54,558 nt of DNA, taken from IMG/VR virus record IMGVR_UViG_3300013125_000008, positions 1 to 54,558 of that record; one strand, written 5' to 3'. The stretch comes from a virus. Numbering within the stretch: the first letter of the stretch is position 1; each line of letters begins with the position of its first letter. This document shows positions 1 through 54,558 of the stretch, piece by piece. A program made the translations under genes and the position numbers. A model generated the notes under the pieces. The model did no database searches, was not told the DNA's origin, and saw nothing but the letters and a program-made list of their open reading frames with translations.

Positions 1-645
1 CAAGACGGTAACCTTCACCGAATTGACGGTCCTGCTGCAGAATATGCAAGCGGTACTAAATTTTGGTATCAAAATGGTAAATGCCACCGAACTGACGGAC
101 CTGCTATAGAATGGGCTAACGGTGATAAAGAATGGTATCAAAATGGTAAACTTCACCGAACTGATGGTCCCGCTGTAGAATATGCAAGCGGTACTAAATT
201 TTGGTATCAAAATGGTAAATGTCACCGAACTGACGGACCTGCTATAGAATGGGCTAACGGTAATAAAGAATGGTACGCAAACAATAATGTTATCGGTAAA
301 AGTGATAACGGATTTACTGATGAAGATTTTGAAAAATGGAAACAAGAGAATCCGAATAAATTAGAAGTTACAGCAAATCTGTTAAATAAATTAAGCTGGG
401 CAGGACAAGCGGTAATAGATAGTCAAGTTATAAAAGATTCTTTAATTAGTGATATCCGTTCAAGTGTTGATGTTATTTTATCTTTCGATAATTATAAAAA
501 TGAGTCTTTTGACGAAAATCTGCACCGGCAAACAAAATTTCATAGCTTACTTTCAGATATATATGATTATTCTGTAGCAGATTTGCGAAAAGTAATGGAA
601 ATAGTGCGTCGAGAATTACAGAAGTTACCCATTACCATTTTGTAA
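1..645 (+). CDS. MORN/YwqK-like repeat protein, 3' part
   Basis: This reading frame is open from the first base of the window and ends at TAA 643-645, so its start lies upstream. The visible 214 residues begin with four 23-residue repeats of the type NGKxHRTDGPAxE(Y/W)A(S/N)G with a closing WYQN, which resemble MORN_2/YwqK antitoxin-type repeats. A non-repetitive, mostly helical, charged tail of about 115 residues follows. Units 1 and 3, and units 2 and 4, are nearly identical, so a two-unit block was duplicated recently. Repeats of this kind usually form beta-hairpin stacks that bind other proteins or surfaces. The gene sits just upstream of the portal gene, but no function can be assigned. 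The repeat call is fairly sure; any toxin-antitoxin role would be speculation. Confidence 0.75.
   Translation, partial: QDGNLHRIDGPAAEYASGTKFWYQNGKCHRTDGPAIEWANGDKEWYQNGKLHRTDGPAVEYASGTKFWYQNGKCHRTDGPAIEWANGNKEWYANNNVIGKSDNGFTDEDFEKWKQENPNKLEVTANLLNKLSWAGQAVIDSQVIKDSLISDIRSSVDVILSFDNYKNESFDENLHRQTKFHSLLSDIYDYSVADLRKVMEIVRRELQKLPITIL
7..282 (+). repeat. Four tandem 69-base repeats (two 138-base blocks)
   Basis: The in-frame units start at 7, 76, 145 and 214, each 69 bases (23 codons) long. Units 1 and 3 differ at about five positions and units 2 and 4 at about six, while neighbouring units differ far more. The last duplication event therefore copied a 138-base pair of units. The array may continue upstream of the window. 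Confidence 0.9.
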
Positions 646-735
646 GATAGTCGAGTAATAAAGGATATTTAATTATGCTTGAGAGCAAAGTAAAGACTAT
701 CTATATTTATAATACAATGACTTTAAGGATATAGT

Positions 736-2769
736 ATGGGCTACCTAATTGGAAGCCAGTTTAAATTAGCAGAAGGTACGAATGAAGAGTTCAGGAAAGC
801 AAGAGCTTCCCAATTTAATAATTCAAGAGAACTTACTGAAGTTCCTATTGTTACTCCGCAGAGATCTACTGGAAATTTAGCAAACGCGCAAGCACGCCGG
901 CTTGTTACAGCGGGCGTTTCTGATGTTACTCGAACGGCTCCGATATTTAATGATCCTCGATATACTTCTTCTACATTATCCATCCCTACAGATGATAGAA
1001 CCCTTCATGGACTTTATAGATTTTTCGCAGAGACAGATCCGATTGTAGGCGCATCATTAAAATTATTAAGCGATTTGCCGCTTGCAGATTTGACTCTTGG
1101 ACAGTGCGAAGATTCCGGAGTTCAACAGCATTATGAAGATATGTGGGAAAGAATTAATGGCATTAAACTTTTGAGTGATATTACTCAAGAATATTACGAA
1201 ATCGGTAATGTTTATCCCTTTGGTGCTTTTAATGAAGCAGATTATATGTGGGATCAATTCGCGCTACTTAATCCTGATTACGTAAAGATTGAGAGTACGT
1301 GGATAAATGCTAAGCCTCTTATAAAACTTATTCCAGACGAAACGCTAAAAAGAGTTGTTCATACTCAAAGCCCTAGGTATATTTACGATCAGCTTCCTGA
1401 AGAGATGATACAATATGTACTATTTAATCAAGAAATTCCTCTCGAGCCTAATAATGTATTTCATGTAGCTCATGCTATGCGGCCATATGAATTAAAAGGT
1501 CGATCGCTTATAAAAAGAATTCTTAAGACGTTAATGCTGGAGGATCGATTTAATCAAGCAAATTTTGCTTTAGCTACTAGACATGCAGTACCTCTTACGA
1601 TTGTTAAAGTCGGAGATCCCGCTTCAGGATGGATACCGAAAGATGAAGAAATTAATGCTGTAAGGGATTTATTCGGAGCTTACGAGCTTGATCCAAATTT
1701 TAGTATTTTTTATCACTACGGAATAAATGTAGAGTATTATGGAAGTAATGGTAAAATGCTTCCGATTGGTCCAGAGCTTGATAGAATTTATAGATTAAAA
1801 TTTATCGGAATGGGAGTGCATGAGCAGCTTTTAGCCGGTCAGGGAGGTAGTTATAGTCAAGCTTATATTAACCTCGAAGTACAGAGGCAAAGATATCTTA
1901 ATTTACAATTAAAATTAGAAACGCTAGTTCATCAGGGCTGGTTTAAACCTGTAGCGGATTTATGCGGATTTTATCGTGTAAAGCAAGCTGTTGCTGGATA
2001 CGGCGGCGTTACTAAAAGCAAATGGGGCAGTACGATAAGTGCAAGTGAAGCGTACGCTAAGAATTTTAAATCTTTGCGGGATTTTCAAGATAATGCAGAA
2101 TTTCAAAAATTTACAATTTCTAAGACTGCAGAGAATAAAGGTACCGTCAGAGACTACGTATACCCGAAGCTTGATTGGGGAGCATTATCGGCGGCATCTG
2201 ATGAAAATTTGAAAAATTACATTAAGTGGCTTACAGATAAACGGCCGCATCTTGTAGATGATGGTACGCTTGCGCGACTTGCTAAGTTAGATAGAGATAC
2301 TCAAGAGAAAGCATATATTTCAGATCTTAGAAGAGCTCAGCAAAGAACAATTGCAATTTCAAAAGAGGGATTATTACCGTTCGTTGATAAAAAAACCGGA
2401 GGCGGCGCAGGAGATGGAGGCTTCGATCTCGGAGGATTAACCGGTGCAGATTTTAACGGCGGTACAATACCTATTGGAGATACTGCGGAATTAGGGATAG
2501 CGGAAGGGGGACCGCCGCCGTCGCCTATCGGAGAGGCCGGAGCTCCAGAAGCAGCTAATGGTAATGAACCAGCGGTAGGACTGTCATCATTATTTAATGA
2601 TCTTAGCAAAGAAGTTTATAGCTCTATTACGGAAGATGATATGTATTTTAGACGAGAAAATCATAAATTATCTACAAATCATGTAAACGTAATTAAAAAC
2701 TTAACTCCAGATCAGAAGCAAAATTTTGCTGCTATAATTAAAGAAATTGATAGAATTCAGGAAAGTTAA
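736..2769 (+). CDS. Portal protein
   Basis: This 677-residue protein is the probable portal, the dodecameric ring at one head vertex through which DNA is packaged and ejected. It has portal-like features: an acidic segment with LSDLPLADLTLG near residue 115, a clip/stem region with YYEIGNVYPFGAFNEAD, a long central segment with HAVPLTIVKVGDPASGW near residues 285-300, and a helical region rich in Q, L and Y (LEVQRQRYLNLQLKLETLVHQ) near 380-400. A Gly/Pro-rich linker at about 555-610 leads to a helical tail. AAGGA at 724-728 is a well-placed ribosome-binding site. The gene is followed by the protease-like gene after 6 bases, the usual portal-protease order. Terminase is not in the window. Confidence 0.75.
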   Translation: MGYLIGSQFKLAEGTNEEFRKARASQFNNSRELTEVPIVTPQRSTGNLANAQARRLVTAGVSDVTRTAPIFNDPRYTSSTLSIPTDDRTLHGLYRFFAETDPIVGASLKLLSDLPLADLTLGQCEDSGVQQHYEDMWERINGIKLLSDITQEYYEIGNVYPFGAFNEADYMWDQFALLNPDYVKIESTWINAKPLIKLIPDETLKRVVHTQSPRYIYDQLPEEMIQYVLFNQEIPLEPNNVFHVAHAMRPYELKGRSLIKRILKTLMLEDRFNQANFALATRHAVPLTIVKVGDPASGWIPKDEEINAVRDLFGAYELDPNFSIFYHYGINVEYYGSNGKMLPIGPELDRIYRLKFIGMGVHEQLLAGQGGSYSQAYINLEVQRQRYLNLQLKLETLVHQGWFKPVADLCGFYRVKQAVAGYGGVTKSKWGSTISASEAYAKNFKSLRDFQDNAEFQKFTISKTAENKGTVRDYVYPKLDWGALSAASDENLKNYIKWLTDKRPHLVDDGTLARLAKLDRDTQEKAYISDLRRAQQRTIAISKEGLLPFVDKKTGGGAGDGGFDLGGLTGADFNGGTIPIGDTAELGIAEGGPPPSPIGEAGAPEAANGNEPAVGLSSLFNDLSKEVYSSITEDDMYFRRENHKLSTNHVNVIKNLTPDQKQNFAAIIKEIDRIQES

Positions 2770-2775
2770 AAAAAA

Positions 2776-3783
2776 ATGATTGTAAAAGAATGTAGCCAAA
2801 TTGTAAGGTGCGTACCGTTACCAAAGCAGACATTTTCTGCTGAGCGACGAATTATACCAATAGATGATACGCATAGGTTATTGAGATTTCGCGCAATTGC
2901 AAATCTTTGTAAAGGATCGTTTAACGGAAATTACGATGGATTTCCTTATGAATATTTTGAAGACTCAACTCCTGGATATGGATATAAATCATTTATTGGC
3001 AAGCGAGCTCATCACGAGCATAACTCCGCTCTTGGCATTACCGGCTCAATCGGAGATTTGCCTGACGCGTTCTTAAATAAGTTTCTTTACCCTTCTTCGG
3101 TTCCACACAGAGATTGGAGTAAGTTAGGGGGTCGAGCAAACGCCAGTCTTCGACAATCTATTCTTGATCTGCCAGAGCAACGCGCGGGAGATATTGAAGT
3201 GTTAATGCGACTTGACACGACATTAACTAAGAATAGTTCTACAGATGCGGGTGTTCGAAAAGCGTTAGATCGAATACTGCGAGCGATTGATAATAAACAG
3301 AAATTATTTTGCTCGATGGGTACTAATGTTGAGTATTCTGTATGTTCAGCTTGTGGAACTAGCGCACGATTTGCTAAAGATTATTGCGACCATTTGCGGC
3401 ATCGTAAAGGCGCGATGATTGTAACGACAGCGAACAGTATAAGAGATTTGCTTGATAAAGATCTCCTTCGTCCCGAGTGGTTAAAGCATGTAGTAACTTC
3501 TTCTTTTGATGTAAAAGAAATTTTGAATGGTATTTCCAATAAGCCGGTTTCAGCGAGAGCTGGAGAAATAAATCATAAGCTTTCTTTTTTTGAGTTATCA
3601 ATAGTTGGAATGCCGGCGTACGCAGAAGCAGAAGTATTAGAAAAAATAGCAAGACAGCAGGATGAAGGTCATAAAGATTACATTCGTCGAATCGCTAAGA
3701 CTCTCGGAAGAGATGCTATAGTAGATCTTTACGAGATACTTCAAGAAGAAGGATTAATTTCATCAATGTGTAAGGTAGCTTAA
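2776..3783 (+). CDS. Putative prohead maturation protease with zinc-binding insert
   Basis: The 335-residue product follows the portal directly, where large phages place the protease that processes the prohead core and capsid. The sequence shows a histidine cluster (H79, H80, H82, in KRAHHEHN) followed by a Gly-rich strand, and a possible zinc site C179, C190-x2-C193 and C204-x-H206 (CSACG and YCDH). The stretch FFELSIVGMPAYAEAEVL near residues 270-290 resembles the late conserved strand of phage head-maturation proteases, where the substrate-binding sheet ends. I cannot point to a proven nucleophile, so the protease call rests on position and these local patterns. Its stop codon shares one base with the start of the next gene. 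Confidence 0.5.
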   Translation: MIVKECSQIVRCVPLPKQTFSAERRIIPIDDTHRLLRFRAIANLCKGSFNGNYDGFPYEYFEDSTPGYGYKSFIGKRAHHEHNSALGITGSIGDLPDAFLNKFLYPSSVPHRDWSKLGGRANASLRQSILDLPEQRAGDIEVLMRLDTTLTKNSSTDAGVRKALDRILRAIDNKQKLFCSMGTNVEYSVCSACGTSARFAKDYCDHLRHRKGAMIVTTANSIRDLLDKDLLRPEWLKHVVTSSFDVKEILNGISNKPVSARAGEINHKLSFFELSIVGMPAYAEAEVLEKIARQQDEGHKDYIRRIAKTLGRDAIVDLYEILQEEGLISSMCKVA

Positions 3784-4700
3784 TGAAACCGTTTAAAACT
3801 CTTTGGAAAGGTGATTGGGTAAGTGTTATATCTCCAGAAGGAGCCCCTTACGAAACTCTTCACGAGAAGGATATTATTTTATGTCTTCCTATTAAAGAAT
3901 TTGAAGACGGCCATAAAGAAGTCGGTATTAGAGAAGAGTATTGCCCGCCGTATTTTGTAAAAGATGCCGAGGGCGAAGAGCTTTATTACACTGTTCTCTC
4001 TGGAAAAATTGACGATGGTGAAACTCCAAAACAGACGTTAATAAGGGAGCTAAAAGAGGAAAGCGGAGTAGTTTTCAGTAATCCGTCAATATTAACGCTT
4101 TATGAGAATCTTCCAATCTGTAAAAGTACGACAATGAGAGGATATTGTTATATTATCTCCGGGAAAGAATTTACAGAAAAAATTCCGAAAGGAGACGGAA
4201 CAGCGAATGAAAAGAGATCAAGAACAATTTGGGTGCCGATTAAAGAGCTTTCTAGTTATTTAGAGAAACCGAATATTGACGCTTTATTGTTTAGCCTGAT
4301 AAATTATGCAGCTCTAATCGTTGCTACACAATTTATAGATCGCAGCGAAGTTACGTCTGCATTACCTGCAAGTCCGTCGCGTCCGCCTCAAAGACCGGTC
4401 GAAAAAGGTGTAGTAGTTGATATGTATGAAGTAGAATATCCGGTACCCGCTAATTCATTAAAAGAAACGGAAGCGTTAGCTGAGCATCTGGACGAGCAAA
4501 ACGATTTTATAAATCAATATTTATTTCCTTCAACTTCTACAGAAGATGTGCTAGTTACGCTTCAGCAACGCGAAGAAGATAATGCCCCGGATAAACAGAA
4601 GGCTTTACGAAATCGATCGCAACCGATCGCCAAGCAAGCGTGGAGAGAAGTGCTAAGGCAGCTAGCTCCGCGAGTTACAGCTTCTTCGGCAAGGACGTAG
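3783..4700 (+). CDS. Nudix hydrolase
   Basis: A perfect Nudix box (G-x5-E-x7-R-E-L-x-E-E-x-G-V) runs from G74 to V96, so the protein should cleave a nucleoside diphosphate linked to another group, with Mg2+ or Mn2+ bound by the box glutamates. The Nudix fold occupies roughly residues 10-185. A charged, Pro-containing extension of about 110 residues follows, with no recognised domain. Its ATG overlaps the previous stop by one base, so it is translated with the protease-like gene. A Nudix enzyme inside a head-assembly operon is unusual. Possible substrates include ADP-ribose, NAD(H), dinucleoside polyphosphates or damaged nucleotides, and the sequence alone does not decide among them. Confidence 0.9.
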   Translation: MKPFKTLWKGDWVSVISPEGAPYETLHEKDIILCLPIKEFEDGHKEVGIREEYCPPYFVKDAEGEELYYTVLSGKIDDGETPKQTLIRELKEESGVVFSNPSILTLYENLPICKSTTMRGYCYIISGKEFTEKIPKGDGTANEKRSRTIWVPIKELSSYLEKPNIDALLFSLINYAALIVATQFIDRSEVTSALPASPSRPPQRPVEKGVVVDMYEVEYPVPANSLKETEALAEHLDEQNDFINQYLFPSTSTEDVLVTLQQREEDNAPDKQKALRNRSQPIAKQAWREVLRQLAPRVTASSART

Positions 4701-4726
4701 AATTTAAATTTGTTAGAGGAAAGTCA

Positions 4727-6694
4727 ATGAGCGTAAATTTTAAATCTGTAGTTAATAAGACGCTGGAAAATACTATTTTTGAAAATTACGTAACTATAAT
4801 AGTAGATTTAGACAAAACGCTTTGGGACTGTACTTCTGTAGACGGCAGCGAGATCGGAGCTTTTGAGACAGAATCTCCGTACGAGCTTAAAGCCCCTTCT
4901 GTAATTATTGATATAAAAGGCAATATTATTCGGCTACAAGACGGCGTGCGAGATGTTTTAAAAACTTTAGATGCCGCCAATAAGAATGTCGGTATTGTAA
5001 GTAGTGGAGAAAAGCTTGTAGATTTAGCTAACAGACTTGGTTTACCTTTCGAGGCGCAACCTTCTGTAATGCTTTTAAAAAAATTCGATATTTTTCAGTA
5101 TTTTAATTACGATATAATACTTAAGGCTTTTGCTGATAAAGGAAAATACGTAAGATCTAAAGGAAAAACGTTATTTATTGATGATAATCAAGAGCAATTA
5201 GATTCGGTAATTCGACATGCAGAAGAAAATAATTTAGATCTTGATGTTCTTTCAAGGACGGCTTTTAAGAATTGGAAAGAGTTATTAGAAGGGCGCAAGC
5301 GGCAAAGTAAGTTAAGCTGGGCGCTTTCTGCCGTACCTACTGCCGATTTTGACGACAATTTAGCATTATCAAAACTAAAACATTATAATCTTTATTTTAT
5401 TAATTACGTACGTTGTAGAGACGGTCATCCTTACTGGAATGTGCTTTTGTATAAAGATTTTGAAGGGGAAGCTTTTGATTTATCCGCAGTCGATAAACTT
5501 TTAATAGTAAAAACAAGAATTTTTAGTAAGGCTGAAGCAGAGCAATTAGCTAAAGCTGCTGCATGGTCGGATACATCCAGAGGAGCGTACGTGGTTAGTT
5601 ATAGTGCTAAGACTATAACTTCAGCTACTGCAGGACAGGCGCAAGCTTTGTTTATTTGTTTTTATGTTCCTGATGTTATTAAAGGCCGGTTAGGAGCTAT
5701 TAAAGATTTAGAAGATAATCTGCACGTTACTCTATTGTATTATCCAGATGCTAAAATTACAGACGATCAACTTGAAGAATTAAAACAGGCAATAGCAAAG
5801 TTTTATGAACATTGCGAATTGAGTATAAAATGTTCTTTTACGGGAATTGCTGAATTTGATAGTAAAGATACTCCAGTAGTCGCGTTAGTTAATATGACGA
5901 ACGGCGCAGAATTTCGAACTCGATTAAAAGAAATTGTAGCTTCAGTGATAACTTTAAAAGAGAGCGATTATGATTTTATTCCTCATGTGACACTTTCTTA
6001 TACTTCACAGAAGATTGATTCTGGAATACTAAAGGATATTAATTGGATTCCTGAACATATCGGAATGAATGTTAATAAAGATAATTATTTTAGTTATAGT
6101 AAATCTGGGAAAGTAATCGACGGAAAAAATGAGGAAAGTATTCGAGTTGCGCAGAAAGGGGTAAGCGGTACTGAGATAAAGAAAATATCTTTTAAGAAAT
6201 TAGCGTTAGATAAAGAATATTGGCTTACTTATATTCCGCAATACGTTAGATCTGCCGTTAAAGGCGGCTTAGCTACAGGACTTGGAAATAAAGATAATTT
6301 AGCTAAAGACGCAATTGATCGATTACTTTTAGAAATTCCGGATAGTATTAAGCAAGAGAGGGAATTTATATCGATATTCAATGATGCTATTGAAAAATTA
6401 GAAGCAGACGGTTATGGAGATTATTTTGCTCCCCGTTCTCTTAGTTTTAATACTCCGCCTTCTGACGATGCCGGAGATCAAGCAGTTAATCAATTTGGAG
6501 AAGCAATTGATGAAGATAGCGGCGAGATAAATTTTAATATCTATACGTCTCCAGAAACTTCGATATATCAATCTCCTTATCAAAAAGAAAGATCTATAGA
6601 TACACTTTTAGATCAGTTACACGAAGCTTTAGTCATCGGGGATTACGAGACGGCAACTCAGCTTAAAGTAGAAATAAAAAAGCTTTCTAGCTAA
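4727..6694 (+). CDS. HAD phosphatase fused to 2H (LigT-like) phosphoesterase
   Basis: The product has 655 residues from ATG 4727, which is preceded by AGAGGA. An upstream ATG at 4640 would overlap the Nudix gene by 61 bases and lacks such a site. Residues 20-185 form a HAD phosphatase of the MDP-1 type: motif I VDLDKTLWD (D27, D29), a Ser motif near S92-S93, and the acidic motif FIDDN (D152, D153). Residues about 305-430 hold two H-x-T-L motifs, HVTLLYY (H333) and HVTLSYT (H420), which define 2H phosphoesterases acting on 2',3'-cyclic phosphate or 2'-5' linkages. The remaining 220 residues are unassigned. The combination suggests end-healing of RNA or removal of a nucleotide signal, which is an inference. 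Confidence 0.8.
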   Translation: MSVNFKSVVNKTLENTIFENYVTIIVDLDKTLWDCTSVDGSEIGAFETESPYELKAPSVIIDIKGNIIRLQDGVRDVLKTLDAANKNVGIVSSGEKLVDLANRLGLPFEAQPSVMLLKKFDIFQYFNYDIILKAFADKGKYVRSKGKTLFIDDNQEQLDSVIRHAEENNLDLDVLSRTAFKNWKELLEGRKRQSKLSWALSAVPTADFDDNLALSKLKHYNLYFINYVRCRDGHPYWNVLLYKDFEGEAFDLSAVDKLLIVKTRIFSKAEAEQLAKAAAWSDTSRGAYVVSYSAKTITSATAGQAQALFICFYVPDVIKGRLGAIKDLEDNLHVTLLYYPDAKITDDQLEELKQAIAKFYEHCELSIKCSFTGIAEFDSKDTPVVALVNMTNGAEFRTRLKEIVASVITLKESDYDFIPHVTLSYTSQKIDSGILKDINWIPEHIGMNVNKDNYFSYSKSGKVIDGKNEESIRVAQKGVSGTEIKKISFKKLALDKEYWLTYIPQYVRSAVKGGLATGLGNKDNLAKDAIDRLLLEIPDSIKQEREFISIFNDAIEKLEADGYGDYFAPRSLSFNTPPSDDAGDQAVNQFGEAIDEDSGEINFNIYTSPETSIYQSPYQKERSIDTLLDQLHEALVIGDYETATQLKVEIKKLSS

Positions 6695-6728
6695 TATTTA
6701 TAAAATAGAAAATTAAGGATAAGAGAAA

Positions 6729-6971
6729 ATGAAAACTAATTGGAGAAGAGTATTAAGCGGACTTCTTGAGAAAGATGAATTTAAGCCTTATAAAGGAACG
6801 GACGGCATAACTTTACCAAATAGAGCTGAATATACCGGTGATAAGTTTCCGGGTTCTGGAGATCCAGCGAAAATAGAATTAAATGCCTGGCATAACGAAA
6901 ATCACGAAGGGCAAGAATTGCGAAATAAAGAACACAATTCAAAAAGTTCTCCATTATTAAATGTTAAGTAA
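6729..6971 (+). CDS. Small head-region protein with TGDK-P-SG-P-AWH motif
   Basis: This 80-residue hydrophilic protein has no recognised family. It starts with NWRRVLSG, a segment also found as SWRRVLSG inside the next protein. Residues 36-55 carry TGDKFPGSGDPAKIELNAWH, closely matched by TGDKWPASGNPVDAEQSAWH in the scaffold-like protein starting at 8505. AAGGATAAGAG precedes the ATG. The shared segments suggest a common binding partner during head assembly, which is an inference. The last codons overlap an alternative upstream start of the next gene. Confidence 0.6.
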   Translation: MKTNWRRVLSGLLEKDEFKPYKGTDGITLPNRAEYTGDKFPGSGDPAKIELNAWHNENHEGQELRNKEHNSKSSPLLNVK

Positions 6972-6984
6972 AAAGGAATGTAAG

Positions 6985-8127
6985 ATGAAATTTTCATTTA
7001 AAAATTTATTTAAATCTTCAATGGATGATAATATTGTAACAGAGCCTGGAGAAAGCTTTATACCTACATCGAATGGGTACCAAACTCCAGATGATATTGT
7101 GTCAGATCTTACTTATAGAAATTATGCGTATAATAGAGATATTTCTCCAGACATTACCCCTGAAAGGTGGGAAAAAATTTATGGTCCTGTAACACAAGCT
7201 ATGGAGAAACGTTATCAGAAAGAAAAGGCAGCAGGCGCTACATTTTCATCAATGTATTATCCGCCAGAAGGTGTAAATAAAATTTATAAACGTTCTTGGC
7301 GACGTGTCCTAAGCGGTGTTGATTTTAAGCAAAAACCTGATGGTACCGTGGAGATTGATGTTTTTAAAAATGTTCCCGAGACTCCCGAATATTTTGATGC
7401 AGAAGATACGAATTCTGCAGCGCCGGCTAGTAGTAATCCGCCGCAAAGTACTAATCAAAAAGCGGCAGCTACTATTCCGAATGATGAAGATTTAAAATTT
7501 GCACTTGCCTCTCTTCCGCAAGATGCTATCGAAGTGCTTAAGCGGTATTTTGTTGAAAATCTTCCATCTTCAATGCCGTTACAAGAATTGCAAGAATTAT
7601 CAGAATCTGATGCGGCTGTTAAGGTTATTTTATCTACAATCGAAACTTCACTTGCATTACCGTCTGCAAAAGAGAGATTGCGTAAATTATTTTATCAGCA
7701 ATATCCAAGCGTTTCAAATGATACTGTAGCCAATTGGAGAAATACGCTAGAAACACTCGCGGATTTAAATTTTAAGCAGAAAACAGACGGTACGGTAGAA
7801 ATTCATAGTGATATTGAAGTAAATGATGATACAGCACAGCCAATTCCCGCGGCAAATACCGTGGCTAAACCGGTGTCTCCCGCTCCGCAAGAAGCTAATG
7901 AACAAGCGGTTTCTACTTCTTCTCGATCGCTCTCTCCAAAAGAGTGGGTGATTAAAAAACAAGGCAATTTAGTTCTTAAAGGACGTGAATGCGCTGACGC
8001 TTGCGGAATTGTAATCGAGAAAGCCGGCAAAGTAGTTGATTTTGAACGAATTCTAAAGAACGGACATTCTTGGAGAGAACTTATTAACCAAGCTGTATGG
8101 GAAGAAAGATTTCAGTCTGTAAAGTAA
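6985..8127 (+). CDS. Hypothetical head-region protein with repeated FKQK-DGTVEI element
   Basis: The start chosen is ATG 6985, preceded by AAAAGGA with a suitable spacer; the earlier in-frame ATG at 6961 lies inside the previous gene. The 380-residue product has no recognised domain. It contains SWRRVLSG followed by DFKQKPDGTVEID near residues 110-130, and the related NFKQKTDGTVEIH near residues 263-275, so a short element is duplicated. Between and after these are Ala/Pro-rich, probably disordered linkers (about 148-168 and 285-315). The C-terminus, from KEWVIKK onward, looks like a small folded domain. Its place between the portal-protease genes and the capsid genes suggests a minor head or core protein. 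Confidence 0.6.
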   Translation: MKFSFKNLFKSSMDDNIVTEPGESFIPTSNGYQTPDDIVSDLTYRNYAYNRDISPDITPERWEKIYGPVTQAMEKRYQKEKAAGATFSSMYYPPEGVNKIYKRSWRRVLSGVDFKQKPDGTVEIDVFKNVPETPEYFDAEDTNSAAPASSNPPQSTNQKAAATIPNDEDLKFALASLPQDAIEVLKRYFVENLPSSMPLQELQELSESDAAVKVILSTIETSLALPSAKERLRKLFYQQYPSVSNDTVANWRNTLETLADLNFKQKTDGTVEIHSDIEVNDDTAQPIPAANTVAKPVSPAPQEANEQAVSTSSRSLSPKEWVIKKQGNLVLKGRECADACGIVIEKAGKVVDFERILKNGHSWRELINQAVWEERFQSVK

Positions 8128-8151
8128 TTTTAGTTAGTAGAAAAGAATTTA

Positions 8152-8367
8152 ATGAGTCTTAATTTTGATAAATTTGAAGAAGAGTTTAAGAAACTCAATT
8201 TTGAAGATTTCGCTGTGCCGGATAAGCCTTTCGGGCTTAGAACAGCGTTTGAAAATCGTTGTATAGAGATTACCACTTCATTACAAAAACGTTTAGCTAA
8301 ATCACAGAAAGCACTCCTGGAGCAGGAATTGCAAGTTTTACAAGCGGCTCTCAAAGAGATTTCTTGA
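8152..8367 (+). CDS. Small helical hypothetical protein
   Basis: The 71-residue product is acidic at its N-terminus (FDKFEEEFKKLNFEDF) and strongly helical at its C-terminus, with a heptad-like run of Leu from about residue 45 (LQKRLAKSQKALLEQELQVL) that could form a coiled coil. No family is recognised. The ribosome-binding site is weak (GAAAAGAA). It is the last gene before the promoter at 8388-8416 and so probably ends the upstream transcription unit. A role as a small assembly or scaffold-associated factor would fit its position but is not shown. Confidence 0.55.
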   Translation: MSLNFDKFEEEFKKLNFEDFAVPDKPFGLRTAFENRCIEITTSLQKRLAKSQKALLEQELQVLQAALKEIS

Positions 8368-8387
8368 CTCCTCAAATCTGACACCCC

Positions 8388-8416
8388 TTGAATTTTTAGT
8401 TTCTCTCTGATATACT
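8388..8416 (+). promoter_or_regulatory. Sigma-70-type promoter ahead of the scaffold and capsid genes
   Basis: TTGAAT at 8388-8393 and TATACT at 8411-8416 are separated by 17 bases, close to the sigma-70 consensus. The site lies in the 137-base intergenic stretch between 8367 and 8505, the first real gap of the head operon. It would give an mRNA leader of about 80 bases in front of the scaffold-like gene. Extra transcription of scaffold and capsid genes would make sense. The call rests on sequence only. Confidence 0.5.
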
Positions 8417-8471
8417 TCTAATAAATTTAATACTCTCTAGCGATGTGCTAAGAGATAAGCTTAATTCTAGA

Positions 8472-8487
8472 AAAAATAGCTATTTTT
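8472..8487. promoter_or_regulatory. 16-base perfect palindrome in the scaffold-gene leader
   Basis: AAAAATAGCTATTTTT is a perfect 16-base palindrome 17 bases before ATG 8505 and just before the AAAGGAG ribosome-binding site. It could be an operator for a dimeric protein, or a weak hairpin controlling access to the ribosome site. It lacks the GC-rich stem of a usual terminator. Confidence 0.4.
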
Positions 8488-8504
8488 AACAAAGGAGAAT
8501 TATA

Positions 8505-10136
8505 ATGGCTGAGATTAATAATACGATTAGAGTAGCCTTAGCAGAAATGCGCGACGAGCTAAATGCTGTAAAAGGTGACACCGAACAAGAAAAAAAAGAG
8601 ATTGATGCTTTTAAGCCGGAAGATATTGAAGTTTCCAGCATTGATGAAAAAGAAATTCCGGAGCATGCTAAAGAAATTAAGACTCCTGCAGATGCTAAAC
8701 AAGCATTAGATGAAGCAAAAGAAGATCTTCAATTAGTAATTGACAATTTAGACGGCTTATGCGGGCAAGTTGAAGAAGAAGAAAAAGTTGCTTCTATTAA
8801 GCGTGCAAGTCAAACTTATGCTAATAATCTAGTTTCGCTCGAGAAAAAAGCTGATCAAGCTATTAGAGAAGCAAAAAACGCTGTTACACATTGGTCTTTC
8901 TTAAAAAAAGCGCATAAGCCCGAAAATTCAATTAAAGATTCGAGTTTGAAGCAGGCGGCTGAAACAATCCGCGAGGTTAGTAAATTCCAAGCTATTCTTA
9001 ATAGTGCTCTTCCTAAGCAAGCGACTGCCGTTCCTCAAACCGGTGCTAAGTTTACGGGTGATAAATGGCCAGCTTCAGGAAATCCGGTAGATGCAGAGCA
9101 AAGCGCTTGGCACAAAGGCGAAAAAGAGTTTGGTAAAGACAAATCGTTTGAAGATATGAGACCTAATCCGGCAGTAGATCATCGATTAGATGATATTGAT
9201 TTTAAAGCAGATAATAAAAATTTTGTTTCTGCTACGTTAACTACAGCGGGAAAAAATGCAACTTGGGAAGTAATTGATACGAAATCGGGTAAGCGCCTTG
9301 TTGCGAGTTTTAATAACGTTCCGGCAGCTATTGGTCCAAAAGATCAGAGAGGTTTTAGTATTTTTACTTCAAAAAATTATGGAATGGCTGTAATAGATAA
9401 CGTACAAAAAAGAGGTATTCATAGTACAGCTTCGGAACTAAACGCTGATATTACAGCAATTTCTCCTGCGCTTCTTAAAACAGCAGCTTCTGATAAGGGA
9501 GCTTTAAAAAGTTATTATGCTGATGCATACGGCGATGCAAATTTTGCAGCCGGTATGGTAAAAAATTATCAGCCGTCTTCCGCTAATATTAATTACGAGC
9601 CTGAGAAATCAAGCGTTCCTTCAGAGAAAGTAACAGCTGCTAGAAGACCCGCACCTGCAAGTACAGATCCTGTAGCTATTCAAGCAAAAGCTCGACAAGT
9701 AGTTAAGCTTGCTCGTCAGTACGCAGCGACAGGCGCGATTCCTTTTACAAAAAATGCTATTGCTGATAAAGCAGCGCAGTTAATGTCATTATCTGCTGCT
9801 GAATTTGCAAGTAAAGTAGCTACGCTGAAAGAGTTTCCGATTATTAATGAAGCTGCACTAAAACAAGCTCATCTTCCAGAATCAGAAAGTGGTGTTGTAG
9901 GGAATAGTGCAACAGGCGTTAGCAAACCTTTTGGACAGGTAGCAACAGAAAATTTAAATTCAGGTGTAAAGAGTGATGCTAAGATTGCAAAAGCGGCTTC
10001 GCAAAACGTTCCACAATTTCGTGCAGCGACTCCGAAATTAGATTTAACTTCATCTTTTACAACTACGGTAAATAAACTGCAGGCGAAAGGTGTTGATTTG
10101 AATAAAGTACGCACACCGATTTATAAAACATTTTAA
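8505..10136 (+). CDS. Putative scaffold / prohead core protein
   Basis: This 543-residue protein lies directly before the decoration-like and capsid genes, the usual scaffold position. The first 160 residues are highly charged and helical (many E and K, with heptads), as in core or scaffold proteins. A segment TGDKWPASGNPVDAEQSAWH near residues 184-203 matches one in the 80-residue protein at 6729. The middle, about 225-315, looks like a compact beta-rich domain (ATWEVIDTKSGKRLVASFNN). The C-terminal third is Ala/Ser-rich and probably flexible. AAAGGAG gives a strong ribosome-binding site, and a consensus-like promoter precedes it. A minor capsid protein is the alternative. Confidence 0.5.
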   Translation: MAEINNTIRVALAEMRDELNAVKGDTEQEKKEIDAFKPEDIEVSSIDEKEIPEHAKEIKTPADAKQALDEAKEDLQLVIDNLDGLCGQVEEEEKVASIKRASQTYANNLVSLEKKADQAIREAKNAVTHWSFLKKAHKPENSIKDSSLKQAAETIREVSKFQAILNSALPKQATAVPQTGAKFTGDKWPASGNPVDAEQSAWHKGEKEFGKDKSFEDMRPNPAVDHRLDDIDFKADNKNFVSATLTTAGKNATWEVIDTKSGKRLVASFNNVPAAIGPKDQRGFSIFTSKNYGMAVIDNVQKRGIHSTASELNADITAISPALLKTAASDKGALKSYYADAYGDANFAAGMVKNYQPSSANINYEPEKSSVPSEKVTAARRPAPASTDPVAIQAKARQVVKLARQYAATGAIPFTKNAIADKAAQLMSLSAAEFASKVATLKEFPIINEAALKQAHLPESESGVVGNSATGVSKPFGQVATENLNSGVKSDAKIAKAASQNVPQFRAATPKLDLTSSFTTTVNKLQAKGVDLNKVRTPIYKTF

Positions 10137-10212
10137 TTTTATTATCGGATTTCAAGCAAAAGAATGATCGTTTTTTAAAATATTATTTTATTTTTAATAA
10201 AAAGGTTCTATT

Positions 10213-10656
10213 ATGTCAAAAGTATATCTCGATATCGAAAACGCGAAACTAACTTATCCTGTATCTGCAGCAGTTGTTGCTACCGGATGGATGCCGGGTC
10301 AAGCGTTTACTCTTAATTCAACAGCCACTTCTGTTGCAATCGCTGTTACCGATGAAGCATTATTTGTTGGTATGGATGATGATACCGAAGTAAGTACTCC
10401 TCCTACGGGATCATTAGTAACTTGCGTTTATGGAGCCGGTACGACACTTCGTATCGACCATAGCCAAGAAGTCGCAGCTTCGAGTGCAGCTCGCGCTTAC
10501 GTTAGCGGCGTTGAAAGTGCAGCTATTGCAGCTGATCTTTATATTAATAATGAAGGAAAATGGACTAATTCCGCCACAGGTTCAGTTAAAGGCAAGATGT
10601 TTGTAAAACCGACAGCAGCTAATAATTATACTCTCGGCGTTATTCTTCGGTTCTAA
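10213..10656 (+). CDS. Putative capsid decoration protein
   Basis: The 147-residue product is small, beta-rich, and rich in Ala, Thr, Val and Gly. It is encoded immediately before the major capsid protein and followed by a hairpin terminator. Its pattern (repeated hydrophobic strands such as SVAIAVTDEALFVGM and GSLVTCVYGAGTTLRI, and the ending NNYTLGVILRF) resembles head-decoration or cement proteins that bind the capsid surface in many copies. AAAAGG precedes the ATG. The call rests on position, size and composition, since no signature motif is present. Confidence 0.45.
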   Translation: MSKVYLDIENAKLTYPVSAAVVATGWMPGQAFTLNSTATSVAIAVTDEALFVGMDDDTEVSTPPTGSLVTCVYGAGTTLRIDHSQEVAASSAARAYVSGVESAAIAADLYINNEGKWTNSATGSVKGKMFVKPTAANNYTLGVILRF

Positions 10657-10668
10657 GTTCAGGCTTCT

Positions 10669-10697
10669 AAATGCCGCTGAAAATCTCGGCGGCATTT
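10669..10697 (+). terminator. Hairpin between decoration-like and capsid genes
   Basis: AAATGCCGC at 10669-10677 pairs with GCGGCATTT at 10689-10697 across an 11-base loop, giving a 9-bp stem. Only a short T run is present at the end, so termination may be partial. It may also act as an mRNA-stabilising structure at the 3' end of the decoration-like gene. Confidence 0.55.
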
Positions 10698-10800
10698 GTA
10701 AAAAAAGTTTTGTCTCTGCAGAGAGATTAAAAAAAGCGTGCATGGAAGAGCGCTTAGAAATACTTCCATTTATTTTTTAATAATTATTCAGGAGAATGAA

Positions 10801-11742
10801 ATGATTAAGTTACCCGGTTCTGAAAAGCCTCGAAACGGTTTTTCTCTAGCTAAGACAGCTTCTGCTGGGATTAACGATCCTTATCAAACGTATCAAAAAT
10901 CTGTATTGGATAGAGATACAATTTGGGAAAGTTTAACCACTGAAGGCGGTCGTCAAGCAGTTGCAGCTCAAATGGCGGTGCCTATTCGCCAAGAGCTTGA
11001 TTATGTAGGCGTAGCTCGTAAATTTTTCGAAATCGACGTGCTTGCGCAAGGCCAGATTGCTCGTTATGATTATGATGTAAGCGTTCCCGCTTTTGTCGTA
11101 TCAAAACGCGGCAAAGTTACTAAATGGACTGTAGAAGGTGATTATGTAGAACCGACCACATGGGAGATTTTCTCTCCGGCGGCTATTAGATTATCTCAAA
11201 TTCAGCAACGTAGGTTTAATATTCTTGACAGAACTCAAGAAAAAATTCGAATTGCAACACAAGTGCAGGAAGATGATCAGTTTTTGCAGCTGTTAGCAGC
11301 AACAACAGCAGCAAACACGGCTAATAATCCTGTTTCTACCTCGGTTACCGGATGTTCAAAAGAGTTCTTAAATGATATTAGCGCAACGATTATGGATCAT
11401 GATCTTCCTTGCTATTCATTTTTGATGAGATTTAAATCCTTCAAAGATATCCGTACTTGGGGAACATCTGAACTTGATCCAGTTACGATGCGTGAAATCT
11501 TAGAGACCGGGCTGTACGGCTCTATTTGGGGAATCGATATTATTGTTTCCCGTAGAGTTACTGCCGGTACAGTTTACGCAAGTGCTGAACCGAGATTTTT
11601 CGGTGTTATGCCTGTCAGAACGGAGCTTATTCTTATGCCCGATGATGAAGCTAAACAAGCTACCATCGGCTACGTAGGATATGAAGAGTTAGGAATGGCT
11701 CTTTTAGTTCCGAATGGCGCAGCTGTAGGAACTCATAACTAA
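10801..11742 (+). CDS. Major capsid protein
   Basis: The start chosen is ATG 10801, preceded by CAGGAGA, giving 313 residues; an in-frame ATG at 10738 would add a 21-residue leader with no good ribosome site. Position after protease and scaffold-like genes, size, and sequence style fit an HK97-fold capsid protein. The sequence shows an N-terminal flexible arm (to about 45), an E-loop-like region with VSKRGKVTKWTVEGDYVEPTTWEI (about 97-120), a long helix (about 130-165), and a late beta-rich part with FFGVMPVRTELILMPDDE before a conserved-looking GYVGYEELGMALLVPNG end. A strong terminator follows at 11775. Ambiguity is small because no other window gene fits better. Confidence 0.8.
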   Translation: MIKLPGSEKPRNGFSLAKTASAGINDPYQTYQKSVLDRDTIWESLTTEGGRQAVAAQMAVPIRQELDYVGVARKFFEIDVLAQGQIARYDYDVSVPAFVVSKRGKVTKWTVEGDYVEPTTWEIFSPAAIRLSQIQQRRFNILDRTQEKIRIATQVQEDDQFLQLLAATTAANTANNPVSTSVTGCSKEFLNDISATIMDHDLPCYSFLMRFKSFKDIRTWGTSELDPVTMREILETGLYGSIWGIDIIVSRRVTAGTVYASAEPRFFGVMPVRTELILMPDDEAKQATIGYVGYEELGMALLVPNGAAVGTHN

Positions 11743-11774
11743 GAGATTTCAGATCCTTAGTGCAGGTTGGTGAG

Positions 11775-11802
11775 AAGGCGAGCAGAGACGCTCGCCTTTT
11801 TT
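11775..11802 (+). terminator. Strong Rho-independent terminator after the capsid gene
   Basis: AAGGCGAGC at 11775-11783 pairs perfectly with GCTCGCCTT at 11790-11798 over a 6-base loop and runs into a T tract. This is the best terminator in the window. It separates the head genes from the neck, receiver-PAS and lysis genes. Confidence 0.85.
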
Positions 11803-11860
11803 ATTGAAAAACATTACAGATTTTTCTATTATTCAATAAATAAAGAATCAGCAACAAGTT

Positions 11861-12442
11861 ATGCCTACGTACAGCACAGCACAGCAATATCACATAAATT
11901 TACTAAGAAGCGAGCTCAGCATGCGAGCAACCAAAGCTTCTGGATCCTCTTTTATTTTATCTGCCAAATTAGGAGACGACGAACTCTGGGAAGATCTTCG
12001 TTTAGGATTAAATATGTTTAATTCTACTCCGCCTATCGTAACAACTTTTTCTTTCGCTGATTTGTATTCTGCCTCAGCTTCCGCAGCACTTAGCGGGGAG
12101 GATCCTAATGCTCCAGCGCTAGAAGACACAGTATCTATTTATACTACAGCCGTAATGATGTGCGCTCAATTTTTTTCAGGCATTAGATTACAATGGTTTG
12201 AAGCAGGTAAGCATTTTAGATATAACGATAATGGTATTTCTATTGAGCGCGTTAAGCAGGCAGATTATCAAAATATTATATCTAGCCAAATTCTTCAATT
12301 TATAACTGCCGTATTGCCGCTGATAAGAAAGACAATGGCGTTTGAGCAATTTAGTGCTAAAGGTCAATTTTCAGGAACAATAGCTTTTCCTCGATCTCTT
12401 ACAAGGGGATTGCGCGGAACGCGTCTAGGAGCGGGAAGTTAA
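11861..12442 (+). CDS. Putative neck / head-completion protein
   Basis: The 193-residue product follows the capsid gene and its terminator, where head-completion or adaptor proteins are usually encoded. It has an N-terminal helix, a DDELWEDLRLGLNMFNSTPP segment (about 39-58) that looks like a conserved phage structural patch, mixed helices in the middle, and a Gly/Arg-rich end. No signature motif identifies it. The ribosome-binding site is poor. The stop shares one base with the start of the receiver-domain gene, so the two are translationally linked. Confidence in the gene is high, in the function low. Confidence 0.45.
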   Translation: MPTYSTAQQYHINLLRSELSMRATKASGSSFILSAKLGDDELWEDLRLGLNMFNSTPPIVTTFSFADLYSASASAALSGEDPNAPALEDTVSIYTTAVMMCAQFFSGIRLQWFEAGKHFRYNDNGISIERVKQADYQNIISSQILQFITAVLPLIRKTMAFEQFSAKGQFSGTIAFPRSLTRGLRGTRLGAGS

Positions 12443-12930
12443 TGAGAAAAACCTTAAATATTTTAGTTCTAGAAGATGATAAACCTTCTAGAGTAGTATA
12501 TCAAAAGTACTTACAGTCGACTTTTTCATCGTGTATAATTGCGGCGAGTATAGAAGAAGCTTTAGCGGTATTGTCTTTTCAGCGCCCGGATATTTATTTA
12601 GTGGATTTAAGTATAGGAGATTCACGACCGTCGGTATCGCAAAGCTATAAAGGCCTTGAATTTATTCAAACTGTAAGATCGTTTGACGAAGACGCGATTA
12701 TTATAATAGTAACTGCACACGCGGCATTTGTATTTGAATATCCGGATTTTTGTTCGGCGTATAATGTAAGTAAAGTGCTAACAAAGCCGGTAGATAAAGA
12801 AATTTTATTAAAAAATTTACAAGAATTATCAGTTGAGTATTTATCAAGAAAGCTAGCGCATCTTTCAATGATAGCAACGAGCGCGGAAGAAGATACGTTA
12901 GATTTTATTAAAAAACAAGAAAGTGTATAA
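12442..12930 (+). CDS. Stand-alone response-regulator receiver (REC) protein
   Basis: Residues 5-128 form a complete receiver domain: the acidic pocket E11-D12-D13 (LEDDK), the phospho-acceptor position D55 (YLVDLS), T91-A92 (VTAHA) and K115-P116 (LTKPVDK). All residues needed for Asp phosphorylation are present. About 30 further residues form a helix, and no DNA-binding or enzymatic output domain follows, so it resembles single-domain CheY/Spo0F-like proteins. It starts inside the stop of the neck-like gene and is followed by the PAS protein. No histidine kinase was seen in the window, so a host kinase or a distant phage gene would have to supply phosphate. Its place in a structural-lysis operon is very unusual. 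Confidence 0.9.
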   Translation: MRKTLNILVLEDDKPSRVVYQKYLQSTFSSCIIAASIEEALAVLSFQRPDIYLVDLSIGDSRPSVSQSYKGLEFIQTVRSFDEDAIIIIVTAHAAFVFEYPDFCSAYNVSKVLTKPVDKEILLKNLQELSVEYLSRKLAHLSMIATSAEEDTLDFIKKQESV

Positions 12931-12937
12931 AGTAAAT

Positions 12938-13438
12938 ATGTTAACTGCAACGTCCCCTTCGGCAATAAGAAAGAGCGCACAGTATGCAGACGAGTTGAAA
13001 GAAAAAATTGCATCTTTGCGGACAATGCGAGAAGATATTCGAGGTATCCGCCAATTATTTTCTTCTGCAAATGAAGAATTTCAATTATTATCGAATATTT
13101 TTAATAACATTCCAGCAATGCTCTTTCTTAAAGACACTCAAAATCGCTTATTAAAAGTAAATGATTATTTTTGTCAAGTTACCGGTTTGCGCCGAGAAGA
13201 TGTAGAAAAAAAAGCATTATCAGAGATTGCTACAGATCAGTTAGGGCTAGTCGAACATTACGCATTAAACGATTATGATGTAATTTACAAAAAGCAGCCG
13301 AAAAAAGGCATTATTGAAAAATTGTTTAGTAATCCCTCTATCACATTACGTACTGATAAATTTCCCGTTATCGTTGATGGAAAAGTCATCGGAATTTTTG
13401 GTATTAGTGTAGATATTTCCGATCAATTAAATTCTTGA
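12938..13438 (+). CDS. Stand-alone PAS-domain protein
   Basis: The ATG at 12938 gives 166 residues; an in-frame GTG at 12923 would overlap the receiver gene by 8 bases. Residues about 10-50 are helical and charged, probably a coiled coil that dimerises the protein. Residues about 50-162 form a PAS fold with the typical opening IFNNIPAMLFLKDTQNRLLKVND and VTGLRREDV, and a PAC-like ending IVDGKVIGIFGISVDISDQ. PAS domains bind small molecules or partners and sense redox, light or metabolites. No kinase, cyclase or DNA-binding output is attached. Directly after a receiver gene, it looks like the sensor half of a split signalling module. Confidence 0.85.
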   Translation: MLTATSPSAIRKSAQYADELKEKIASLRTMREDIRGIRQLFSSANEEFQLLSNIFNNIPAMLFLKDTQNRLLKVNDYFCQVTGLRREDVEKKALSEIATDQLGLVEHYALNDYDVIYKKQPKKGIIEKLFSNPSITLRTDKFPVIVDGKVIGIFGISVDISDQLNS

Positions 13439-13443
13439 GTGTA

Positions 13444-13881
13444 ATGGAAGAAAAATATGTAGACCGGCTATTTGATTTGCTGGAAAAAAAAATTGTAAGC
13501 ATGACTGAAATTATTGAAGATTTCAGCGAACGGGTTGTGCAAATAGAAAAAAATATGATTATCGTAACTAAAGACGTAGAAGTTTTAGTTAACGAACAGA
13601 AAAATCATTTGAGCGGCTGTCCCGTTAATAAAAAAGAATTTGATGCTGCTCTTAATGAAGCGTTAGAAATTAAAGGTATTAAATTACCTTTTTTGCCTGC
13701 CGTAACTGAAAGCGTCGTAGAAAAAATTGTAAATGCGGCAGTAGAGTTAAAATTTGCGAAGCAGCCAGCAGAAAGACTTAAACAAAACTTAAGTAAGACG
13801 CAGCTGCTATCAGCTATTCTTCTTATCTTTACTGCTGTAGGCTCATTAATAGTTTCAATTATATCATTGCTATTAAAGTAA
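13444..13881 (+). CDS. Coiled-coil protein with C-terminal membrane anchor
   Basis: From ATG 13444 the product has 145 residues (an in-frame TTG at 13435 would overlap the PAS stop). Residues 1-60 have heptad-like helix character. A short CPVNKKEF segment and a central helical region follow. The C-terminal 25 residues (QLLSAILLIFTAVGSLIVSI) form one transmembrane helix, so the protein is probably tail-anchored with its bulk in the cytoplasm. It sits between the PAS gene and the holin-like gene and may be a lysis accessory, antiholin-like or signal-transfer protein. No family is recognised. Confidence 0.6.
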   Translation: MEEKYVDRLFDLLEKKIVSMTEIIEDFSERVVQIEKNMIIVTKDVEVLVNEQKNHLSGCPVNKKEFDAALNEALEIKGIKLPFLPAVTESVVEKIVNAAVELKFAKQPAERLKQNLSKTQLLSAILLIFTAVGSLIVSIISLLLK

Positions 13882-13913
13882 AAAATGTAAGACATTCACA
13901 AAACGGAGTTCGT

Positions 13914-14321
13914 ATGAAAAAATTTATCGTGTTCGCTGTCGTAATAATGTTCGGTATAATTCCTGTAATAGCTCAAGTAGGCACAACAAATACTTTAAAA
14001 CCGCTCGATATTCCGGCGGGATTTAATTGGTTATATATCGTATTTTTTGCACTTGGCATGCTGCTGCATTATAGTATAAAAGTTTTTCACACGCTCGGAA
14101 AAACGAAATTTTTGAATTCGTTATATAGAAATTTTTCAAATTGGTTTATAAATAAATATCACTATACTGCACTTTCGGGTGCGGCTGCTGCTATCATAGG
14201 AATTGCTACTGCGTACGAAATGAATATTAATTTTTCAATAATAAATTTGCTTGGAGCTGTAATATCTATAATGGCTGGTTATATAGGAGATTCGATGTTT
14301 AACGCAGGGGAAATTAAATAA
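13914..14321 (+). CDS. Putative holin (multi-span membrane protein)
   Basis: The 135-residue product starts with a signal-like hydrophobic segment (FIVFAVVIMFGIIPVIAQ), has a membrane helix at about 38-57 (NWLYIVFFALGMLLHY), a basic amphipathic stretch, and two further hydrophobic helices at about 83-102 and 106-127. ACGGAG precedes the ATG. It overlaps the transglycosylase gene by one base. Small size, several membrane spans and immediate position before a murein-degrading enzyme suggest the holin that opens the inner membrane at lysis. No sequence-family signature confirms this. Confidence 0.55.
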   Translation: MKKFIVFAVVIMFGIIPVIAQVGTTNTLKPLDIPAGFNWLYIVFFALGMLLHYSIKVFHTLGKTKFLNSLYRNFSNWFINKYHYTALSGAAAAIIGIATAYEMNINFSIINLLGAVISIMAGYIGDSMFNAGEIK

Positions 14322-14869
14322 TGAGTTTTTCAAAAGAGCAGGTATTTGCTGTATGCGATAAGCTTGCTTCAAATTATAATTTCGAAGCGTCTTTGATTAA
14401 AGCTCTTTGCCTTCAAGAGGGTGGAAAAAAGAAAGATCCGCTAAGTAAGGAAAAATGGGCATTTGCGCCCGATAGAGCAAGATTAGAGCAAGGTTATTAT
14501 ATTTCTTATGTTGAAAATAAGCAGGCCTTAGCTACAACTACAGAAATTTTATTAGCAGCAAGCTACGGCGTTACTCAGATGTTAGGAGATTCTCTTCGAC
14601 AATTAGAATTTTTTGAGTGGTGGTTTAGCGAACAGCTTCCCGAGATTAAAACTCTTCTTGGAAATCCCTATAGCGAAGTCGCTGTTCCGAAAGCTATTAA
14701 TTGGTACTGTGAACACCTTCAAGCACAAGTAGAGTGGGGATGTAAATGGCTAGCGCGAAAAAGAGATCGAGCTCACGGAGATATTGTAAAGATGCTTGGA
14801 TATTGGAACGGGGACACTTCCGGAGCGTACGCTAATGAAGTATTAGCAAAACAGAAGAGCTTAGTATGA
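14321..14869 (+). CDS. SLT-type lytic transglycosylase, likely endolysin
   Basis: The 182-residue product resembles soluble lytic transglycosylases: a helix with the probable catalytic glutamate in KALCLQEGG (E27), the GVTQMLG segment near residue 90 corresponding to the G-L-(M/Q)-Q-(I/M/L) motif, and a C-terminal NGDTSGAYANEVL resembling the usual N-x-G-x-x-x-x-Y-x-x-x-V motif. Such enzymes cleave the MurNAc-GlcNAc bond. There is no signal peptide, so export would depend on a holin, and the holin-like gene overlaps it upstream by one base. The spanin-like gene overlaps it downstream by four. This arrangement supports an endolysin rather than a tail-borne enzyme. Confidence 0.75.
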   Translation: MSFSKEQVFAVCDKLASNYNFEASLIKALCLQEGGKKKDPLSKEKWAFAPDRARLEQGYYISYVENKQALATTTEILLAASYGVTQMLGDSLRQLEFFEWWFSEQLPEIKTLLGNPYSEVAVPKAINWYCEHLQAQVEWGCKWLARKRDRAHGDIVKMLGYWNGDTSGAYANEVLAKQKSLV

Positions 14870-15375
14870 AATACGTAAAGTATGTAGCAGCCGGTATACT
14901 AATAGGATTTATCTTATTGCTGTACGTCGACGGCTGTAAGAAAGATAAGATAATAAGTGAAAAAGACGTTCGTATTGCTCAGTTAGATTCAATTCTTACT
15001 GTTTTTAAAGAGCATGGTGATACAACGTACGTTTATAGTAAAGGAAAAGATTCAATTATTACTAAGCATATTCCTGTACATGATTCTATAGCGATAAAAA
15101 CAGGCATATTCTTGGATACGACTATTATAAAAGGTCAGCATTCAGTTCATGTTATTATTGATTCTTTACTAACGCAAATTTTGCTAAATTGTAAAGATAG
15201 CGTAAAAGAAAGCTATAGAGTAGACACACTAAAAATTGAAATTCCGAAACTTATTCCAGTTACGCTGCCTCCTCTACCAGTAGAAGTAGAATGGTATAAT
15301 ACTATGCCTGCAGGAGTAGTTTATGGAGTTTCTGCGGTTCTCGTAATACTTAAACTTAAAATTTTAGGTATTTAG
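14866..15375 (+). CDS. Putative unimolecular spanin (u-spanin)
   Basis: The 169-residue protein has an N-terminal hydrophobic segment ending in a lipobox-like V21-D22-G23-C24, a periplasm-suited middle region rich in beta-type and charged residues (about 25-145), and a C-terminal hydrophobic helix (AGVVYGVSAVLVILKLKI). An outer-membrane lipid at one end and an inner-membrane helix at the other is the layout of u-spanins such as T1 gp11, which fuse the two membranes in the last lysis step. The Asp at lipobox position -2 is atypical, so an N-terminal membrane anchor is the alternative. It overlaps the transglycosylase gene by 4 bases. Confidence 0.55.
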   Translation: MKYVKYVAAGILIGFILLLYVDGCKKDKIISEKDVRIAQLDSILTVFKEHGDTTYVYSKGKDSIITKHIPVHDSIAIKTGIFLDTTIIKGQHSVHVIIDSLLTQILLNCKDSVKESYRVDTLKIEIPKLIPVTLPPLPVEVEWYNTMPAGVVYGVSAVLVILKLKILGI

Positions 15376-15377
15376 TA

Positions 15378-16223
15378 ATGAATCCAATTTACGATGAATA
15401 CGATTACGAGCTCGGAATAGAGCCAGAGATTATCGATTATGTAAAAGAATCTCATGTAATAGAAAGTCGCATTTCATCGACGCCTTGTTATCTTGTTTTT
15501 CATAGAGCTACCGGCTCTGCAATTGGCAGCAGCTCCTCTCCTTTAGCTATGCCTTCGTTTTATGAAACGTTTCCGTTTAATAAATCTATAATTTGGAATG
15601 GCGGAGTAAATTATCCAGATATTTTAGATTACTTATCTACACTAACGGTTATTAAAGACTCAACCACTATTATGACAAAGGTAGTGGAGGTGGAAGATAT
15701 TGTAGTAGCTACAGAATATAGTGTAATACAACGCAAGGATCTTATTCCTCCTCGCGTAGAACTTGCTTTTCATCCTACTGTTACATCTTCTTCACTTTCT
15801 TATTATTTTGAAACTTTAGAGATAGGAACAAGCGCTGAGAGGTTTAAGAGAGGCGCGACGGCAGCGCAAAGTCTGCACGGGTGGACTCAATATTTATCGC
15901 CTTATAGCGATAGCATGATCGGCTATAATCAAATTCTTATTAGAATGCCTCTTACAACTCGAGATCTTATTATTAATGAAGAGGGGCGAGTAATGATGGA
16001 AGAAAATCAGAGCTGGATGATTTGGGAGCCTTACGTAGCAGATGGAGATATGATAATCGTGCCGTCCGGAAGCACGGCGAGCGGCAGAGAAGAGAGGTAT
16101 GAAATAATCAATAAGCAAGACTCTTTGATGCAAGGTCAGCTAGTTTCTCAGAGATTTAAACTAGAATTTTTAGAATTTAGCGATGTAAGATATAATATTG
16201 CAATTTCCACGGTTTATCCTTAA
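15378..16223 (+). CDS. Putative neck / connector protein
   Basis: This 281-residue, beta-rich protein begins 2 bases after the spanin-like stop and overlaps the following gene by one base. It has no transmembrane segment and no recognised motif. The composition (many Ser, Thr, Tyr and Ile, and paired strands such as YNQILIRMPLTTRDLIINEEGRV) is that of phage structural proteins. It lies just before the tail-terminator-like gene and the sheath, where myoviruses often keep neck or head-tail joining genes. Function is assigned by position only. Confidence 0.4.
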   Translation: MNPIYDEYDYELGIEPEIIDYVKESHVIESRISSTPCYLVFHRATGSAIGSSSSPLAMPSFYETFPFNKSIIWNGGVNYPDILDYLSTLTVIKDSTTIMTKVVEVEDIVVATEYSVIQRKDLIPPRVELAFHPTVTSSSLSYYFETLEIGTSAERFKRGATAAQSLHGWTQYLSPYSDSMIGYNQILIRMPLTTRDLIINEEGRVMMEENQSWMIWEPYVADGDMIIVPSGSTASGREERYEIINKQDSLMQGQLVSQRFKLEFLEFSDVRYNIAISTVYP

Positions 16224-17248
16224 TGTACATACGTAATGAAAAATATGTAATCGAAGAAGTTATTAAATTTATAAGAAGAATATTCCGGTATCAATCGCAG
16301 TGGACGAATTCCGGATATGAAGCTATTACTGTAGCTACAGGATCACTTACGGTATTCGAACAATTTAGTGAAGCTCCGGAACATTATCCAGTAGTTATCG
16401 TAGCCGGCGGCGGAAGCCGCTCTGTAAATACAGCATTTAATAACATCATAGCTGAAGAGTCTTTAGAAATTACACCTTTTGGAAATAACTCTTTATCTTA
16501 TGTACCATTACAGGACGGGATTCCAGTTGCTTTCGGTATGCCGCCGGTTACTAATATTTCTGGAATTGATTTTTTTGCATTTTCTGAAAGCTGCTATACC
16601 TCTAATTCTATTACAGCTAAAATTTATGATAATTATCTAGCCTCTCCGGTGTTACTTGCTTCCGGTACGCTGCAACAGACAGCTACTGCGTATCTTCCTT
16701 ATAGAATTAATTTATCAACTAGTGTAAGCGGAACGGGACTTTATGTAACTTTAGAAGGAAGTAATTCAAACATCGGAATAGACACGACGAGTAGTTATCC
16801 GTATATTATATCAGGAACTACTTATACAGGAAGCTTAACGGGAACGTTATCTAGTAGAGTGGGCGTAACGCTAGGAGGCAATTTTCAAATTACAATTCAA
16901 TTAAGAATTCAAGCAAAAAACGATACTGCTTTGCCTAGAACTATCGCAGATCTTATTGAGTATTATTTTCAATTATTTAAGTCCGCGACATTTACAAGAA
17001 GTAGTGGTGCAGTTAACAATACGCAATTAGAATCCTCTTTGAATGTAAGAGAGTGGATGCACAAAGAGCTGTATTTAGAAAGTTTTCAATCGGGCGCAGT
17101 AGAAGTACGCAGAAGAGGAGAAAACGATATCATATTTACGGTGCCCGTTACTTGCGTTTTTACGACTTCCTGGAATGAAAATTATGAAAGAGACGCTCTC
17201 GAGAGTATTAGAGTTGAAACGACGTCGATTGATCCTTTACTCTATTGA
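16223..17248 (+). CDS. Putative tail terminator / sheath-completion protein with inserted beta domain
   Basis: The 341-residue product has an N-terminal part (about 1-80, with YPVVIVAGGGSRSVNTAFNN) and a C-terminal part (about 238-341, with VEVRRRGENDIIFTVPVTCVF) that together look like one alpha/beta tail-terminator-type domain. Between them lies a beta-rich segment of about 150 residues resembling a jelly-roll or carbohydrate-binding fold (FFAFSESCYTSNSITAKIYD onward). The gene is directly upstream of the sheath gene, which suits a protein that caps the tube or stabilises the sheath. The split-domain reading is my inference. Confidence 0.4.
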   Translation: MYIRNEKYVIEEVIKFIRRIFRYQSQWTNSGYEAITVATGSLTVFEQFSEAPEHYPVVIVAGGGSRSVNTAFNNIIAEESLEITPFGNNSLSYVPLQDGIPVAFGMPPVTNISGIDFFAFSESCYTSNSITAKIYDNYLASPVLLASGTLQQTATAYLPYRINLSTSVSGTGLYVTLEGSNSNIGIDTTSSYPYIISGTTYTGSLTGTLSSRVGVTLGGNFQITIQLRIQAKNDTALPRTIADLIEYYFQLFKSATFTRSSGAVNNTQLESSLNVREWMHKELYLESFQSGAVEVRRRGENDIIFTVPVTCVFTTSWNENYERDALESIRVETTSIDPLLY

Positions 17249-17333
17249 AATTCACTTCCGTAAGTTCTATTATTTGATTAACAGTTTTAATAAAGCGATT
17301 TTTGAGTGATTATAAAAAAATAGGAGTTTGCAA

Positions 17334-18767
17334 ATGTCTTCAGCGAACTATGCGCCCCCGAGCGTAAATGTAAATGTTATTTCAAATCCCCGAATTATAT
17401 CCGGGGCAACAGCATCTCGATATCCTGCGATTGTTGGTATCGGACCCTCTTCAATTACTGTTATAGCCGAGCCAGTTATCTACCAAGGAGACGGGATTGT
17501 ACATTCTCTAAAAGTTGCTCCGCTGCCGGGTGCAGGTGTTACAGCATTTTCTAGATGGGGAGTTACCGCATTAGCAAATCCGGTTGCTGATGTAGTTGGA
17601 CAAAATTTATATTCTACGCCGACCACGACTACTACAAGCGGTACATTTACTTATGCTACCGGCAGCACTTCAAAACCGACCCCCGGAAGTCCTGTTTATG
17701 TAAGTTATACATACACTCCTGATCCCGCTGTGCAACTCGCTCCGGAATTATTTTTTGATGCAGACTTAGTACGAAATAAATACGGAGCTGAAAATAACAG
17801 TACCGGATCTTTAACAACTGCCGCAAATATTGCTTTTGAAAATGGCGCTCCCGGAGTTATCGTTTGTCAGGTCTCCGGCTCGACAGCCGTTGCCGCAAAT
17901 TACGGAGCAGCGCTCGAAGTATTGCTTAAGCGAAATGATATCGAGGATATTATTCCTGTTTTTCCTAGCGGGACACTTTCCAATGTGCGTTCATCTACTC
18001 TTCCTTATCTTATCAGTCATTGTTTGACTGCCGCAAATTTCGGAAAAGAAAGAGGTTTTATTTACGGAGCATCTTCTCCATATTTATGCAGCGGGTCTGT
18101 CGATACAGTTGCTTTCTTAGCGAGCGCCGCGTCAGCAATAACGTTTGAAAACGCTTCTTTCGTAGTACCTTCAGTTATTCAACGTACAGATCAGAATAGT
18201 AATACATTTTATGTAGATGGAGATATGGGCGGAGCAGCACTTGCCGGTTATCGTGCGTCTTTAGCTAAGCGCAGCACTCCAATGACAGGAGCAGTACTAG
18301 TAGGTCTTACAATTCAAGATGGTAAGTGGAATGAAGCAGAAATGAATCAATTAGCTGCTGCTAATTGCGTCGTGCTAGAAAGTAAAATGGGTATTGTAAC
18401 CGTAAGAGATGCAATCACTACTGATCCTACTTCTGCAGATACGCAAGAAATGTCAATAATTGCAAGTAAGCGATTGGTAAAAAGAACATTAAGAGAAGGA
18501 TTAACCAGACAGTTTCTAGGCAGAGGTAGGGTTATTACTCCATCTACGCCCTCGGAAGTGTCAAATGCGACAATAGGATTGTTAAAAGGTCTTGTACAAG
18601 ATGAGGAGATATTCGGATACGGAGCAAAGAACGATCCGTCCACCGGAGAGACGGCCGTAAGCGCTGTACAGAATACTCTTAATCCCCGACAGATAGACGT
18701 TACTTGTTCTATTAAGTATCTATATCCTTTGAAATATTTGAACGTCAGCGTCAGTTTATACATTTAA
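17334..18767 (+). CDS. Tail sheath protein
   Basis: The start chosen is ATG 17334 after TAGGAG, giving 477 residues; the TTG at 17328 is less likely. The protein has the features of contractile sheaths: an N-terminal region with variable strands, a central SGTLSNVRSSTLPYLISHCL segment, and the conserved C-terminal part with VNATIGLLKG-like sequence (SNATIGLLKGLVQDEEIFGYG) and the ending RQIDVTCSIKYLYPLKYLNV, typical of the sheath C-terminal domain that links subunits. It is followed at once by the tube gene. Its presence defines a contractile-tailed phage. Confidence 0.85.
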   Translation: MSSANYAPPSVNVNVISNPRIISGATASRYPAIVGIGPSSITVIAEPVIYQGDGIVHSLKVAPLPGAGVTAFSRWGVTALANPVADVVGQNLYSTPTTTTTSGTFTYATGSTSKPTPGSPVYVSYTYTPDPAVQLAPELFFDADLVRNKYGAENNSTGSLTTAANIAFENGAPGVIVCQVSGSTAVAANYGAALEVLLKRNDIEDIIPVFPSGTLSNVRSSTLPYLISHCLTAANFGKERGFIYGASSPYLCSGSVDTVAFLASAASAITFENASFVVPSVIQRTDQNSNTFYVDGDMGGAALAGYRASLAKRSTPMTGAVLVGLTIQDGKWNEAEMNQLAAANCVVLESKMGIVTVRDAITTDPTSADTQEMSIIASKRLVKRTLREGLTRQFLGRGRVITPSTPSEVSNATIGLLKGLVQDEEIFGYGAKNDPSTGETAVSAVQNTLNPRQIDVTCSIKYLYPLKYLNVSVSLYI

Positions 18768-18795
18768 TTAGATTTTTAAGGAGAATAGAAAGAAA

Positions 18796-19269
18796 ATGAC
18801 TCGTATTCCAGATACTAAAACTGTAGTTTCTTATGCATATACGGTAAAGATTGGTGGAGCTATCGTAGGAACCCTTCAAGGATTTAGCGTAAATGAGAGT
18901 AGACTTCTTGACAGGGTAAGAGAAATTAATGCCGGTAGTGTAGTCGGAGGTAATACTGAAGATGTGTTCGAAATACTTCCAGGCAGAGGCGAAATAACTC
19001 TTACTATCGATAAATTTGAATTGTTCGATCTTACTAAGAATATCGGAACAATGATCGGGCAATCCGCTTCGCAGCCTCAGCTTACTGATTTAACTAACTC
19101 TTTTCAGATTGATGAAGTTCTTAGCAAATCAAATGCTCCAGCTTTTCGTACTATTTCTTATATGGGATGCTGGGTTCAGGGAAAAACAAAAGCTGTAAGA
19201 GAAGGAACTATCACAGTAGCAGAAAATGTTACGGTTTGGCCAACGCATATTATTATTACGAATGGTTAG
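18796..19269 (+). CDS. Tail tube protein
   Basis: This 157-residue protein follows the sheath gene by 28 bases, the standard sheath-tube order. It is beta-rich, with IGGAIVGTLQGFSVNESRLLDRVREI near the start, which resembles the opening of tube proteins, and a C-terminal strand pair (EGTITVAENVTVWPTHIII) as in hexamer-forming tube rings. AGGAGAATAGAAAG precedes the ATG. Rings of this protein would form the inner channel for DNA. Confidence 0.75.
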   Translation: MTRIPDTKTVVSYAYTVKIGGAIVGTLQGFSVNESRLLDRVREINAGSVVGGNTEDVFEILPGRGEITLTIDKFELFDLTKNIGTMIGQSASQPQLTDLTNSFQIDEVLSKSNAPAFRTISYMGCWVQGKTKAVREGTITVAENVTVWPTHIIITNG

Positions 19270-19281
19270 CTAAAAAAAAGA

Positions 19282-20031
19282 ATGGCGATTGTTGGAATTC
19301 CTACAGCATTTACTCCCCCGTTGCTTCAATCTCTTGAAGAGCTCGGGTCTTTATCAGAAACTTCAGGATTAGTTGAAATAAAGCCATTTCGAGACTGGGA
19401 AGATAAAAAATGGAAGCAGCGCATTTTTAAGTTGCGGCTTGTTAATGGCGGAGAGATGTTAGATATATATACGTACGCCGCAGATTTTCCGGAAACTGCA
19501 AGAGAAGCTGTTATAAGAAGAGAAATATTAATTCGTTCTTTATGGAGCATCGATGGAAGAGATTTAATTACTCCCGAAGAGCTTGCGAAATATAACGAAG
19601 CTCATAAATCTACGCTTTCAGCTATCGAATTTTTAAGAATGTGGTTTTATAATTTAGAAATTCCAGTAATTGAGAGGTTAGAAAGCATTTATTCTTCTTT
19701 ACAGCTAAAGCAGCTACGAAGACTTCAAGGAGTAGAAGCTTGCGCAGCGTGTGGATTAACTTTTAAAACGTTGCCAGAAGGTTCTGAAAGAATTAATTAC
19801 AGTGGCGGAGAGATTGTTTGCAGCGCTTGTATTAGCGGGATTGATAGAAAAGATTTCGATTTTGTAGATGCTGTTAAGCCCGCATTTATTCCGGAGCCTA
19901 AGGAAACGTTGCCTGTAGTTGAAGAAGAGATAAATTCTTTTCCAGAAAATTATAGGTGTATTAATTGCGGAGACGAATTTAGTACAACCGAAGAGATGGT
20001 TAGTCATCAGATTAACTGTACTAAAAAATAA
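19282..20031 (+). CDS. Putative tail assembly chaperone with two zinc sites
   Basis: The 249-residue product is encoded between tube and tape measure, the place of tail assembly chaperones. Residues 1-150 are mostly helical with an acidic charge pattern. It carries two possible zinc sites: C154-x2-C157 with C180-x2-C183, and C226-x2-C229 with H242-x3-C246, the latter close to a C2H2/C2HC finger (CINCGDEF...HQINC). Zinc fingers on a chaperone are uncommon. No -1 frameshift to the next gene is possible at its end, because the -1 frame hits TGA at 20040 before ATG 20055. Function is inferred from position. Confidence 0.5.
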   Translation: MAIVGIPTAFTPPLLQSLEELGSLSETSGLVEIKPFRDWEDKKWKQRIFKLRLVNGGEMLDIYTYAADFPETAREAVIRREILIRSLWSIDGRDLITPEELAKYNEAHKSTLSAIEFLRMWFYNLEIPVIERLESIYSSLQLKQLRRLQGVEACAACGLTFKTLPEGSERINYSGGEIVCSACISGIDRKDFDFVDAVKPAFIPEPKETLPVVEEEINSFPENYRCINCGDEFSTTEEMVSHQINCTKK

Positions 20032-20054
20032 TTTTATTTTGAAGATGAAAATAC

Positions 20055-20723
20055 ATGCGCTCTTTACGGACCTTTACAGAACCGGAAAAACAAAAAATAA
20101 AGTTTACTTACTATGACCTAACGAATTGCTTGTTTTATAATCAGCCTCCGGTTCATACGTTTCACCCTTTCAAATATTTATCTCCACAATCTTTAAGAAG
20201 TTTATCGCTAACTGCAAAAGTTTTTTTATCAGATCCTCCGCTTATACCGAAATTGCTGCTAGAAAAACATCTATTTGCGATAAACGGAAATGAAATTAAA
20301 GATACTGAAAGTTGGAAAAAAATTACGCCGTGGATGCTATCAGCTATTTTGATAGAAATAAAACGGGGGGTAAAAGCATGGAAAAATTACATTGTTGCTG
20401 AAATGGATGATTATTGCAAAACTTTTGATTCGCTAATTCAATGGAGTTACGTGAAGCAAGGCGGCGTGAATCAACTTTTTCCTGCCCCTTCGCCGGAGCA
20501 GAAGTATTGGTTAACAGCTAATGATTATCTTGACAAGCAGGATATTTATACTTATGTAGATGCAGTGAAAGAAAGTATTCTACCATGGCTGGATTTACAA
20601 TTATGGAAAAATGTTAAGAAGAAAAAAGAAAACACTCGTACGAATATAGATTACGAGAGGCAAAGAAAAGAATTTATAGAGCGTTCAATAGTGGACGAAG
20701 AATCATTAGATATAATTAAGTAA
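20055..20723 (+). CDS. Hypothetical tail-region protein
   Basis: This 222-residue protein lies between the chaperone-like gene and the tape measure. It is rich in Lys, Leu, Trp and Tyr, largely helical, and ends in a strongly charged tail (VKKKKENTRTNIDYERQRKE). There is no membrane segment or known motif. A second chaperone that escorts the tape measure is plausible from its position. A single base separates its stop from the tape measure ATG. Confidence 0.5.
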   Translation: MRSLRTFTEPEKQKIKFTYYDLTNCLFYNQPPVHTFHPFKYLSPQSLRSLSLTAKVFLSDPPLIPKLLLEKHLFAINGNEIKDTESWKKITPWMLSAILIEIKRGVKAWKNYIVAEMDDYCKTFDSLIQWSYVKQGGVNQLFPAPSPEQKYWLTANDYLDKQDIYTYVDAVKESILPWLDLQLWKNVKKKKENTRTNIDYERQRKEFIERSIVDEESLDIIK

Positions 20724-20724
20724 T

Positions 20725-23178
20725 ATGCCAGAAACAGATTCAATTACAGGACAAGAAACGATTCAACCGCAAGCGGCTACTGTATCTCCGGGAGTAGGCG
20801 CTGAAAATATGGCGTTTCTTTATAGTTTTCTTCAGAATATGTCTCAGACATTATCTAGTGTTATGTCTAATCCTATTATGTCTGGTGAGGCGTTTAGAAG
20901 AATTGGCGGATTATATAATCAACATTTGATTGCGAATAGCGATAAGCTGATCGAAAAAATTAAAGTTACTAATCAATTATCCGAAAATCAGATTAGAATA
21001 TTTCGTCAGCAATTTTCTCAGAATCTTCAACTTGCGGGGTCTTATCAGTTTCTTGCAGGAACTGTTACCGGTTTTGGCTTAAGTATTCTTAAGGCAAACG
21101 AAGCACTTCAAGAACAGGGAGCAAGAGCGGGACAGCAAGTAGCACTTGCTAATATTCCGCGAACGCCGGGAGGAAATTTATCAAGCGATGCGTTTAAGTA
21201 TAATCTTGGTCAAACAATTTTTAATAATCGTACTGAGCAGTATTTTGGTCCGGAAGTTGCGCAAACTCAACAACAAATTTTAAAAGAAGTTAATTGGATG
21301 TTAGCAGCTCAGCATAAATCCGAGGGAACGATTAATGCTTTTTCCCGAACTGCTGCTTTAAATCAGCAAGTTACTGGAATACCGTTCGCCGGATTAGTTA
21401 ATCAATTAGTAAAATCCTACAATGGATCAGGATTGAACGTAGAGGGTGCTGTAACTATTGCAAATGATCTTATGAATCAGAGCATGTCTGGGCAGCAATT
21501 TTTGACGCGTCCCGGAGACGCTACTAATATGTTTATGAATCTTGCTAAGGCAGGAGAAGAATTCGCAGGTCCGGGCGCTCCCTCTCTTAAATTTGCCGGT
21601 AAAGGACTTGGATTACTTCGAGAATTGCCGGGAGGTCGAGGCTTTTCTGAAGAAAATGCGATGGCGATATTGCGTACGATGTCGTCAATTGCAGCTCCCA
21701 GCAATGATGAGCAGCGAATGCACATGAATTTATTTAGGACAAAAGGAAAATTTGGGGCGTTAGAAACTCAAAAATTAGTTGATTTAATTGCTAATGATCC
21801 TGCTGCAGCATTGCCCGTGCTTTATAATGCAGCGTATGGAGATAGATCCTCCGATCAGGCGAGTAAATATAATCAAACTGCGAATCGTCCGACAAAATTG
21901 ATAGAGCAAACTTTATTAGGAGGAGATAAGAATGCTCTTAAAGCGCTTATACAATTTAGAAAACAGGCGGAAATGCTTAGTAGCGAGAGCAGAATAAGTG
22001 TTGCAGATGCGGAAAAGCAATTGGTAGAAATGTTTCAAAAAAGTGGCCTATCGATAAAGGATAATATAGAAGCGTACAATGGGCTAACTAAAGATATCAC
22101 AGCGTTACAGCCTCAAGTAAAAGCTCAATCTACGCTTATGGGAGATCCGCTGCACGCTCTTTCTGGATGGATTAAAGCGACGAAAAATACAGGAATTGAA
22201 ACTCTGACTGATGTGACCGGCAATCCGCGGGCAGGATCTTATTTAGGAGGCGCATTAAGCACAATTGGAACTGCCGCTCAAATCTTTTTTGCATTACGTG
22301 GTAAGGTCGGGGCGACAATGATGCTAGAAGAGTTGCAAAATGGAAACTGGTTTGGTGGATCGCAAGCCGGAGAAGGTGTAGGAAAGGGAGAAGGAAATGG
22401 CGGTATGAGTGCGGTAACGCTGATGGCGCTGCTGCAAGCTGGAAAATTTAAAACAACAAAGTTACCGTGGAAAAATTTATTTATTGGTCCAGGAACTCCT
22501 GCAATTCCCCCTACGCCAAGTCCTTACTACGGAATTCCGGATACTCCGGGTCAGCCAGCTACTTTAGGAAAATTAACGCCGTTATCTAAAGGTCTTGCTA
22601 CTGCTGCTGCATTCGAGGGAGCGTATTCTTTGTATACTAAAGTAACGGATAAGACTGCTACAAATGCGGATAAGATTAATACCGGTTTAGCAACGCTTGC
22701 TAAAACTATAGGTGGAGTAGCAGCATGGGTACCAGGCGGCCAGATTGTTGCTGGAACAGCGCTTGCAACAGGTTATGCTATGGATATTGCAAATAATCTT
22801 ACAAAGCCGGATACTGCGTGGCATGGAAGTAAAGGAGCTTATGAAACCTGGATTAAAAGTAAACATCTTGGAGTAACGGAAGAAGGAGATGTATATGTAC
22901 CGGGGGGATTTAGCGGATGGGGTTCTAAAATGCAGTATCGAAATTCTCGAGGTATTAGAAAAGGTGAGTATCCCGAGATTGATATAGTGCAAGAGGATAT
23001 TAAGAAAGTTTTTAAAGAATCAAAAGCGTCTGCTGCCGCAACTAATGATATCGCCGGAACATTAATTATCGATATTCGATCTAACGGAGAATCTATAAAA
23101 GAGCAAGCAATGAACTTAGCGATAAAGGAAACACTTTACGCTCAAGTTTCTCTAGGAACAACAGGAACTACTACGTAA
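20725..23178 (+). CDS. Tape measure protein
   Basis: At 817 residues it is one of the longest tail proteins here, lies after sheath, tube and chaperone-like genes, and has the mixed helical, Gly/Ala-rich composition of tape measure proteins. Hydrophobic segments near residues 505-525 (SYLGGALSTIGTAAQIFFAL) and 645-690 (TIGGVAAWVPGGQIVAGTAL) may form the membrane-interacting parts used at DNA entry. A Gly-rich and Pro-rich linker lies at about 545-620. With the common rule of about 1.5 angstrom per residue, the tail would be about 120 nm. No lysozyme or peptidase domain is visible inside it. It overlaps the next gene by one base. Confidence 0.7.
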   Translation: MPETDSITGQETIQPQAATVSPGVGAENMAFLYSFLQNMSQTLSSVMSNPIMSGEAFRRIGGLYNQHLIANSDKLIEKIKVTNQLSENQIRIFRQQFSQNLQLAGSYQFLAGTVTGFGLSILKANEALQEQGARAGQQVALANIPRTPGGNLSSDAFKYNLGQTIFNNRTEQYFGPEVAQTQQQILKEVNWMLAAQHKSEGTINAFSRTAALNQQVTGIPFAGLVNQLVKSYNGSGLNVEGAVTIANDLMNQSMSGQQFLTRPGDATNMFMNLAKAGEEFAGPGAPSLKFAGKGLGLLRELPGGRGFSEENAMAILRTMSSIAAPSNDEQRMHMNLFRTKGKFGALETQKLVDLIANDPAAALPVLYNAAYGDRSSDQASKYNQTANRPTKLIEQTLLGGDKNALKALIQFRKQAEMLSSESRISVADAEKQLVEMFQKSGLSIKDNIEAYNGLTKDITALQPQVKAQSTLMGDPLHALSGWIKATKNTGIETLTDVTGNPRAGSYLGGALSTIGTAAQIFFALRGKVGATMMLEELQNGNWFGGSQAGEGVGKGEGNGGMSAVTLMALLQAGKFKTTKLPWKNLFIGPGTPAIPPTPSPYYGIPDTPGQPATLGKLTPLSKGLATAAAFEGAYSLYTKVTDKTATNADKINTGLATLAKTIGGVAAWVPGGQIVAGTALATGYAMDIANNLTKPDTAWHGSKGAYETWIKSKHLGVTEEGDVYVPGGFSGWGSKMQYRNSRGIRKGEYPEIDIVQEDIKKVFKESKASAAATNDIAGTLIIDIRSNGESIKEQAMNLAIKETLYAQVSLGTTGTTT

Positions 23179-23969
23179 TGGCAAGAATACCTATTAAAAT
23201 ATTTGCAATTCCTTCTTCAGAGTTGATATCTACCGGTACAATTGCTTCTCCTTATCAAAAACAAGATTATTTAATAGGAGTAACAGATAAAGATATCGTA
23301 ACAGATGCAGAATCCGGCAATGAAGTTATTTATTTAGTACCGGAAAATTTTCCTGATCCTATAGATACTACAAATTATCCTGCGGGAGCTACGCGGAGAG
23401 ATAGATGGAATGTTACTCGACGCACTAATGCGGCAGACAATACTCGCGCTGCTATTAATTTAGGTAGTAAATTATATTTTATTCAAGATAGTACGTCTAA
23501 GAAGACTTTTTTTGATCAATATCCGACGTTTGAATTTTATGTAAATCCAGAAAATATTTCTATTACTTCTCAGAAATTATTGACGGAAATTAGAACTCGT
23601 CGCGGCTGGGAGATTCAGCATTGGGGAGAAGCGATATCTGAATTATCTGTAGCTGGCAGAAGTGGCGGCATGCATCACGCTTCTCGCAGTTTCGGAGAAG
23701 CTGTAGAAAAGTTAACAGATTCAACAGCGTGGAAGCGATTAGATCAATTAAAGCAATTCTATAAAGCTGATTATGCTTTAGCTAATAAGCCTCAGAATAG
23801 GCAATTAGCGATGACTTATTACGATAAGCTATTGATAGGATATTTTAAATCGTTTAATGGCCCCGATGCGGATGCTATGAATCCATATATTGTTAAATAT
23901 TCATTTACATTTAAGGTAACTGATGAGCGACAATTTCCAGCATCGATTACTAATGTAGCTACTGTATAA
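23178..23969 (+). CDS. Tail tube initiator / baseplate hub-associated protein
   Basis: The 263-residue product begins with the last base of the tape measure stop. It contains FEFYVNPENISITSQKLLTE near residues 120-140, a stretch characteristic of tail proteins that join the tube to the hub in myoviruses, followed by RGWEIQHWGE and LSVAGRSG. A helical portion (about 175-215) and a final beta part (YIVKYSFTFKVTDERQFP) follow. The order tape measure, this protein, small protein, gp27-like hub suits a tube initiator or hub linker. The exact role is an inference. Confidence 0.55.
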   Translation: MARIPIKIFAIPSSELISTGTIASPYQKQDYLIGVTDKDIVTDAESGNEVIYLVPENFPDPIDTTNYPAGATRRDRWNVTRRTNAADNTRAAINLGSKLYFIQDSTSKKTFFDQYPTFEFYVNPENISITSQKLLTEIRTRRGWEIQHWGEAISELSVAGRSGGMHHASRSFGEAVEKLTDSTAWKRLDQLKQFYKADYALANKPQNRQLAMTYYDKLLIGYFKSFNGPDADAMNPYIVKYSFTFKVTDERQFPASITNVATV

Positions 23970-23984
23970 TTAAAAAGGCAAGTT

Positions 23985-24680
23985 ATGCAAAAAATTAGTA
24001 AAATTTTTAAAGTTGCGGAAGACCGAGTAGGTCAGATGCTTACTCCTTCTATGATATTAGAAAAGAAAATTGTACCCGGATCTGTAATTACGCCTACTGA
24101 AGATCTAGAAGTTCCGGGGTATCCTGATAGAATGCTTTTCAGGTCCGGCGTTGGATATAAAATTAAGCAATTTTATGTTAATAGAGCGGGACAAGGAAGC
24201 ATTCTCGTAGAATCGGAAGTAGGGGATTGGGGAATACATTTCGCAGCTGAAGGTGGCGCAGAGTTTTTTAGATTGCCTTCTCCAGGAGAGCAATTATCTC
24301 AACCTTCTCCGTCGCCGCTAGTAAAAGCGCCGGCTAAGGAAACAGAAACGCCTTCTCCGATAGCTAAAGAAATAGAGCAGGCTCTCGGTTATTCACTTTC
24401 TGGAATAAAATTAAGGCTGTATAATAGAATATTTGTAGCTATTCGCGCAAGCGAGCATGAAGGTTCAATAGGCGGCATTGCGGCGGTGCGTCGGAAATTT
24501 CTCGGCAACGGTTTAAATGAAAATCAGATGACGGCAGAAAGCCGGCAATTTGAAGCAGCTTTAACTGAAATGTCACAGGAAGGGCTAATACAAAAAAGTG
24601 CGGTGAATGTAGCTATTACGCAACTCGGTGATAAATTAATTACAATAATGAATAATTTTTTAATTTCGCAGAAGAAATAA
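23985..24680 (+). CDS. Hypothetical baseplate-region protein
   Basis: This 231-residue protein has an N-terminal beta-rich half (about 30-95), a Pro/Ser/Lys linker (about 98-122), and a helical C-terminal half. No family is recognised. AAGGCAAG precedes the ATG, and its stop overlaps the start of the hub gene by one base. Two domains joined by a flexible linker suggest an adaptor between the tube initiator and the hub. Confidence 0.5.
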   Translation: MQKISKIFKVAEDRVGQMLTPSMILEKKIVPGSVITPTEDLEVPGYPDRMLFRSGVGYKIKQFYVNRAGQGSILVESEVGDWGIHFAAEGGAEFFRLPSPGEQLSQPSPSPLVKAPAKETETPSPIAKEIEQALGYSLSGIKLRLYNRIFVAIRASEHEGSIGGIAAVRRKFLGNGLNENQMTAESRQFEAALTEMSQEGLIQKSAVNVAITQLGDKLITIMNNFLISQKK

Positions 24681-26932
24681 TGGATCCAGTTGCTCATTTT
24701 TATCCAGATGCTATCGTAATATTTGCAATAGGATTTGAACGCAAGTGTGTACGCGGCGGATCCCCAAGCGCTTATACAGAAGCTGATATAATAGGAATTG
24801 CTCAGAATTTCGGATGGGAAGAGCAAAAAGAAATATCGTCTATCGCTATTACAAAAACTATAAAAGGAAGTCCAGGAACTTTTTCTTTAACATTAATTGA
24901 TACGAATAATAAATTTATAGAACCAGATAATCCCGACGTTGATATTAAAAACGCAGCGGCAAGAAGCGGAGCAAAATTAAAAAGTGTTCAAATAGCGATG
25001 AGCGAAAAGACAAATAGTAAAGGCCAGAAGCTTGCACAATCTGCTAAAATTAGTACTGCAACAGTCGTGACAGCAGAAAGTAGTGTGTCTTATCCCTACA
25101 CAACTTTTAATACCTGGAAAGAAGATTATGATTATGGTATTATAGTGGACGGAATAACCTATCCTCTAGCATACCATATTAATAATGCAGCTTCTCCTGC
25201 TCAAGTAGATCAGCGATGGGTATTTTTAGCGCATGGTAAGAAAGTTGGATATTTAATTAAAGTTATTTCTTCCGCAGCGGATGAAGTAGCGTTTCAAGCG
25301 GCGTTTCAAAATACGGATTCTATAAAATGGTCACTAGCTTATGAGTTTTCGCCGGCAACTACGGTAAAATCTCCGCCTCAAATTTCAGTTGAAGTATTTA
25401 GAAGAAAGAGGAAGAATTTTTTAAATCTTGCGAAAGATGTGTATGAGCAGGGAATCGGCGAAGAAGAATTTCAAAAAGGTCGCTGTAAGATACATCCGAT
25501 GGATAGAGTTATTATTTTTTTACCAGAGAGATTCGGTGATCCCGATAATCCGCGATTAGTTCAAGCTTTCACCGGAGTTGTAAATACTGTTCAGCAAGGT
25601 TATAGCGGGAATAGTAATACTATTTCGGTAACGGGAGAAGATGTTACTAAATATTTACGCACGTCTTACATAGTTACGAACGCTGCATTACAGTTATTCG
25701 CAGATATGCCTGATCAGACAAGCGATGACGGAATATCGATATGGAATAATATATTTAAAGGGCTCACCGCTCCTGATATTGTTAAAATTTTATTACTCGG
25801 TTCTACAGAAGCAGCCGTACAAGAATATGGCAATAGGAAAAATATTTCTCCGGTTTATGAATATAAAGTTTTTTCTTCTAATGAAAGTAAAGGAAAGAAA
25901 TATGATCTTAAGAAGAAGCAATGGGTAGAAGCGGATACTCGACATATAGAGAAAGGTGTTCCCGTAGATATAGCCGGTAATGTTGTATATGCTAATTTTA
26001 AAGATATAGTCGGAGATTTATTTCAAGCTTCAACCGTACACGTGATTGATCCGTTCGTTAATGCTAATGCGAAAGATCTTAAAGGGTTTAGAGCCCCTAC
26101 GGAGGTACTAAATTTATCGTGGAGTTTTTACCAAGCTGATTTTAAAACAAGAGCTGAGATTATTCGGCAGCTTGCAGACGATACCGGATTTGATTTTTTT
26201 GCTGATGGTAAAGGAGATATTTGGTTTCGCCCGAAAAGATTTGATTTTGCGAATATTACGTGCAGCGTCAATCCTGAAATGCATATAGCTCGCACAGAGT
26301 CTATTATAAGTTACGCATTTGTAGAGGATGATAGTCAAATATTTACATCTGTATATGCGTATACAGATCCGCCGTTTGCACTTTCTAAATTAGAATCTAC
26401 GGGACTTTACAGAGGAGCATGGAGAGATGATCAAGCGGTACTTCAATTCGGACAACGTCTGCATACTATTTATAATCCTCTTATTCGGCCGGGGTATGCT
26501 ACTGCTCCCGATTATACGAATAAAATAAAATCTAATAGCGCGTTAAATTTTTTCGCAAAGTCAATATTGCAACGGCTATTAGCTAATCAATTACAGGGAC
26601 AAGTTGAGGTAACCGGCAGACCAGAATTAGAGCCCGGTAATTTACTTTATATTCCAATAAGAAATATGGTTTATTACGTAGAAACTGTAGATATCGCACT
26701 TACTTTCGGAGAAAGATATTCAACTACGTATCATCTCGCCTATGGCAGAAAACCTTGGGGATTTTTACCAGAATTATTATCTTTTTCAGCAGCGGACGAC
26801 ATTTATATTTCAGGTACAAATAGCTTGCCAGGTACTGCTAAAATTATAAATATATTTAAGGATAAAAAAGCTATCGACGAAACGGACAAGATTAACTATA
26901 ATATTATGAAAAATAAATTTATACATAACTAA
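24680..26932 (+). CDS. Baseplate hub protein (T4 gp27 / late control D-like)
   Basis: The 750-residue protein carries hub-protein features: an early beta segment ISSIAITKTIKGSPGTFSLTLIDTNN (about 52-78), a conserved DRVIIFLPERFGDP with VQAFTGVVNTVQQ (about 275-310), a middle helix-rich part, IIRQLADDTGFDFFADGKGDIWFRP (about 495-518), and a C-terminal barrel with VTGRPELEPGNLLYIPIRN (about 650-668) and a closing YSTTYHLAYGR. These match the gp27/gpD-type fold that forms the trimer under the tube. About 200 residues more than classical gp27 suggest insertions. It overlaps the previous gene by one base and precedes two cell-wall-degrading enzymes. Confidence 0.75.
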   Translation: MDPVAHFYPDAIVIFAIGFERKCVRGGSPSAYTEADIIGIAQNFGWEEQKEISSIAITKTIKGSPGTFSLTLIDTNNKFIEPDNPDVDIKNAAARSGAKLKSVQIAMSEKTNSKGQKLAQSAKISTATVVTAESSVSYPYTTFNTWKEDYDYGIIVDGITYPLAYHINNAASPAQVDQRWVFLAHGKKVGYLIKVISSAADEVAFQAAFQNTDSIKWSLAYEFSPATTVKSPPQISVEVFRRKRKNFLNLAKDVYEQGIGEEEFQKGRCKIHPMDRVIIFLPERFGDPDNPRLVQAFTGVVNTVQQGYSGNSNTISVTGEDVTKYLRTSYIVTNAALQLFADMPDQTSDDGISIWNNIFKGLTAPDIVKILLLGSTEAAVQEYGNRKNISPVYEYKVFSSNESKGKKYDLKKKQWVEADTRHIEKGVPVDIAGNVVYANFKDIVGDLFQASTVHVIDPFVNANAKDLKGFRAPTEVLNLSWSFYQADFKTRAEIIRQLADDTGFDFFADGKGDIWFRPKRFDFANITCSVNPEMHIARTESIISYAFVEDDSQIFTSVYAYTDPPFALSKLESTGLYRGAWRDDQAVLQFGQRLHTIYNPLIRPGYATAPDYTNKIKSNSALNFFAKSILQRLLANQLQGQVEVTGRPELEPGNLLYIPIRNMVYYVETVDIALTFGERYSTTYHLAYGRKPWGFLPELLSFSAADDIYISGTNSLPGTAKIINIFKDKKAIDETDKINYNIMKNKFIHN

Positions 26933-26952
26933 CGTATTAATAAGGCTTCTTA

Positions 26953-27582
26953 ATGTCTGCTTACATTATATCAAATTTTGTAAAAACTAAAGATTTTCGG
27001 TATACCGAAGACTTAAAATACGTAATCTTACACCATACAGCGACTTCGGGAAGCAATAGCGGAGAAGCTATTAATACCGCTGCAACTTTTTATGATGATC
27101 ACGGATCTCCTTATGATATAATTATTAATAGCGATGGAAAAATAGATCTTACAAGTAGGTGGATGCAAGCGAGAGATTCAAAACAATATCGAAAAAACAT
27201 TTTTACAAGAGAAATTCTTAATTATCCGAGACATTTTATCGCCGGTATTGGCATGGACGAATTTCAACGATTATACTCAATTCATATAGCTGTTGTTAGA
27301 AACTGTAATAATCAAACAGTAACGCATTTTCAAATAATATCTTTAAATAGAGTACTTAATTTATTAAAAGAGCAGCTTGCACTTACTGATATATATTTTC
27401 ATTCCGAGCTTGAAAATACTTCCTGTCCTGGCCGCTATTTTCCAGATAAGAATATATTAATTTATAATCCTGCGCGCTCCGGCCTGTCCACTGCGCAGAC
27501 CGAAGCTCAACCTATCGTTCCGGTAGTTATATCTACTGGTTGGGGCTTTAATTATGCTAATACGTATGGAAATAATCTTTAA
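26953..27582 (+). CDS. N-acetylmuramoyl-L-alanine amidase (Amidase_2/PGRP type)
   Basis: Residues about 20-170 form a zinc amidase of the T7-lysozyme family. The zinc ligands are H27 (in LHHTAT), H150 and C158, and H150-x7-C158 (HSELENTSCPG) has exactly the family spacing. The enzyme cuts the bond between MurNAc and L-Ala of peptidoglycan. It has no signal peptide and lies between the hub and spike genes, so it is more likely a tail-borne enzyme for entry than the lysis enzyme. The C-terminal 40 residues are an unassigned linker. Confidence 0.8.
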   Translation: MSAYIISNFVKTKDFRYTEDLKYVILHHTATSGSNSGEAINTAATFYDDHGSPYDIIINSDGKIDLTSRWMQARDSKQYRKNIFTREILNYPRHFIAGIGMDEFQRLYSIHIAVVRNCNNQTVTHFQIISLNRVLNLLKEQLALTDIYFHSELENTSCPGRYFPDKNILIYNPARSGLSTAQTEAQPIVPVVISTGWGFNYANTYGNNL

Positions 27583-27597
27583 GAAAGGATTTAGTAA

Positions 27598-29505
27598 ATG
27601 CCTTTGATTTCGCCACCGTCTGGTTATACAACAAATTATCATATCTCGAAATGGAATACCGGGGATACTCCCGGCGCTGCGGCGCTAAATGGGAATTGGC
27701 AATTAATCGATACTACGATGTTCAATATTGCAACGACTTATGAAGATGTTTCTTTAACTTACGCAGAAGCAGAAGTATTAGTTAATACGAGCGCTCTTCA
27801 GCCGGGAAAAAATTATTATCTGACCGATATTAATGTGCAGTTAAAAGCATCCTCAACGTCTACGTTTTTTCCCGCCGGGCGTTATATGTACTCTTTAGGA
27901 AAAAAAGCATGGGGAGGAATTAAAATTATAAGTGGCGCTGCCGGGTCGATAAATACGATTACCGTTAATGGCACAAATATTCTTCCTTCGCCTGTAGCGT
28001 ATTCCACACAGACAACTGGATGGTCTTATAATACAGATTTTTATTACGGCGGTACGCATACCTTTTCATGGGATACTAGCTTAAATCATACTGCAAGTTT
28101 GGTTGCTGCAGCTATTACAGCAGGCAGCGCCGTTTACAAGGCGTATTCAATCAATAGTTATATTATTATAGAAGCTTTAGCTGATGGAACGTCAGCAAAT
28201 GGGGCGGCAATAAGCGGCACGTCTACTACGCTGGTTCTTGGAAGCGCAATAGCAATGGCAAATGGAGCAGCTGCGCTTGAAACACCGCTTATATATGAAT
28301 GTTATTATGATTTTCCGCTTAATAAAATCTATCGATTATACGATCCGGTGTATAATAATGATGTTGTACAAGATTTAACATTTCAAACTGCGCAAGGCGG
28401 AAGTTCGATTTTTAATTTTCCGTGGAACTGCTCAAATGTTTATAATAATAGAATGGAAAATATCGTAACGTGGAAATCATTTTTTAATTCGTCTTCCAAA
28501 ATTTTCGGTAATTTTTGCAAAGAAGGAGGATTTGGAAATAATTTATTATCTGGTACGAGTTATATAGCTTGCAACTTTTTTCAGTACGGATATATTATAA
28601 ATAACGAGATACTTTTGAATAGTTGGATAGAGGGTAATTCTCTCAGAGGAAGTTATACCTATCAAGGAAGAGTTGCAGCTCAAATAAGTGATAATTATCT
28701 CTATAATGGTTCTTACTTAACCGGAAATACTCTTATCGGTTCTGTAATGAATTCGAATAGCGTAAGTAATGGTGCAGCATTTTATTCGAATTATTTAGAT
28801 ACAGTTGCAGGGATAATCGCTAATACATTTTCGGCTGCTACTTGTCGTTTAATGGCTTGCCGTATTGGCAGTCGAATGCTTTTTGCAGGAAATACAGCAA
28901 CTACGAACGTTATTATGAACAGTAATAATTTTAATGACGGCTGTAGTATTGCATTTAATACCTTCTCGTATGTTTATTTAGATGATTGTACCTTTCTTGC
29001 AACTGATTTTTATGCGAATGTGCTAACATATACGTTTATGCCGGGCGTTTATGCTGTTAGTTATTCTCAAAAAAATACAACATTAGCCGGATATTCTGGA
29101 AAATATCAATTTATGGAGATGAATAGAAATACGTACACATTAAATATGGGAGTAGTAGTAGGATTTAATGGTACTGCCGGACACGGCGCTACCGGAGATA
29201 TTATACCTCTTTTTTCGATGCGGCCGTACGATGTAATTCAGAGTGGATTTTATAATAATGCTAGTCTTATGTCCGGGTCTGCAGACACGATGATTAAAGT
29301 CGGGCTTGCGGGATTAGACGATGACTGTATTCTTGCACCAACTCTCGTCTCTTCTCTTATGTCCGGACTTAACGCGTTGCCCGCTTCGCCTACACTTACG
29401 TATCCGACTGCTGATCCTACTAATGTGGTATTAACAATTGTTAGTGGATCTTTGACAGGCGGACGATTAACATTTAATTTGCACGGTTATGTAAAACTTC
29501 CTTAA
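27598..29505 (+). CDS. Tail spike / fibre with beta-helix-like centre
   Basis: The 635-residue protein begins with a short head region common in fibre proteins (GYTTNYHISKWNTGDTPGAAALNGNW). Residues about 118-220 include a TITVNGTN...HTASLVAAAI...IIIEALADGTSANG module similar to repeats in other virion surface proteins. From about residue 270 to 470 there is a run of short Asn/Ser/Gly-rich turns (such as SNSVSNGAAFYSNYL, NNFNDGCSIAFNTF) typical of parallel beta-helix spikes. The C-terminal part is a small beta domain. Beta-helix spikes often bind or degrade surface polysaccharide, but no catalytic motif is clear here. Confidence 0.6.
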   Translation: MPLISPPSGYTTNYHISKWNTGDTPGAAALNGNWQLIDTTMFNIATTYEDVSLTYAEAEVLVNTSALQPGKNYYLTDINVQLKASSTSTFFPAGRYMYSLGKKAWGGIKIISGAAGSINTITVNGTNILPSPVAYSTQTTGWSYNTDFYYGGTHTFSWDTSLNHTASLVAAAITAGSAVYKAYSINSYIIIEALADGTSANGAAISGTSTTLVLGSAIAMANGAAALETPLIYECYYDFPLNKIYRLYDPVYNNDVVQDLTFQTAQGGSSIFNFPWNCSNVYNNRMENIVTWKSFFNSSSKIFGNFCKEGGFGNNLLSGTSYIACNFFQYGYIINNEILLNSWIEGNSLRGSYTYQGRVAAQISDNYLYNGSYLTGNTLIGSVMNSNSVSNGAAFYSNYLDTVAGIIANTFSAATCRLMACRIGSRMLFAGNTATTNVIMNSNNFNDGCSIAFNTFSYVYLDDCTFLATDFYANVLTYTFMPGVYAVSYSQKNTTLAGYSGKYQFMEMNRNTYTLNMGVVVGFNGTAGHGATGDIIPLFSMRPYDVIQSGFYNNASLMSGSADTMIKVGLAGLDDDCILAPTLVSSLMSGLNALPASPTLTYPTADPTNVVLTIVSGSLTGGRLTFNLHGYVKLP

Positions 29506-29523
29506 TTAATGGAGATATAATTT

Positions 29524-29784
29524 ATGCTAACAATCAATATTCAACCGATAGATATTCCTATAAAACCGGGAGTAACCGATTCGGCAGTAAGTATTTCAAT
29601 CATCAGCGTTCAAGTACAGCTGAATGAATCTGCTAATATTATTTATCAATATAATAACGCTTCGGGAATTGCTCTACTAACAGGAAATATTCTTATGCTA
29701 GGAACAGCATATTCTCAATGGGGAAATAATGATGATATTGTTGCAGAATTTTTAATAACATCACTGCAATTAATTAGAGCGTAA
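29524..29784 (+). CDS. Small beta-rich tail protein
   Basis: This 86-residue protein lies between the spike and the CHAP peptidase gene. It consists almost entirely of alternating hydrophobic and polar residues, as expected for beta strands (VSISIISVQVQL, IALLTGNILML), with no Cys and no membrane anchor. It may be a small tail or fibre-attachment protein. A near-consensus AAGGAG for the next gene lies right after it. No family is recognised. Confidence 0.5.
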   Translation: MLTINIQPIDIPIKPGVTDSAVSISIISVQVQLNESANIIYQYNNASGIALLTGNILMLGTAYSQWGNNDDIVAEFLITSLQLIRA

Positions 29785-29804
29785 GCAGTAAGGAGATAAT
29801 TAAC

Positions 29805-30377
29805 GTGGAATTTTTAAATATTGTCGGCGCCGCGGATCGCGTAATAGAAATCGCAGAAACCTACGTAGGCGTTAAAGAGACGGGAAGCAATCGCGGAGAT
29901 AAAATAGACGAAATTGAGAAAATGTTCGGGCTGCTCGGACAGCCGTATTGCGCAATGTTTGTGCTTTATTGTATAGCGAAAGCTTATCCGAGAGCGGATA
30001 TAATAAAAACAGCTTCTTCTCAGACGTTATACGCTTGGGCAGATAAGAAAAAATTTACGTATAGCGATCCGAAATTATTATCTCCGGGGGATATAGTTAT
30101 TTGGAGAAAGTTCAAGCTGTGGCAAGGCCATGTCGGTTTAGTTACGTCAGCATTAAAGACTGTCAATTTATCTGTTTCGGGACAGGTTGAAGTTGTTTCT
30201 CCTCAGTTTACAACAATTGAAGGCAATACTGCAAATTCTGATTTTGGAAATCAGCGAGAGGGTGACGGAATTTATAAACGTATTAGATACGCGAAAAAGC
30301 TAGATTTTGCAGTAGATAATTTTTACTTACGCGGATTTATCAGTCTTACTAGCTTATTACAAAATAAGCCTGCCTGA
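29805..30377 (+). CDS. CHAP-type cysteine peptidase (peptidoglycan hydrolase)
   Basis: Translation probably starts at GTG 29805, which is preceded by AAGGAG with a normal spacer. The 190-residue protein has the CHAP triad order: C49 (PYCAMF), H109 (GHVGLV) and E139 with N141 (EGNT). ETGSNRGDKI and SPGDIVIW flank it as in known CHAP proteins. Such enzymes cut peptide bonds or the amide link in peptidoglycan. It sits in the baseplate gene cluster with no signal peptide, so a virion-associated role in entry is likely. It is the second wall-degrading enzyme in the tail block. Confidence 0.8.
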   Translation: MEFLNIVGAADRVIEIAETYVGVKETGSNRGDKIDEIEKMFGLLGQPYCAMFVLYCIAKAYPRADIIKTASSQTLYAWADKKKFTYSDPKLLSPGDIVIWRKFKLWQGHVGLVTSALKTVNLSVSGQVEVVSPQFTTIEGNTANSDFGNQREGDGIYKRIRYAKKLDFAVDNFYLRGFISLTSLLQNKPA

Positions 30378-30407
30378 TTGAGAAGAGTTAAATGTTTTCC
30401 TATTATT

Positions 30408-30437
30408 TTGATAACGAACCTATTTAATTAATATAGC
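30408..30437 (+). promoter_or_regulatory. Possible promoter before the spike-like baseplate gene
   Basis: TTGATA at 30408-30413 and TATAGC at 30432-30437 are 18 bases apart in the 66-base gap before ATG 30444. Transcription would begin at or next to that ATG, which has no clear ribosome-binding site. The region is AT-rich, so chance is a real alternative. Confidence 0.25.
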
Positions 30438-30443
30438 ATATCG

Positions 30444-31616
30444 ATGACGTTAATTAAGCGCAAAAAAATTTTTCCGGGCGATGTAAAAAGCTCGACGGTG
30501 CCGAGAGATATAAGTAACTTCACTCGAATTGGGCAGATTACAGGAGTAAATATTGAGGAAGGCCTCTGTACTGTTAAGTGGTTAGATGCTCCGGGAACGC
30601 GAAACGATGTGCTAATCACGCAAAGTAGTCCCGGAGAGTGGGTTATTCCCCCGCAGGGCGCAATTGTTCTTATCGCTACGGATAGTAAAGACCAAGCGCG
30701 ATTATTAAGGTATATTAATATCGGACAAGGTCAGCGAATGACTCAAACTAATACTCTTCCAAAATTTCAAGAAGGTGAGAAGTTTTGGGAGACAGGAGGA
30801 TCTTACCTTTACATGCGAAGTAATGGAGATATCGTATTGTCAACGCTATCTGAAGGTTATTTTATAATTGAAAATTCGACCGGATCTTTAAAAAGTGAAA
30901 CTATTAACTGGCAAGTGCTTACCGAAGCCGGTAAGCAGTATATGGGACTTATAAAACGTTATCAAATTGCTGCAGACGGTACGAATAGGTATACAACCGT
31001 TGCTCGAAGCACCGGAGAATTATTGACCGAATATGCGGTAAAAATTTATGAGACTGCTGACGGCACTCTCGGAAGTGCAGAATCTCCCGTTATTGAAATT
31101 ATGATGGGAACGCTAGTAAGTGATCTTGGAATAGTTACAGATAAGAACGGAGTTCCAATAACAACAGCAACTGCAGATAAAGAAGTAGCCGTACGGATTA
31201 AAATTAATCCTCCAGGCGGAGCTGCATCAACTGTATTAGTAATAGATAAACAAGGTGAAATTTCTTTACAGAGCGCTAAATTAAATATTAACGCTGCAAG
31301 CGTTGATGCTGCAGATCCGGATATTACTAAACTGACCGAGACTAATAATACCGCTTTAGGTACGCGAGGTCAGCATGTAGCGCGAGAGCATGATGAACTT
31401 ACAATTCCAGTAGCTACTACCTATAATGATCCGGTGCATAAAGGATTAGAAGCGTTAGCAGCAAGCAATATGGAATTTTTTGCAGCACTTGCTAGTGCAT
31501 TTGTTTCTCCAAATGGCCCGTGCACGTTTAACGCTGCGATATTTGCAAATAATACAAAAGTTCTGAAAGGACAGATTACCGCCGGGGCTGAAAATATTTT
31601 AATAGGAGATAGATGA
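30444..31616 (+). CDS. Baseplate spike protein, gp5/gpV-like
   Basis: The 390-residue product has an OB-fold-like domain at about residues 28-92 (RIGQITGVNIEEGLCTVKWL, then PPQGAIVLIATD), as found in phage spike proteins of the gp5/gpV/VgrG group. A long beta-rich region of repeats follows (about 115-300), which could form the trimeric shaft, and a helical end (about 330-365). The preceding genes are hub, wall-degrading enzymes and spike, and the following ones are baseplate wedge-type genes. No clear ribosome-binding site precedes the ATG. A membrane-piercing spike without a fused lysozyme is the best reading. Confidence 0.55.
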   Translation: MTLIKRKKIFPGDVKSSTVPRDISNFTRIGQITGVNIEEGLCTVKWLDAPGTRNDVLITQSSPGEWVIPPQGAIVLIATDSKDQARLLRYINIGQGQRMTQTNTLPKFQEGEKFWETGGSYLYMRSNGDIVLSTLSEGYFIIENSTGSLKSETINWQVLTEAGKQYMGLIKRYQIAADGTNRYTTVARSTGELLTEYAVKIYETADGTLGSAESPVIEIMMGTLVSDLGIVTDKNGVPITTATADKEVAVRIKINPPGGAASTVLVIDKQGEISLQSAKLNINAASVDAADPDITKLTETNNTALGTRGQHVAREHDELTIPVATTYNDPVHKGLEALAASNMEFFAALASAFVSPNGPCTFNAAIFANNTKVLKGQITAGAENILIGDR

Positions 31617-31897
31617 TGGCTCTCGATAAGACAATATTAGGAGCTGCAATGTGTGCAAAAGTGCTTGCAACGCCTGCCGGTACAGGACATACGGTAGGTT
31701 CAGTATTAAGTGAAGAGCAGCTAGTGGATGTTAGACAGCAATGGCTAGATATTGCAGATGTGATTATTTCGCACATTCGAGCTTACGGAGAAGTAACTGT
31801 AACCGTTCCTGCAGGTACTGTACTTATTGCAGCTACGGGAGGAGTTCCTAATTCAACACCTATCAAAATTGGTCCTGCGAATTCGAGTATCGAGTAA
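31616..31897 (+). CDS. Small baseplate-region protein
   Basis: AGGAG at 31604-31608 is best spaced to ATG 31616, giving 93 residues; ATG 31613 is three bases upstream. The product has a helical middle (EEQLVDVRQQWLDIADVIISHIRAYG) and a C-terminal Gly/Val/Thr strand region (VTVTVPAGTVLIAATGG). It has no PAAR or LysM motif and no known family. It overlaps both neighbours by single bases (31616 and 31897), suggesting coupled expression with the spike-like and helical proteins. A small tip or stopper protein of the spike is possible. Confidence 0.5.
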   Translation: MALDKTILGAAMCAKVLATPAGTGHTVGSVLSEEQLVDVRQQWLDIADVIISHIRAYGEVTVTVPAGTVLIAATGGVPNSTPIKIGPANSSIE

Positions 31898-32508
31898 TGT
31901 CAATTAAACAAACAGAGGATAGTATTTTAGATGCTCTCGGCGTAACGTCTAACAGAAGCCAATGGCTTACGGTATTACGAGTTGTTACCATATTATCTAA
32001 AAGTTTTAGAAATGCGATGCTTACGCAATTATTATTACTTGAGAATCAATTGCATATAGCTAAAGCGGCGTTGCAATTACAAGTGGCGAGGGCAGATACG
32101 ATATCGAATGCTATTAACGAGCTTCGACCACAGTTAGCGCAATTGTTGTCTCCGGTAGATAAATTTATGCAATCTTATCCTCTAGATCAAGCCCTGGCCG
32201 TAGAGGGCGTTCCTTACGCAGGAGATGTTAAAAAAGAGTTTACGAAATTCTTACAATCACTATTAAATAATTTATCTTTAAGTATTCCGTCGTGGCTTAA
32301 AACGGTAGTAGAACGCTCAGCATTGGCAGGATTTTCGTTCGACGGCATTAATACATACGGAGATTTAAAACGAAAATTAGATGATCTTTTGTTTCGCTCT
32401 GCAAGAGCTACGTCTTTAGCGGATCAATCTGCTATAGGTTTAGCTTATATAGAAAATGAATTATTGACAATTAGTATTTACAGACAGATAATCGAGTATT
32501 TAAAGTAG
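31897..32508 (+). CDS. Helical baseplate-region protein
   Basis: The 203-residue protein is almost wholly helical. Heptad-like Leu/Ala patterns run over about residues 38-90 (LTQLLLLENQLHIAKAALQL), followed by a Pro-containing hinge, and a second helical part with SWLKTVVERSALAGFSFDGI. No catalytic or metal motif is visible. It lies between the small spike-tip-like gene and the gp25-like gene, separated from the latter by one base. It is likely a structural component of the baseplate. No family is recognised. Confidence 0.5.
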   Translation: MSIKQTEDSILDALGVTSNRSQWLTVLRVVTILSKSFRNAMLTQLLLLENQLHIAKAALQLQVARADTISNAINELRPQLAQLLSPVDKFMQSYPLDQALAVEGVPYAGDVKKEFTKFLQSLLNNLSLSIPSWLKTVVERSALAGFSFDGINTYGDLKRKLDDLLFRSARATSLADQSAIGLAYIENELLTISIYRQIIEYLK

Positions 32509-32509
32509 T

Positions 32510-32983
32510 ATGGATTTACAATCAGTAGTAACATGCGATCATAGAGCAGGAGATCCTGTAGAGGTGTTTACGCTTACTACATGTCCTAAATGTTTAGGTA
32601 AAGGCTATTACGCCGATTTTGTAATAGGCACGAGTAATGTACTCTTAACTACAGATTCAATAAGTTATCTTATGCAAGCTATACGTAGATTATTATCTAC
32701 GAAAAGAAGAGCAAGCGGTTACGGATTCGATTTAGCGCTTCTTTCTAAGCCTTCTGCGCAGGATGAAATAAAAAATGAGGTAATGAGATGCTTGCAGTAT
32801 CTAAAAACTCTTCAAGATATGCAGATCAGGCAAGGATTTTATTACAGAACTACTGAAAAAATTGATTCCCTTACAGCTTTATCTATTATTCCAACAACAG
32901 ATGTAAGAAAAGTAATTATTAGTTTAAATTGTATAACGACTTCCGGAAATCAGGTTACTTTGTCCCTTCCGGTAAAACAATAG
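32510..32983 (+). CDS. Baseplate wedge protein, gp25-like, with N-terminal zinc site
   Basis: The 157-residue product directly precedes the baseplate J gene, the standard place of gp25/XkdS-type wedge proteins. Residues about 45-130 show the general pattern of that family (LLTTDSISYLMQAIRRLLST, GYGFDLALL, and a run of helices then strands). Near the N-terminus, C9-x-H11 and C25-x2-C28 (TCPKCLGKGYY) could bind zinc, which classical gp25 proteins lack. The gp25 assignment rests on position, size and weak pattern, so it is moderate. Confidence 0.5.
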   Translation: MDLQSVVTCDHRAGDPVEVFTLTTCPKCLGKGYYADFVIGTSNVLLTTDSISYLMQAIRRLLSTKRRASGYGFDLALLSKPSAQDEIKNEVMRCLQYLKTLQDMQIRQGFYYRTTEKIDSLTALSIIPTTDVRKVIISLNCITTSGNQVTLSLPVKQ

Positions 32984-32992
32984 GTGTAAGAA

Positions 32993-34399
32993 ATGGCGAA
33001 AGCGTTAGCAACAATTATTAGTGATTTACGCCGCAGAATATCCTCTCGCAGACCGGCGTTATCCTTAGAAGAAGGCTCGTTACCGGACGATGTGCTTATA
33101 CAGCCCTCCGCAGCTGAATTTAAAATTATATACGATGAGGCAGAGACGGTAAACTTAAATCAATCTATACTAACTGCAAATAGTGATGGATTAGATATTG
33201 CTGCGGAGAATATAGGCATTTTAAGAAAGTTAGAGATTGCAGCAGCGGGATACTGTACATTTTTTAAGAGAACTTCTCCGACTATAGATATTATTATTCC
33301 GCTCGGAACGGCTGTAACTACAGAAGTACAAGGCGATAATAGCGGAGTGCAATTTATTACTACGCAAGCATTAACGATGTATGCTTCGTTAGCCGCATCT
33401 TATTTAAACCCTAGTACAAATGTTTATGAATTAGTTGTTCCGATAGTTGCCGTACTTCCGGGAGTAACCGGCGTTGTAGGCGCAGATGCTATTTTAAGAA
33501 TAGTATCTACTATTTCTGGTATAGACGGATGCTATAATGCAGTCGGCACAAGCGGCGGTACATCTAAAGAATCGGACACTGCTTTACAAGGAAGAATTGC
33601 CGAAAAACAGCAGGGACTTACAGTCGGAACGTACGGCGGATATATTAATGAAGTTTTAGCTTTTTCGAATGTCGAAGATGCTAAAGTTATCGGCAGAGGA
33701 GAGACGAGTCGTCTAGATGTAGGTGCTATAGATATTTATATTAAAGGTAAAATCAGCAGAGGAGCGCTCGATGTATTACCGGACAATGCTGCAATACTAC
33801 CTAACGGCTGGAAGTTTTTGCATCAACCGCTAGATGCTGCTGTCGCAGTTTCTGCGTCTTCAGCCGCTTCCGGATCGTTAACGTTACCGGCGGGAAGTGT
33901 CGTAATAGATACTGGAAGTTATGCGGGCTCTATTAGAGCTGAAGATAAATTAGCAGACTTATCTACATTTCCTTTCTCTAGCTACGGAAATTTAATAATG
34001 AGCTACGCATATAATGGATTAATAGAAGATATACAAGCGTATTTTGATACATCCTCACGGGCGATAGTTAATGCGGATGTCTTAGTAAAAAGCGCGGTAG
34101 ATATACCTATAGACTTAGAAGTGACTATAAAAGTACTAGCTGGATTTGATCCTTTGATTGTACAGGCTGAGGTTTATACGAATTTATCTATTTTCTTTTC
34201 TCAATTTGCAATTCAAGCTGAAGTACAGCAAGCAGATATTGCAAGAGAGATTTTAAATACTCCCGGAATAGATGATGTATATCTTCCGTTCGCTACTTTA
34301 CAAAGTTCAGATGGAACAATTCTTAGAAATTCTAATAATAATTTAACTATTCCCGCATATGCGTACGCATCTGAAGGAGAGTTTTTGATTACTTACTAG
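32993..34399 (+). CDS. Baseplate J-like protein (gp6/gp47 family)
   Basis: The 468-residue product has the layout of the Baseplate_J family: an N-terminal helical part, the pattern LNQSILTANSDGLDIAAENIGILR (about 55-78), beta-rich middle with GTAVTTEV and AVLPGVTGVVGADAI, the TSKESDTALQGRI segment (about 193-207), and NVEDAKVIGRGE (about 224-235) with a downstream VDIPIDLEVTIKVL. These proteins make the iris-like ring of baseplate wedges that opens at contraction. Several Gly/Asp patches match the family closely, and position after a gp25-like gene supports it. Confidence 0.85.
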   Translation: MAKALATIISDLRRRISSRRPALSLEEGSLPDDVLIQPSAAEFKIIYDEAETVNLNQSILTANSDGLDIAAENIGILRKLEIAAAGYCTFFKRTSPTIDIIIPLGTAVTTEVQGDNSGVQFITTQALTMYASLAASYLNPSTNVYELVVPIVAVLPGVTGVVGADAILRIVSTISGIDGCYNAVGTSGGTSKESDTALQGRIAEKQQGLTVGTYGGYINEVLAFSNVEDAKVIGRGETSRLDVGAIDIYIKGKISRGALDVLPDNAAILPNGWKFLHQPLDAAVAVSASSAASGSLTLPAGSVVIDTGSYAGSIRAEDKLADLSTFPFSSYGNLIMSYAYNGLIEDIQAYFDTSSRAIVNADVLVKSAVDIPIDLEVTIKVLAGFDPLIVQAEVYTNLSIFFSQFAIQAEVQQADIAREILNTPGIDDVYLPFATLQSSDGTILRNSNNNLTIPAYAYASEGEFLITY

Positions 34400-34408
34400 G
34401 CGGAAAAA

Positions 34409-37051
34409 ATGGCAGTTTTTTTAGATTGGAAATCAACAGCGGCGAGATCGAAAGAGCGATTTATAAATCGCCTCTTCGGCTATTTATCTCCGACGCTATA
34501 TCCGATTAATATTATAGGTACGGTAGAATATGACGTGTTGTCTGCGTATGCTGAAGAATTTGCCTCTGGCTCTGCAGAAATAAATTCAGTATTTCGCGAT
34601 TTGTCGTTAAGTACCGCTAGAATTTCCGCTATAGCTAATAGAAGTTATTCAAAACTTTACGATAATTTCGGAATAGTATTAGGCGTTAATAAGCTTACAG
34701 AGCAAAATTACGAGACATTTAATACCGGCTCATATCTTAATTCTTATAGAGAAGAATTACGTACGTTATTTGAAGCTGCGTATGCGAGAACGTCTCGCTA
34801 CGCGGTAGAGAGAGTAGGAAACGCTTATACTGGCGTTGCGCCGCTTGTTGTAGATTATTCGTTGCAAAGAGCGCGGATGAAACTTAATTATAAAGTTGCG
34901 ACGGTAGTATCTTCTAATGAAATTAATCGTAATTTTTCAGTATTAGATGACGGCACGAAATTGCATGGATTTATGTTAGCAAGTGAAGGAGATACCGTAA
35001 CGATTTGTAACGGTAAGATTGGACAGACTAAGATTTTTTCACGAGAAAAAGTTCTTTCAAGTCCGGATATAATTTGTTTTCCTTCTTCAAGCTTATCGAC
35101 TGCTGGAAAATCATTTATTCAAGATCAATTATTAAAGTCCTTGCGAGTAGATCAATTTTCTGATTTTTCTTACTCCGATGATTATTCTTATCAACGATGG
35201 ACAGCACCAACCGGATCTTCTGCTGTAGCCTACGATACTTATTTAGAAATTACTCCATCCGGCGTAATGAGAAATAGTAGAGATCTTCCCGTTTACGGAC
35301 ATTTTATAACAGGAAGTTTAATGGAAATGCCTCCGTCTTTTTTAACAGGATCGAATTCTTATTATCCCGATTTCTTTATTAAGACATTAAATGATAGTCA
35401 TTGTCAGACTTACTTACGATTTAGTAATTCTACTACGCTTTCTGAACTTACTTATTTTTCGGAAATGACTAATGAATTAGTAGAGCCGATGATATTTAGA
35501 ACCTCTCTTAAGCCCGCATTTATAACAACAGGAAGCCTAGGAGCTCATTATTTACCTGATCAAAATCATAAAAGTGGAACGTGTAAAGATTTATTTGATA
35601 TTTCCGGTAATGCTATAACATTAGTTCATGACTTGGGATCTCCTTATAATCTTGAAAGTCGTTTAGAAAATAGAGCGGGAGTTTCGTGCTCAGGAAGCAT
35701 GCTTCGGTACGTCGGAAATACCTCTCCCGAATTATTTATGACAGGGGATTGGTATTGTATGTTTTGGGTGTGGGGATTAAACTCTGGAAATACCGGAAAC
35801 ATAGTATTTAAAGTTCAAAATACGGTTGATACTTTTTTAGGATTGAGTGATATAGGATACGCTTGCGATATAGATATTAGTAATTCTCTAATAATTATTT
35901 CTTGGGATAACGGCAGCTCGACGTATACGCAAGCTGCCAGTATTGCTGCGTGGACAGCGATAGATTATTCTCAACCGCACTTATGTACATTTATTTACGC
36001 GGGCGGAACTGTTAGTTTATATATCGACGATCAGCGGCTTACTGAAGTTCCCGCAACTACAGCTTTTCCGGTATTGACTATTGCAAGACCGTCTTTATTA
36101 ATAGCGGGCGGAATTCTTGGAATTGATGAATTAATTATTGAGGGTGCCGCCCTTACTGAAGCGGATGTAGTCAACGTGTTCGAAAATACGAAACTGCGAT
36201 TTACTTCGCCGTATTTTCGGCCGCACGACGCTTTAAGTTTAGCGAGACAGTACGTTCAGCCCGCGTATAAACTTTTTTCTAATAGGGCGAAGGAGATAGA
36301 AATTCATCAATTTTCAGTAAGAGGAGCTGAGCTTTCTATTATACAATCTGTAAATAATCGTTTTGTAGAAGTACCGAAAATATATGGAAATTATTATCAT
36401 GCGCTTAGCGGTAGTATAATTAACGGCGGAACTAATTATGTTGTTGGAGATATTATTTCGTACGCGGACGCATCAGCAAGGCAAAATAATGAAATTTTGA
36501 GAGAGGGAGATTTTTACGCTTCTGATCAATGGAGTGTTCCGGTAGGTGTTACTATAGGAGGTGGATTAGCACAATTTGCAGCAGTTGCTCAATGGGATAC
36601 GTTATCTCAACTTTTTGTAACTACTATTGGTGATACGTATACACTTACATTCACTCTCTCTGACTCTGGCGTTTTTATCGGAGGCGTAGCAGTAGATGTT
36701 AGTACGCCGTCTAACACAAACGGTAGTTTTTCAGGAAGTTACGTTTACTGGCTTGTGCCTGGAGTATGCTACCTCGATTTTATTGCAACTAGCACAACGT
36801 TTTCTTTTGTTGCGTGGGGAGGAGCACACAATAATTTATACAATATTTCTTCAGCTTCTATCACGCAAGTGCGCGCTGTAAAATTTGAAGTTTTATCTGT
36901 AGGTCCAGTTTTATATGAAATTACAACCATGACATTACACGACGCAGGAAGTTTTATTGCTCCCATTCCATTAACTGCCGTGCCGGTAACTGGAGGTACC
37001 GGCGAAGGAGCTGAAATTTTAATAACGTGGTCTACACGGGGATTTTTTTAA
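34409..37051 (+). CDS. Large baseplate/fibre protein with LamG-like and split GGTG domains
   Basis: The N-terminal 150 residues of this 880-residue protein are helical, in the position of wedge or fibre-attachment proteins such as gpI/gp7-type. A jelly-roll like region of LamG/concanavalin type spans about residues 375-595 (GDWYCMFWVWG, SLYIDDQRL, GIDELIIEGAALTEADVVNVFE). The last 220 residues include the fibre-type module GGTNYVVGDIISY (about 670-685) and its matching GGTGEGAEILITW at the C-terminus, separated by a beta domain that looks like an insertion (about 690-850). Carbohydrate binding is plausible. Partner and orientation are unknown. Confidence 0.6.
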   Translation: MAVFLDWKSTAARSKERFINRLFGYLSPTLYPINIIGTVEYDVLSAYAEEFASGSAEINSVFRDLSLSTARISAIANRSYSKLYDNFGIVLGVNKLTEQNYETFNTGSYLNSYREELRTLFEAAYARTSRYAVERVGNAYTGVAPLVVDYSLQRARMKLNYKVATVVSSNEINRNFSVLDDGTKLHGFMLASEGDTVTICNGKIGQTKIFSREKVLSSPDIICFPSSSLSTAGKSFIQDQLLKSLRVDQFSDFSYSDDYSYQRWTAPTGSSAVAYDTYLEITPSGVMRNSRDLPVYGHFITGSLMEMPPSFLTGSNSYYPDFFIKTLNDSHCQTYLRFSNSTTLSELTYFSEMTNELVEPMIFRTSLKPAFITTGSLGAHYLPDQNHKSGTCKDLFDISGNAITLVHDLGSPYNLESRLENRAGVSCSGSMLRYVGNTSPELFMTGDWYCMFWVWGLNSGNTGNIVFKVQNTVDTFLGLSDIGYACDIDISNSLIIISWDNGSSTYTQAASIAAWTAIDYSQPHLCTFIYAGGTVSLYIDDQRLTEVPATTAFPVLTIARPSLLIAGGILGIDELIIEGAALTEADVVNVFENTKLRFTSPYFRPHDALSLARQYVQPAYKLFSNRAKEIEIHQFSVRGAELSIIQSVNNRFVEVPKIYGNYYHALSGSIINGGTNYVVGDIISYADASARQNNEILREGDFYASDQWSVPVGVTIGGGLAQFAAVAQWDTLSQLFVTTIGDTYTLTFTLSDSGVFIGGVAVDVSTPSNTNGSFSGSYVYWLVPGVCYLDFIATSTTFSFVAWGGAHNNLYNISSASITQVRAVKFEVLSVGPVLYEITTMTLHDAGSFIAPIPLTAVPVTGGTGEGAEILITWSTRGFF

Positions 37052-37066
37052 AAAAGGAAGTTTATT

Positions 37067-39091
37067 ATGCAAAAATCATTTTTTTATAACGATCAATATC
37101 CTACAGCCGATGACTTTAATAATATTGAAAGTACAAAAGCTTCTCAGAGCATATTAAGAAGTCAAGCGCCTCTTGGAAATTCCGGCGGAATAGGAAAAAA
37201 TTATTCTTTTTGGACCGGGTCTACATCTCGAGGTGGAATATTTGGAGATCCCTCTCAATCTTATGGAAGTGGAAACATCGATTTTCGTTGTACATCGCTT
37301 GTACCGTCTATAATAATTGTTTATTACGGTACTGCGATGGATAGAAATGGAGAAATAATTCAAATTCCTGCTGCACAAGCTTCAAAATATTGTAGTAGAG
37401 GAGCCTCTGATGCTAATTATGTTTGGACAACAGCAGCAAATGTTCAAAATTACGTAAAACTTTCACATCTTCAAGTTTCGGGTAGTATGCAATCTGATGA
37501 TAATGGTGTACAGTTTCCTACTAGATATACTGATAGCTATTACATTACAATAGATGGCACGGTTCCTACAGCAGATCAATTACTGCTCGCTACGTTTTCA
37601 GCAGACAGTTCTGGAAATGTTATAGCTATACAAGACCGTAGATCTTTTGTAAGAACTATAACGCCGGCAGACGCGGTAATCGTCGATCCGAGTTATCCTC
37701 ATTTAACGTTTGAGCCTACATTATCTGCTCATGTTAGAGCGACGGGATCAGGAACTCCAAGTCTTACAAATCCGCACGGTTTAGCAGTTAGCGATCTTGG
37801 TGGTTATAGCGTAGCTGAGCACGGATATAATCAACATTCAAACGGTATTTATTTATCTGTAAGAAATGCAGCTTCTTATGGCAGCTGGGCACCATCATTG
37901 ATAAACGCTTCTACCTTAACTTTTGCCGCTCCTGTAAATGCAGTTATGCTTATCGCGGGTGCACCGTATACACCAGAGGGCTTATCCGTACATATCTCAG
38001 ACGCTCCTGCTGCAGGAAATTATTGGATTATGTATGATCAGACTACTGCTGCTGCAGTATACGTAGCAGAAGCAACCGCATTAACTTGGCTAGCAGATGA
38101 TTCTCGACCGGATAACTATATAGCACTCGCTATGGTAAATGTTTACGATGCTGGAGGAGGAACGTTATTATTTAATCTTTCTGCGCCGTATCCTGTAGAT
38201 AAAAGACAATTCTTTAACATAACGCAGACTGAAATTAGAGCAGATGTCACAGAAACGGCGGCAAGTACTGCAATAACTGTAGCGGATAATCTTCAAGTTA
38301 ATCTTAATAGAATTCGCTATTATCTTGGAATGGCATTAAACGGTACAACAGTATGGAACGGCGCGAATCCTTTAACTAGCGGATATGTGTCTGACGGCTC
38401 TGCTTACCATACGCATACGCATACAGCGTTTACTCAATTTACTATCGGTAAGTATAACACGAGTACGCCAGGGGATAGAGGGATCTCGATTATGAAATCA
38501 GCTACTAAGATAGCTGGAATCTATTATAATTATAATCCTGCAGATTTGACAGTTAAGACTTGGAAAATTATAAGCGATTACGATTCAAGCGGGCCATCAA
38601 TGGAATATGCTACGTTAGAAGTTGGAGACATAAATATCTATAGTAATACAGGATATATGAAAGCAGTTACTTATCAAAAAGCAGCAGATCTTGTAGATAC
38701 ATTAACAGGAGGAACGTCGACAAATGCAGATACGCTACATACTCATAATGTTATTGCATCAACCTTAACAAGCTTTGTATTAGGGGCAGGAGCGGGGGAA
38801 AGAGAAGTTAATCATGCAACTGCGTATCAAAACACTGCGTTACATGCTATTTCGGTAGCTGTTCTTGTTACCGGCACTACAGCTACTGATTGTTATGCGG
38901 ATGTCTATGCCGGAACCGGCTCGGCAGCAGTTGTAAGTCGAGATGCTGCTTTAGTTATATACGGACATCAGCTATCGAAAGGTAGTTTAGATAATGAGCG
39001 ATTTACTGTAACATTTCTTGTTCCGAGTGGATATTATTACTTAGTCGATGCAACCGGCGTAATTGCAACCAGTTGGTGGGAAACAGCATAA
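37067..39091 (+). CDS. Tail fibre protein
   Basis: This 674-residue protein is the last of the tail block. The N-terminus (KSFFYNDQYPTADDFNNIES) looks like a baseplate-attachment segment, and FRCTSLVPSIIIVYYGTAMD plus QDRRSFVRTITPADAVIVDP form a beta-rich, phage-fibre-like body. H-x-H clusters occur at about 443-449 (HTHTHTAF) and at about 554-566 (NADTLHTHNV), the pattern used in trimeric fibres to bind metal ions. A C-terminal beta domain (about 575-674) may be the receptor-binding tip. AAAGGAAG precedes the ATG. A 348-base non-coding gap follows. Confidence 0.65.
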   Translation: MQKSFFYNDQYPTADDFNNIESTKASQSILRSQAPLGNSGGIGKNYSFWTGSTSRGGIFGDPSQSYGSGNIDFRCTSLVPSIIIVYYGTAMDRNGEIIQIPAAQASKYCSRGASDANYVWTTAANVQNYVKLSHLQVSGSMQSDDNGVQFPTRYTDSYYITIDGTVPTADQLLLATFSADSSGNVIAIQDRRSFVRTITPADAVIVDPSYPHLTFEPTLSAHVRATGSGTPSLTNPHGLAVSDLGGYSVAEHGYNQHSNGIYLSVRNAASYGSWAPSLINASTLTFAAPVNAVMLIAGAPYTPEGLSVHISDAPAAGNYWIMYDQTTAAAVYVAEATALTWLADDSRPDNYIALAMVNVYDAGGGTLLFNLSAPYPVDKRQFFNITQTEIRADVTETAASTAITVADNLQVNLNRIRYYLGMALNGTTVWNGANPLTSGYVSDGSAYHTHTHTAFTQFTIGKYNTSTPGDRGISIMKSATKIAGIYYNYNPADLTVKTWKIISDYDSSGPSMEYATLEVGDINIYSNTGYMKAVTYQKAADLVDTLTGGTSTNADTLHTHNVIASTLTSFVLGAGAGEREVNHATAYQNTALHAISVAVLVTGTTATDCYADVYAGTGSAAVVSRDAALVIYGHQLSKGSLDNERFTVTFLVPSGYYYLVDATGVIATSWWETA

Positions 39092-39119
39092 AAAGATAGA
39101 TACTCTTATTATTTCTTTG

Positions 39120-39146
39120 TTCTCCATTGAGTCTCAATAGGGAGAA
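39120..39146 (+). terminator. Hairpin after the tail-fibre gene
   Basis: TTCTCC (39120-39125) and ATTGA (39126-39130) pair with TCAAT (39134-39138) and GGAGAA (39141-39146), with a 2-base bulge and a 3-base loop. No T run follows, so it may stabilise the mRNA end or need a factor to terminate. Confidence 0.35.
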
Positions 39147-39183
39147 ATGAAATCTCGCAGATGTTCTCATAAGATACGCGTTT

Positions 39184-39216
39184 AAAAAAAATTATAAAAT
39201 TTTATTAATTTTTTTT
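39184..39216 (+). repeat. A/T-only inverted repeat with T tract
   Basis: AAAAAAAATT (39184-39193) is the reverse complement of AATTTTTTTT (39207-39216), with the palindrome TAAAATTTTA between (39195-39204). A run of ten T residues ends at 39218. It may act as a weak terminator or as an easily melted or bent site. Its composition alone could produce it by chance. Confidence 0.45.
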
Positions 39217-39439
39217 TTAATTAACTATTTGTTATCTAGAATATATTTTAACGTGTTTAATAACAGAACCATCGTTCGCCGAAAGCTTATCTATTATTTA
39301 TTATTAGTAATTAGTAATTGAGATTGAGAGATTAGTGTCAGCCGTCACCTTAGGTAATTAATAGAGAGAAAAGATTACGATAAATTAATCGTCTTCTACT
39401 TTACGTGTATTTAAATGAATAAATAAGAGTGAATTATAA

Positions 39440-39643
39440 ATGGAATATCCTTTTAAGCCAATCCGATCGGTACTTACGCATCAACCGCCAGCTGTTGACG
39501 AAGTAGATGTCTGTAAATATTGTCCGGCAGCTACCTACTATGCAGACCGTAAAACAGAGCGACTTTTTTCTCGGATCATCGGCCTTTGTGCTATTGCAAT
39601 TATTCTTCACAGTTTCATTTATATTATAAAGGCGTTATCTTGA
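39440..39643 (+). CDS. Small membrane-anchored protein with CxxC
   Basis: The 67-residue protein has a soluble N-terminal half with C26-K-Y-C29 and a single C-terminal membrane helix (IIGLCAIAIILHSFIYIIKAL). It begins the island after the non-coding boundary. The ribosome-binding site is weak (AAGAGTG). The membrane anchor places it at the inner membrane. No family is recognised, and a link to the glycan genes downstream is only positional. Confidence 0.5.
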   Translation: MEYPFKPIRSVLTHQPPAVDEVDVCKYCPAATYYADRKTERLFSRIIGLCAIAIILHSFIYIIKALS

Positions 39644-39972
39644 AAAATTATGTAATAATTCGTGCTACCGCAACAACTTCGACCGTAATTGCAACTAAGC
39701 TTACTAAAGCCGCAGCTCTTTCTGCTGTAAGAGCAATGCAAGCTCAAGCGTTGCAGCTTAAAAGAGATCTCGCGCAATATCAACAAGCCGAGACCGCGTT
39801 ATCTTCTAAACAGTTCGCTTTACTGCAAGCTAAATTTATTAAAAAATATAAAGATCAAATAATTCCCTCCGCCGCGCCTTTTATTTTCTTACCGCTTATG
39901 TTAAAGGCAAAGCTCGGCGAATTAAAAGGTATGTATACAGTAGTAGCAGCAGAAATTATGGAGATACAATGA
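39640..39972 (+). CDS. Small helical protein starting at TTG
   Basis: The likely start is TTG 39640, which overlaps the previous stop by 4 bases and is preceded by AAAGG (39628-39632) with a 7-base spacer; an ATG at 39586 would reach deep into the previous gene. The 110-residue product (MKNYVIIRATATTS...) is mostly helical, with a Gln/Ala/Leu-rich middle (VRAMQAQALQLKRDLAQYQQ) that may form a coiled coil and a hydrophobic stretch around APFIFLPLMLKA. It overlaps the glycosyltransferase start by 4 bases. No family is recognised. Confidence 0.55.
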   Translation: MKNYVIIRATATTSTVIATKLTKAAALSAVRAMQAQALQLKRDLAQYQQAETALSSKQFALLQAKFIKKYKDQIIPSAAPFIFLPLMLKAKLGELKGMYTVVAAEIMEIQ

Positions 39973-41198
39973 TAAAGTTATTAATGGTAGCAGACGATAT
40001 ACGTTATTTCAGCGGAGTGGCAAATCAAGCGCGTATGTTATTAAAAGGTCTTTTATCTACTGGTAATTATGAAATCATGGAGATCGGTTCTTCTACATAC
40101 AAGCATCCTCCAAAGCTTGTTGAATTCGAGGGAATTCAAATATTACCCACGGTCGATCACGATGATCCAAATATTTTTCGTTCTGCGCTATTATCTTTTA
40201 AGCCTGACGTAGTCGTAGTTTTCGGAGATCCGAGATTCTTTCACAGGCTATTCTTACTGGATCGAGATATCCGCACTTCCGCAAAATTTATACTATGGCA
40301 TGCATGGGATAACGCTCCTGTTCCTTATTTTAATCGTAAATTTTATGAGTCTGTTGATCAATTAGTAATGATTTCTAATTTTTCTTATCAATTAATAAAA
40401 CCATTCGCAGAGCGGTTTGTGCCTATTGATTTTATTCCTCACGGATACGATAGTCAAGAGTTTTTTCCATTACCCGTCGAGGAGAGGAATAAAGAGATAA
40501 ATACATTATTAAATGTTGTCGGGTTTAAAGCTTTAGATAAGCCGTTTTTCGTCGGTTGGAATAATAGAAACCAAGATCGGAAGCGTCCGGGCACGGTACT
40601 CGAAGCTTTTGGAAAATTTCAACAAACTCATCCCGATGCTTTACTCTTATTGCACACATTGCCGAAAACGATCGAGGGTATTGATATCATTACTTTTTTA
40701 GAAGAAACTGCAATTGCTCCTTCCTCTTCCGTGATTTTCTTTCCGGCAATTTTGCCTTCGCAAGCAATGAATTCGTTTTATAATATAGCTGACGTTACAT
40801 TAAATATTGCATTTAACGAAGGCTTTGGTTTAAGTGTAGGAGAAAGCTTGACAGCGGGTACTCCCGGGATCGTTGTTTCTACGGGAGGGATGTCAGAGCA
40901 AATGACAGACGGTAAGCAAGTATTTGGTGAGTTGCTGCCGCCCTCTTTAAGAAATCTCAGCGGCACGGTAGCAGAGCCGTATCTTTATTGTGACTATGTT
41001 TCAGTAGATGAAATAGTTTCCGCACTTGAGCGTGTTTATAATAATAAAGATCGACAGGCTTTAGGACTTGCCGGTCGCGAGTTTATAACTCGCACTTATT
41101 CAAAAGATATGATGATAGCAAAATGGAATGATTTATTGCAGAAATTGCTTACAACTCCTACTACGTATGTTCCATTCTCTTTAACAAAGGTGCTATAG
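39969..41198 (+). CDS. GT4-type glycosyltransferase
   Basis: This 409-residue protein has the GT-B layout. The N-terminal Rossmann-like domain starts with IKLLMVADDIRYFSGVANQARML and includes PDVVVVFGDPRFF (about 79-91). The C-terminal domain has FFVGWNNRNQDRKRPG (about 193-208) and the retaining-enzyme E-x7-E motif, E284 to E292 (NEGFGLSVGESL), which binds the sugar nucleotide. It should transfer a sugar from a nucleotide donor to a glycan or protein acceptor. It starts a run of glycan genes with 0-4 base junctions. Donor and acceptor are unknown. Confidence 0.85.
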   Translation: MIKLLMVADDIRYFSGVANQARMLLKGLLSTGNYEIMEIGSSTYKHPPKLVEFEGIQILPTVDHDDPNIFRSALLSFKPDVVVVFGDPRFFHRLFLLDRDIRTSAKFILWHAWDNAPVPYFNRKFYESVDQLVMISNFSYQLIKPFAERFVPIDFIPHGYDSQEFFPLPVEERNKEINTLLNVVGFKALDKPFFVGWNNRNQDRKRPGTVLEAFGKFQQTHPDALLLLHTLPKTIEGIDIITFLEETAIAPSSSVIFFPAILPSQAMNSFYNIADVTLNIAFNEGFGLSVGESLTAGTPGIVVSTGGMSEQMTDGKQVFGELLPPSLRNLSGTVAEPYLYCDYVSVDEIVSALERVYNNKDRQALGLAGREFITRTYSKDMMIAKWNDLLQKLLTTPTTYVPFSLTKVL

Positions 41199-42407
41199 AT
41201 GACACAAGTATTTGATATCGCTGTTTCGACTTCTTCGCAAACAAACGTGGTTATAAGAGCGCCTTTTTATAGCCTTTCAGGCTACGGAGCTCATGTAAGA
41301 GATCTTATCGAAGCACTTACTTTAGATCCTCAACTATCTGTTTACCTATTACCTACGGTATGGGGAGAATCGAGTGAATTATTTAGTAATAAAGATATGC
41401 AAGATTTACCTTCCGCCTTGCAATTACTTCCTTTTTATAATAGCCAATTTCCATTGTCGGAAGCGGTGTTTATACATATCGGATTGCCTTCCGAATTTGA
41501 AAGGTTAGGAAAAGTAAATATTGGCGTTACCGCCGGCCTTGAGACTACAGCTATTCCAGACGCTTGGCTAGAGGGCTTAAAAAATATTGATCTTTTAATT
41601 GTTCCTTCTTCCTTTGTGATGCAAGTGTTTTTAAGTTCTGGAGCTGAAGTACCGATTACGGTTATAGGAGAAGGTGTAAAAACTGATAAGTTTTTTCCAG
41701 AGACGGATAAGTCCTCTTTTAAGATCTTGGATAATCTACCTGAGTTTACTTTTTTGTATTCCGGACAATGGCTGCACGCTAATCGCCCTGCCGCGGATAG
41801 AAAAAATGTAGAAATGTTAATCCGCTGTTATTGTGAAGCTTTTTCCGGAAGGCAAGATGTCGGTTTACTATTAAAAACTCATTTTCTTAATTATTCTTCG
41901 ATTGATAAGTTTGAGGTTTTAAAGGCGCTTGCAAGAATTGTTAAATCCTATACTGATCCGCCCCCCGTATTTCTATTACACGGCGTATTATCAGACGATG
42001 AATTGCGTCATTTGTATAATCATCCTTCTATTAAGGCTTTTGTTTCTTGTACCGCCGGGGAAGGGTGGGGTAGAACCTCTGCAGAAGCTATTGCTTGCGA
42101 TTTGCCGGTATTGATTACAGGATGGTCTGGCCATATGGACTATATCGACTCTTCTTATTCTACTACATTTCTTTATGATTTAGTAGATATTGATACGGCG
42201 TTATATCAATACCCTTGGTTCCGACCTGGAATGAAATGGGCACATCCGAAAAAAGATGATGTTATTAGAAAACTTCAGCGAGTTAATGAAAGTTATAAAT
42301 TTAGCAAAGATCGTGCAGTCATCTACGGAAAGATTTTTCGAGAGAATTTTGAAAGTAAAAAATGTTATTCTGCGCTTGTAGAATTAATAAAAGCGAGAAG
42401 TAAGTGA
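41199..42407 (+). CDS. GT4-type glycosyltransferase
   Basis: The 402-residue product is a second GT-B enzyme, starting immediately after the previous stop. The N-terminal part has RAPFYSLSGYGAHVRDL (about 20-36), a glycine loop typical of acceptor-side contacts, and NIGVTAGLETTAIPDAW (about 107-123). The C-terminal part has the E-x7-E motif E288 to E296 (GEGWGRTSAEAI), preceded by a probable donor-site VFLLHGVLSDDELRHLYN. It differs enough from the preceding enzyme to suggest another donor or linkage. Both belong to the same likely transcript. Confidence 0.8.
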   Translation: MTQVFDIAVSTSSQTNVVIRAPFYSLSGYGAHVRDLIEALTLDPQLSVYLLPTVWGESSELFSNKDMQDLPSALQLLPFYNSQFPLSEAVFIHIGLPSEFERLGKVNIGVTAGLETTAIPDAWLEGLKNIDLLIVPSSFVMQVFLSSGAEVPITVIGEGVKTDKFFPETDKSSFKILDNLPEFTFLYSGQWLHANRPAADRKNVEMLIRCYCEAFSGRQDVGLLLKTHFLNYSSIDKFEVLKALARIVKSYTDPPPVFLLHGVLSDDELRHLYNHPSIKAFVSCTAGEGWGRTSAEAIACDLPVLITGWSGHMDYIDSSYSTTFLYDLVDIDTALYQYPWFRPGMKWAHPKKDDVIRKLQRVNESYKFSKDRAVIYGKIFRENFESKKCYSALVELIKARSK

Positions 42408-42703
42408 TATTAGAAAAATCAATATTAACTGCAGAAGATATGCTCATAACGCAGCTTGGATTATTATCTATTCAAGAAATTCTTTCCAGCGTTAAGTTAG
42501 AGGAGTATAATAATAGGTTGCTAACTTCTTTAGTTGAATTAGAAGCCGCCCGACTTGCTGTTATTCCGATTCGAGAAAAGCCGGAGCTGCAACTTGATAT
42601 GGAGAGAGTTAAAGATTACGTAACTATATTAACTACGGCGCTAGCTAAAGCAAACGAGGTAAAACTTATTTTTAATATGTGGAGAGGAGAAACTGTAGTA
42701 TGA
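42404..42703 (+). CDS. Small helical hypothetical protein
   Basis: It starts at GTG 42404, giving 99 residues and a 4-base overlap with the glycosyltransferase stop. The first in-frame ATG is at 42440, so the start is uncertain. The product is fully helical and Leu/Glu-rich with no hydrophobic anchor, so it is probably soluble and oligomeric. No family is recognised. Its stop overlaps the start of a 20-residue ORF by 4 bases. Confidence 0.5.
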   Translation: MILEKSILTAEDMLITQLGLLSIQEILSSVKLEEYNNRLLTSLVELEAARLAVIPIREKPELQLDMERVKDYVTILTTALAKANEVKLIFNMWRGETVV

Positions 42704-42762
42704 TTGTTTTTATTTGTAATAAGAAATTATTTATTATTGAACAAGAAAGGCGTAGTATATGA
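42700..42762 (+). CDS. Tiny ORF coupled at both ends
   Basis: ATG at 42700 overlaps the previous stop as ATGA. The frame encodes MIVFICNKKLFIIEQERRSI and stops with TGA 42760-42762, overlapping ATG 42759 of the methyltransferase again as ATGA. A 20-residue ORF that exactly bridges two genes this way may serve translational coupling more than make a useful peptide. The hydrophobic N-terminal half and basic end would also suit a small membrane peptide. Confidence 0.3.
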   Translation: MIVFICNKKLFIIEQERRSI

Positions 42763-43310
42763 TTTTAATTTATCCCGATGCCGTTCATGCGGTCTCTGTA
42801 CCAGAAATGTTGACTATTGCGTTAAAAGATTTTGATCTTTCAACGCTAACTCTACTTGATATCGGCTGCGGCGAAGCTTTTCACACCAGATCTTTATCTT
42901 TTAAGAGTAAAACTTTTGTAGATCTCGAGCCGAGGGGTAATTTTCCGCACGAGGTTATAAAAGAAGATGCGTTAAAGTTTTTGAATGCTGCCGTTTCCGC
43001 AGAACAAAAATATGATGTAGTAATAGCGCTAGATTTTATAGAGCATTTATTAAAAGATGACGGAAACGAGTTTCTTCAGCTATTAGATAAAGTAACCTCA
43101 AAAGTTTCGATTATCTTTACTCCACTCGGAGAATTCGGAGTGCATTCTTCTAATGAGCCGTGGTATCCTCACGCGCATTGGTCTGGATGGACAGGAGAAG
43201 AATTTGATCTTAGAGGCTATACTACTTCTGTTTATCCCGGCTGGCACGGAGTGATAGATGGTGTACGCCTCGGCGTAATTTTTGCTTATAAAATACATTC
43301 ACTTATTTAA
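42759..43310 (+). CDS. SAM-dependent methyltransferase (class I)
   Basis: The 183-residue product has class I methyltransferase motifs: motif I TLLDIGCGEAFHT (about 31-43), an acidic end of strand 2 at VDLEPRG (D55, E57), a DALKFL segment (D71), and the motif IV-like YDVVIALDFIEHLL (about 86-99). It lacks the N-P-P-Y motif of DNA or N6-adenine enzymes. Given its glycan-gene neighbours, it probably methylates a sugar or lipid-linked group. It could equally act on a small molecule. AAAGG precedes the ATG, which overlaps the tiny ORF. Confidence 0.75.
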   Translation: MILIYPDAVHAVSVPEMLTIALKDFDLSTLTLLDIGCGEAFHTRSLSFKSKTFVDLEPRGNFPHEVIKEDALKFLNAAVSAEQKYDVVIALDFIEHLLKDDGNEFLQLLDKVTSKVSIIFTPLGEFGVHSSNEPWYPHAHWSGWTGEEFDLRGYTTSVYPGWHGVIDGVRLGVIFAYKIHSLI

Positions 43311-43361
43311 AAAAATATGAACTTGCTAATATTTACAGAATTGATAAGGCGCTGAAACTTT

Positions 43362-45281
43362 ATGTTTGTAGGCGTTGTTGTACCTGTTTTTAATCAATTG
43401 ACGTTCACTAAATTATTTTTGCATTCTCTATCTACGCAAATTTTACCAGAGTCTACGCAGCTTATTGTTATAGTAATTGATAATGCCTCTACAGATGGCA
43501 CGCAAGAGTTTTTAGAATTATGGAAAGTTCAATCTTCTAATTCTTTCGCCAGCGCAGTAGTTATTACGAATAGTGAGAACGTCGGATTTGCTAAAGCTGT
43601 TAATCAAGGTCTGCAGTATTTTCTAGATAATAGTAAAAAATACTCTTTGTCATCCGTACTTGTAGCAAATAATGATATGGAACTTGATCCGAACTGTATT
43701 CAAGCGCTCATTACTGCATCTGCAACCTATAAAGACGGGGGAGTGTTTGGTGGCCAGTTATTTTTACCCGATGGTAGGATTCAGCATGCCGGAGCACTAC
43801 TTGGAGTTTACGGCTGGGGAGTACATAAGTTCGGGGGAGTTAAAGACGAAGTCGGGCTTGCTAATGAAACAATCGAAGAGCAAGAATATGTAACGGGGGC
43901 ATTGTTTTATATAACAGCCGCTGCATTATCTCGCGTTCCGCAATTTGATCCTCGATTTTCTCCTGCCTATTTTGAAGAAGTAGATTATTGTTATGAATTG
44001 CGTAAAGTTGGGTTAAAAAGTTATTATGTTCCTGCTGCAAAAGCTGTACATTACGAGAGTAAAACTAGTAATTCTTTATTTGCAAAGAAAGAAGATGCAA
44101 AAGTTTTTCTTTCCGATACAAATCAGATTAAGTTTTACGCAAAAAGAGATCAAGAGTTGCGCGAGACATTCACCAGCGATAATAGACTTCTTATGAATTG
44201 CAAAATTTATGGAGAATGGAGTTTTTCAAAGGTAATGCGAAATCTTGCGAAGGGACTTTCTCGGGCAGGAGTTGATGTTTCCATAGCTCCAGAAGAGTAT
44301 CATCAACCGGGCGATATGCCCGATTGGGAAGTTAAGCAAATGATTCTTAAACCTAATGATTATTGGAATCGAGTAGCTTTGAGATCGTGCGAGGGAGATC
44401 AAATGTATCAACTTCCCGCTTCTTCTATTCGAATTGCTCATACTACAGGAGAGAGTAGTTATGTAAACCGTTCTTGGATATCTCAATTAAATCATGTTGA
44501 TAAGGTACTTACTACCTCTACGTTTTTCGCTAATAGGCTTTTAGAGCACGGCCTTAAAACCCCTATTGATATTCTTCCTAACAGCGTAGATTTATCAGTA
44601 TTTAAGCCCGAGAATCCGTTGGGAAAGGAAGCGGGCCTTGTGTTTCCTAATAAGAAATTTAAATTTTATTCGAATTTTCATTTCGGAGACAGAAAAAATC
44701 CTGTAGTTTTAATTAAAGCTTTTATAGAAGAATTTTCAGAGCAAGACGATACGATGCTATTTTTACATTCTCCGAATCTTGCTCAAATACTTCACCAAGC
44801 AGGCATGGATTTTAATTCTTGGATAGTGTCTATTGCCGGTGTGAAATCTCATGCTCCTATTTTATCTTCTTCTTCACTTATTCAAGAGAGGGTAATGAGC
44901 AAGTTATTTAATAATTTTGATTGTTTGGTTCTTCCGACTAGAGGAGAAGGATTTGGAATTCCGGTGATTGAGGCCGCTGCTCTTAAAATTCCGTCGATTG
45001 TCACGAATTATAGCGGTGTTACAGATTTTGTAACAGATGCAACTGGCTGGTTGATTGATTATAAGCTGATTGATATTCCTTTGCAGAAGTTTCCGTACTT
45101 CAAAAATTACGTAGGCGGACAGTGGGCGGATGCTGATAAAGATCATCTCAGAAGTTTGCTGCGGTATGCCTATGAACATCCTGAAGAGGTTGCACATAAA
45201 GGAGAGGAAGCTTATAAAAAAGTTCAAGCCTACTCAATTGAAGCCGTAGGGGACTTAGCAAAGCGTTTAATATTTACTTAA
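43362..45281 (+). CDS. Bifunctional GT2-GT4 glycosyltransferase fusion
   Basis: In this 639-residue protein, residues 1-265 are a GT2 (GT-A) domain: VVVPVFNQLTFTKLFLHSL at the start, VIDNASTDGT (about 38-47), NSENVGFAKAVNQG (about 70-83), the N-N-D metal-site equivalent at ANNDMEL (about 102-108), and FEEVDYCYELRKVG (about 204-217). Residues about 275-639 are a GT4 (GT-B) domain with the E-x7-E motif E529 to E537 (RGEGFGIPVIEAAA) and the following VTNYSGVTDFV. Two transfer reactions could be made on one polypeptide. It is the longest protein of the island and has an AAGG ribosome site. Confidence 0.85.
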   Translation: MFVGVVVPVFNQLTFTKLFLHSLSTQILPESTQLIVIVIDNASTDGTQEFLELWKVQSSNSFASAVVITNSENVGFAKAVNQGLQYFLDNSKKYSLSSVLVANNDMELDPNCIQALITASATYKDGGVFGGQLFLPDGRIQHAGALLGVYGWGVHKFGGVKDEVGLANETIEEQEYVTGALFYITAAALSRVPQFDPRFSPAYFEEVDYCYELRKVGLKSYYVPAAKAVHYESKTSNSLFAKKEDAKVFLSDTNQIKFYAKRDQELRETFTSDNRLLMNCKIYGEWSFSKVMRNLAKGLSRAGVDVSIAPEEYHQPGDMPDWEVKQMILKPNDYWNRVALRSCEGDQMYQLPASSIRIAHTTGESSYVNRSWISQLNHVDKVLTTSTFFANRLLEHGLKTPIDILPNSVDLSVFKPENPLGKEAGLVFPNKKFKFYSNFHFGDRKNPVVLIKAFIEEFSEQDDTMLFLHSPNLAQILHQAGMDFNSWIVSIAGVKSHAPILSSSSLIQERVMSKLFNNFDCLVLPTRGEGFGIPVIEAAALKIPSIVTNYSGVTDFVTDATGWLIDYKLIDIPLQKFPYFKNYVGGQWADADKDHLRSLLRYAYEHPEEVAHKGEEAYKKVQAYSIEAVGDLAKRLIFT

Positions 45282-45302
45282 TTATTTAATGTAGGAGCGC
45301 GT

Positions 45303-45965
45303 ATGATTACGCAAGATGGAAAAAAAATAATCTCCGAAAAGCCGGTTACGCCGCTGCAGTTCGTTTATAGTACAGGATTATTGTTTGAGATAAATCGTTG
45401 TATTTTACATCCTTTCGGTTTAGCTTTAGCTGTAATATTAGATGATGTTGATGATACTGCTATCTCTATCGAGTTTCAAGATGCTCGATCAGAGGAAGGG
45501 GGAATGGTTTATGACTCGGAGAGTATCGAAGCTGGCACTAAAAAAATAGCTTCCTTTCTGCGGAAAACTGGATTTAGACAGCTTGAAATTCGCAAGAAGT
45601 TAGCCGGTACGCTTGTGCAAGGAATTTTACCAGAATGGATGATAATCAATCCTTTACAGGCAGCTGATAGTCCTGAGGTTATCTTAGAAGATGCTGCTTT
45701 AGGTGAAACTGTTTCAGAAGACTCAAATCCTGTTTCTGCAAACTCAAATCCTGTTTCTGTAAACTCTTTACAGGAGGATAAAGCTGATCCTTCTATTAAG
45801 TTGTATAAGTTAAAGGATTTGACTATTGTAAATGAGAAACTTACACGGACTGCGACATATTGTGATCATGAGATTGAGAAACAAACAATAAGAGGCGGCG
45901 GAGCTTTTTATTTATGTAAGCTTTGCGGGTCTCAGTTTAATGATTCTGATTTATCTGTAGCTTAA
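45303..45965 (+). CDS. Hypothetical phage protein with C-terminal zinc ribbon
   Basis: The 220-residue product has an N-terminal domain (about 1-120) with LLFEINRCILHPFGLALAVILDD, a pattern I associate with small uncharacterised phage domains. A low-complexity linker with a duplicated NSNPVS element follows (about 139-153), then a C-terminal zinc-ribbon-like segment with C189-D-H191 and C205-x2-C208 (LCKLCGSQF). GTAGGAG precedes the ATG. The zinc ribbon suggests binding to nucleic acid or protein. No function is assigned. It separates the GT2-GT4 fusion from the FmdB-like small protein. Confidence 0.55.
   Translation: MITQDGKKIISEKPVTPLQFVYSTGLLFEINRCILHPFGLALAVILDDVDDTAISIEFQDARSEEGGMVYDSESIEAGTKKIASFLRKTGFRQLEIRKKLAGTLVQGILPEWMIINPLQAADSPEVILEDAALGETVSEDSNPVSANSNPVSVNSLQEDKADPSIKLYKLKDLTIVNEKLTRTATYCDHEIEKQTIRGGGAFYLCKLCGSQFNDSDLSVA
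45721..45762 (+). repeat. Two tandem 21-base repeats in a coding linker
   Basis: Two adjacent copies of a 21-base unit (45721-45741 and 45742-45762) differ at one base. They encode SNPVSAN-type and SNPVSVN-type heptapeptides in a flexible linker. Such an in-frame duplication points to replication slippage and should vary among relatives. Confidence 0.85.
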
Positions 45966-45977
45966 CAAGGAGTAATA

Positions 45978-46280
45978 ATGCCGTTTATCGATTTTTATTG
46001 TAAAAAATGCGATCGCATCGAAGAAGATATGTTTTTTCAGCCTGCTCAAATGCCTCCGCCCGATCAATTATGTCCTAAGTGCAATGAGCCGATGCGGAAG
46101 TTGTACCCGTCTGTAGTGCATGCTAAAGTTGGTGCGATATTCGATAATGCAGATCGTGGTAAAGTAATTCAAGAGAAAAATAATAAGTTAAAAGCTATGC
46201 ATGCCGGATATTCTTACGAGCACTCTAGTATGCGACAAAAAATAGAAGCGCAAGTTCAGCAGAAGCTAGAGGGAAACTAG
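45978..46280 (+). CDS. FmdB-like zinc-ribbon protein
   Basis: The 100-residue product starts with MPFIDFYCKKCDRIEEDMF and then LCPKCNEPMRKLYPSV, giving the two CxxC pairs C8-x2-C11 and C32-x2-C35 of FmdB/CxxC_CxxC-type ribbons, whose opening M-P-(I/F)-x-x-(Y/F)-x-C-x-x-C it follows. A helical charged tail follows (NNKLKAMHAGYSYEH). Members bind zinc and are often called putative regulators, with little known biochemistry. CAAGGAG precedes the ATG. Confidence 0.7.
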   Translation: MPFIDFYCKKCDRIEEDMFFQPAQMPPPDQLCPKCNEPMRKLYPSVVHAKVGAIFDNADRGKVIQEKNNKLKAMHAGYSYEHSSMRQKIEAQVQQKLEGN

Positions 46281-46281
46281 C

Positions 46282-47133
46282 ATGACGCTTGGAATTTATT
46301 GTTTTTTAAGAAATGCTCTAACATATGATTATCCTTTTAAAGAATCTATCCGTTCTTATTACGCTGTAGCTGATGAAATTGTTATAGCAGAGTGTTTTTC
46401 GGATAAGGATGATACGTATCTTCAATTATTAGAGCTTCAATTAGAGATGCCAAAACTTAAGATTATTCGATGTAATTGGGTAACGAATTGGAAAGGTTTA
46501 AGCGCGATTGCAAATGCTGCCGCAGCATGCCTTACTACGGATTTGAAATGGCAAATTCAAGGGGATGAGGTAATTCATGAAAAAGATTATCCGGAGATTG
46601 AAAGGTTAAAGCGTGGAGATTTTCAAGAAGGCAAAGACTGCTTTACGACGAATTATCATCATTTTCTTGGTAATTATGAGACAGAATTTCCTTTTGTTTA
46701 TCAGTGTATTCGAAGAATTTATTTAGCTACTTCTCCGTGGTTGTTGAGCGGGGACGCATGTCAGTTAGAAGGGGGAAAAAGCAGCAACGTAGCTAAAACT
46801 TCTATTTCTGTTTTTCATTATGGAAAAGTGCACGAGGGTGGTGTAGGATTTAGGAAAGAGGTGGATTTTCAAGCGCTGTACACAGATATAGGTTTTCCGG
46901 ATCCGAAACTTGCGTTGATGAAAGAGAAATTTTCTGAGGAGTTTTGCGATTATATTTTTCTTTTTGAAGACGCGATTCGTAAAAAAGAGATTTGGATTTT
47001 TGACGGTACGCACCCTTCTACGATGCGCGAGCGTATTAAGTTATTTAAAGATAGTGGCTGGGATCAATTTATATCTCGTATGAGTAGTGGTTTAGAAATT
47101 AAAAAAAAAGATAGATCAAAGTCCGAATGTTAG
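46282..47133 (+). CDS. GT2-like glycosyltransferase
   Basis: The 283-residue product begins with LGIYCFLRNALTYDYPFKESIRSYYAVADEIVIAE, the pattern of GT2/GT-A enzymes where the chain folds around the nucleotide. An acidic metal-site equivalent is seen in QIQGDEVIHEKD (about 92-103). TTNYHHFLGNYETEFPF (about 122-138) may be an acceptor-site loop. It lies in the glycan island after two zinc-ribbon genes. It resembles a family of phage and bacterial sugar transferases of unknown donor. Its last bases overlap the next short ORF. Confidence 0.65.
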   Translation: MTLGIYCFLRNALTYDYPFKESIRSYYAVADEIVIAECFSDKDDTYLQLLELQLEMPKLKIIRCNWVTNWKGLSAIANAAAACLTTDLKWQIQGDEVIHEKDYPEIERLKRGDFQEGKDCFTTNYHHFLGNYETEFPFVYQCIRRIYLATSPWLLSGDACQLEGGKSSNVAKTSISVFHYGKVHEGGVGFRKEVDFQALYTDIGFPDPKLALMKEKFSEEFCDYIFLFEDAIRKKEIWIFDGTHPSTMRERIKLFKDSGWDQFISRMSSGLEIKKKDRSKSEC

Positions 47134-47270
47134 ATAATTTCTTTCAATCTTCTATTTTTATTATTAGTTTTCATCGAGTAGATTACTACGAGTTGCTAAC
47201 AGAAGATTTATTACGCCGGGGATATAAAAATTTTAGCATTATAAATAATAATTTTACGTATTATGTATAA
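47127..47270 (+). pseudogene. Short ORF, probable remnant of a sugar-transferase-type gene
   Basis: ATG 47127 overlaps the previous gene by 7 bases, and the frame runs 47 residues to TAA 47268-47270. The sequence (FIISFHRVDYYELLTEDLLR then NFSIINNNFTYYV) looks like the first strand-helix-strand of a GT-A-type transferase, ending just before the metal site would be reached. A truncated gene fits this, followed by 240 bases with no gene. A functional 47-residue protein is the alternative. Confidence 0.4.
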
Positions 47271-47510
47271 AAGAAAAAACTATAGCCGGGCGCTTATCGG
47301 AAATTTCGACTGATTGTTTTTGATAATTTTATAGAGATTTTCTATAGCCTTCTTTGCGCTTGCGCGTAGGTAGATAAGGTAGCAAAATGAAGGCGGTTAA
47401 ATAAGAATCACGTACTTTTGAAAGAGATATCGTGTTTTATAATAAAAAATGCAGTACGAATTTTTTTTTCGGCGTAGCTAAAGCTTCAAGAATATAAAAA
47501 AGATAATAAG
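47271..47510. promoter_or_regulatory. Non-coding region with two candidate promoters before the epimerase gene
   Basis: No gene is supported in these 240 bases. A 6-bp stem with a 5-base loop lies at 47330-47346, inside a possible promoter TTGATA (47320-47325), 17-base spacer, TATAGC (47343-47348). A second candidate has a perfect TATAAT at 47438-47443 with TTTTGA (47416-47421) 16 bases upstream. Either could start transcription of the epimerase gene at 47511. Confidence 0.4.
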
Positions 47511-48617
47511 ATGCATATTATAGTTACCGGCGGCGCCGGATTTATTGGTTCAAATCTTGTTAACTCACTTACTTGCGATCGACATACAGTATTAGTAATA
47601 GATAATCTTTGCAGCGGAGATCTCAGCAGGCTGAAATGTTCGAAGCTGAAGTATGCTGAAGACTCTGCGTGCCCCGGTGAGATTAAGCAACTTTCCTCTA
47701 AGCTGTTCTTTTTAAACGCTAATTTGCTTGTCGAGGACCTTAACGCTCTTCTGCTACGGTGGTTTACTTATATTGATAAGCCAGTGGATTGGTTTATCCA
47801 TCTCGCTGCGCATCCGCAATTGCAATCTCCTTCAGCAGACCAAAATATCAGCGTATTATCTTATAATTTAGCGATAGATAATCGTGTTCACGAATTAGTC
47901 TCATCCTTTTCTAAAAGTTCCGCAGTCGGTTGTATAAAGCATTTTTTATATACGAGTGATTCTGTCGCGTTCGATCAAGGCCGGCAAAGTCTGCGAAAAG
48001 CTAATCGTCGATTGTTAGAAAAAGATCTTTATGCAACTGCTTTAGAAAGCGGCAAGGGGTGGAGTAAATTAATTGGACATGTTTTAACTGCGTATTTAGA
48101 AAAAATTACTAAAATTCCTAGTTATACTATAATTCTGCATAGCGTTTACGGACAAAATTGTAATTATACAACGCCGTCTTCTAATAACCTCGGTTATCTA
48201 TTATACTCAAGTTATTTTCTGCGTTCTAAGAAAGCTGCCGCAATTGAGTGCTGCGATTTTGCGGATCTTAAAAGTGATTTGCTTCATGTGGATGATGTTA
48301 TAAGAGGCGTAAGAGAATTGCTTGTTTATAAGCCTTTGAAGCACAGAGTAATTCAATTATGTTCCGGGACTTCTTATTCTAGCTCTACTGTTTTAGCCGT
48401 AGTCTCTAAGGTAATTTTCGATAAGACTCAAAAAACTGTTTGCTATACAGAGAGAGTTCTAGATAGAGTACAGCGGGCCGGTAATAGAAAATTAGCGAAA
48501 ACGCTTTTTAAGTGGCAACCGGAGATTTCTCTTGAGCAAGGCGTTGAAATGTTATTCGATTGGATTAAAGAAGATTTCGCTAAGAAGACTGATATCTTAG
48601 ACGCGGATAATTGTTGA
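47511..48617 (+). CDS. NAD-dependent epimerase/dehydratase-like (extended SDR), atypical active site
   Basis: The N-terminus of this 368-residue protein has the NAD-binding G-x-x-G-x-x-G motif (T6-G7-G8-A9-G10-F11-I12-G13) and an acidic strand end at VIDN (D31). HLAAHPQLQSP (about 97-107) and LYTSDSVAFD (about 146-155) match the GalE-like order. The position of the catalytic Tyr in Y-x-x-x-K is taken by K182 (GKGWSKLIGH), while the lysine K186 is present. It could be an inactive or differently working member, or a sugar-nucleotide binding protein. It follows the transferase genes after a non-coding gap, so it may supply or modify a nucleotide sugar. Confidence 0.8.
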   Translation: MHIIVTGGAGFIGSNLVNSLTCDRHTVLVIDNLCSGDLSRLKCSKLKYAEDSACPGEIKQLSSKLFFLNANLLVEDLNALLLRWFTYIDKPVDWFIHLAAHPQLQSPSADQNISVLSYNLAIDNRVHELVSSFSKSSAVGCIKHFLYTSDSVAFDQGRQSLRKANRRLLEKDLYATALESGKGWSKLIGHVLTAYLEKITKIPSYTIILHSVYGQNCNYTTPSSNNLGYLLYSSYFLRSKKAAAIECCDFADLKSDLLHVDDVIRGVRELLVYKPLKHRVIQLCSGTSYSSSTVLAVVSKVIFDKTQKTVCYTERVLDRVQRAGNRKLAKTLFKWQPEISLEQGVEMLFDWIKEDFAKKTDILDADNC

Positions 48618-48669
48618 CATGGCTCATAGCTTTTGAAAGTAAAGTAATTTATTAAGTATCTTAGACGAT

Positions 48670-48698
48670 TTGAAAAACTAGTACATATTAATCATACT
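48670..48698 (+). promoter_or_regulatory. Candidate promoter for the sigma-factor gene
   Basis: TTGAAA at 48670-48675 and CATACT at 48693-48698 are separated by 17 bases. Transcription would begin about 8 bases before ATG 48713, leaving almost no leader. No ribosome-binding site is visible there. This could be a near-leaderless mRNA, or the promoter may be misplaced. Confidence 0.35.
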
Positions 48699-48712
48699 CC
48701 TGATATTCATAT

Positions 48713-49363
48713 ATGTTATACAGCGATGCTTTTTCTTTTTATACGCGCAAGCTTTCTGCACCTTGTTTTTCTCCGTTGTCGGCTGCGGAAGAGAGAGAGT
48801 TAATCTTGCAGTATAGCGAAACGCGATCACAGGAACTTTTCACAAAACTTACTAATTCATATTTGCGGTTTGTTTTATACGTGCTTAAAAGCTTTAAAAT
48901 TCCCGATTCCGTGGATATTATGGATATAGTACAAGAAGGTAACATAGGATTAATGGAAAGCATTACACGATTTAATCCTCAAAAATATCAATGTCGAATT
49001 ACTACTTACAGTATTTTTTGGATTCGATTATATATTTCTGCTGCGCTTTCGCAGCATCAAAAACTTACTTCTGTTTTTAGCGCTCTTCCGGAAGATTCTG
49101 ATCCGAAAGTTCCTGTTAGCGGCGTTGACGAATTCGGGGTTGACGAGGTCAGCGCAGACATTGTAAAGTATATACTTCCAGTACTGGATGGTAGAGAGAA
49201 GAGCGTGATTGTTCAATTTTTTGGATTACTTCCTCCCTATCAGCCAAAGACGTTACAAGAGATTGGATCGATGTTACATATACATTTGGAGAGGGTGCGG
49301 CAAATAAAAGATGCTGCTTTGCAAAAGCTTAAAAAATCAGACATTGCGCTCATCGCGCGATAA
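48713..49363 (+). CDS. Sigma-70-family RNA polymerase sigma factor
   Basis: Residues about 40-110 of the 216-residue product match sigma region 2: region 2.1-2.2 with DIVQEGNIGLMESITRFNP (about 71-89) and 2.3-2.4 with ITTYSIFWIRLYI (about 96-108), which melts and reads the -10 element. Residues about 150-210 match region 4, with EIGSMLHIHLERVRQIKDAAL as the helix-turn-helix that would read a -35 element. A compact two-domain factor like this is not the host housekeeping sigma. It probably directs host polymerase to a subset of phage promoters. The start lacks a ribosome-binding site. It precedes the reductase gene by 24 bases. Confidence 0.9.
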   Translation: MLYSDAFSFYTRKLSAPCFSPLSAAEERELILQYSETRSQELFTKLTNSYLRFVLYVLKSFKIPDSVDIMDIVQEGNIGLMESITRFNPQKYQCRITTYSIFWIRLYISAALSQHQKLTSVFSALPEDSDPKVPVSGVDEFGVDEVSADIVKYILPVLDGREKSVIVQFFGLLPPYQPKTLQEIGSMLHIHLERVRQIKDAALQKLKKSDIALIAR

Positions 49364-49387
49364 TTATTATCACAAGGAGTCTATTAT

Positions 49388-52138
49388 ATGGCACTATCAT
49401 TTAAGAGGGTATTTACTCAAGCGGGGGTACATCCGTACGATACGGTGATTTGGAAGAAGTTTACAGCGGAGATTACAGATGCAGACGGTAATGTTAAATT
49501 TCATCAGGATAATGTTGAATTCCCGGATTTTTATTCGCAAAATGCTGTTAATATTTGCGCATCGAAGTATTTTGCTGGCGCTTTAAACAGCAGCGAGAGA
49601 GAGTACTCATTACGCCAGTTATTTGATAGAGTAACCGATACGCAGACCGGCTGGGGATTAGAACAAGGTTATTTTGGAGATTCTGAAAAACGGTATTACG
49701 CAAGGTACAGAAAAATTAGTTCTCGCCATACTCCAAACGCTGTTATTTTTAATGAAGAGATGAAATACCTTCAATTACATCAGTATTTTGCGTTTAATTC
49801 TCCGGTGTATTTTAACGTAGGCAATAAATGGAGCGATCCGCAGATTGCAGCATGTTTTATTGTTTCCTGCGAGGATACGCTTGAATCGATTGAAGATAAT
49901 GTGAAAGTTGAGATGGAGATCTTTAGAAGAGGCAGCGGAGCTGGATCTAATCGCTCTAATCTTCGAAGTTCTAAAGAAAGTATTTCAGGAGGAGGCAAGT
50001 CTTCCGGACCGTGCTCTTTCATGAAAATTTATGATGTAGGAGCTAGTACTACAAAAAGCGGTGGTAAAAGTCGTAGAGCCGCTAAAATGGAAAGTTTAAA
50101 CGTAGATCACGGGGACATTCGAGAGTTTATTTGGCTTAAGAAGAAAGAAGAAGATAAGGCTAAAGCGTTGATTGCTGCAGGTTGGTCGGATAGATTTGAT
50201 GATCCCGATGGAGCGTACAGTTCCATATTTTTTCAAAACAGCAATATGTCTGTTCGCGCTTCTGATAATTTTATGCGTAAAGCGCTTTCTAATGACGGAT
50301 GGGATTTGTTAGCTCGAAATCCTTCCGCGGTTGCGCCAGAAGATTTATTATCCGCCGTGAGTCATCATTTAGTAGATGATAAGTATTATAAAGTGCTAGA
50401 GCATGTACAGGCAGCAGAGTTACTGAAGGAGATCGCACAGTGTACGTGGGAAACAGGAGATCCCGGAATGCAATTTCATGATACGATAAATAAATGGCAT
50501 ACGTGCGCAGCAGATGGAAAGATAAATGCAAGTAATCCTTGCAGTGAGTATATGTTCCTAGACGACACGTCTTGTAATCTCGGGTCTAATAATTTATTAC
50601 GGTTTTGGGATTCAGATGTCGGGTTTTATACTTCTCGTTTTCAGGCAGCGATAGCGCTTGAAGTAATAGCGATGGATATAATGATTTCTCCTGCCGTATA
50701 TCCGACTCAAAAAATAGCCGAGCGTACTAAACTTTATCGAACGCTTGGGGTAGGATATACAAATCTCGGAGCTTTATTATTAGCAAATGCTTTGCCGTAT
50801 AATAGTCGCCAAGCTCGTAATTATGCGGCAGCTATAACAGCGTTGATGCATTTTTCAGCATACGCTGCAAGTAGTGATTTAGCTGCCGCCCTTGCGCCGT
50901 TTGATCGATGGAAAGCGAACAAAGACGGAATGCTTCGGGTATTAAGCGAGCACGCGGCTGCATTAGACGTATATGTACCGGAAGATTGTAAAGAGCCGAG
51001 CATATTCTTAGCAGCAAAGGCAGTTAAAGAAAGATTACTTTCTAAAGGTAAGAACCTTAGCTTCAGGAACGCTCAGGTTACTGTTCTTGCTCCTACGGGA
51101 ACAATAGCGTTTCTTATGGATTGTGACACGACAAGCATTGAGCCGATATTATTTCTTGTTACTTATAAGAAATTAGTAGGCGGCGGGGAAATGATATTAA
51201 CTATACCTTCCGCAAAGCTTAGTATGCAGAAATTAGGCTATAGCGAGGAAGATATTGCAAAATTTACAAAATTTATTGCCGAGCACAATACTGTTGTAGG
51301 TTCGGGAATGAATAAAACGCATTATAAAGTTTTTCAAACCGCGTTTGGAGACGATAGCTTATCTGCTGATGCGCATTTGCAAATGATGGCAGCAGTGCAG
51401 CCGTTTTTAAGCGGTGCAATTTCGAAAACCGTTAATCTTCCTAATTCTGCAACCGTAGAGGATATAGCACAGACGTATTTAAAAGCTTGGAAATTAGGGC
51501 TTAAAGCGGTAGCTTTATATAGAGACGGGTGCAAGGGCAGTCAGCCGTTGTCGGGAAAAAGTGAAAAAAATAAAATTACAGATCTTAATATAGAAGCTGC
51601 GCAAGATTTTTTATCTAACGGTCGACCGAAGCCGGTAAGGAAGAAATTAGCGAATACGCGAGAGGCTAAAACTCATAAGTTTAGCGTAGGTGGACATGAA
51701 GGTTATCTTACTTCTGGATTTTACGATGATAGCGTAATAGGAGAGTTTTTCTTAAGAATGGCTAAAGAAGGCTCTACAATTTCAGGGCTAGCTGATGCTT
51801 GGGCAACTACGGTTTCCATCGGTCTACAGTACGGTATTCCATTATCGGTATTTGTTAATAAGTTAAAAGGATTGCGATTTGAACCGCAGGGTTTGACAGA
51901 GAATGAGAATATTCGGTTTGCTACCTCTCTTGTAGATTATGTTATGAGATACCTTGAGCTTCAAGCGGTTTCTCTTGATAAAGACGCGCATTTGCCTTAC
52001 GAGAGTGCTCTAGAGGCGAGTCCTGTAAGTCTCAAACGCTTTAGCGGAGATACTTGCAGCAGATGCGGCGGACTTATTTATAAGACGGGGACCTGCAACA
52101 CTTGCAGCAGTTGTGGAGATACAGGAGGGTGCGGCTGA
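49388..52138 (+). CDS. nrdJ: Adenosylcobalamin-dependent (class II) ribonucleotide reductase
   Basis: The 916-residue protein shows class II features. The active-site N383-P-C385-S-E387 motif (NPCSEYMFLDD) holds the thiyl radical cysteine, with C396 (DTSCNLGS) 11 residues later as half of the redox pair and C156 or C161 (AACFIVSC) as the partner. A TSCPD-type domain (about 770-860, GGHEGYLTSGFYDDSVIGEF near its start) and a Cys-rich tail with CSRCGG, CNTCSSC and GGCG (about 890-916) follow, the latter for zinc and electron transfer. It reduces ribonucleotides to deoxyribonucleotides with coenzyme B12 and without oxygen, so dNTP supply does not depend on O2 but needs host B12. CAAGGAG precedes the ATG. 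Confidence 0.9.
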   Translation: MALSFKRVFTQAGVHPYDTVIWKKFTAEITDADGNVKFHQDNVEFPDFYSQNAVNICASKYFAGALNSSEREYSLRQLFDRVTDTQTGWGLEQGYFGDSEKRYYARYRKISSRHTPNAVIFNEEMKYLQLHQYFAFNSPVYFNVGNKWSDPQIAACFIVSCEDTLESIEDNVKVEMEIFRRGSGAGSNRSNLRSSKESISGGGKSSGPCSFMKIYDVGASTTKSGGKSRRAAKMESLNVDHGDIREFIWLKKKEEDKAKALIAAGWSDRFDDPDGAYSSIFFQNSNMSVRASDNFMRKALSNDGWDLLARNPSAVAPEDLLSAVSHHLVDDKYYKVLEHVQAAELLKEIAQCTWETGDPGMQFHDTINKWHTCAADGKINASNPCSEYMFLDDTSCNLGSNNLLRFWDSDVGFYTSRFQAAIALEVIAMDIMISPAVYPTQKIAERTKLYRTLGVGYTNLGALLLANALPYNSRQARNYAAAITALMHFSAYAASSDLAAALAPFDRWKANKDGMLRVLSEHAAALDVYVPEDCKEPSIFLAAKAVKERLLSKGKNLSFRNAQVTVLAPTGTIAFLMDCDTTSIEPILFLVTYKKLVGGGEMILTIPSAKLSMQKLGYSEEDIAKFTKFIAEHNTVVGSGMNKTHYKVFQTAFGDDSLSADAHLQMMAAVQPFLSGAISKTVNLPNSATVEDIAQTYLKAWKLGLKAVALYRDGCKGSQPLSGKSEKNKITDLNIEAAQDFLSNGRPKPVRKKLANTREAKTHKFSVGGHEGYLTSGFYDDSVIGEFFLRMAKEGSTISGLADAWATTVSIGLQYGIPLSVFVNKLKGLRFEPQGLTENENIRFATSLVDYVMRYLELQAVSLDKDAHLPYESALEASPVSLKRFSGDTCSRCGGLIYKTGTCNTCSSCGDTGGCG

Positions 52139-52839
52139 TGTCAGTTTTTTCAATAGCACAGATTCAATTGCCGGTTTTTATTCCTAGTAGAAATAAAGGA
52201 CATGCAGACGTATTAGCCTCATGTGAAATAGGGGGTACGTGTTGTACAGACGCGTACGCTTATAACCTTATTCAAAGTATAATAGAAAAGCGGAAAGCTA
52301 GTTTTACAATAGATACAGTGAAAGAGATTTTAGTAACAGCATCTAAGCAGTACGAAGGATTTAAAAATCTTTTCTTGTCTGTTTCCTTTCTTTATCAATT
52401 AGATAGAGTTTCTGCGGGCTTTTTACAGGCGTCTTACGAGCTTCCGTGTACGTTATACGCTCAAGTAACTTCCACGGGAGAAATAGATTACTCTCTGCAT
52501 AGTATAACATTACCTATTAGATTATTTTCTACTATTTCAATACCCGCTACGTTAAAGTTTGAGGTAAAAAATCTTAAAAAGCAATTTTTTTTAGAAGATT
52601 TGTTAGATTATGTTGTTCAAAAAACTGGAACGCGTTTGTATCCGATAGTAGCAGAGCAAGATTTGCTGCTATTGAGTGGAGTGCTGGATAAGGGGAAATC
52701 TTTAAAAGAGTATACGGATATTTTTTTAAAATCATCTGGGCTCGGAGAAGAGCATACAGTAAGCGTGTTTTTTACAGATATCTATAGTATGTACGCTATT
52801 ACACAAGTAATTAAAAGTCAGGAAGTAAATGAACTCTAA
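52138..52839 (+). CDS. Hypothetical protein between reductase and QueE-like genes
   Basis: The start chosen is ATG 52138, overlapping the reductase stop by one base and following AGGAGGG; an in-frame ATG at 52102 lies inside the reductase gene. The 233-residue product has a C28-E-I-G-G-T-C34-C35 cluster near the N-terminus (SCEIGGTCCTDAYAYN), helical and beta segments, and no recognised domain. Three close Cys might bind metal or iron-sulfur. It shares its stop region with the QueE-like gene (11-base overlap). None of FolE, QueD or QueC motifs is visible, so it is not one of the usual queuosine partners. Confidence 0.55.
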   Translation: MSVFSIAQIQLPVFIPSRNKGHADVLASCEIGGTCCTDAYAYNLIQSIIEKRKASFTIDTVKEILVTASKQYEGFKNLFLSVSFLYQLDRVSAGFLQASYELPCTLYAQVTSTGEIDYSLHSITLPIRLFSTISIPATLKFEVKNLKKQFFLEDLLDYVVQKTGTRLYPIVAEQDLLLLSGVLDKGKSLKEYTDIFLKSSGLGEEHTVSVFFTDIYSMYAITQVIKSQEVNEL

Positions 52840-53584
52840 ATTGATAGTATCTGAAATTTTTTATAGTATTCAAGGTGAAGGGCCGTACGTCGGCTATCCG
52901 GCAGTTTTTCTTCGTTTAGCTGGTTGTAATCTTACTTGTAAGGGTTGGTCTACTGAAAAGCACGATAAGCATTTAGGATGCGATACAGCAGACGTGTGGA
53001 GAAAAGGAAAGGTTTATACCGTAGAATCCCTTCTTAAAAAATTAATTGATGATGGTTTTATGCGGTATTTTACTAATGCTGCGCATCTTGTGATTACCGG
53101 CGGAGAGCCCTTACTTCAGCAAGCAGCGGTGATTAAGTTTATTAAAGCTTTACGGATTTCGGTAAGTAAGCTTTTTATAGAGATAGAAACGAACGGTACA
53201 ATCGTTCCATCAAAGGAGTTATTATTCGAAGTTAATCATTTTAATGTTTCGCCGAAACTTTCATCCGGTGGAGATGCATATGCAAAGCGGTTTAACGAAG
53301 CTGCTTTAAATGCCTTTGCTCCGTGTACACAGCATATATACTTTCCGTTTACTTCTATTTTTAAATTTGTTATTTCTTCAGCCGACGATTTGCAAGAAGT
53401 GTTGGCAGATTACCTTTTAGCTTTTGAAATTCCCGCGGATAAAGTATGGTTAATGCCAGAGGGTGCAACTCATGCGGATGTACAAACTCATAGTAAAGAA
53501 GTAATAAGTTATTGTAAGGAGTACGGATTTAAATTTTCTCCCAGATTACATATTCATGTATGGGAGCAGACAACCGGAGTCTAA
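52829..53584 (+). CDS. queE: 7-carboxy-7-deazaguanine synthase-like radical SAM enzyme
   Basis: The 251-residue protein has the QueE opening IFYSIQGEGPYVGYPAVFLRLAGC (split here at C33), the radical SAM GGEP motif (ITGGEPLLQ, about 89-97), and SPKLSSGGD (about 141-149). Known QueE uses S-adenosylmethionine and a [4Fe-4S] cluster to turn 6-carboxytetrahydropterin into the 7-deazaguanine CDG, a precursor of preQ0. The cluster cysteines are C33-x3-C37, then C51 after 13 residues (GWSTEKHDKHLG then CDTADVW), not the usual x2 spacing. Other preQ0 genes or a DpdA-type transferase are not in the window. It overlaps the previous gene by 11 bases. Confidence 0.8.
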   Translation: MNSKLIVSEIFYSIQGEGPYVGYPAVFLRLAGCNLTCKGWSTEKHDKHLGCDTADVWRKGKVYTVESLLKKLIDDGFMRYFTNAAHLVITGGEPLLQQAAVIKFIKALRISVSKLFIEIETNGTIVPSKELLFEVNHFNVSPKLSSGGDAYAKRFNEAALNAFAPCTQHIYFPFTSIFKFVISSADDLQEVLADYLLAFEIPADKVWLMPEGATHADVQTHSKEVISYCKEYGFKFSPRLHIHVWEQTTGV

Positions 53585-53605
53585 TACGGAAGGAAGAGAT
53601 AGATA

Positions 53606-53896
53606 ATGATTAGTATAGAAGAAATTAAAGAAAAAATTGTAGAAGAGGTATCTGCTCGCACCGGAGTTCCTGTACCTCGATCTACGCACGCTGGTATTAT
53701 TAATATTTTGAATCTTCTTCCGTCGCTTGGATATCAAATTGTTCCTTCTGCTGCAGAACTAACAGCTACGTCGATTATGCAATTAGAAGATATTATGAAA
53801 AGTTGGATCGATCCTGTTCCAGACACGATTAATATAGAACAAATTTTTCATGATCTTGCCGCTTTAAATTGGATAATCTTGCCTCCTACTTCCTAG
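53606..53896 (+). CDS. Small hypothetical protein
   Basis: This 96-residue protein has an acidic helical N-terminus (ISIEEIKEKIVEEVSARTG) and a mixed helix-strand rest with no Cys and no membrane segment. GGAAGGAAGAG precedes the ATG. It lies between the QueE-like gene and the helicase gene. No family is recognised. Confidence 0.55.
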   Translation: MISIEEIKEKIVEEVSARTGVPVPRSTHAGIINILNLLPSLGYQIVPSAAELTATSIMQLEDIMKSWIDPVPDTINIEQIFHDLAALNWIILPPTS

Positions 53897-53914
53897 CTCG
53901 TGTATGATAGTAAT

Positions 53915-54558
53915 ATGATTAAGATACATTTTACACCTGTTTGGTGTACGCTCGAGCATAGCTTAGTAGAATTAGATGCTTTTTTATATGAGAAATTAGC
54001 ATTTCAAGAAACCGGCTTCTTTTTTTCTCAAGCTTTTCAAAACCGCGGATGGGACGGAGTTACCCGGCTTTATTATTTGAAAACTAAGAGGTTTAGGTCT
54101 GGATTGCTTGAGAGAGTTAAGCAGTTACTTGCCGAAAATAATTATGCTTATGAAGTATGTGGATTTCCTGAAGGTGTTCTCAATCCCTGTCTTAATTTAA
54201 TTACAGTTCCATTAAGGCCGTATCAAGAAAGCTGTGTCACTACGTTATTAGATAAGCGTTTTGGGATATTAAAAGCCCCGCCGAGATCAGGAAAGACAAA
54301 TATAGCAGCGGCCGTGATTGCAGCCGAAGAGCAGTTTCCGGTACTTTTTTTTTGCAGAAGCTTAGATTTAGCTAAGCAAACTATTCAAAGATTTCAAGAT
54401 CTTTTACCTAATAGACAAATAGGATTAGTAGGAGACGGAATTTTTAAGCTGCGAGAAATTACAGTAATGACTGTTCAAAGTGTATATTCGGCGTTTGATA
54501 AGAAGTACGATGTTCCGAAAGCGCAATTAGAAAAAGGAATAGCAGATATTTGGCAGAA
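53915..54558 (+). CDS. UvsW-like DNA helicase, 5' part
   Basis: The reading frame from ATG 53915 is open to the window edge (214 complete codons), so the C-terminal part is missing. Residues about 1-95 are an N-terminal domain resembling the one before the motor in UvsW. Then come the Q-type motif LRPYQE (R101, Q104), Walker A A121-PPRSGKT (K127), motif Ia FFCRSLDLAKQ (about 146-156), and motif Ic VMTVQSV (about 184-190), as in superfamily 2 helicases. UvsW-type enzymes unwind branched or R-loop DNA in replication and repair. An in-frame GTG at 53900 is a weaker start. The Walker B (DExH/D) motif would lie beyond the window. Confidence 0.8.
   Translation, partial: MIKIHFTPVWCTLEHSLVELDAFLYEKLAFQETGFFFSQAFQNRGWDGVTRLYYLKTKRFRSGLLERVKQLLAENNYAYEVCGFPEGVLNPCLNLITVPLRPYQESCVTTLLDKRFGILKAPPRSGKTNIAAAVIAAEEQFPVLFFCRSLDLAKQTIQRFQDLLPNRQIGLVGDGIFKLREITVMTVQSVYSAFDKKYDVPKAQLEKGIADIWQ

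Follow-up and report, generated by a model that had tools for sequence, protein, structure and literature searches.

Enzyme modules in the head operon of an uncultivated phage and a candidate lineage-specific tag for head cargo

T4 internal proteins bear a capsid targeting sequence. That enzymes encoded in head operons might be packaged and injected is a general hypothesis already published for polyvalent proteins, which are thought to enter the head and be injected from it (PMC5512222). In the sections of PMC9503650 drawn upon here, MuF, portal and head peptidase are described as fusion partners of Nudix domains, and MuF or portal as those of 2H domains, head packaging being suggested for both, and PMC5512222 makes a similar statement for polyvalent proteins. 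The Dar proteins of phage P1 are described as internal head proteins that act against host defence, some of them processed before packaging (PMC12810830, PMC5512222, in the parts concerned with them). The preliminary description of the DNA analysed here, a phage sequence of 54,558 nucleotides (hereafter, the window), stated that enzymes cutting nucleotide diphosphates and cyclic phosphates are rarely found in head operons; this was mistaken, since PMC9503650 and PMC5512222, in these same sections, place such domains there.

Gene order and the two enzyme genes

The head operon of the window runs from portal and protease-like genes through the Nudix gene, the HAD-2H gene and two more ORFs to the scaffold-like and major head protein genes (Table 1), and PHROG matches together with position confirmed that the two enzyme genes lie between the protease-like gene and the scaffold and capsid genes, as first described. 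The protease-like protein has homologues of 37-63% identity, and its His82 and Ser180, which we take to be catalytic, are unchanged in four homologues by alignment. For the major head protein, listed as an ORF at 10738-11742, the start was taken as the in-frame ATG at 10804. In relatives, the products of the small ORF behind the HAD-2H gene and of the ORF after it are joined in one protein. One relative, G002, has a gene order identical to that of the window.

Table 1. Features of the head operon (coordinates in the window)
Feature	Position	Strand	Evidence or remark
Partial ORF, 5' of portal	1..645	+	KLSW tag at 388-399
Portal protein	736..2769	+	phrog_16240 3.5e-57; phage G gp14 31% identity
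Head maturation protease-like gene	2776..3783	+	phrog_18299 4.4e-5
Nudix hydrolase protein, 305 aa	3783..4700	+	Pfam, box motif, modelled fold
Nudix box GKIDDGETPKQTLIRELKEESGV	4002..4070	+	motif GX5EX7REUXEEXGU
Conserved module GVVVDMYEVEYP...	4407..4568	+	G004 and G009 carry the module without the Nudix domain
C-terminal tag KQAWREVLRQL	4632..4664	+	
HAD-2H fusion protein, 655 aa from ATG 4727	4727..6694	+	profiles, motifs
HAD domain, MDP-1-like	4757..5290	+	NCBIfam MDP-1; Foldseek
Tag KLSW	5309..5320	+	low-confidence linker, HAD to next domain
2H phosphoesterase domain, two HVTL motifs	5717..6013	+	LigT/ThpR-like
C-terminal module	6443..6691	+	common to cargo ORFs of G002 and G003
Small ORF, N-terminus MKTNWRRVL, contains GDKFPGSGDP	6729..6971	+	
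WR-repeat protein, W-R-x-x-[LI] three times	6961..8127	+	
Scaffold-like protein	8505..10136	+	position alone; without profile match
Major head protein	10804..11742	+	phrog_2522 7.7e-54; alignment

The Nudix box, previously called perfect, is indeed intact, and the protein scored above the Pfam NUDIX cut-off (E 8.4e-9, 36 bits against 21.1), which places it among the Nudix hydrolases. Its structure model lay nearest to ADP-ribose pyrophosphatases in Foldseek, with NUDT5, a Bdellovibrio NDP-sugar hydrolase and the Thermus ADPRase leading among the 50 matches listed, all at modest TM-scores, and MutT accounting for one of those 50; the NCBIfam equivalogs all fell below their cut-offs, the top score being that of MutT. 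The tag at the C-terminus of the protein fits K-x-A-W-R-x-V-L, related to the KLSW tag of the HAD-2H gene, and is contained in the modelled C-terminal helix, a prediction of low confidence.

The HAD-2H gene is listed from a GTG at 4640, and the in-frame ATG at 4727, preceded by AGAGGAAAG, is the likelier start. Its description as a HAD fused to a 2H domain held up, both profiles matching one ORF. The HAD part has the motifs DLD, SSGE and FIDD, all of which align with those of relatives, and combines the DxD nucleophile, the downstream DD and the fold of the HAD superfamily. It matched Pfam Acid_PPase (4.6e-5) below the cut-off, and its best Foldseek matches were MDP-1 structures (1u7p, 9e-5). 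The NCBIfam MDP-1 match (7.1e-10) was below the equivalog cut-off (TIGR01685, 39.3 bits against 53.75 required), and its kinship to MDP-1 is one of fold and subfamily resemblance only. The KLSW tag falls in a low-confidence stretch of the model past the folded HAD.

In the 2H part, both H-V-T-L motifs are intact (5717-5734 and 5978-5998) and Pfam 2_5_RNA_ligase2 (PF13563) matched just above its cut-off (3.6e-6, 27.5 bits against 27), as expected of a 2H phosphoesterase. The NCBIfam profile for RNA 2',3'-cyclic phosphodiesterase (4e-7) stayed below the ThpR equivalog cut-off (TIGR02258, 30.1 bits against 65.7 required). An Acb1-type anti-CBASS enzyme was considered and rejected, as the Acb1 profile (PF23474) reached 19.2 bits where 27 are required. 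The AlphaFold model of the 2H part was too poor for use.

A repeated peptide divides the putative cargo proteins of relatives

Among ten contigs encoding the protease, a HAD lies within the head region in four (G002, G003, G004 and G009) and a Nudix domain in two (G002 and G003). In related uncultivated phages the equivalent region encodes long multidomain cargo proteins, with Doc-type Fic, GNAT, zinc peptidase, HAD and 2H domains. Fic, with 36% identity to P1 Doc, was found in the same four contigs, weak matches pointed to GNAT and to papain-like and C39-like peptidases, and the cargo of G009 also includes Hist_deacetyl, InPase, SET and amidase domains. Disparate domains on one phage polypeptide in a virion-gene context, the mark of polyvalent proteins, occur in the HAD-2H protein of the window and, among relatives, as HAD with Fic (G003) and as Fic with deacetylase and InPase (G009). 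The cargo polyproteins of G002, G003 and G004 occupy the same place, upstream of the portal, as the partial ORF of the window. Tagged cargo was absent from the head regions of G005, G008, L042, L043, phage G and Rctr197k, and protease and capsid scans of genome contigs, run as a host search, gave no match.

These cargo modules are divided by a short peptide repeat that is rare in other proteins of the same phages. In the window and three relatives it reads K-L-S-W; a further relative has SLxTxAEGLD, in 45 copies. In G002-G004 the pattern K.[SAG]W occurred 31 times in 11,148 aa of cargo and twice in 14,200 aa outside it, in the window 4 times in 1,671 aa against once in 15,897 aa, and [AS]E[GA]L 45 times in 11,203 aa against 6 times in 52,808 aa in G009; cargo was assigned by position after the motif had already been noticed, and the p-values of these enrichments are therefore descriptive. 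Neither lineage's cargo was enriched for the other lineage's tag. The window itself has only two clear KLSW copies: the Nudix and HAD-2H genes together contain a single one, between HAD and 2H, and the other is that of the partial ORF at 1-645. Single ORFs carry up to 24 tags, mostly spaced by about 100-120 residues.

Modules have been shuffled at the tags: in 9 of 16 cross-contig pairs, homologous segments align from within 12 aa of a tag on both sides. The codon versions of the tag were distinct in 7 of 9, 6 of 6 and 17 of 23 cases, a synonymous variety that rules out a DNA repeat. Because the codons vary and homologous modules tend to start at the tag, selection acts on the peptide. Tandem domain duplication, of which the tag might be a by-product, was also rejected, few homologous segments being found within any one ORF. 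An unsupervised repeat search of 164 ORFs of at least 300 aa (1.3-fold limit) flagged 15, namely four cargo ORFs and 11 others (eight in G005, two in G009, one in G008) that are presumably tandem domain repeats. The search missed two tagged ORFs of G003 and, at the 1.3-fold limit, a 1277-aa ORF of G004 that was flagged in a run with 12 shuffles.

A proposed head-cargo system and its alternatives

We consider it probable that the window, in its Nudix and HAD-2H genes, encodes its own version of a modular cargo that is packaged in the head and ejected, with a lineage-specific tag for packaging or processing. The enzyme modules would be produced together with the head genes, each bearing the tag at its boundaries or at the protein ends; the tag would carry them into the prohead, where they may be cut apart, and the cargo would leave the head with the DNA on infection. 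Candidate targets in the host would be ADP-ribose-like or other NDP-X compounds, to be split by Nudix, 2',3'-cyclic phosphates at RNA ends or cyclic nucleotide signals, to be opened by 2H, and a phosphomonoester, to be taken off by the HAD. The scaffold-like protein, in which the K[LF]SW tag is absent, is a candidate tag receptor; at 34% identity across the two tag lineages it is more diverged than the protease, at 48-55%. The head regions without tagged cargo, the few clear KLSW copies of the window and the Nudix and distant HAD relatives outside head operons speak against this reading. More broadly, the chances seem about even that a clade of large phages packs shuffled, host-directed enzymes as chains, with the boundary peptide of each lineage as a packaging and/or cutting signal and with modules gained by joining the tag.

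Could the tags instead be cleavage sites, at which the adjacent head protease cuts the polyproteins to single enzymes, packaging being left to other signals? Their place at module boundaries, up to two dozen per ORF, and the protease gene within the same operon would suit this, and AE|G of G009 resembles the P1 glutamate of the SPN3US sites ASE, AVE and ALE, in the part of the literature describing them. The usual substrates of a head protease, however, are the scaffold and the major head protein, and neither the scaffold-like nor the major head protein of these phages showed a KLSW or AEGL tag, on which ground a general head-protease site was rejected. Moreover, a cut would release nothing at the related WR tags, which are N-terminal, and wholly different tags occur in phages whose proteases are 48-55% identical; we hold this reading to be possible but doubtful.

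It appears unlikely that the enzymes are mere passengers, acting late in the infected cell in NAD/ADP-ribose turnover or RNA-end repair and never packaged, with the tag as an assembly or solubility linker. MDP-1, whose fold the HAD has, is a cellular phosphatase, 2H and HAD could jointly heal RNA ends, and relatives of both the Nudix and the HAD domain exist outside head operons: Nudix relatives lie among tail-type genes in L003 and away from head operons in L062 and L063, and the five inspected among the 11 more distant HAD relatives (L050-L060, 30-36% identity) all sit in sugar-biosynthesis-like clusters. Close HAD relatives (43-50% identity), on the other hand, keep the head-operon position, the Nudix domain is joined to a conserved head-operon module, and tag and modules are shared with large effector-rich ORFs. 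A dedicated two-step pathway of RNA repair is countered by the uncoupling of the two domains in relatives, G002, G004 and G009 having a HAD without 2H and G003 a 2H in a separate ORF, and was rejected; the 2H scan matched G003 only, and the full HAD-2H protein, used as a query, found no relative. A purely structural role, in which the enzyme folds serve as accessory parts of head or portal and any catalysis is incidental, is very improbable: PHROG head protease and portal profiles do show weak alignments, at 2.6e-4 with the 2H domain and at 0.055 with the Nudix domain, but Nudix, HAD and 2H each retain intact catalytic motifs and the domains are patchy, being present in some relatives and missing from others.

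The preliminary idea of packed and injected enzymes fits the context, the tags and the effector domains of relatives, though not its premise of rarity, and the preliminary description had overlooked the repeated tag; relatives with the genes elsewhere, which it had named as counting against the idea, do exist for some Nudix and the inspected distant HAD genes, but the close HAD relatives are inside head operons. Should the tag prove to be a signal for packaging or processing, the head cargo of uncultivated phages would be recognisable by sequence alone, a phage's choice of head-entering proteins would become testable via a short peptide, and many candidate early effectors would come into view, among them Doc-type Fic, deacetylase, SET and enzymes for ADP-ribose and cyclic phosphates.

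Comparison with known systems

The 2H domain shares its fold with the anti-CBASS enzyme Acb1, whose Pfam profile it matched at 0.001, but 2_5_RNA_ligase2 and the RNA 2',3'-CPDase profile fit it better. Like the P1 Dar proteins, as far as these are described in the sections of PMC12810830 and PMC5512222 used here, the putative cargo would consist of large proteins inside the head; the domains differ. The myoviruses of PMC9503650, in the parts considered, have comparable head-linked Nudix and 2H domains and prompted an identical injection hypothesis, whereas here Nudix is joined to another head-operon module, 2H to an MDP-1-like HAD, and tags are present. With the T4 internal proteins and the propeptide-bearing SPN3US ejection proteins (PMC10052503, in the portion dealing with them) the proposed system would share a candidate prohead-directing short peptide, a protease and ejected proteins; unlike there, the tag repeats inside the chain as well as at its ends, and KLSW differs from AXE. 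The polyvalent proteins, finally, also string many enzyme domains of unrelated kinds (2H, InPase, GNAT, zinc peptidases) together on a single polypeptide in a virion-gene context, and the sections of PMC5512222 that treat them mention no such tag. In contrast to them, the relatives of this phage have a recurrent, lineage-specific boundary peptide in chains with up to 24 copies, and these tag-divided multi-enzyme cargo chains are what is new here.

Predicted enzymes in the head-gene region

By its gene content the window phage looks like a contractile-tailed phage; its viral record of 54,558 bases encodes, according to profile matches, baseplate J, a weakly matched sheath and a class II ribonucleotide reductase, and its portal shows distant homology to gp14 of phage G (31% identity). 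Flanked by this portal, a head-protease-like gene, a scaffold-like gene and the major head protein lie the two genes in which a preliminary description had recognized a Nudix hydrolase and a HAD phosphatase fused to a 2H phosphoesterase. Both assignments were borne out, the first by a perfect Nudix box and a Pfam NUDIX match (8.4e-9) and the second by matches to Acid_PPase (4.6e-5) and 2_5_RNA_ligase2 (3.6e-6), as well as to MDP-1 (7.1e-10) and RNA 2',3'-cyclic phosphodiesterase (4e-7). The catalytic motifs of all three domains are intact in sequence.

The predicted Nudix structure is of high confidence over most of residues 30-180, and its best PDB matches, redundant and of moderate TM-score, were NUDT5, a Bdellovibrio NDP-sugar hydrolase and a Thermus ADP-ribose pyrophosphatase, followed by ADP compounds hydrolase entries, with MutT being one among the 50 matches listed. 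By sequence alone MutT was the best match (2.7e-6, far below the cut-off), and ADP-ribose would thus be the favoured candidate substrate. Two related contigs, G004 and G009, encode the C-terminal part of the Nudix protein, a module running from GVVVDMYEVEYP onward, with no Nudix domain attached, and so, by sequence comparison, this head-operon module is conserved and the predicted enzyme an optional part added to it.

The HAD-2H protein likely starts at the ATG at 4727, behind AGAGGAAAG, rather than at the GTG at 4640. Its HAD model (residues 11-188) was best matched by MDP-1 (9.1e-5), and its 2H domain matched Pyrococcus PH0099 (1e-3) better than Acb1 (below the cut-off). A KLSW peptide sits between HAD and the following domain, in a low-confidence stretch of the predicted structure.

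Coordinates of the features described (window unless a locus handle is given)
Feature	Coordinates	Setting
Partial ORF with GKxHRTDGPAxE-type repeats	1-645	ahead of a KLSW tag; DUF6745 match weak
Nudix gene	3783-4700	head-gene region
HAD-2H gene	4727-6694	head-gene region
Small WR ORF	6729-6971	
Scaffold-like gene	8505-10136	head-gene region
Response-regulator receiver protein and PAS-domain protein	12442-13438	surrounded by structural genes, past the capsid gene; both above Pfam cut-offs
Glycosyltransferase genes and class II ribonucleotide reductase	39969-45281; 49388-52138	downstream of tail genes
Capsid gene apparently split by a homing-endonuclease-like ORF (by eye)	L043:8297-10137	suggests an intron or intein
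Fic modules with HPFxD[AG]NKRT, four phages	L046:3178-3600; L023:12197-12616; L048:898-1320; L078:12336-12698 (minus)	inside head-cargo chains
G009 histone-deacetylase-type domain, InPase, SET, amidase	L078:8268-15785 (minus); L079:12742-14278 (minus)	head-cargo region
2175-aa ORF of virus Rctr197k	L088:7982-14509	directly upstream of portal (cargo position); no repeated tag detectable

Related phages and their cargo ORFs

Scans with the capsid, protease, HAD and Nudix proteins gave ten protease-bearing contigs, nine from the protease scan and G009 from the HAD scan, of which G005 and G006 appear to represent the same phage. HAD lay in the head region of four of the ten (G002, G003, G004 and G009) and Nudix in that of two (G002 and G003), while 2H was found in the window and, as a separate ORF, in G003. 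None of these enzymes was present between the protease and capsid genes of G005, G006, G008 and loci L042 and L043; L041, whose contig stops shortly past the protease, stands outside this comparison. For other Nudix relatives the setting was tail-type genes (L003) or other regions (L062, L063), and all five inspected of 11 distant HAD relatives (30-36% identity) lay in sugar-biosynthesis-like clusters.

At the same position, G002-G004 encode long multidomain ORFs, the putative cargo, of 1602 (cut), 1046 (cut), 1265, 1089 and 1277 aa, and G009 encodes ORFs of 2990, 2505, 1394, 1223, 1077 and 1551 aa. The peptides encoded at the G009 contig ends overlap by ~40 residues with one difference, and therefore its giant ORFs probably follow the portal-protease block directly. 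Cargo of all four contigs contains a Fic domain (7e-12 to 9e-15; 36% identity to P1 Doc), with modules 48-60% identical to that of L046. Further cargo domains are Hist_deacetyl (6e-45), InPase (1.5e-45), SET (2e-9), Amidase_2 (1e-14), papain and C39-like peptidases, a weak GNAT and, by eye, a zinc-peptidase motif, HELVHS.

A peptide repeated at module boundaries

When gapped triplets were ranked by enrichment in 25 cargo ORFs (12,031 aa) against 282 others (79,752 aa), K.SW came first, with 19 occurrences in cargo versus 1.26 expected and 1.06 scaled from the other ORFs; a profile built from these sites had [AS]S[QL]K[LF]SWQ as its consensus. For the later counts, cargo labels were set by position after the motif had been seen, and p-values for the tag are therefore descriptive. 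K.[SAG]W occurred 31 times in 11,148 aa of G002-G004 cargo versus 2 in 14,200 aa elsewhere, and 4 times in 1,671 aa of window cargo versus 1 in 15,897; the G009 figures were 2 in 11,203 versus 8 in 52,808. G009 carries a second type (SLxTxAEGLD), [AS]E[GA]L being found there 45 times in cargo versus 6 in the same lengths, and unenriched in G002-G004 (1 vs 2) and the window (0 vs 0). The shared half, [SAT]L[KRQ]F, was enriched in cargo of G002-G004 (12 vs 0) and G009 (11 vs 10) and unenriched in the window (0 vs 3). The whole of G005 (43,182 aa) holds 8, 2 and 9 of these three patterns, respectively.

A further pattern noticed post hoc in the window, W[RK]x[VILT][LFI], occurred 6 times in its cargo versus once in the remaining 15,897 aa, and 2, 3 and 4 times in cargo of G002, G003 and G004, each versus 0. 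It opens small ORFs of several relatives (e.g., MNSWRQILSWQ and MKNWREVLLKLSW), and the C-terminus of the Nudix protein, KQAWREVLRQL, merges it with a K-x-[SA]-W tag. Another peptide, TGDKFPGSGDP...AWH, which relatives also carry, is shared between the scaffold-like protein and the small WR ORF.

That the tag is a recent DNA repeat was ruled out by its distinct codings (7/9 in G002, 6/6 in G004 and 17/23 in the 2990-aa ORF of G009). Nor does it mark the edges of tandem duplicates, as segments match across phages and few match within an ORF. Of 16 cross-phage pairs of homologous segments, nine align from within 12 residues of a tag on both sides, suggesting that tags tend to bound the units in which modules are exchanged; among the seven remaining pairs, six are Fic modules, starting at least ~100 residues past the last counted tag.

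Proposed role and relation to published proteins

We infer that the tag most likely labels proteins as cargo for the prohead, and that it may also specify the sites at which chains are cleaved. A targeting function accords with its N-terminal, internal and C-terminal positions, and a cleavage function with its regular spacing. A general maturation site is disfavoured because the KLSW and AEGL tags are absent from the scaffold-like and head proteins of tagged phages, and because the tag changes between lineages while their proteases remain 48-55% identical. The scaffold-like protein is more diverged (34%), as would be expected of a co-varying tag receptor. Cargo packaged in this way would be ejected with the DNA, by analogy with known internal head proteins, and the delivered enzymes would then act on their presumed substrates.

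In the literature searched, mostly outside subscription papers and preprints, we found no description of a repeated boundary tag. Injection, which the preliminary description had proposed for the two enzymes, has already been put forward for head-encoded multidomain proteins in three papers (PMC5512222, PMC9503650, PMC7824862), which also report Nudix, 2H, InPase, GNAT and peptidase domains in such proteins; the first likens them to polyproteins and proposes release by embedded peptidases (PMC5512222).

Follow-up and report, generated by a model that had tools for sequence, protein, structure and literature searches.

Small coiled-coil proteins with a C-terminal membrane segment, encoded upstream of a holin and an endolysin, represent the design of XhlA. 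In prophage PBSX, XhlA is a membrane protein that is required together with the holin XhlB and the endolysin XlyA (PMC6834076, PMC5589764). In phage T4, the holin T has a cytoplasmic antiholin, RIII (PMC8385771). A PAS protein is encoded by vibriophage VP882, in which VqmA combines a PAS domain with an HTH, binds DPO, and activates qtip and the lytic programme (PMC8284805). In jumbo phages, divergent receivers termed cRec are found in linkage with NAD/ADP-ribose enzymes or enzymes of RNA repair (Iyer et al. 2021, PMC7824862).

The locus studied here lies in an IMG/VR virus record, linear and 54,558 bases long, which was analyzed whole and is referred to below as the window. It carries a receiver gene, a PAS gene and a gene for a tail-anchored coiled-coil protein, and the latter two recur together in two other phage contigs, L077 and L078. 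The tail-anchored proteins of all three phages share with XhlA a coiled coil and a C-terminal transmembrane segment (TM), and the L077 cassette contains an Amidase_3 gene; models of the XhlA and haemolysin families matched none of the three proteins. We know of no PAS partner for XhlA. The likeness to T4 RIII lies in the proposed mode of action, in which a soluble protein of the cytosol would act on a membrane lysis protein and set the lysis time. To our knowledge, RIII has not been described as a PAS protein, and a sequence relation to the window PAS protein is not expected. VqmA is a precedent for a phage-encoded PAS protein coupling a host-cell signal to lysis. However, VqmA is a DNA-binding transcription factor of a temperate phage, whereas the window PAS protein stands alone, in a late lysis cassette and beside a tail-anchored gene. 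Family searches found no HTH in the PAS proteins of the window, L077 or L078, which excludes a VqmA-type DNA-binding action for the window protein. Finally, the window receiver resembles cRec as a receiver-fold protein of a jumbo phage that lies outside two-component systems, but it matches PF00072 with the usual residues and adjoins lysis genes. The linkage typical of cRec was not found, as the neighbors of the receiver are lysis and structural genes and the NUDIX and 2H-type genes lie about 6 to 8 kb away.

Source of the window

A sheath-like gene, a baseplate J gene and the conserved synteny of the capsid region mark the window as part of the genome of a jumbo-type myovirus that is uncultured. 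The major capsid protein shares 42% identity with its counterpart in Bacillus phage G and 54-75% with homologues in uncultured contigs, which reach 194 kb in length. A profile search of genome contigs with the capsid alignment returned zero matches. Tentative hints of a Bacteroidota host come from the relatives of the PAS domain and from the spanin-like protein, judged by its style. Scans of the window for promoters and terminators gave no signal above chance level.

Several other genes of the window were recorded. Positions 48713-49363 encode a protein of the sigma-70 family in which regions 2 and 4 were both matched (E 1e-9 and 6.4e-14), with a class II ribonucleotide reductase gene downstream. 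At 4640-6694, a 684-aa protein combines a HAD-type phosphatase-like part with a 2H phosphoesterase-like part, the latter weakly resembling the anti-CBASS protein Acb1 (2_5_RNA_ligase2, E 3.6e-6; Acb1, E 1e-3), and a NUDIX protein (3783-4700) adjoins it. Further peptidoglycan hydrolases, Amidase_2 and CHAP, lie in the tail/baseplate region (26953-27582 and 29805-30377) and are probably virion associated. Glycosyltransferase, methyltransferase and epimerase genes occupy 39969-48617, between the baseplate and nucleotide-metabolism genes.

The receiver and PAS genes

The features of the locus and its counterparts are collected in Table 1. The receiver gene and the PAS gene predicted at 12442-13438 are both intact. 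The receiver start overlaps the stop of the neck-like gene (TAATG). PF00072 matched the receiver with 46.5 bits (cut-off, 30.2) over model positions 1-110 of 111. Alignment with cellular receivers placed the catalytic residues at the acidic pair E11/D12, the phospho-Asp D55, T91 and K115; D12, D55, K115 and P116 are invariant in the alignment, and T91 occupies a Thr/Ser position. The set of phosphorylation residues named in the original prediction was thus recovered for D55, T91 and K115, but the acidic pair had been given as D12/D13. Because the catalytic residues are intact, phosphate uptake by this protein is plausible. Stand-alone regulators of the CheY, DivK and CpdR type likewise consist of a single receiver domain with a phosphorylation site. 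In contrast to these, the window receiver is viral, has Val112 at the aromatic switch position (three before K115), carries an eight-residue insert after D55 and ends in a C-terminal tail of about 35 aa, which is probably helical.

As had been predicted, family searches found no output domain on the receiver, which consists of the domain and its short tail only, or on the PAS protein, and no histidine kinase or HATPase_c domain in the window. The receiver accordingly lacks the output domain on the regulator by which phage-encoded two-component systems are recognized. The absence of a kinase from the window says little about the genome, because the window is a 54.6-kb fragment of it. Searches with the receiver yielded few relatives: a single-sequence search of IMG/VR gave zero matches, matches in a phage collection (50,697 records) were weak and fell in unannotated Enterococcus and Listeria records, and a search of genome contigs returned only matches of 25-30%. 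The receiver was also absent from 22 other phage records (20 relatives of the window, L077 and L078); as a control, the search run on the relatives does recover the window's own receiver.

The likely start of the PAS gene is ATG 12938 (166 aa), 7 nt past the receiver stop; the alternative GTG 12923 would give 171 aa. PAS_4 (PF08448) matched with 35.2 bits (cut-off, 23.1), PAS_8 and PAS also scored above their cut-offs, and TIGR00229 sensory_box matched at E 2.2e-9, in agreement with the predicted coiled coil plus PAS domain. No ligand signature was recognized in the domain. Two AlphaFold2 models computed without an alignment reached pLDDT values of 36 and 41 and were unusable. A single-sequence search of IMG/VR with the PAS protein gave zero matches, and alignment queries were needed.

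Table 1. Genes of the lysis-side slot in the window and of the PAS/tail-anchored pairs in L077 and L078
Feature	Location	Strand	Evidence
Conserved neck-like structural gene, upstream border of slot	11861..12442	+	57-67% identical homologues in most related contigs
Stand-alone receiver (REC), 162 aa	12442..12930	+	PF00072, E 4.7e-12; residues by alignment
Coiled coil + PAS protein	12923..13438	+	PAS_4, E 1.6e-8
Coiled-coil protein, single C-terminal TM (tail-anchored design), 145 aa	13444..13881	+	TM at 125-143
Small membrane protein, three hydrophobic segments, holin-like by design	13914..14321	+	Hydropathy
Putative lytic transglycosylase or lysozyme-like endolysin	14321..14869	+	Sequence reading of the original prediction only
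Spanin-like protein, N- and C-terminal hydrophobic segments	14866..15375	+	Hydropathy, by design
Conserved structural gene, downstream border of slot	15378..16223	+	Homologues in related contigs
PAS homologue, 153 aa, N-terminal coiled coil	L077:5887-6348		39% identity to window over 137 aa
Tail-anchored homologue	L077:6338-6721		Similar to window 13444..13881 protein (0/1000 shuffles reach score)
PAS homologue, 145 aa, N-terminal coiled coil	L078:3738-4175		47% identity to window over 129 aa
Tail-anchored homologue	L078:4182-4493		Similar to L077 protein (0/1000 shuffles; BLASTP E 3e-5)

Recurrence of the PAS gene with a tail-anchored partner

An alignment of the PAS domain with its cellular relatives found L077, and an alignment including L077 then found L078. 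L077, siphovirus-like and 62 kb long, has a phrog_146 portal, and L078, T4-like and 21.6 kb long, has a phrog_2 terminase and a phrog_213 portal; beyond the genes described here, the only homologue of a window gene in either was one chance-level match. The PAS proteins of L077 and L078 are 48% identical to each other, and PAS-family models match both. All three phage PAS proteins carry the core motif LRTDKFP unchanged, and a DNA pattern for this motif matched L077, L078 and, by chance, one further contig (L083).

In each of the three phages, the gene after PAS encodes a coiled-coil protein of 103-145 aa with one C-terminal TM (the coiled coil was judged by reading), and the ends of the two genes overlap or nearly touch. 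In the window, the tail-anchored gene probably starts at ATG 13444, 5 nt past the PAS stop, consistent with the prediction that it follows within 6 bases. Similarity between the tail-anchored proteins was assessed with 1000 shuffles per pair that kept the composition of both segments. The window and L078 proteins were not similar above shuffles (396/1000). Given this result and the short coiled-coil nature of the proteins, homology across the three is indirect. A match of Rsbr_N to the window protein (E 0.0011) was under the family cut-off and was taken as coiled-coil noise.

The genes that follow the pair differ in the three phages. In L077, they encode two small TM proteins, then the Amidase_3 endolysin (E 1.9e-20) and lastly a spanin-like protein, together a complete lysis cassette. 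In L078, the pair is followed by one small hydrophobic protein that weakly resembles a holin (E 0.11), and no endolysin was found near the pair in this 21.6-kb contig. In the window, the original prediction had named a holin-transglycosylase-spanin set. The proteins encoded at 13914-15375 gave no convincing Pfam, PHROG, NCBIfam or PDB match, so these names describe design only; the call of lysis genes at this place is supported indirectly, by the relatives described below. None of the 50,697 records of the phage collection contained a relative of any phage PAS protein (window, L077 or L078), nor of the tail-anchored protein, the holin-like protein or the transglycosylase-like product of 14321..14869. 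Elsewhere in L078, two adjacent small proteins (7726-8366) both start with a related ESQL-type motif, and positions 1-3000, upstream of the PAS gene, show no clear genes and may be a tRNA cluster.

Neither a receiver nor a HATPase_c domain was found in L077 or L078. A search of other phages for the neighboring receiver and PAS genes had been proposed with the original prediction; this pair is absent from L077, L078 and all 20 relatives. We therefore rejected the receiver and PAS as a conserved pair, since the receiver was found only in the window among the phage records compared.

We also compared the phage PAS domains with cellular ones from 396 Bacteroidota and 399 Pseudomonadota genomes. 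The cellular domains were more distant than the phage ones, the closest in the tree being 40% identical to the window protein. After removal of four long-branch rows (three on a branch of 2.45, plus another long one), the PAS domains of the window, L077 and L078 formed one clade with support of 99/96; in a first tree that included these rows, the phage clade was unsupported. A single origin of the three phage PAS domains is thus likely, although not proven.

A variable slot in related phages

In related phages, homologues of the neck-like gene, whose product has no family match, sit downstream of the major capsid gene. The contents of the slot between this gene and the conserved structural gene at its downstream border vary among relatives. 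The slot is empty in L023 and L024, where the downstream gene directly follows the neck gene, while in L006, L009, L010 and L012 it comes after a variable insert. L018 and L019 have a Phage_holin_4_1 gene behind the neck gene, and L020 carries a near-copy. The slot of L006 holds an Amidase_2 gene and two coiled-coil TM genes, and that of L009 holds a Peptidase_M15_3 endolysin gene and one coiled-coil TM gene. Fibre-like and repeat proteins also occupy the slot in relatives. In L009 (14520-18818), long repeat proteins with LQNQITLVSGSL repeats were seen, as well as YITIYKRNGDTFTKLP repeats in two tandem gene copies, which are beta-propeller-like by eye.

Since the slot of relatives holds holin and endolysin genes, the reading of the window genes as a lysis cassette is supported by synteny. 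None of the 20 related records, all of phage G included, contained a receiver or PAS_4 domain. A HATPase_c match in a 665-aa frame of phage G is probably a topoisomerase. Relatives keep lysis genes at the slot without receiver or PAS, which argues that the PAS module is an optional accessory. The original prediction had named relatives that lack the pair and lyse unchanged as evidence against it; in a comparison of gene content, relatives with lysis genes at the slot and without either gene fit this description in part.

Interpretation and alternative explanations

Judged from gene order and similarity in three members, all uncultured, the recurring unit is the PAS gene with its tail-anchored neighbor, a lysis-cassette module, and not the receiver-PAS pair. 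These comparisons give good support to a link between lysis and the PAS and tail-anchored genes. The receiver, seen once and placed just upstream of the PAS gene, looks added. We propose that a cytosolic PAS sensor acts on lysis via its tail-anchored partner, with an optional phosphorylation input, and we give this reading a probability of about 0.5. The two genes would constitute a sensory unit that phages insert into their lysis cassettes. The soluble coiled-coil PAS protein would bind an internal signal, either a small ligand or a redox cofactor, and would dock on its tail-anchored partner by way of the partner's cytosolic coiled coil. In the inner membrane, this partner would accompany the holin and either delay or trigger hole formation, and the PAS module would thereby tune the time of lysis. 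The receiver could be phosphorylated by a host kinase or by acetyl phosphate and provide an input to this complex of PAS and tail-anchored protein.

Other explanations give the receiver a larger part. The original prediction held that receiver and PAS jointly tap a host phosphorelay to time lysis. Host two-component systems are known targets of phage proteins such as PIT4 (PMC10714779), the window receiver has all catalytic residues, and the two genes stand back to back in one run with the cassette. However, the receiver is missing from L077, L078 and the 20 relatives, no histidine kinase was found in the window, and the PAS module recurs without a receiver. What stands of that proposal is the link of the PAS gene to lysis, through its recurrence and the L077 cassette; the pairing with the receiver is not conserved. 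Since the other PAS phages and the relatives lack a receiver, a tap of a host phosphorelay depends on one receiver with an intact site, and we consider it improbable. We are equally doubtful of a decoy or sink role, in which the receiver, alone or together with PAS, would drain or block signalling through host two-component systems, such as an envelope-stress response to the lysis proteins, and would lie on the lysis side only for late expression. A stand-alone receiver with an intact active site and no output domain would suit such a role, but the lysis-linked position would be late for host takeover, and the recurrent PAS/tail-anchored pair would be left unexplained.

The remaining explanations deny the PAS protein a sensory function. 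It may be a scaffold or dimerization part of a membrane lysis complex, as a structural role alone is possible for small PAS proteins with a coiled coil, and no ligand signature was recognized. The strong conservation of the PAS core, LRTDKFP included, in three divergent members suggests more than a spacer, without implying ligand binding, and we regard a purely structural part as unlikely. PAS and receiver could also be passenger genes of a variable cargo slot without a lysis function. The slot is indeed highly variable, from empty in two relatives to filled with fibre-like and repeat proteins in others, but the same PAS/tail-anchored pair in unrelated phages, and beside the lysis genes of L077, would be unexpected for random cargo, which makes passenger status very improbable.

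Starting from the preferred reading, in which a PAS sensor acts on lysis via a tail-anchored partner, we more tentatively suggest a new class of lysis regulators. In this class, a PAS sensor and its tail-anchored partner, horizontally shared among unrelated phages, would gate the holin by host state, and the receiver would be a phosphorylation input added in the window phage. Literature searches, whose coverage left out most subscription journals, found no description of such a module. The cue by which a lytic phage times its burst is known in molecular detail for few systems, and the three unrelated phages described here provide a small, testable set of genes. If our reading is true, a portable PAS sensor wired to membrane lysis proteins, and not to transcription, would give phages a new means of reading the cell at the time of lysis.
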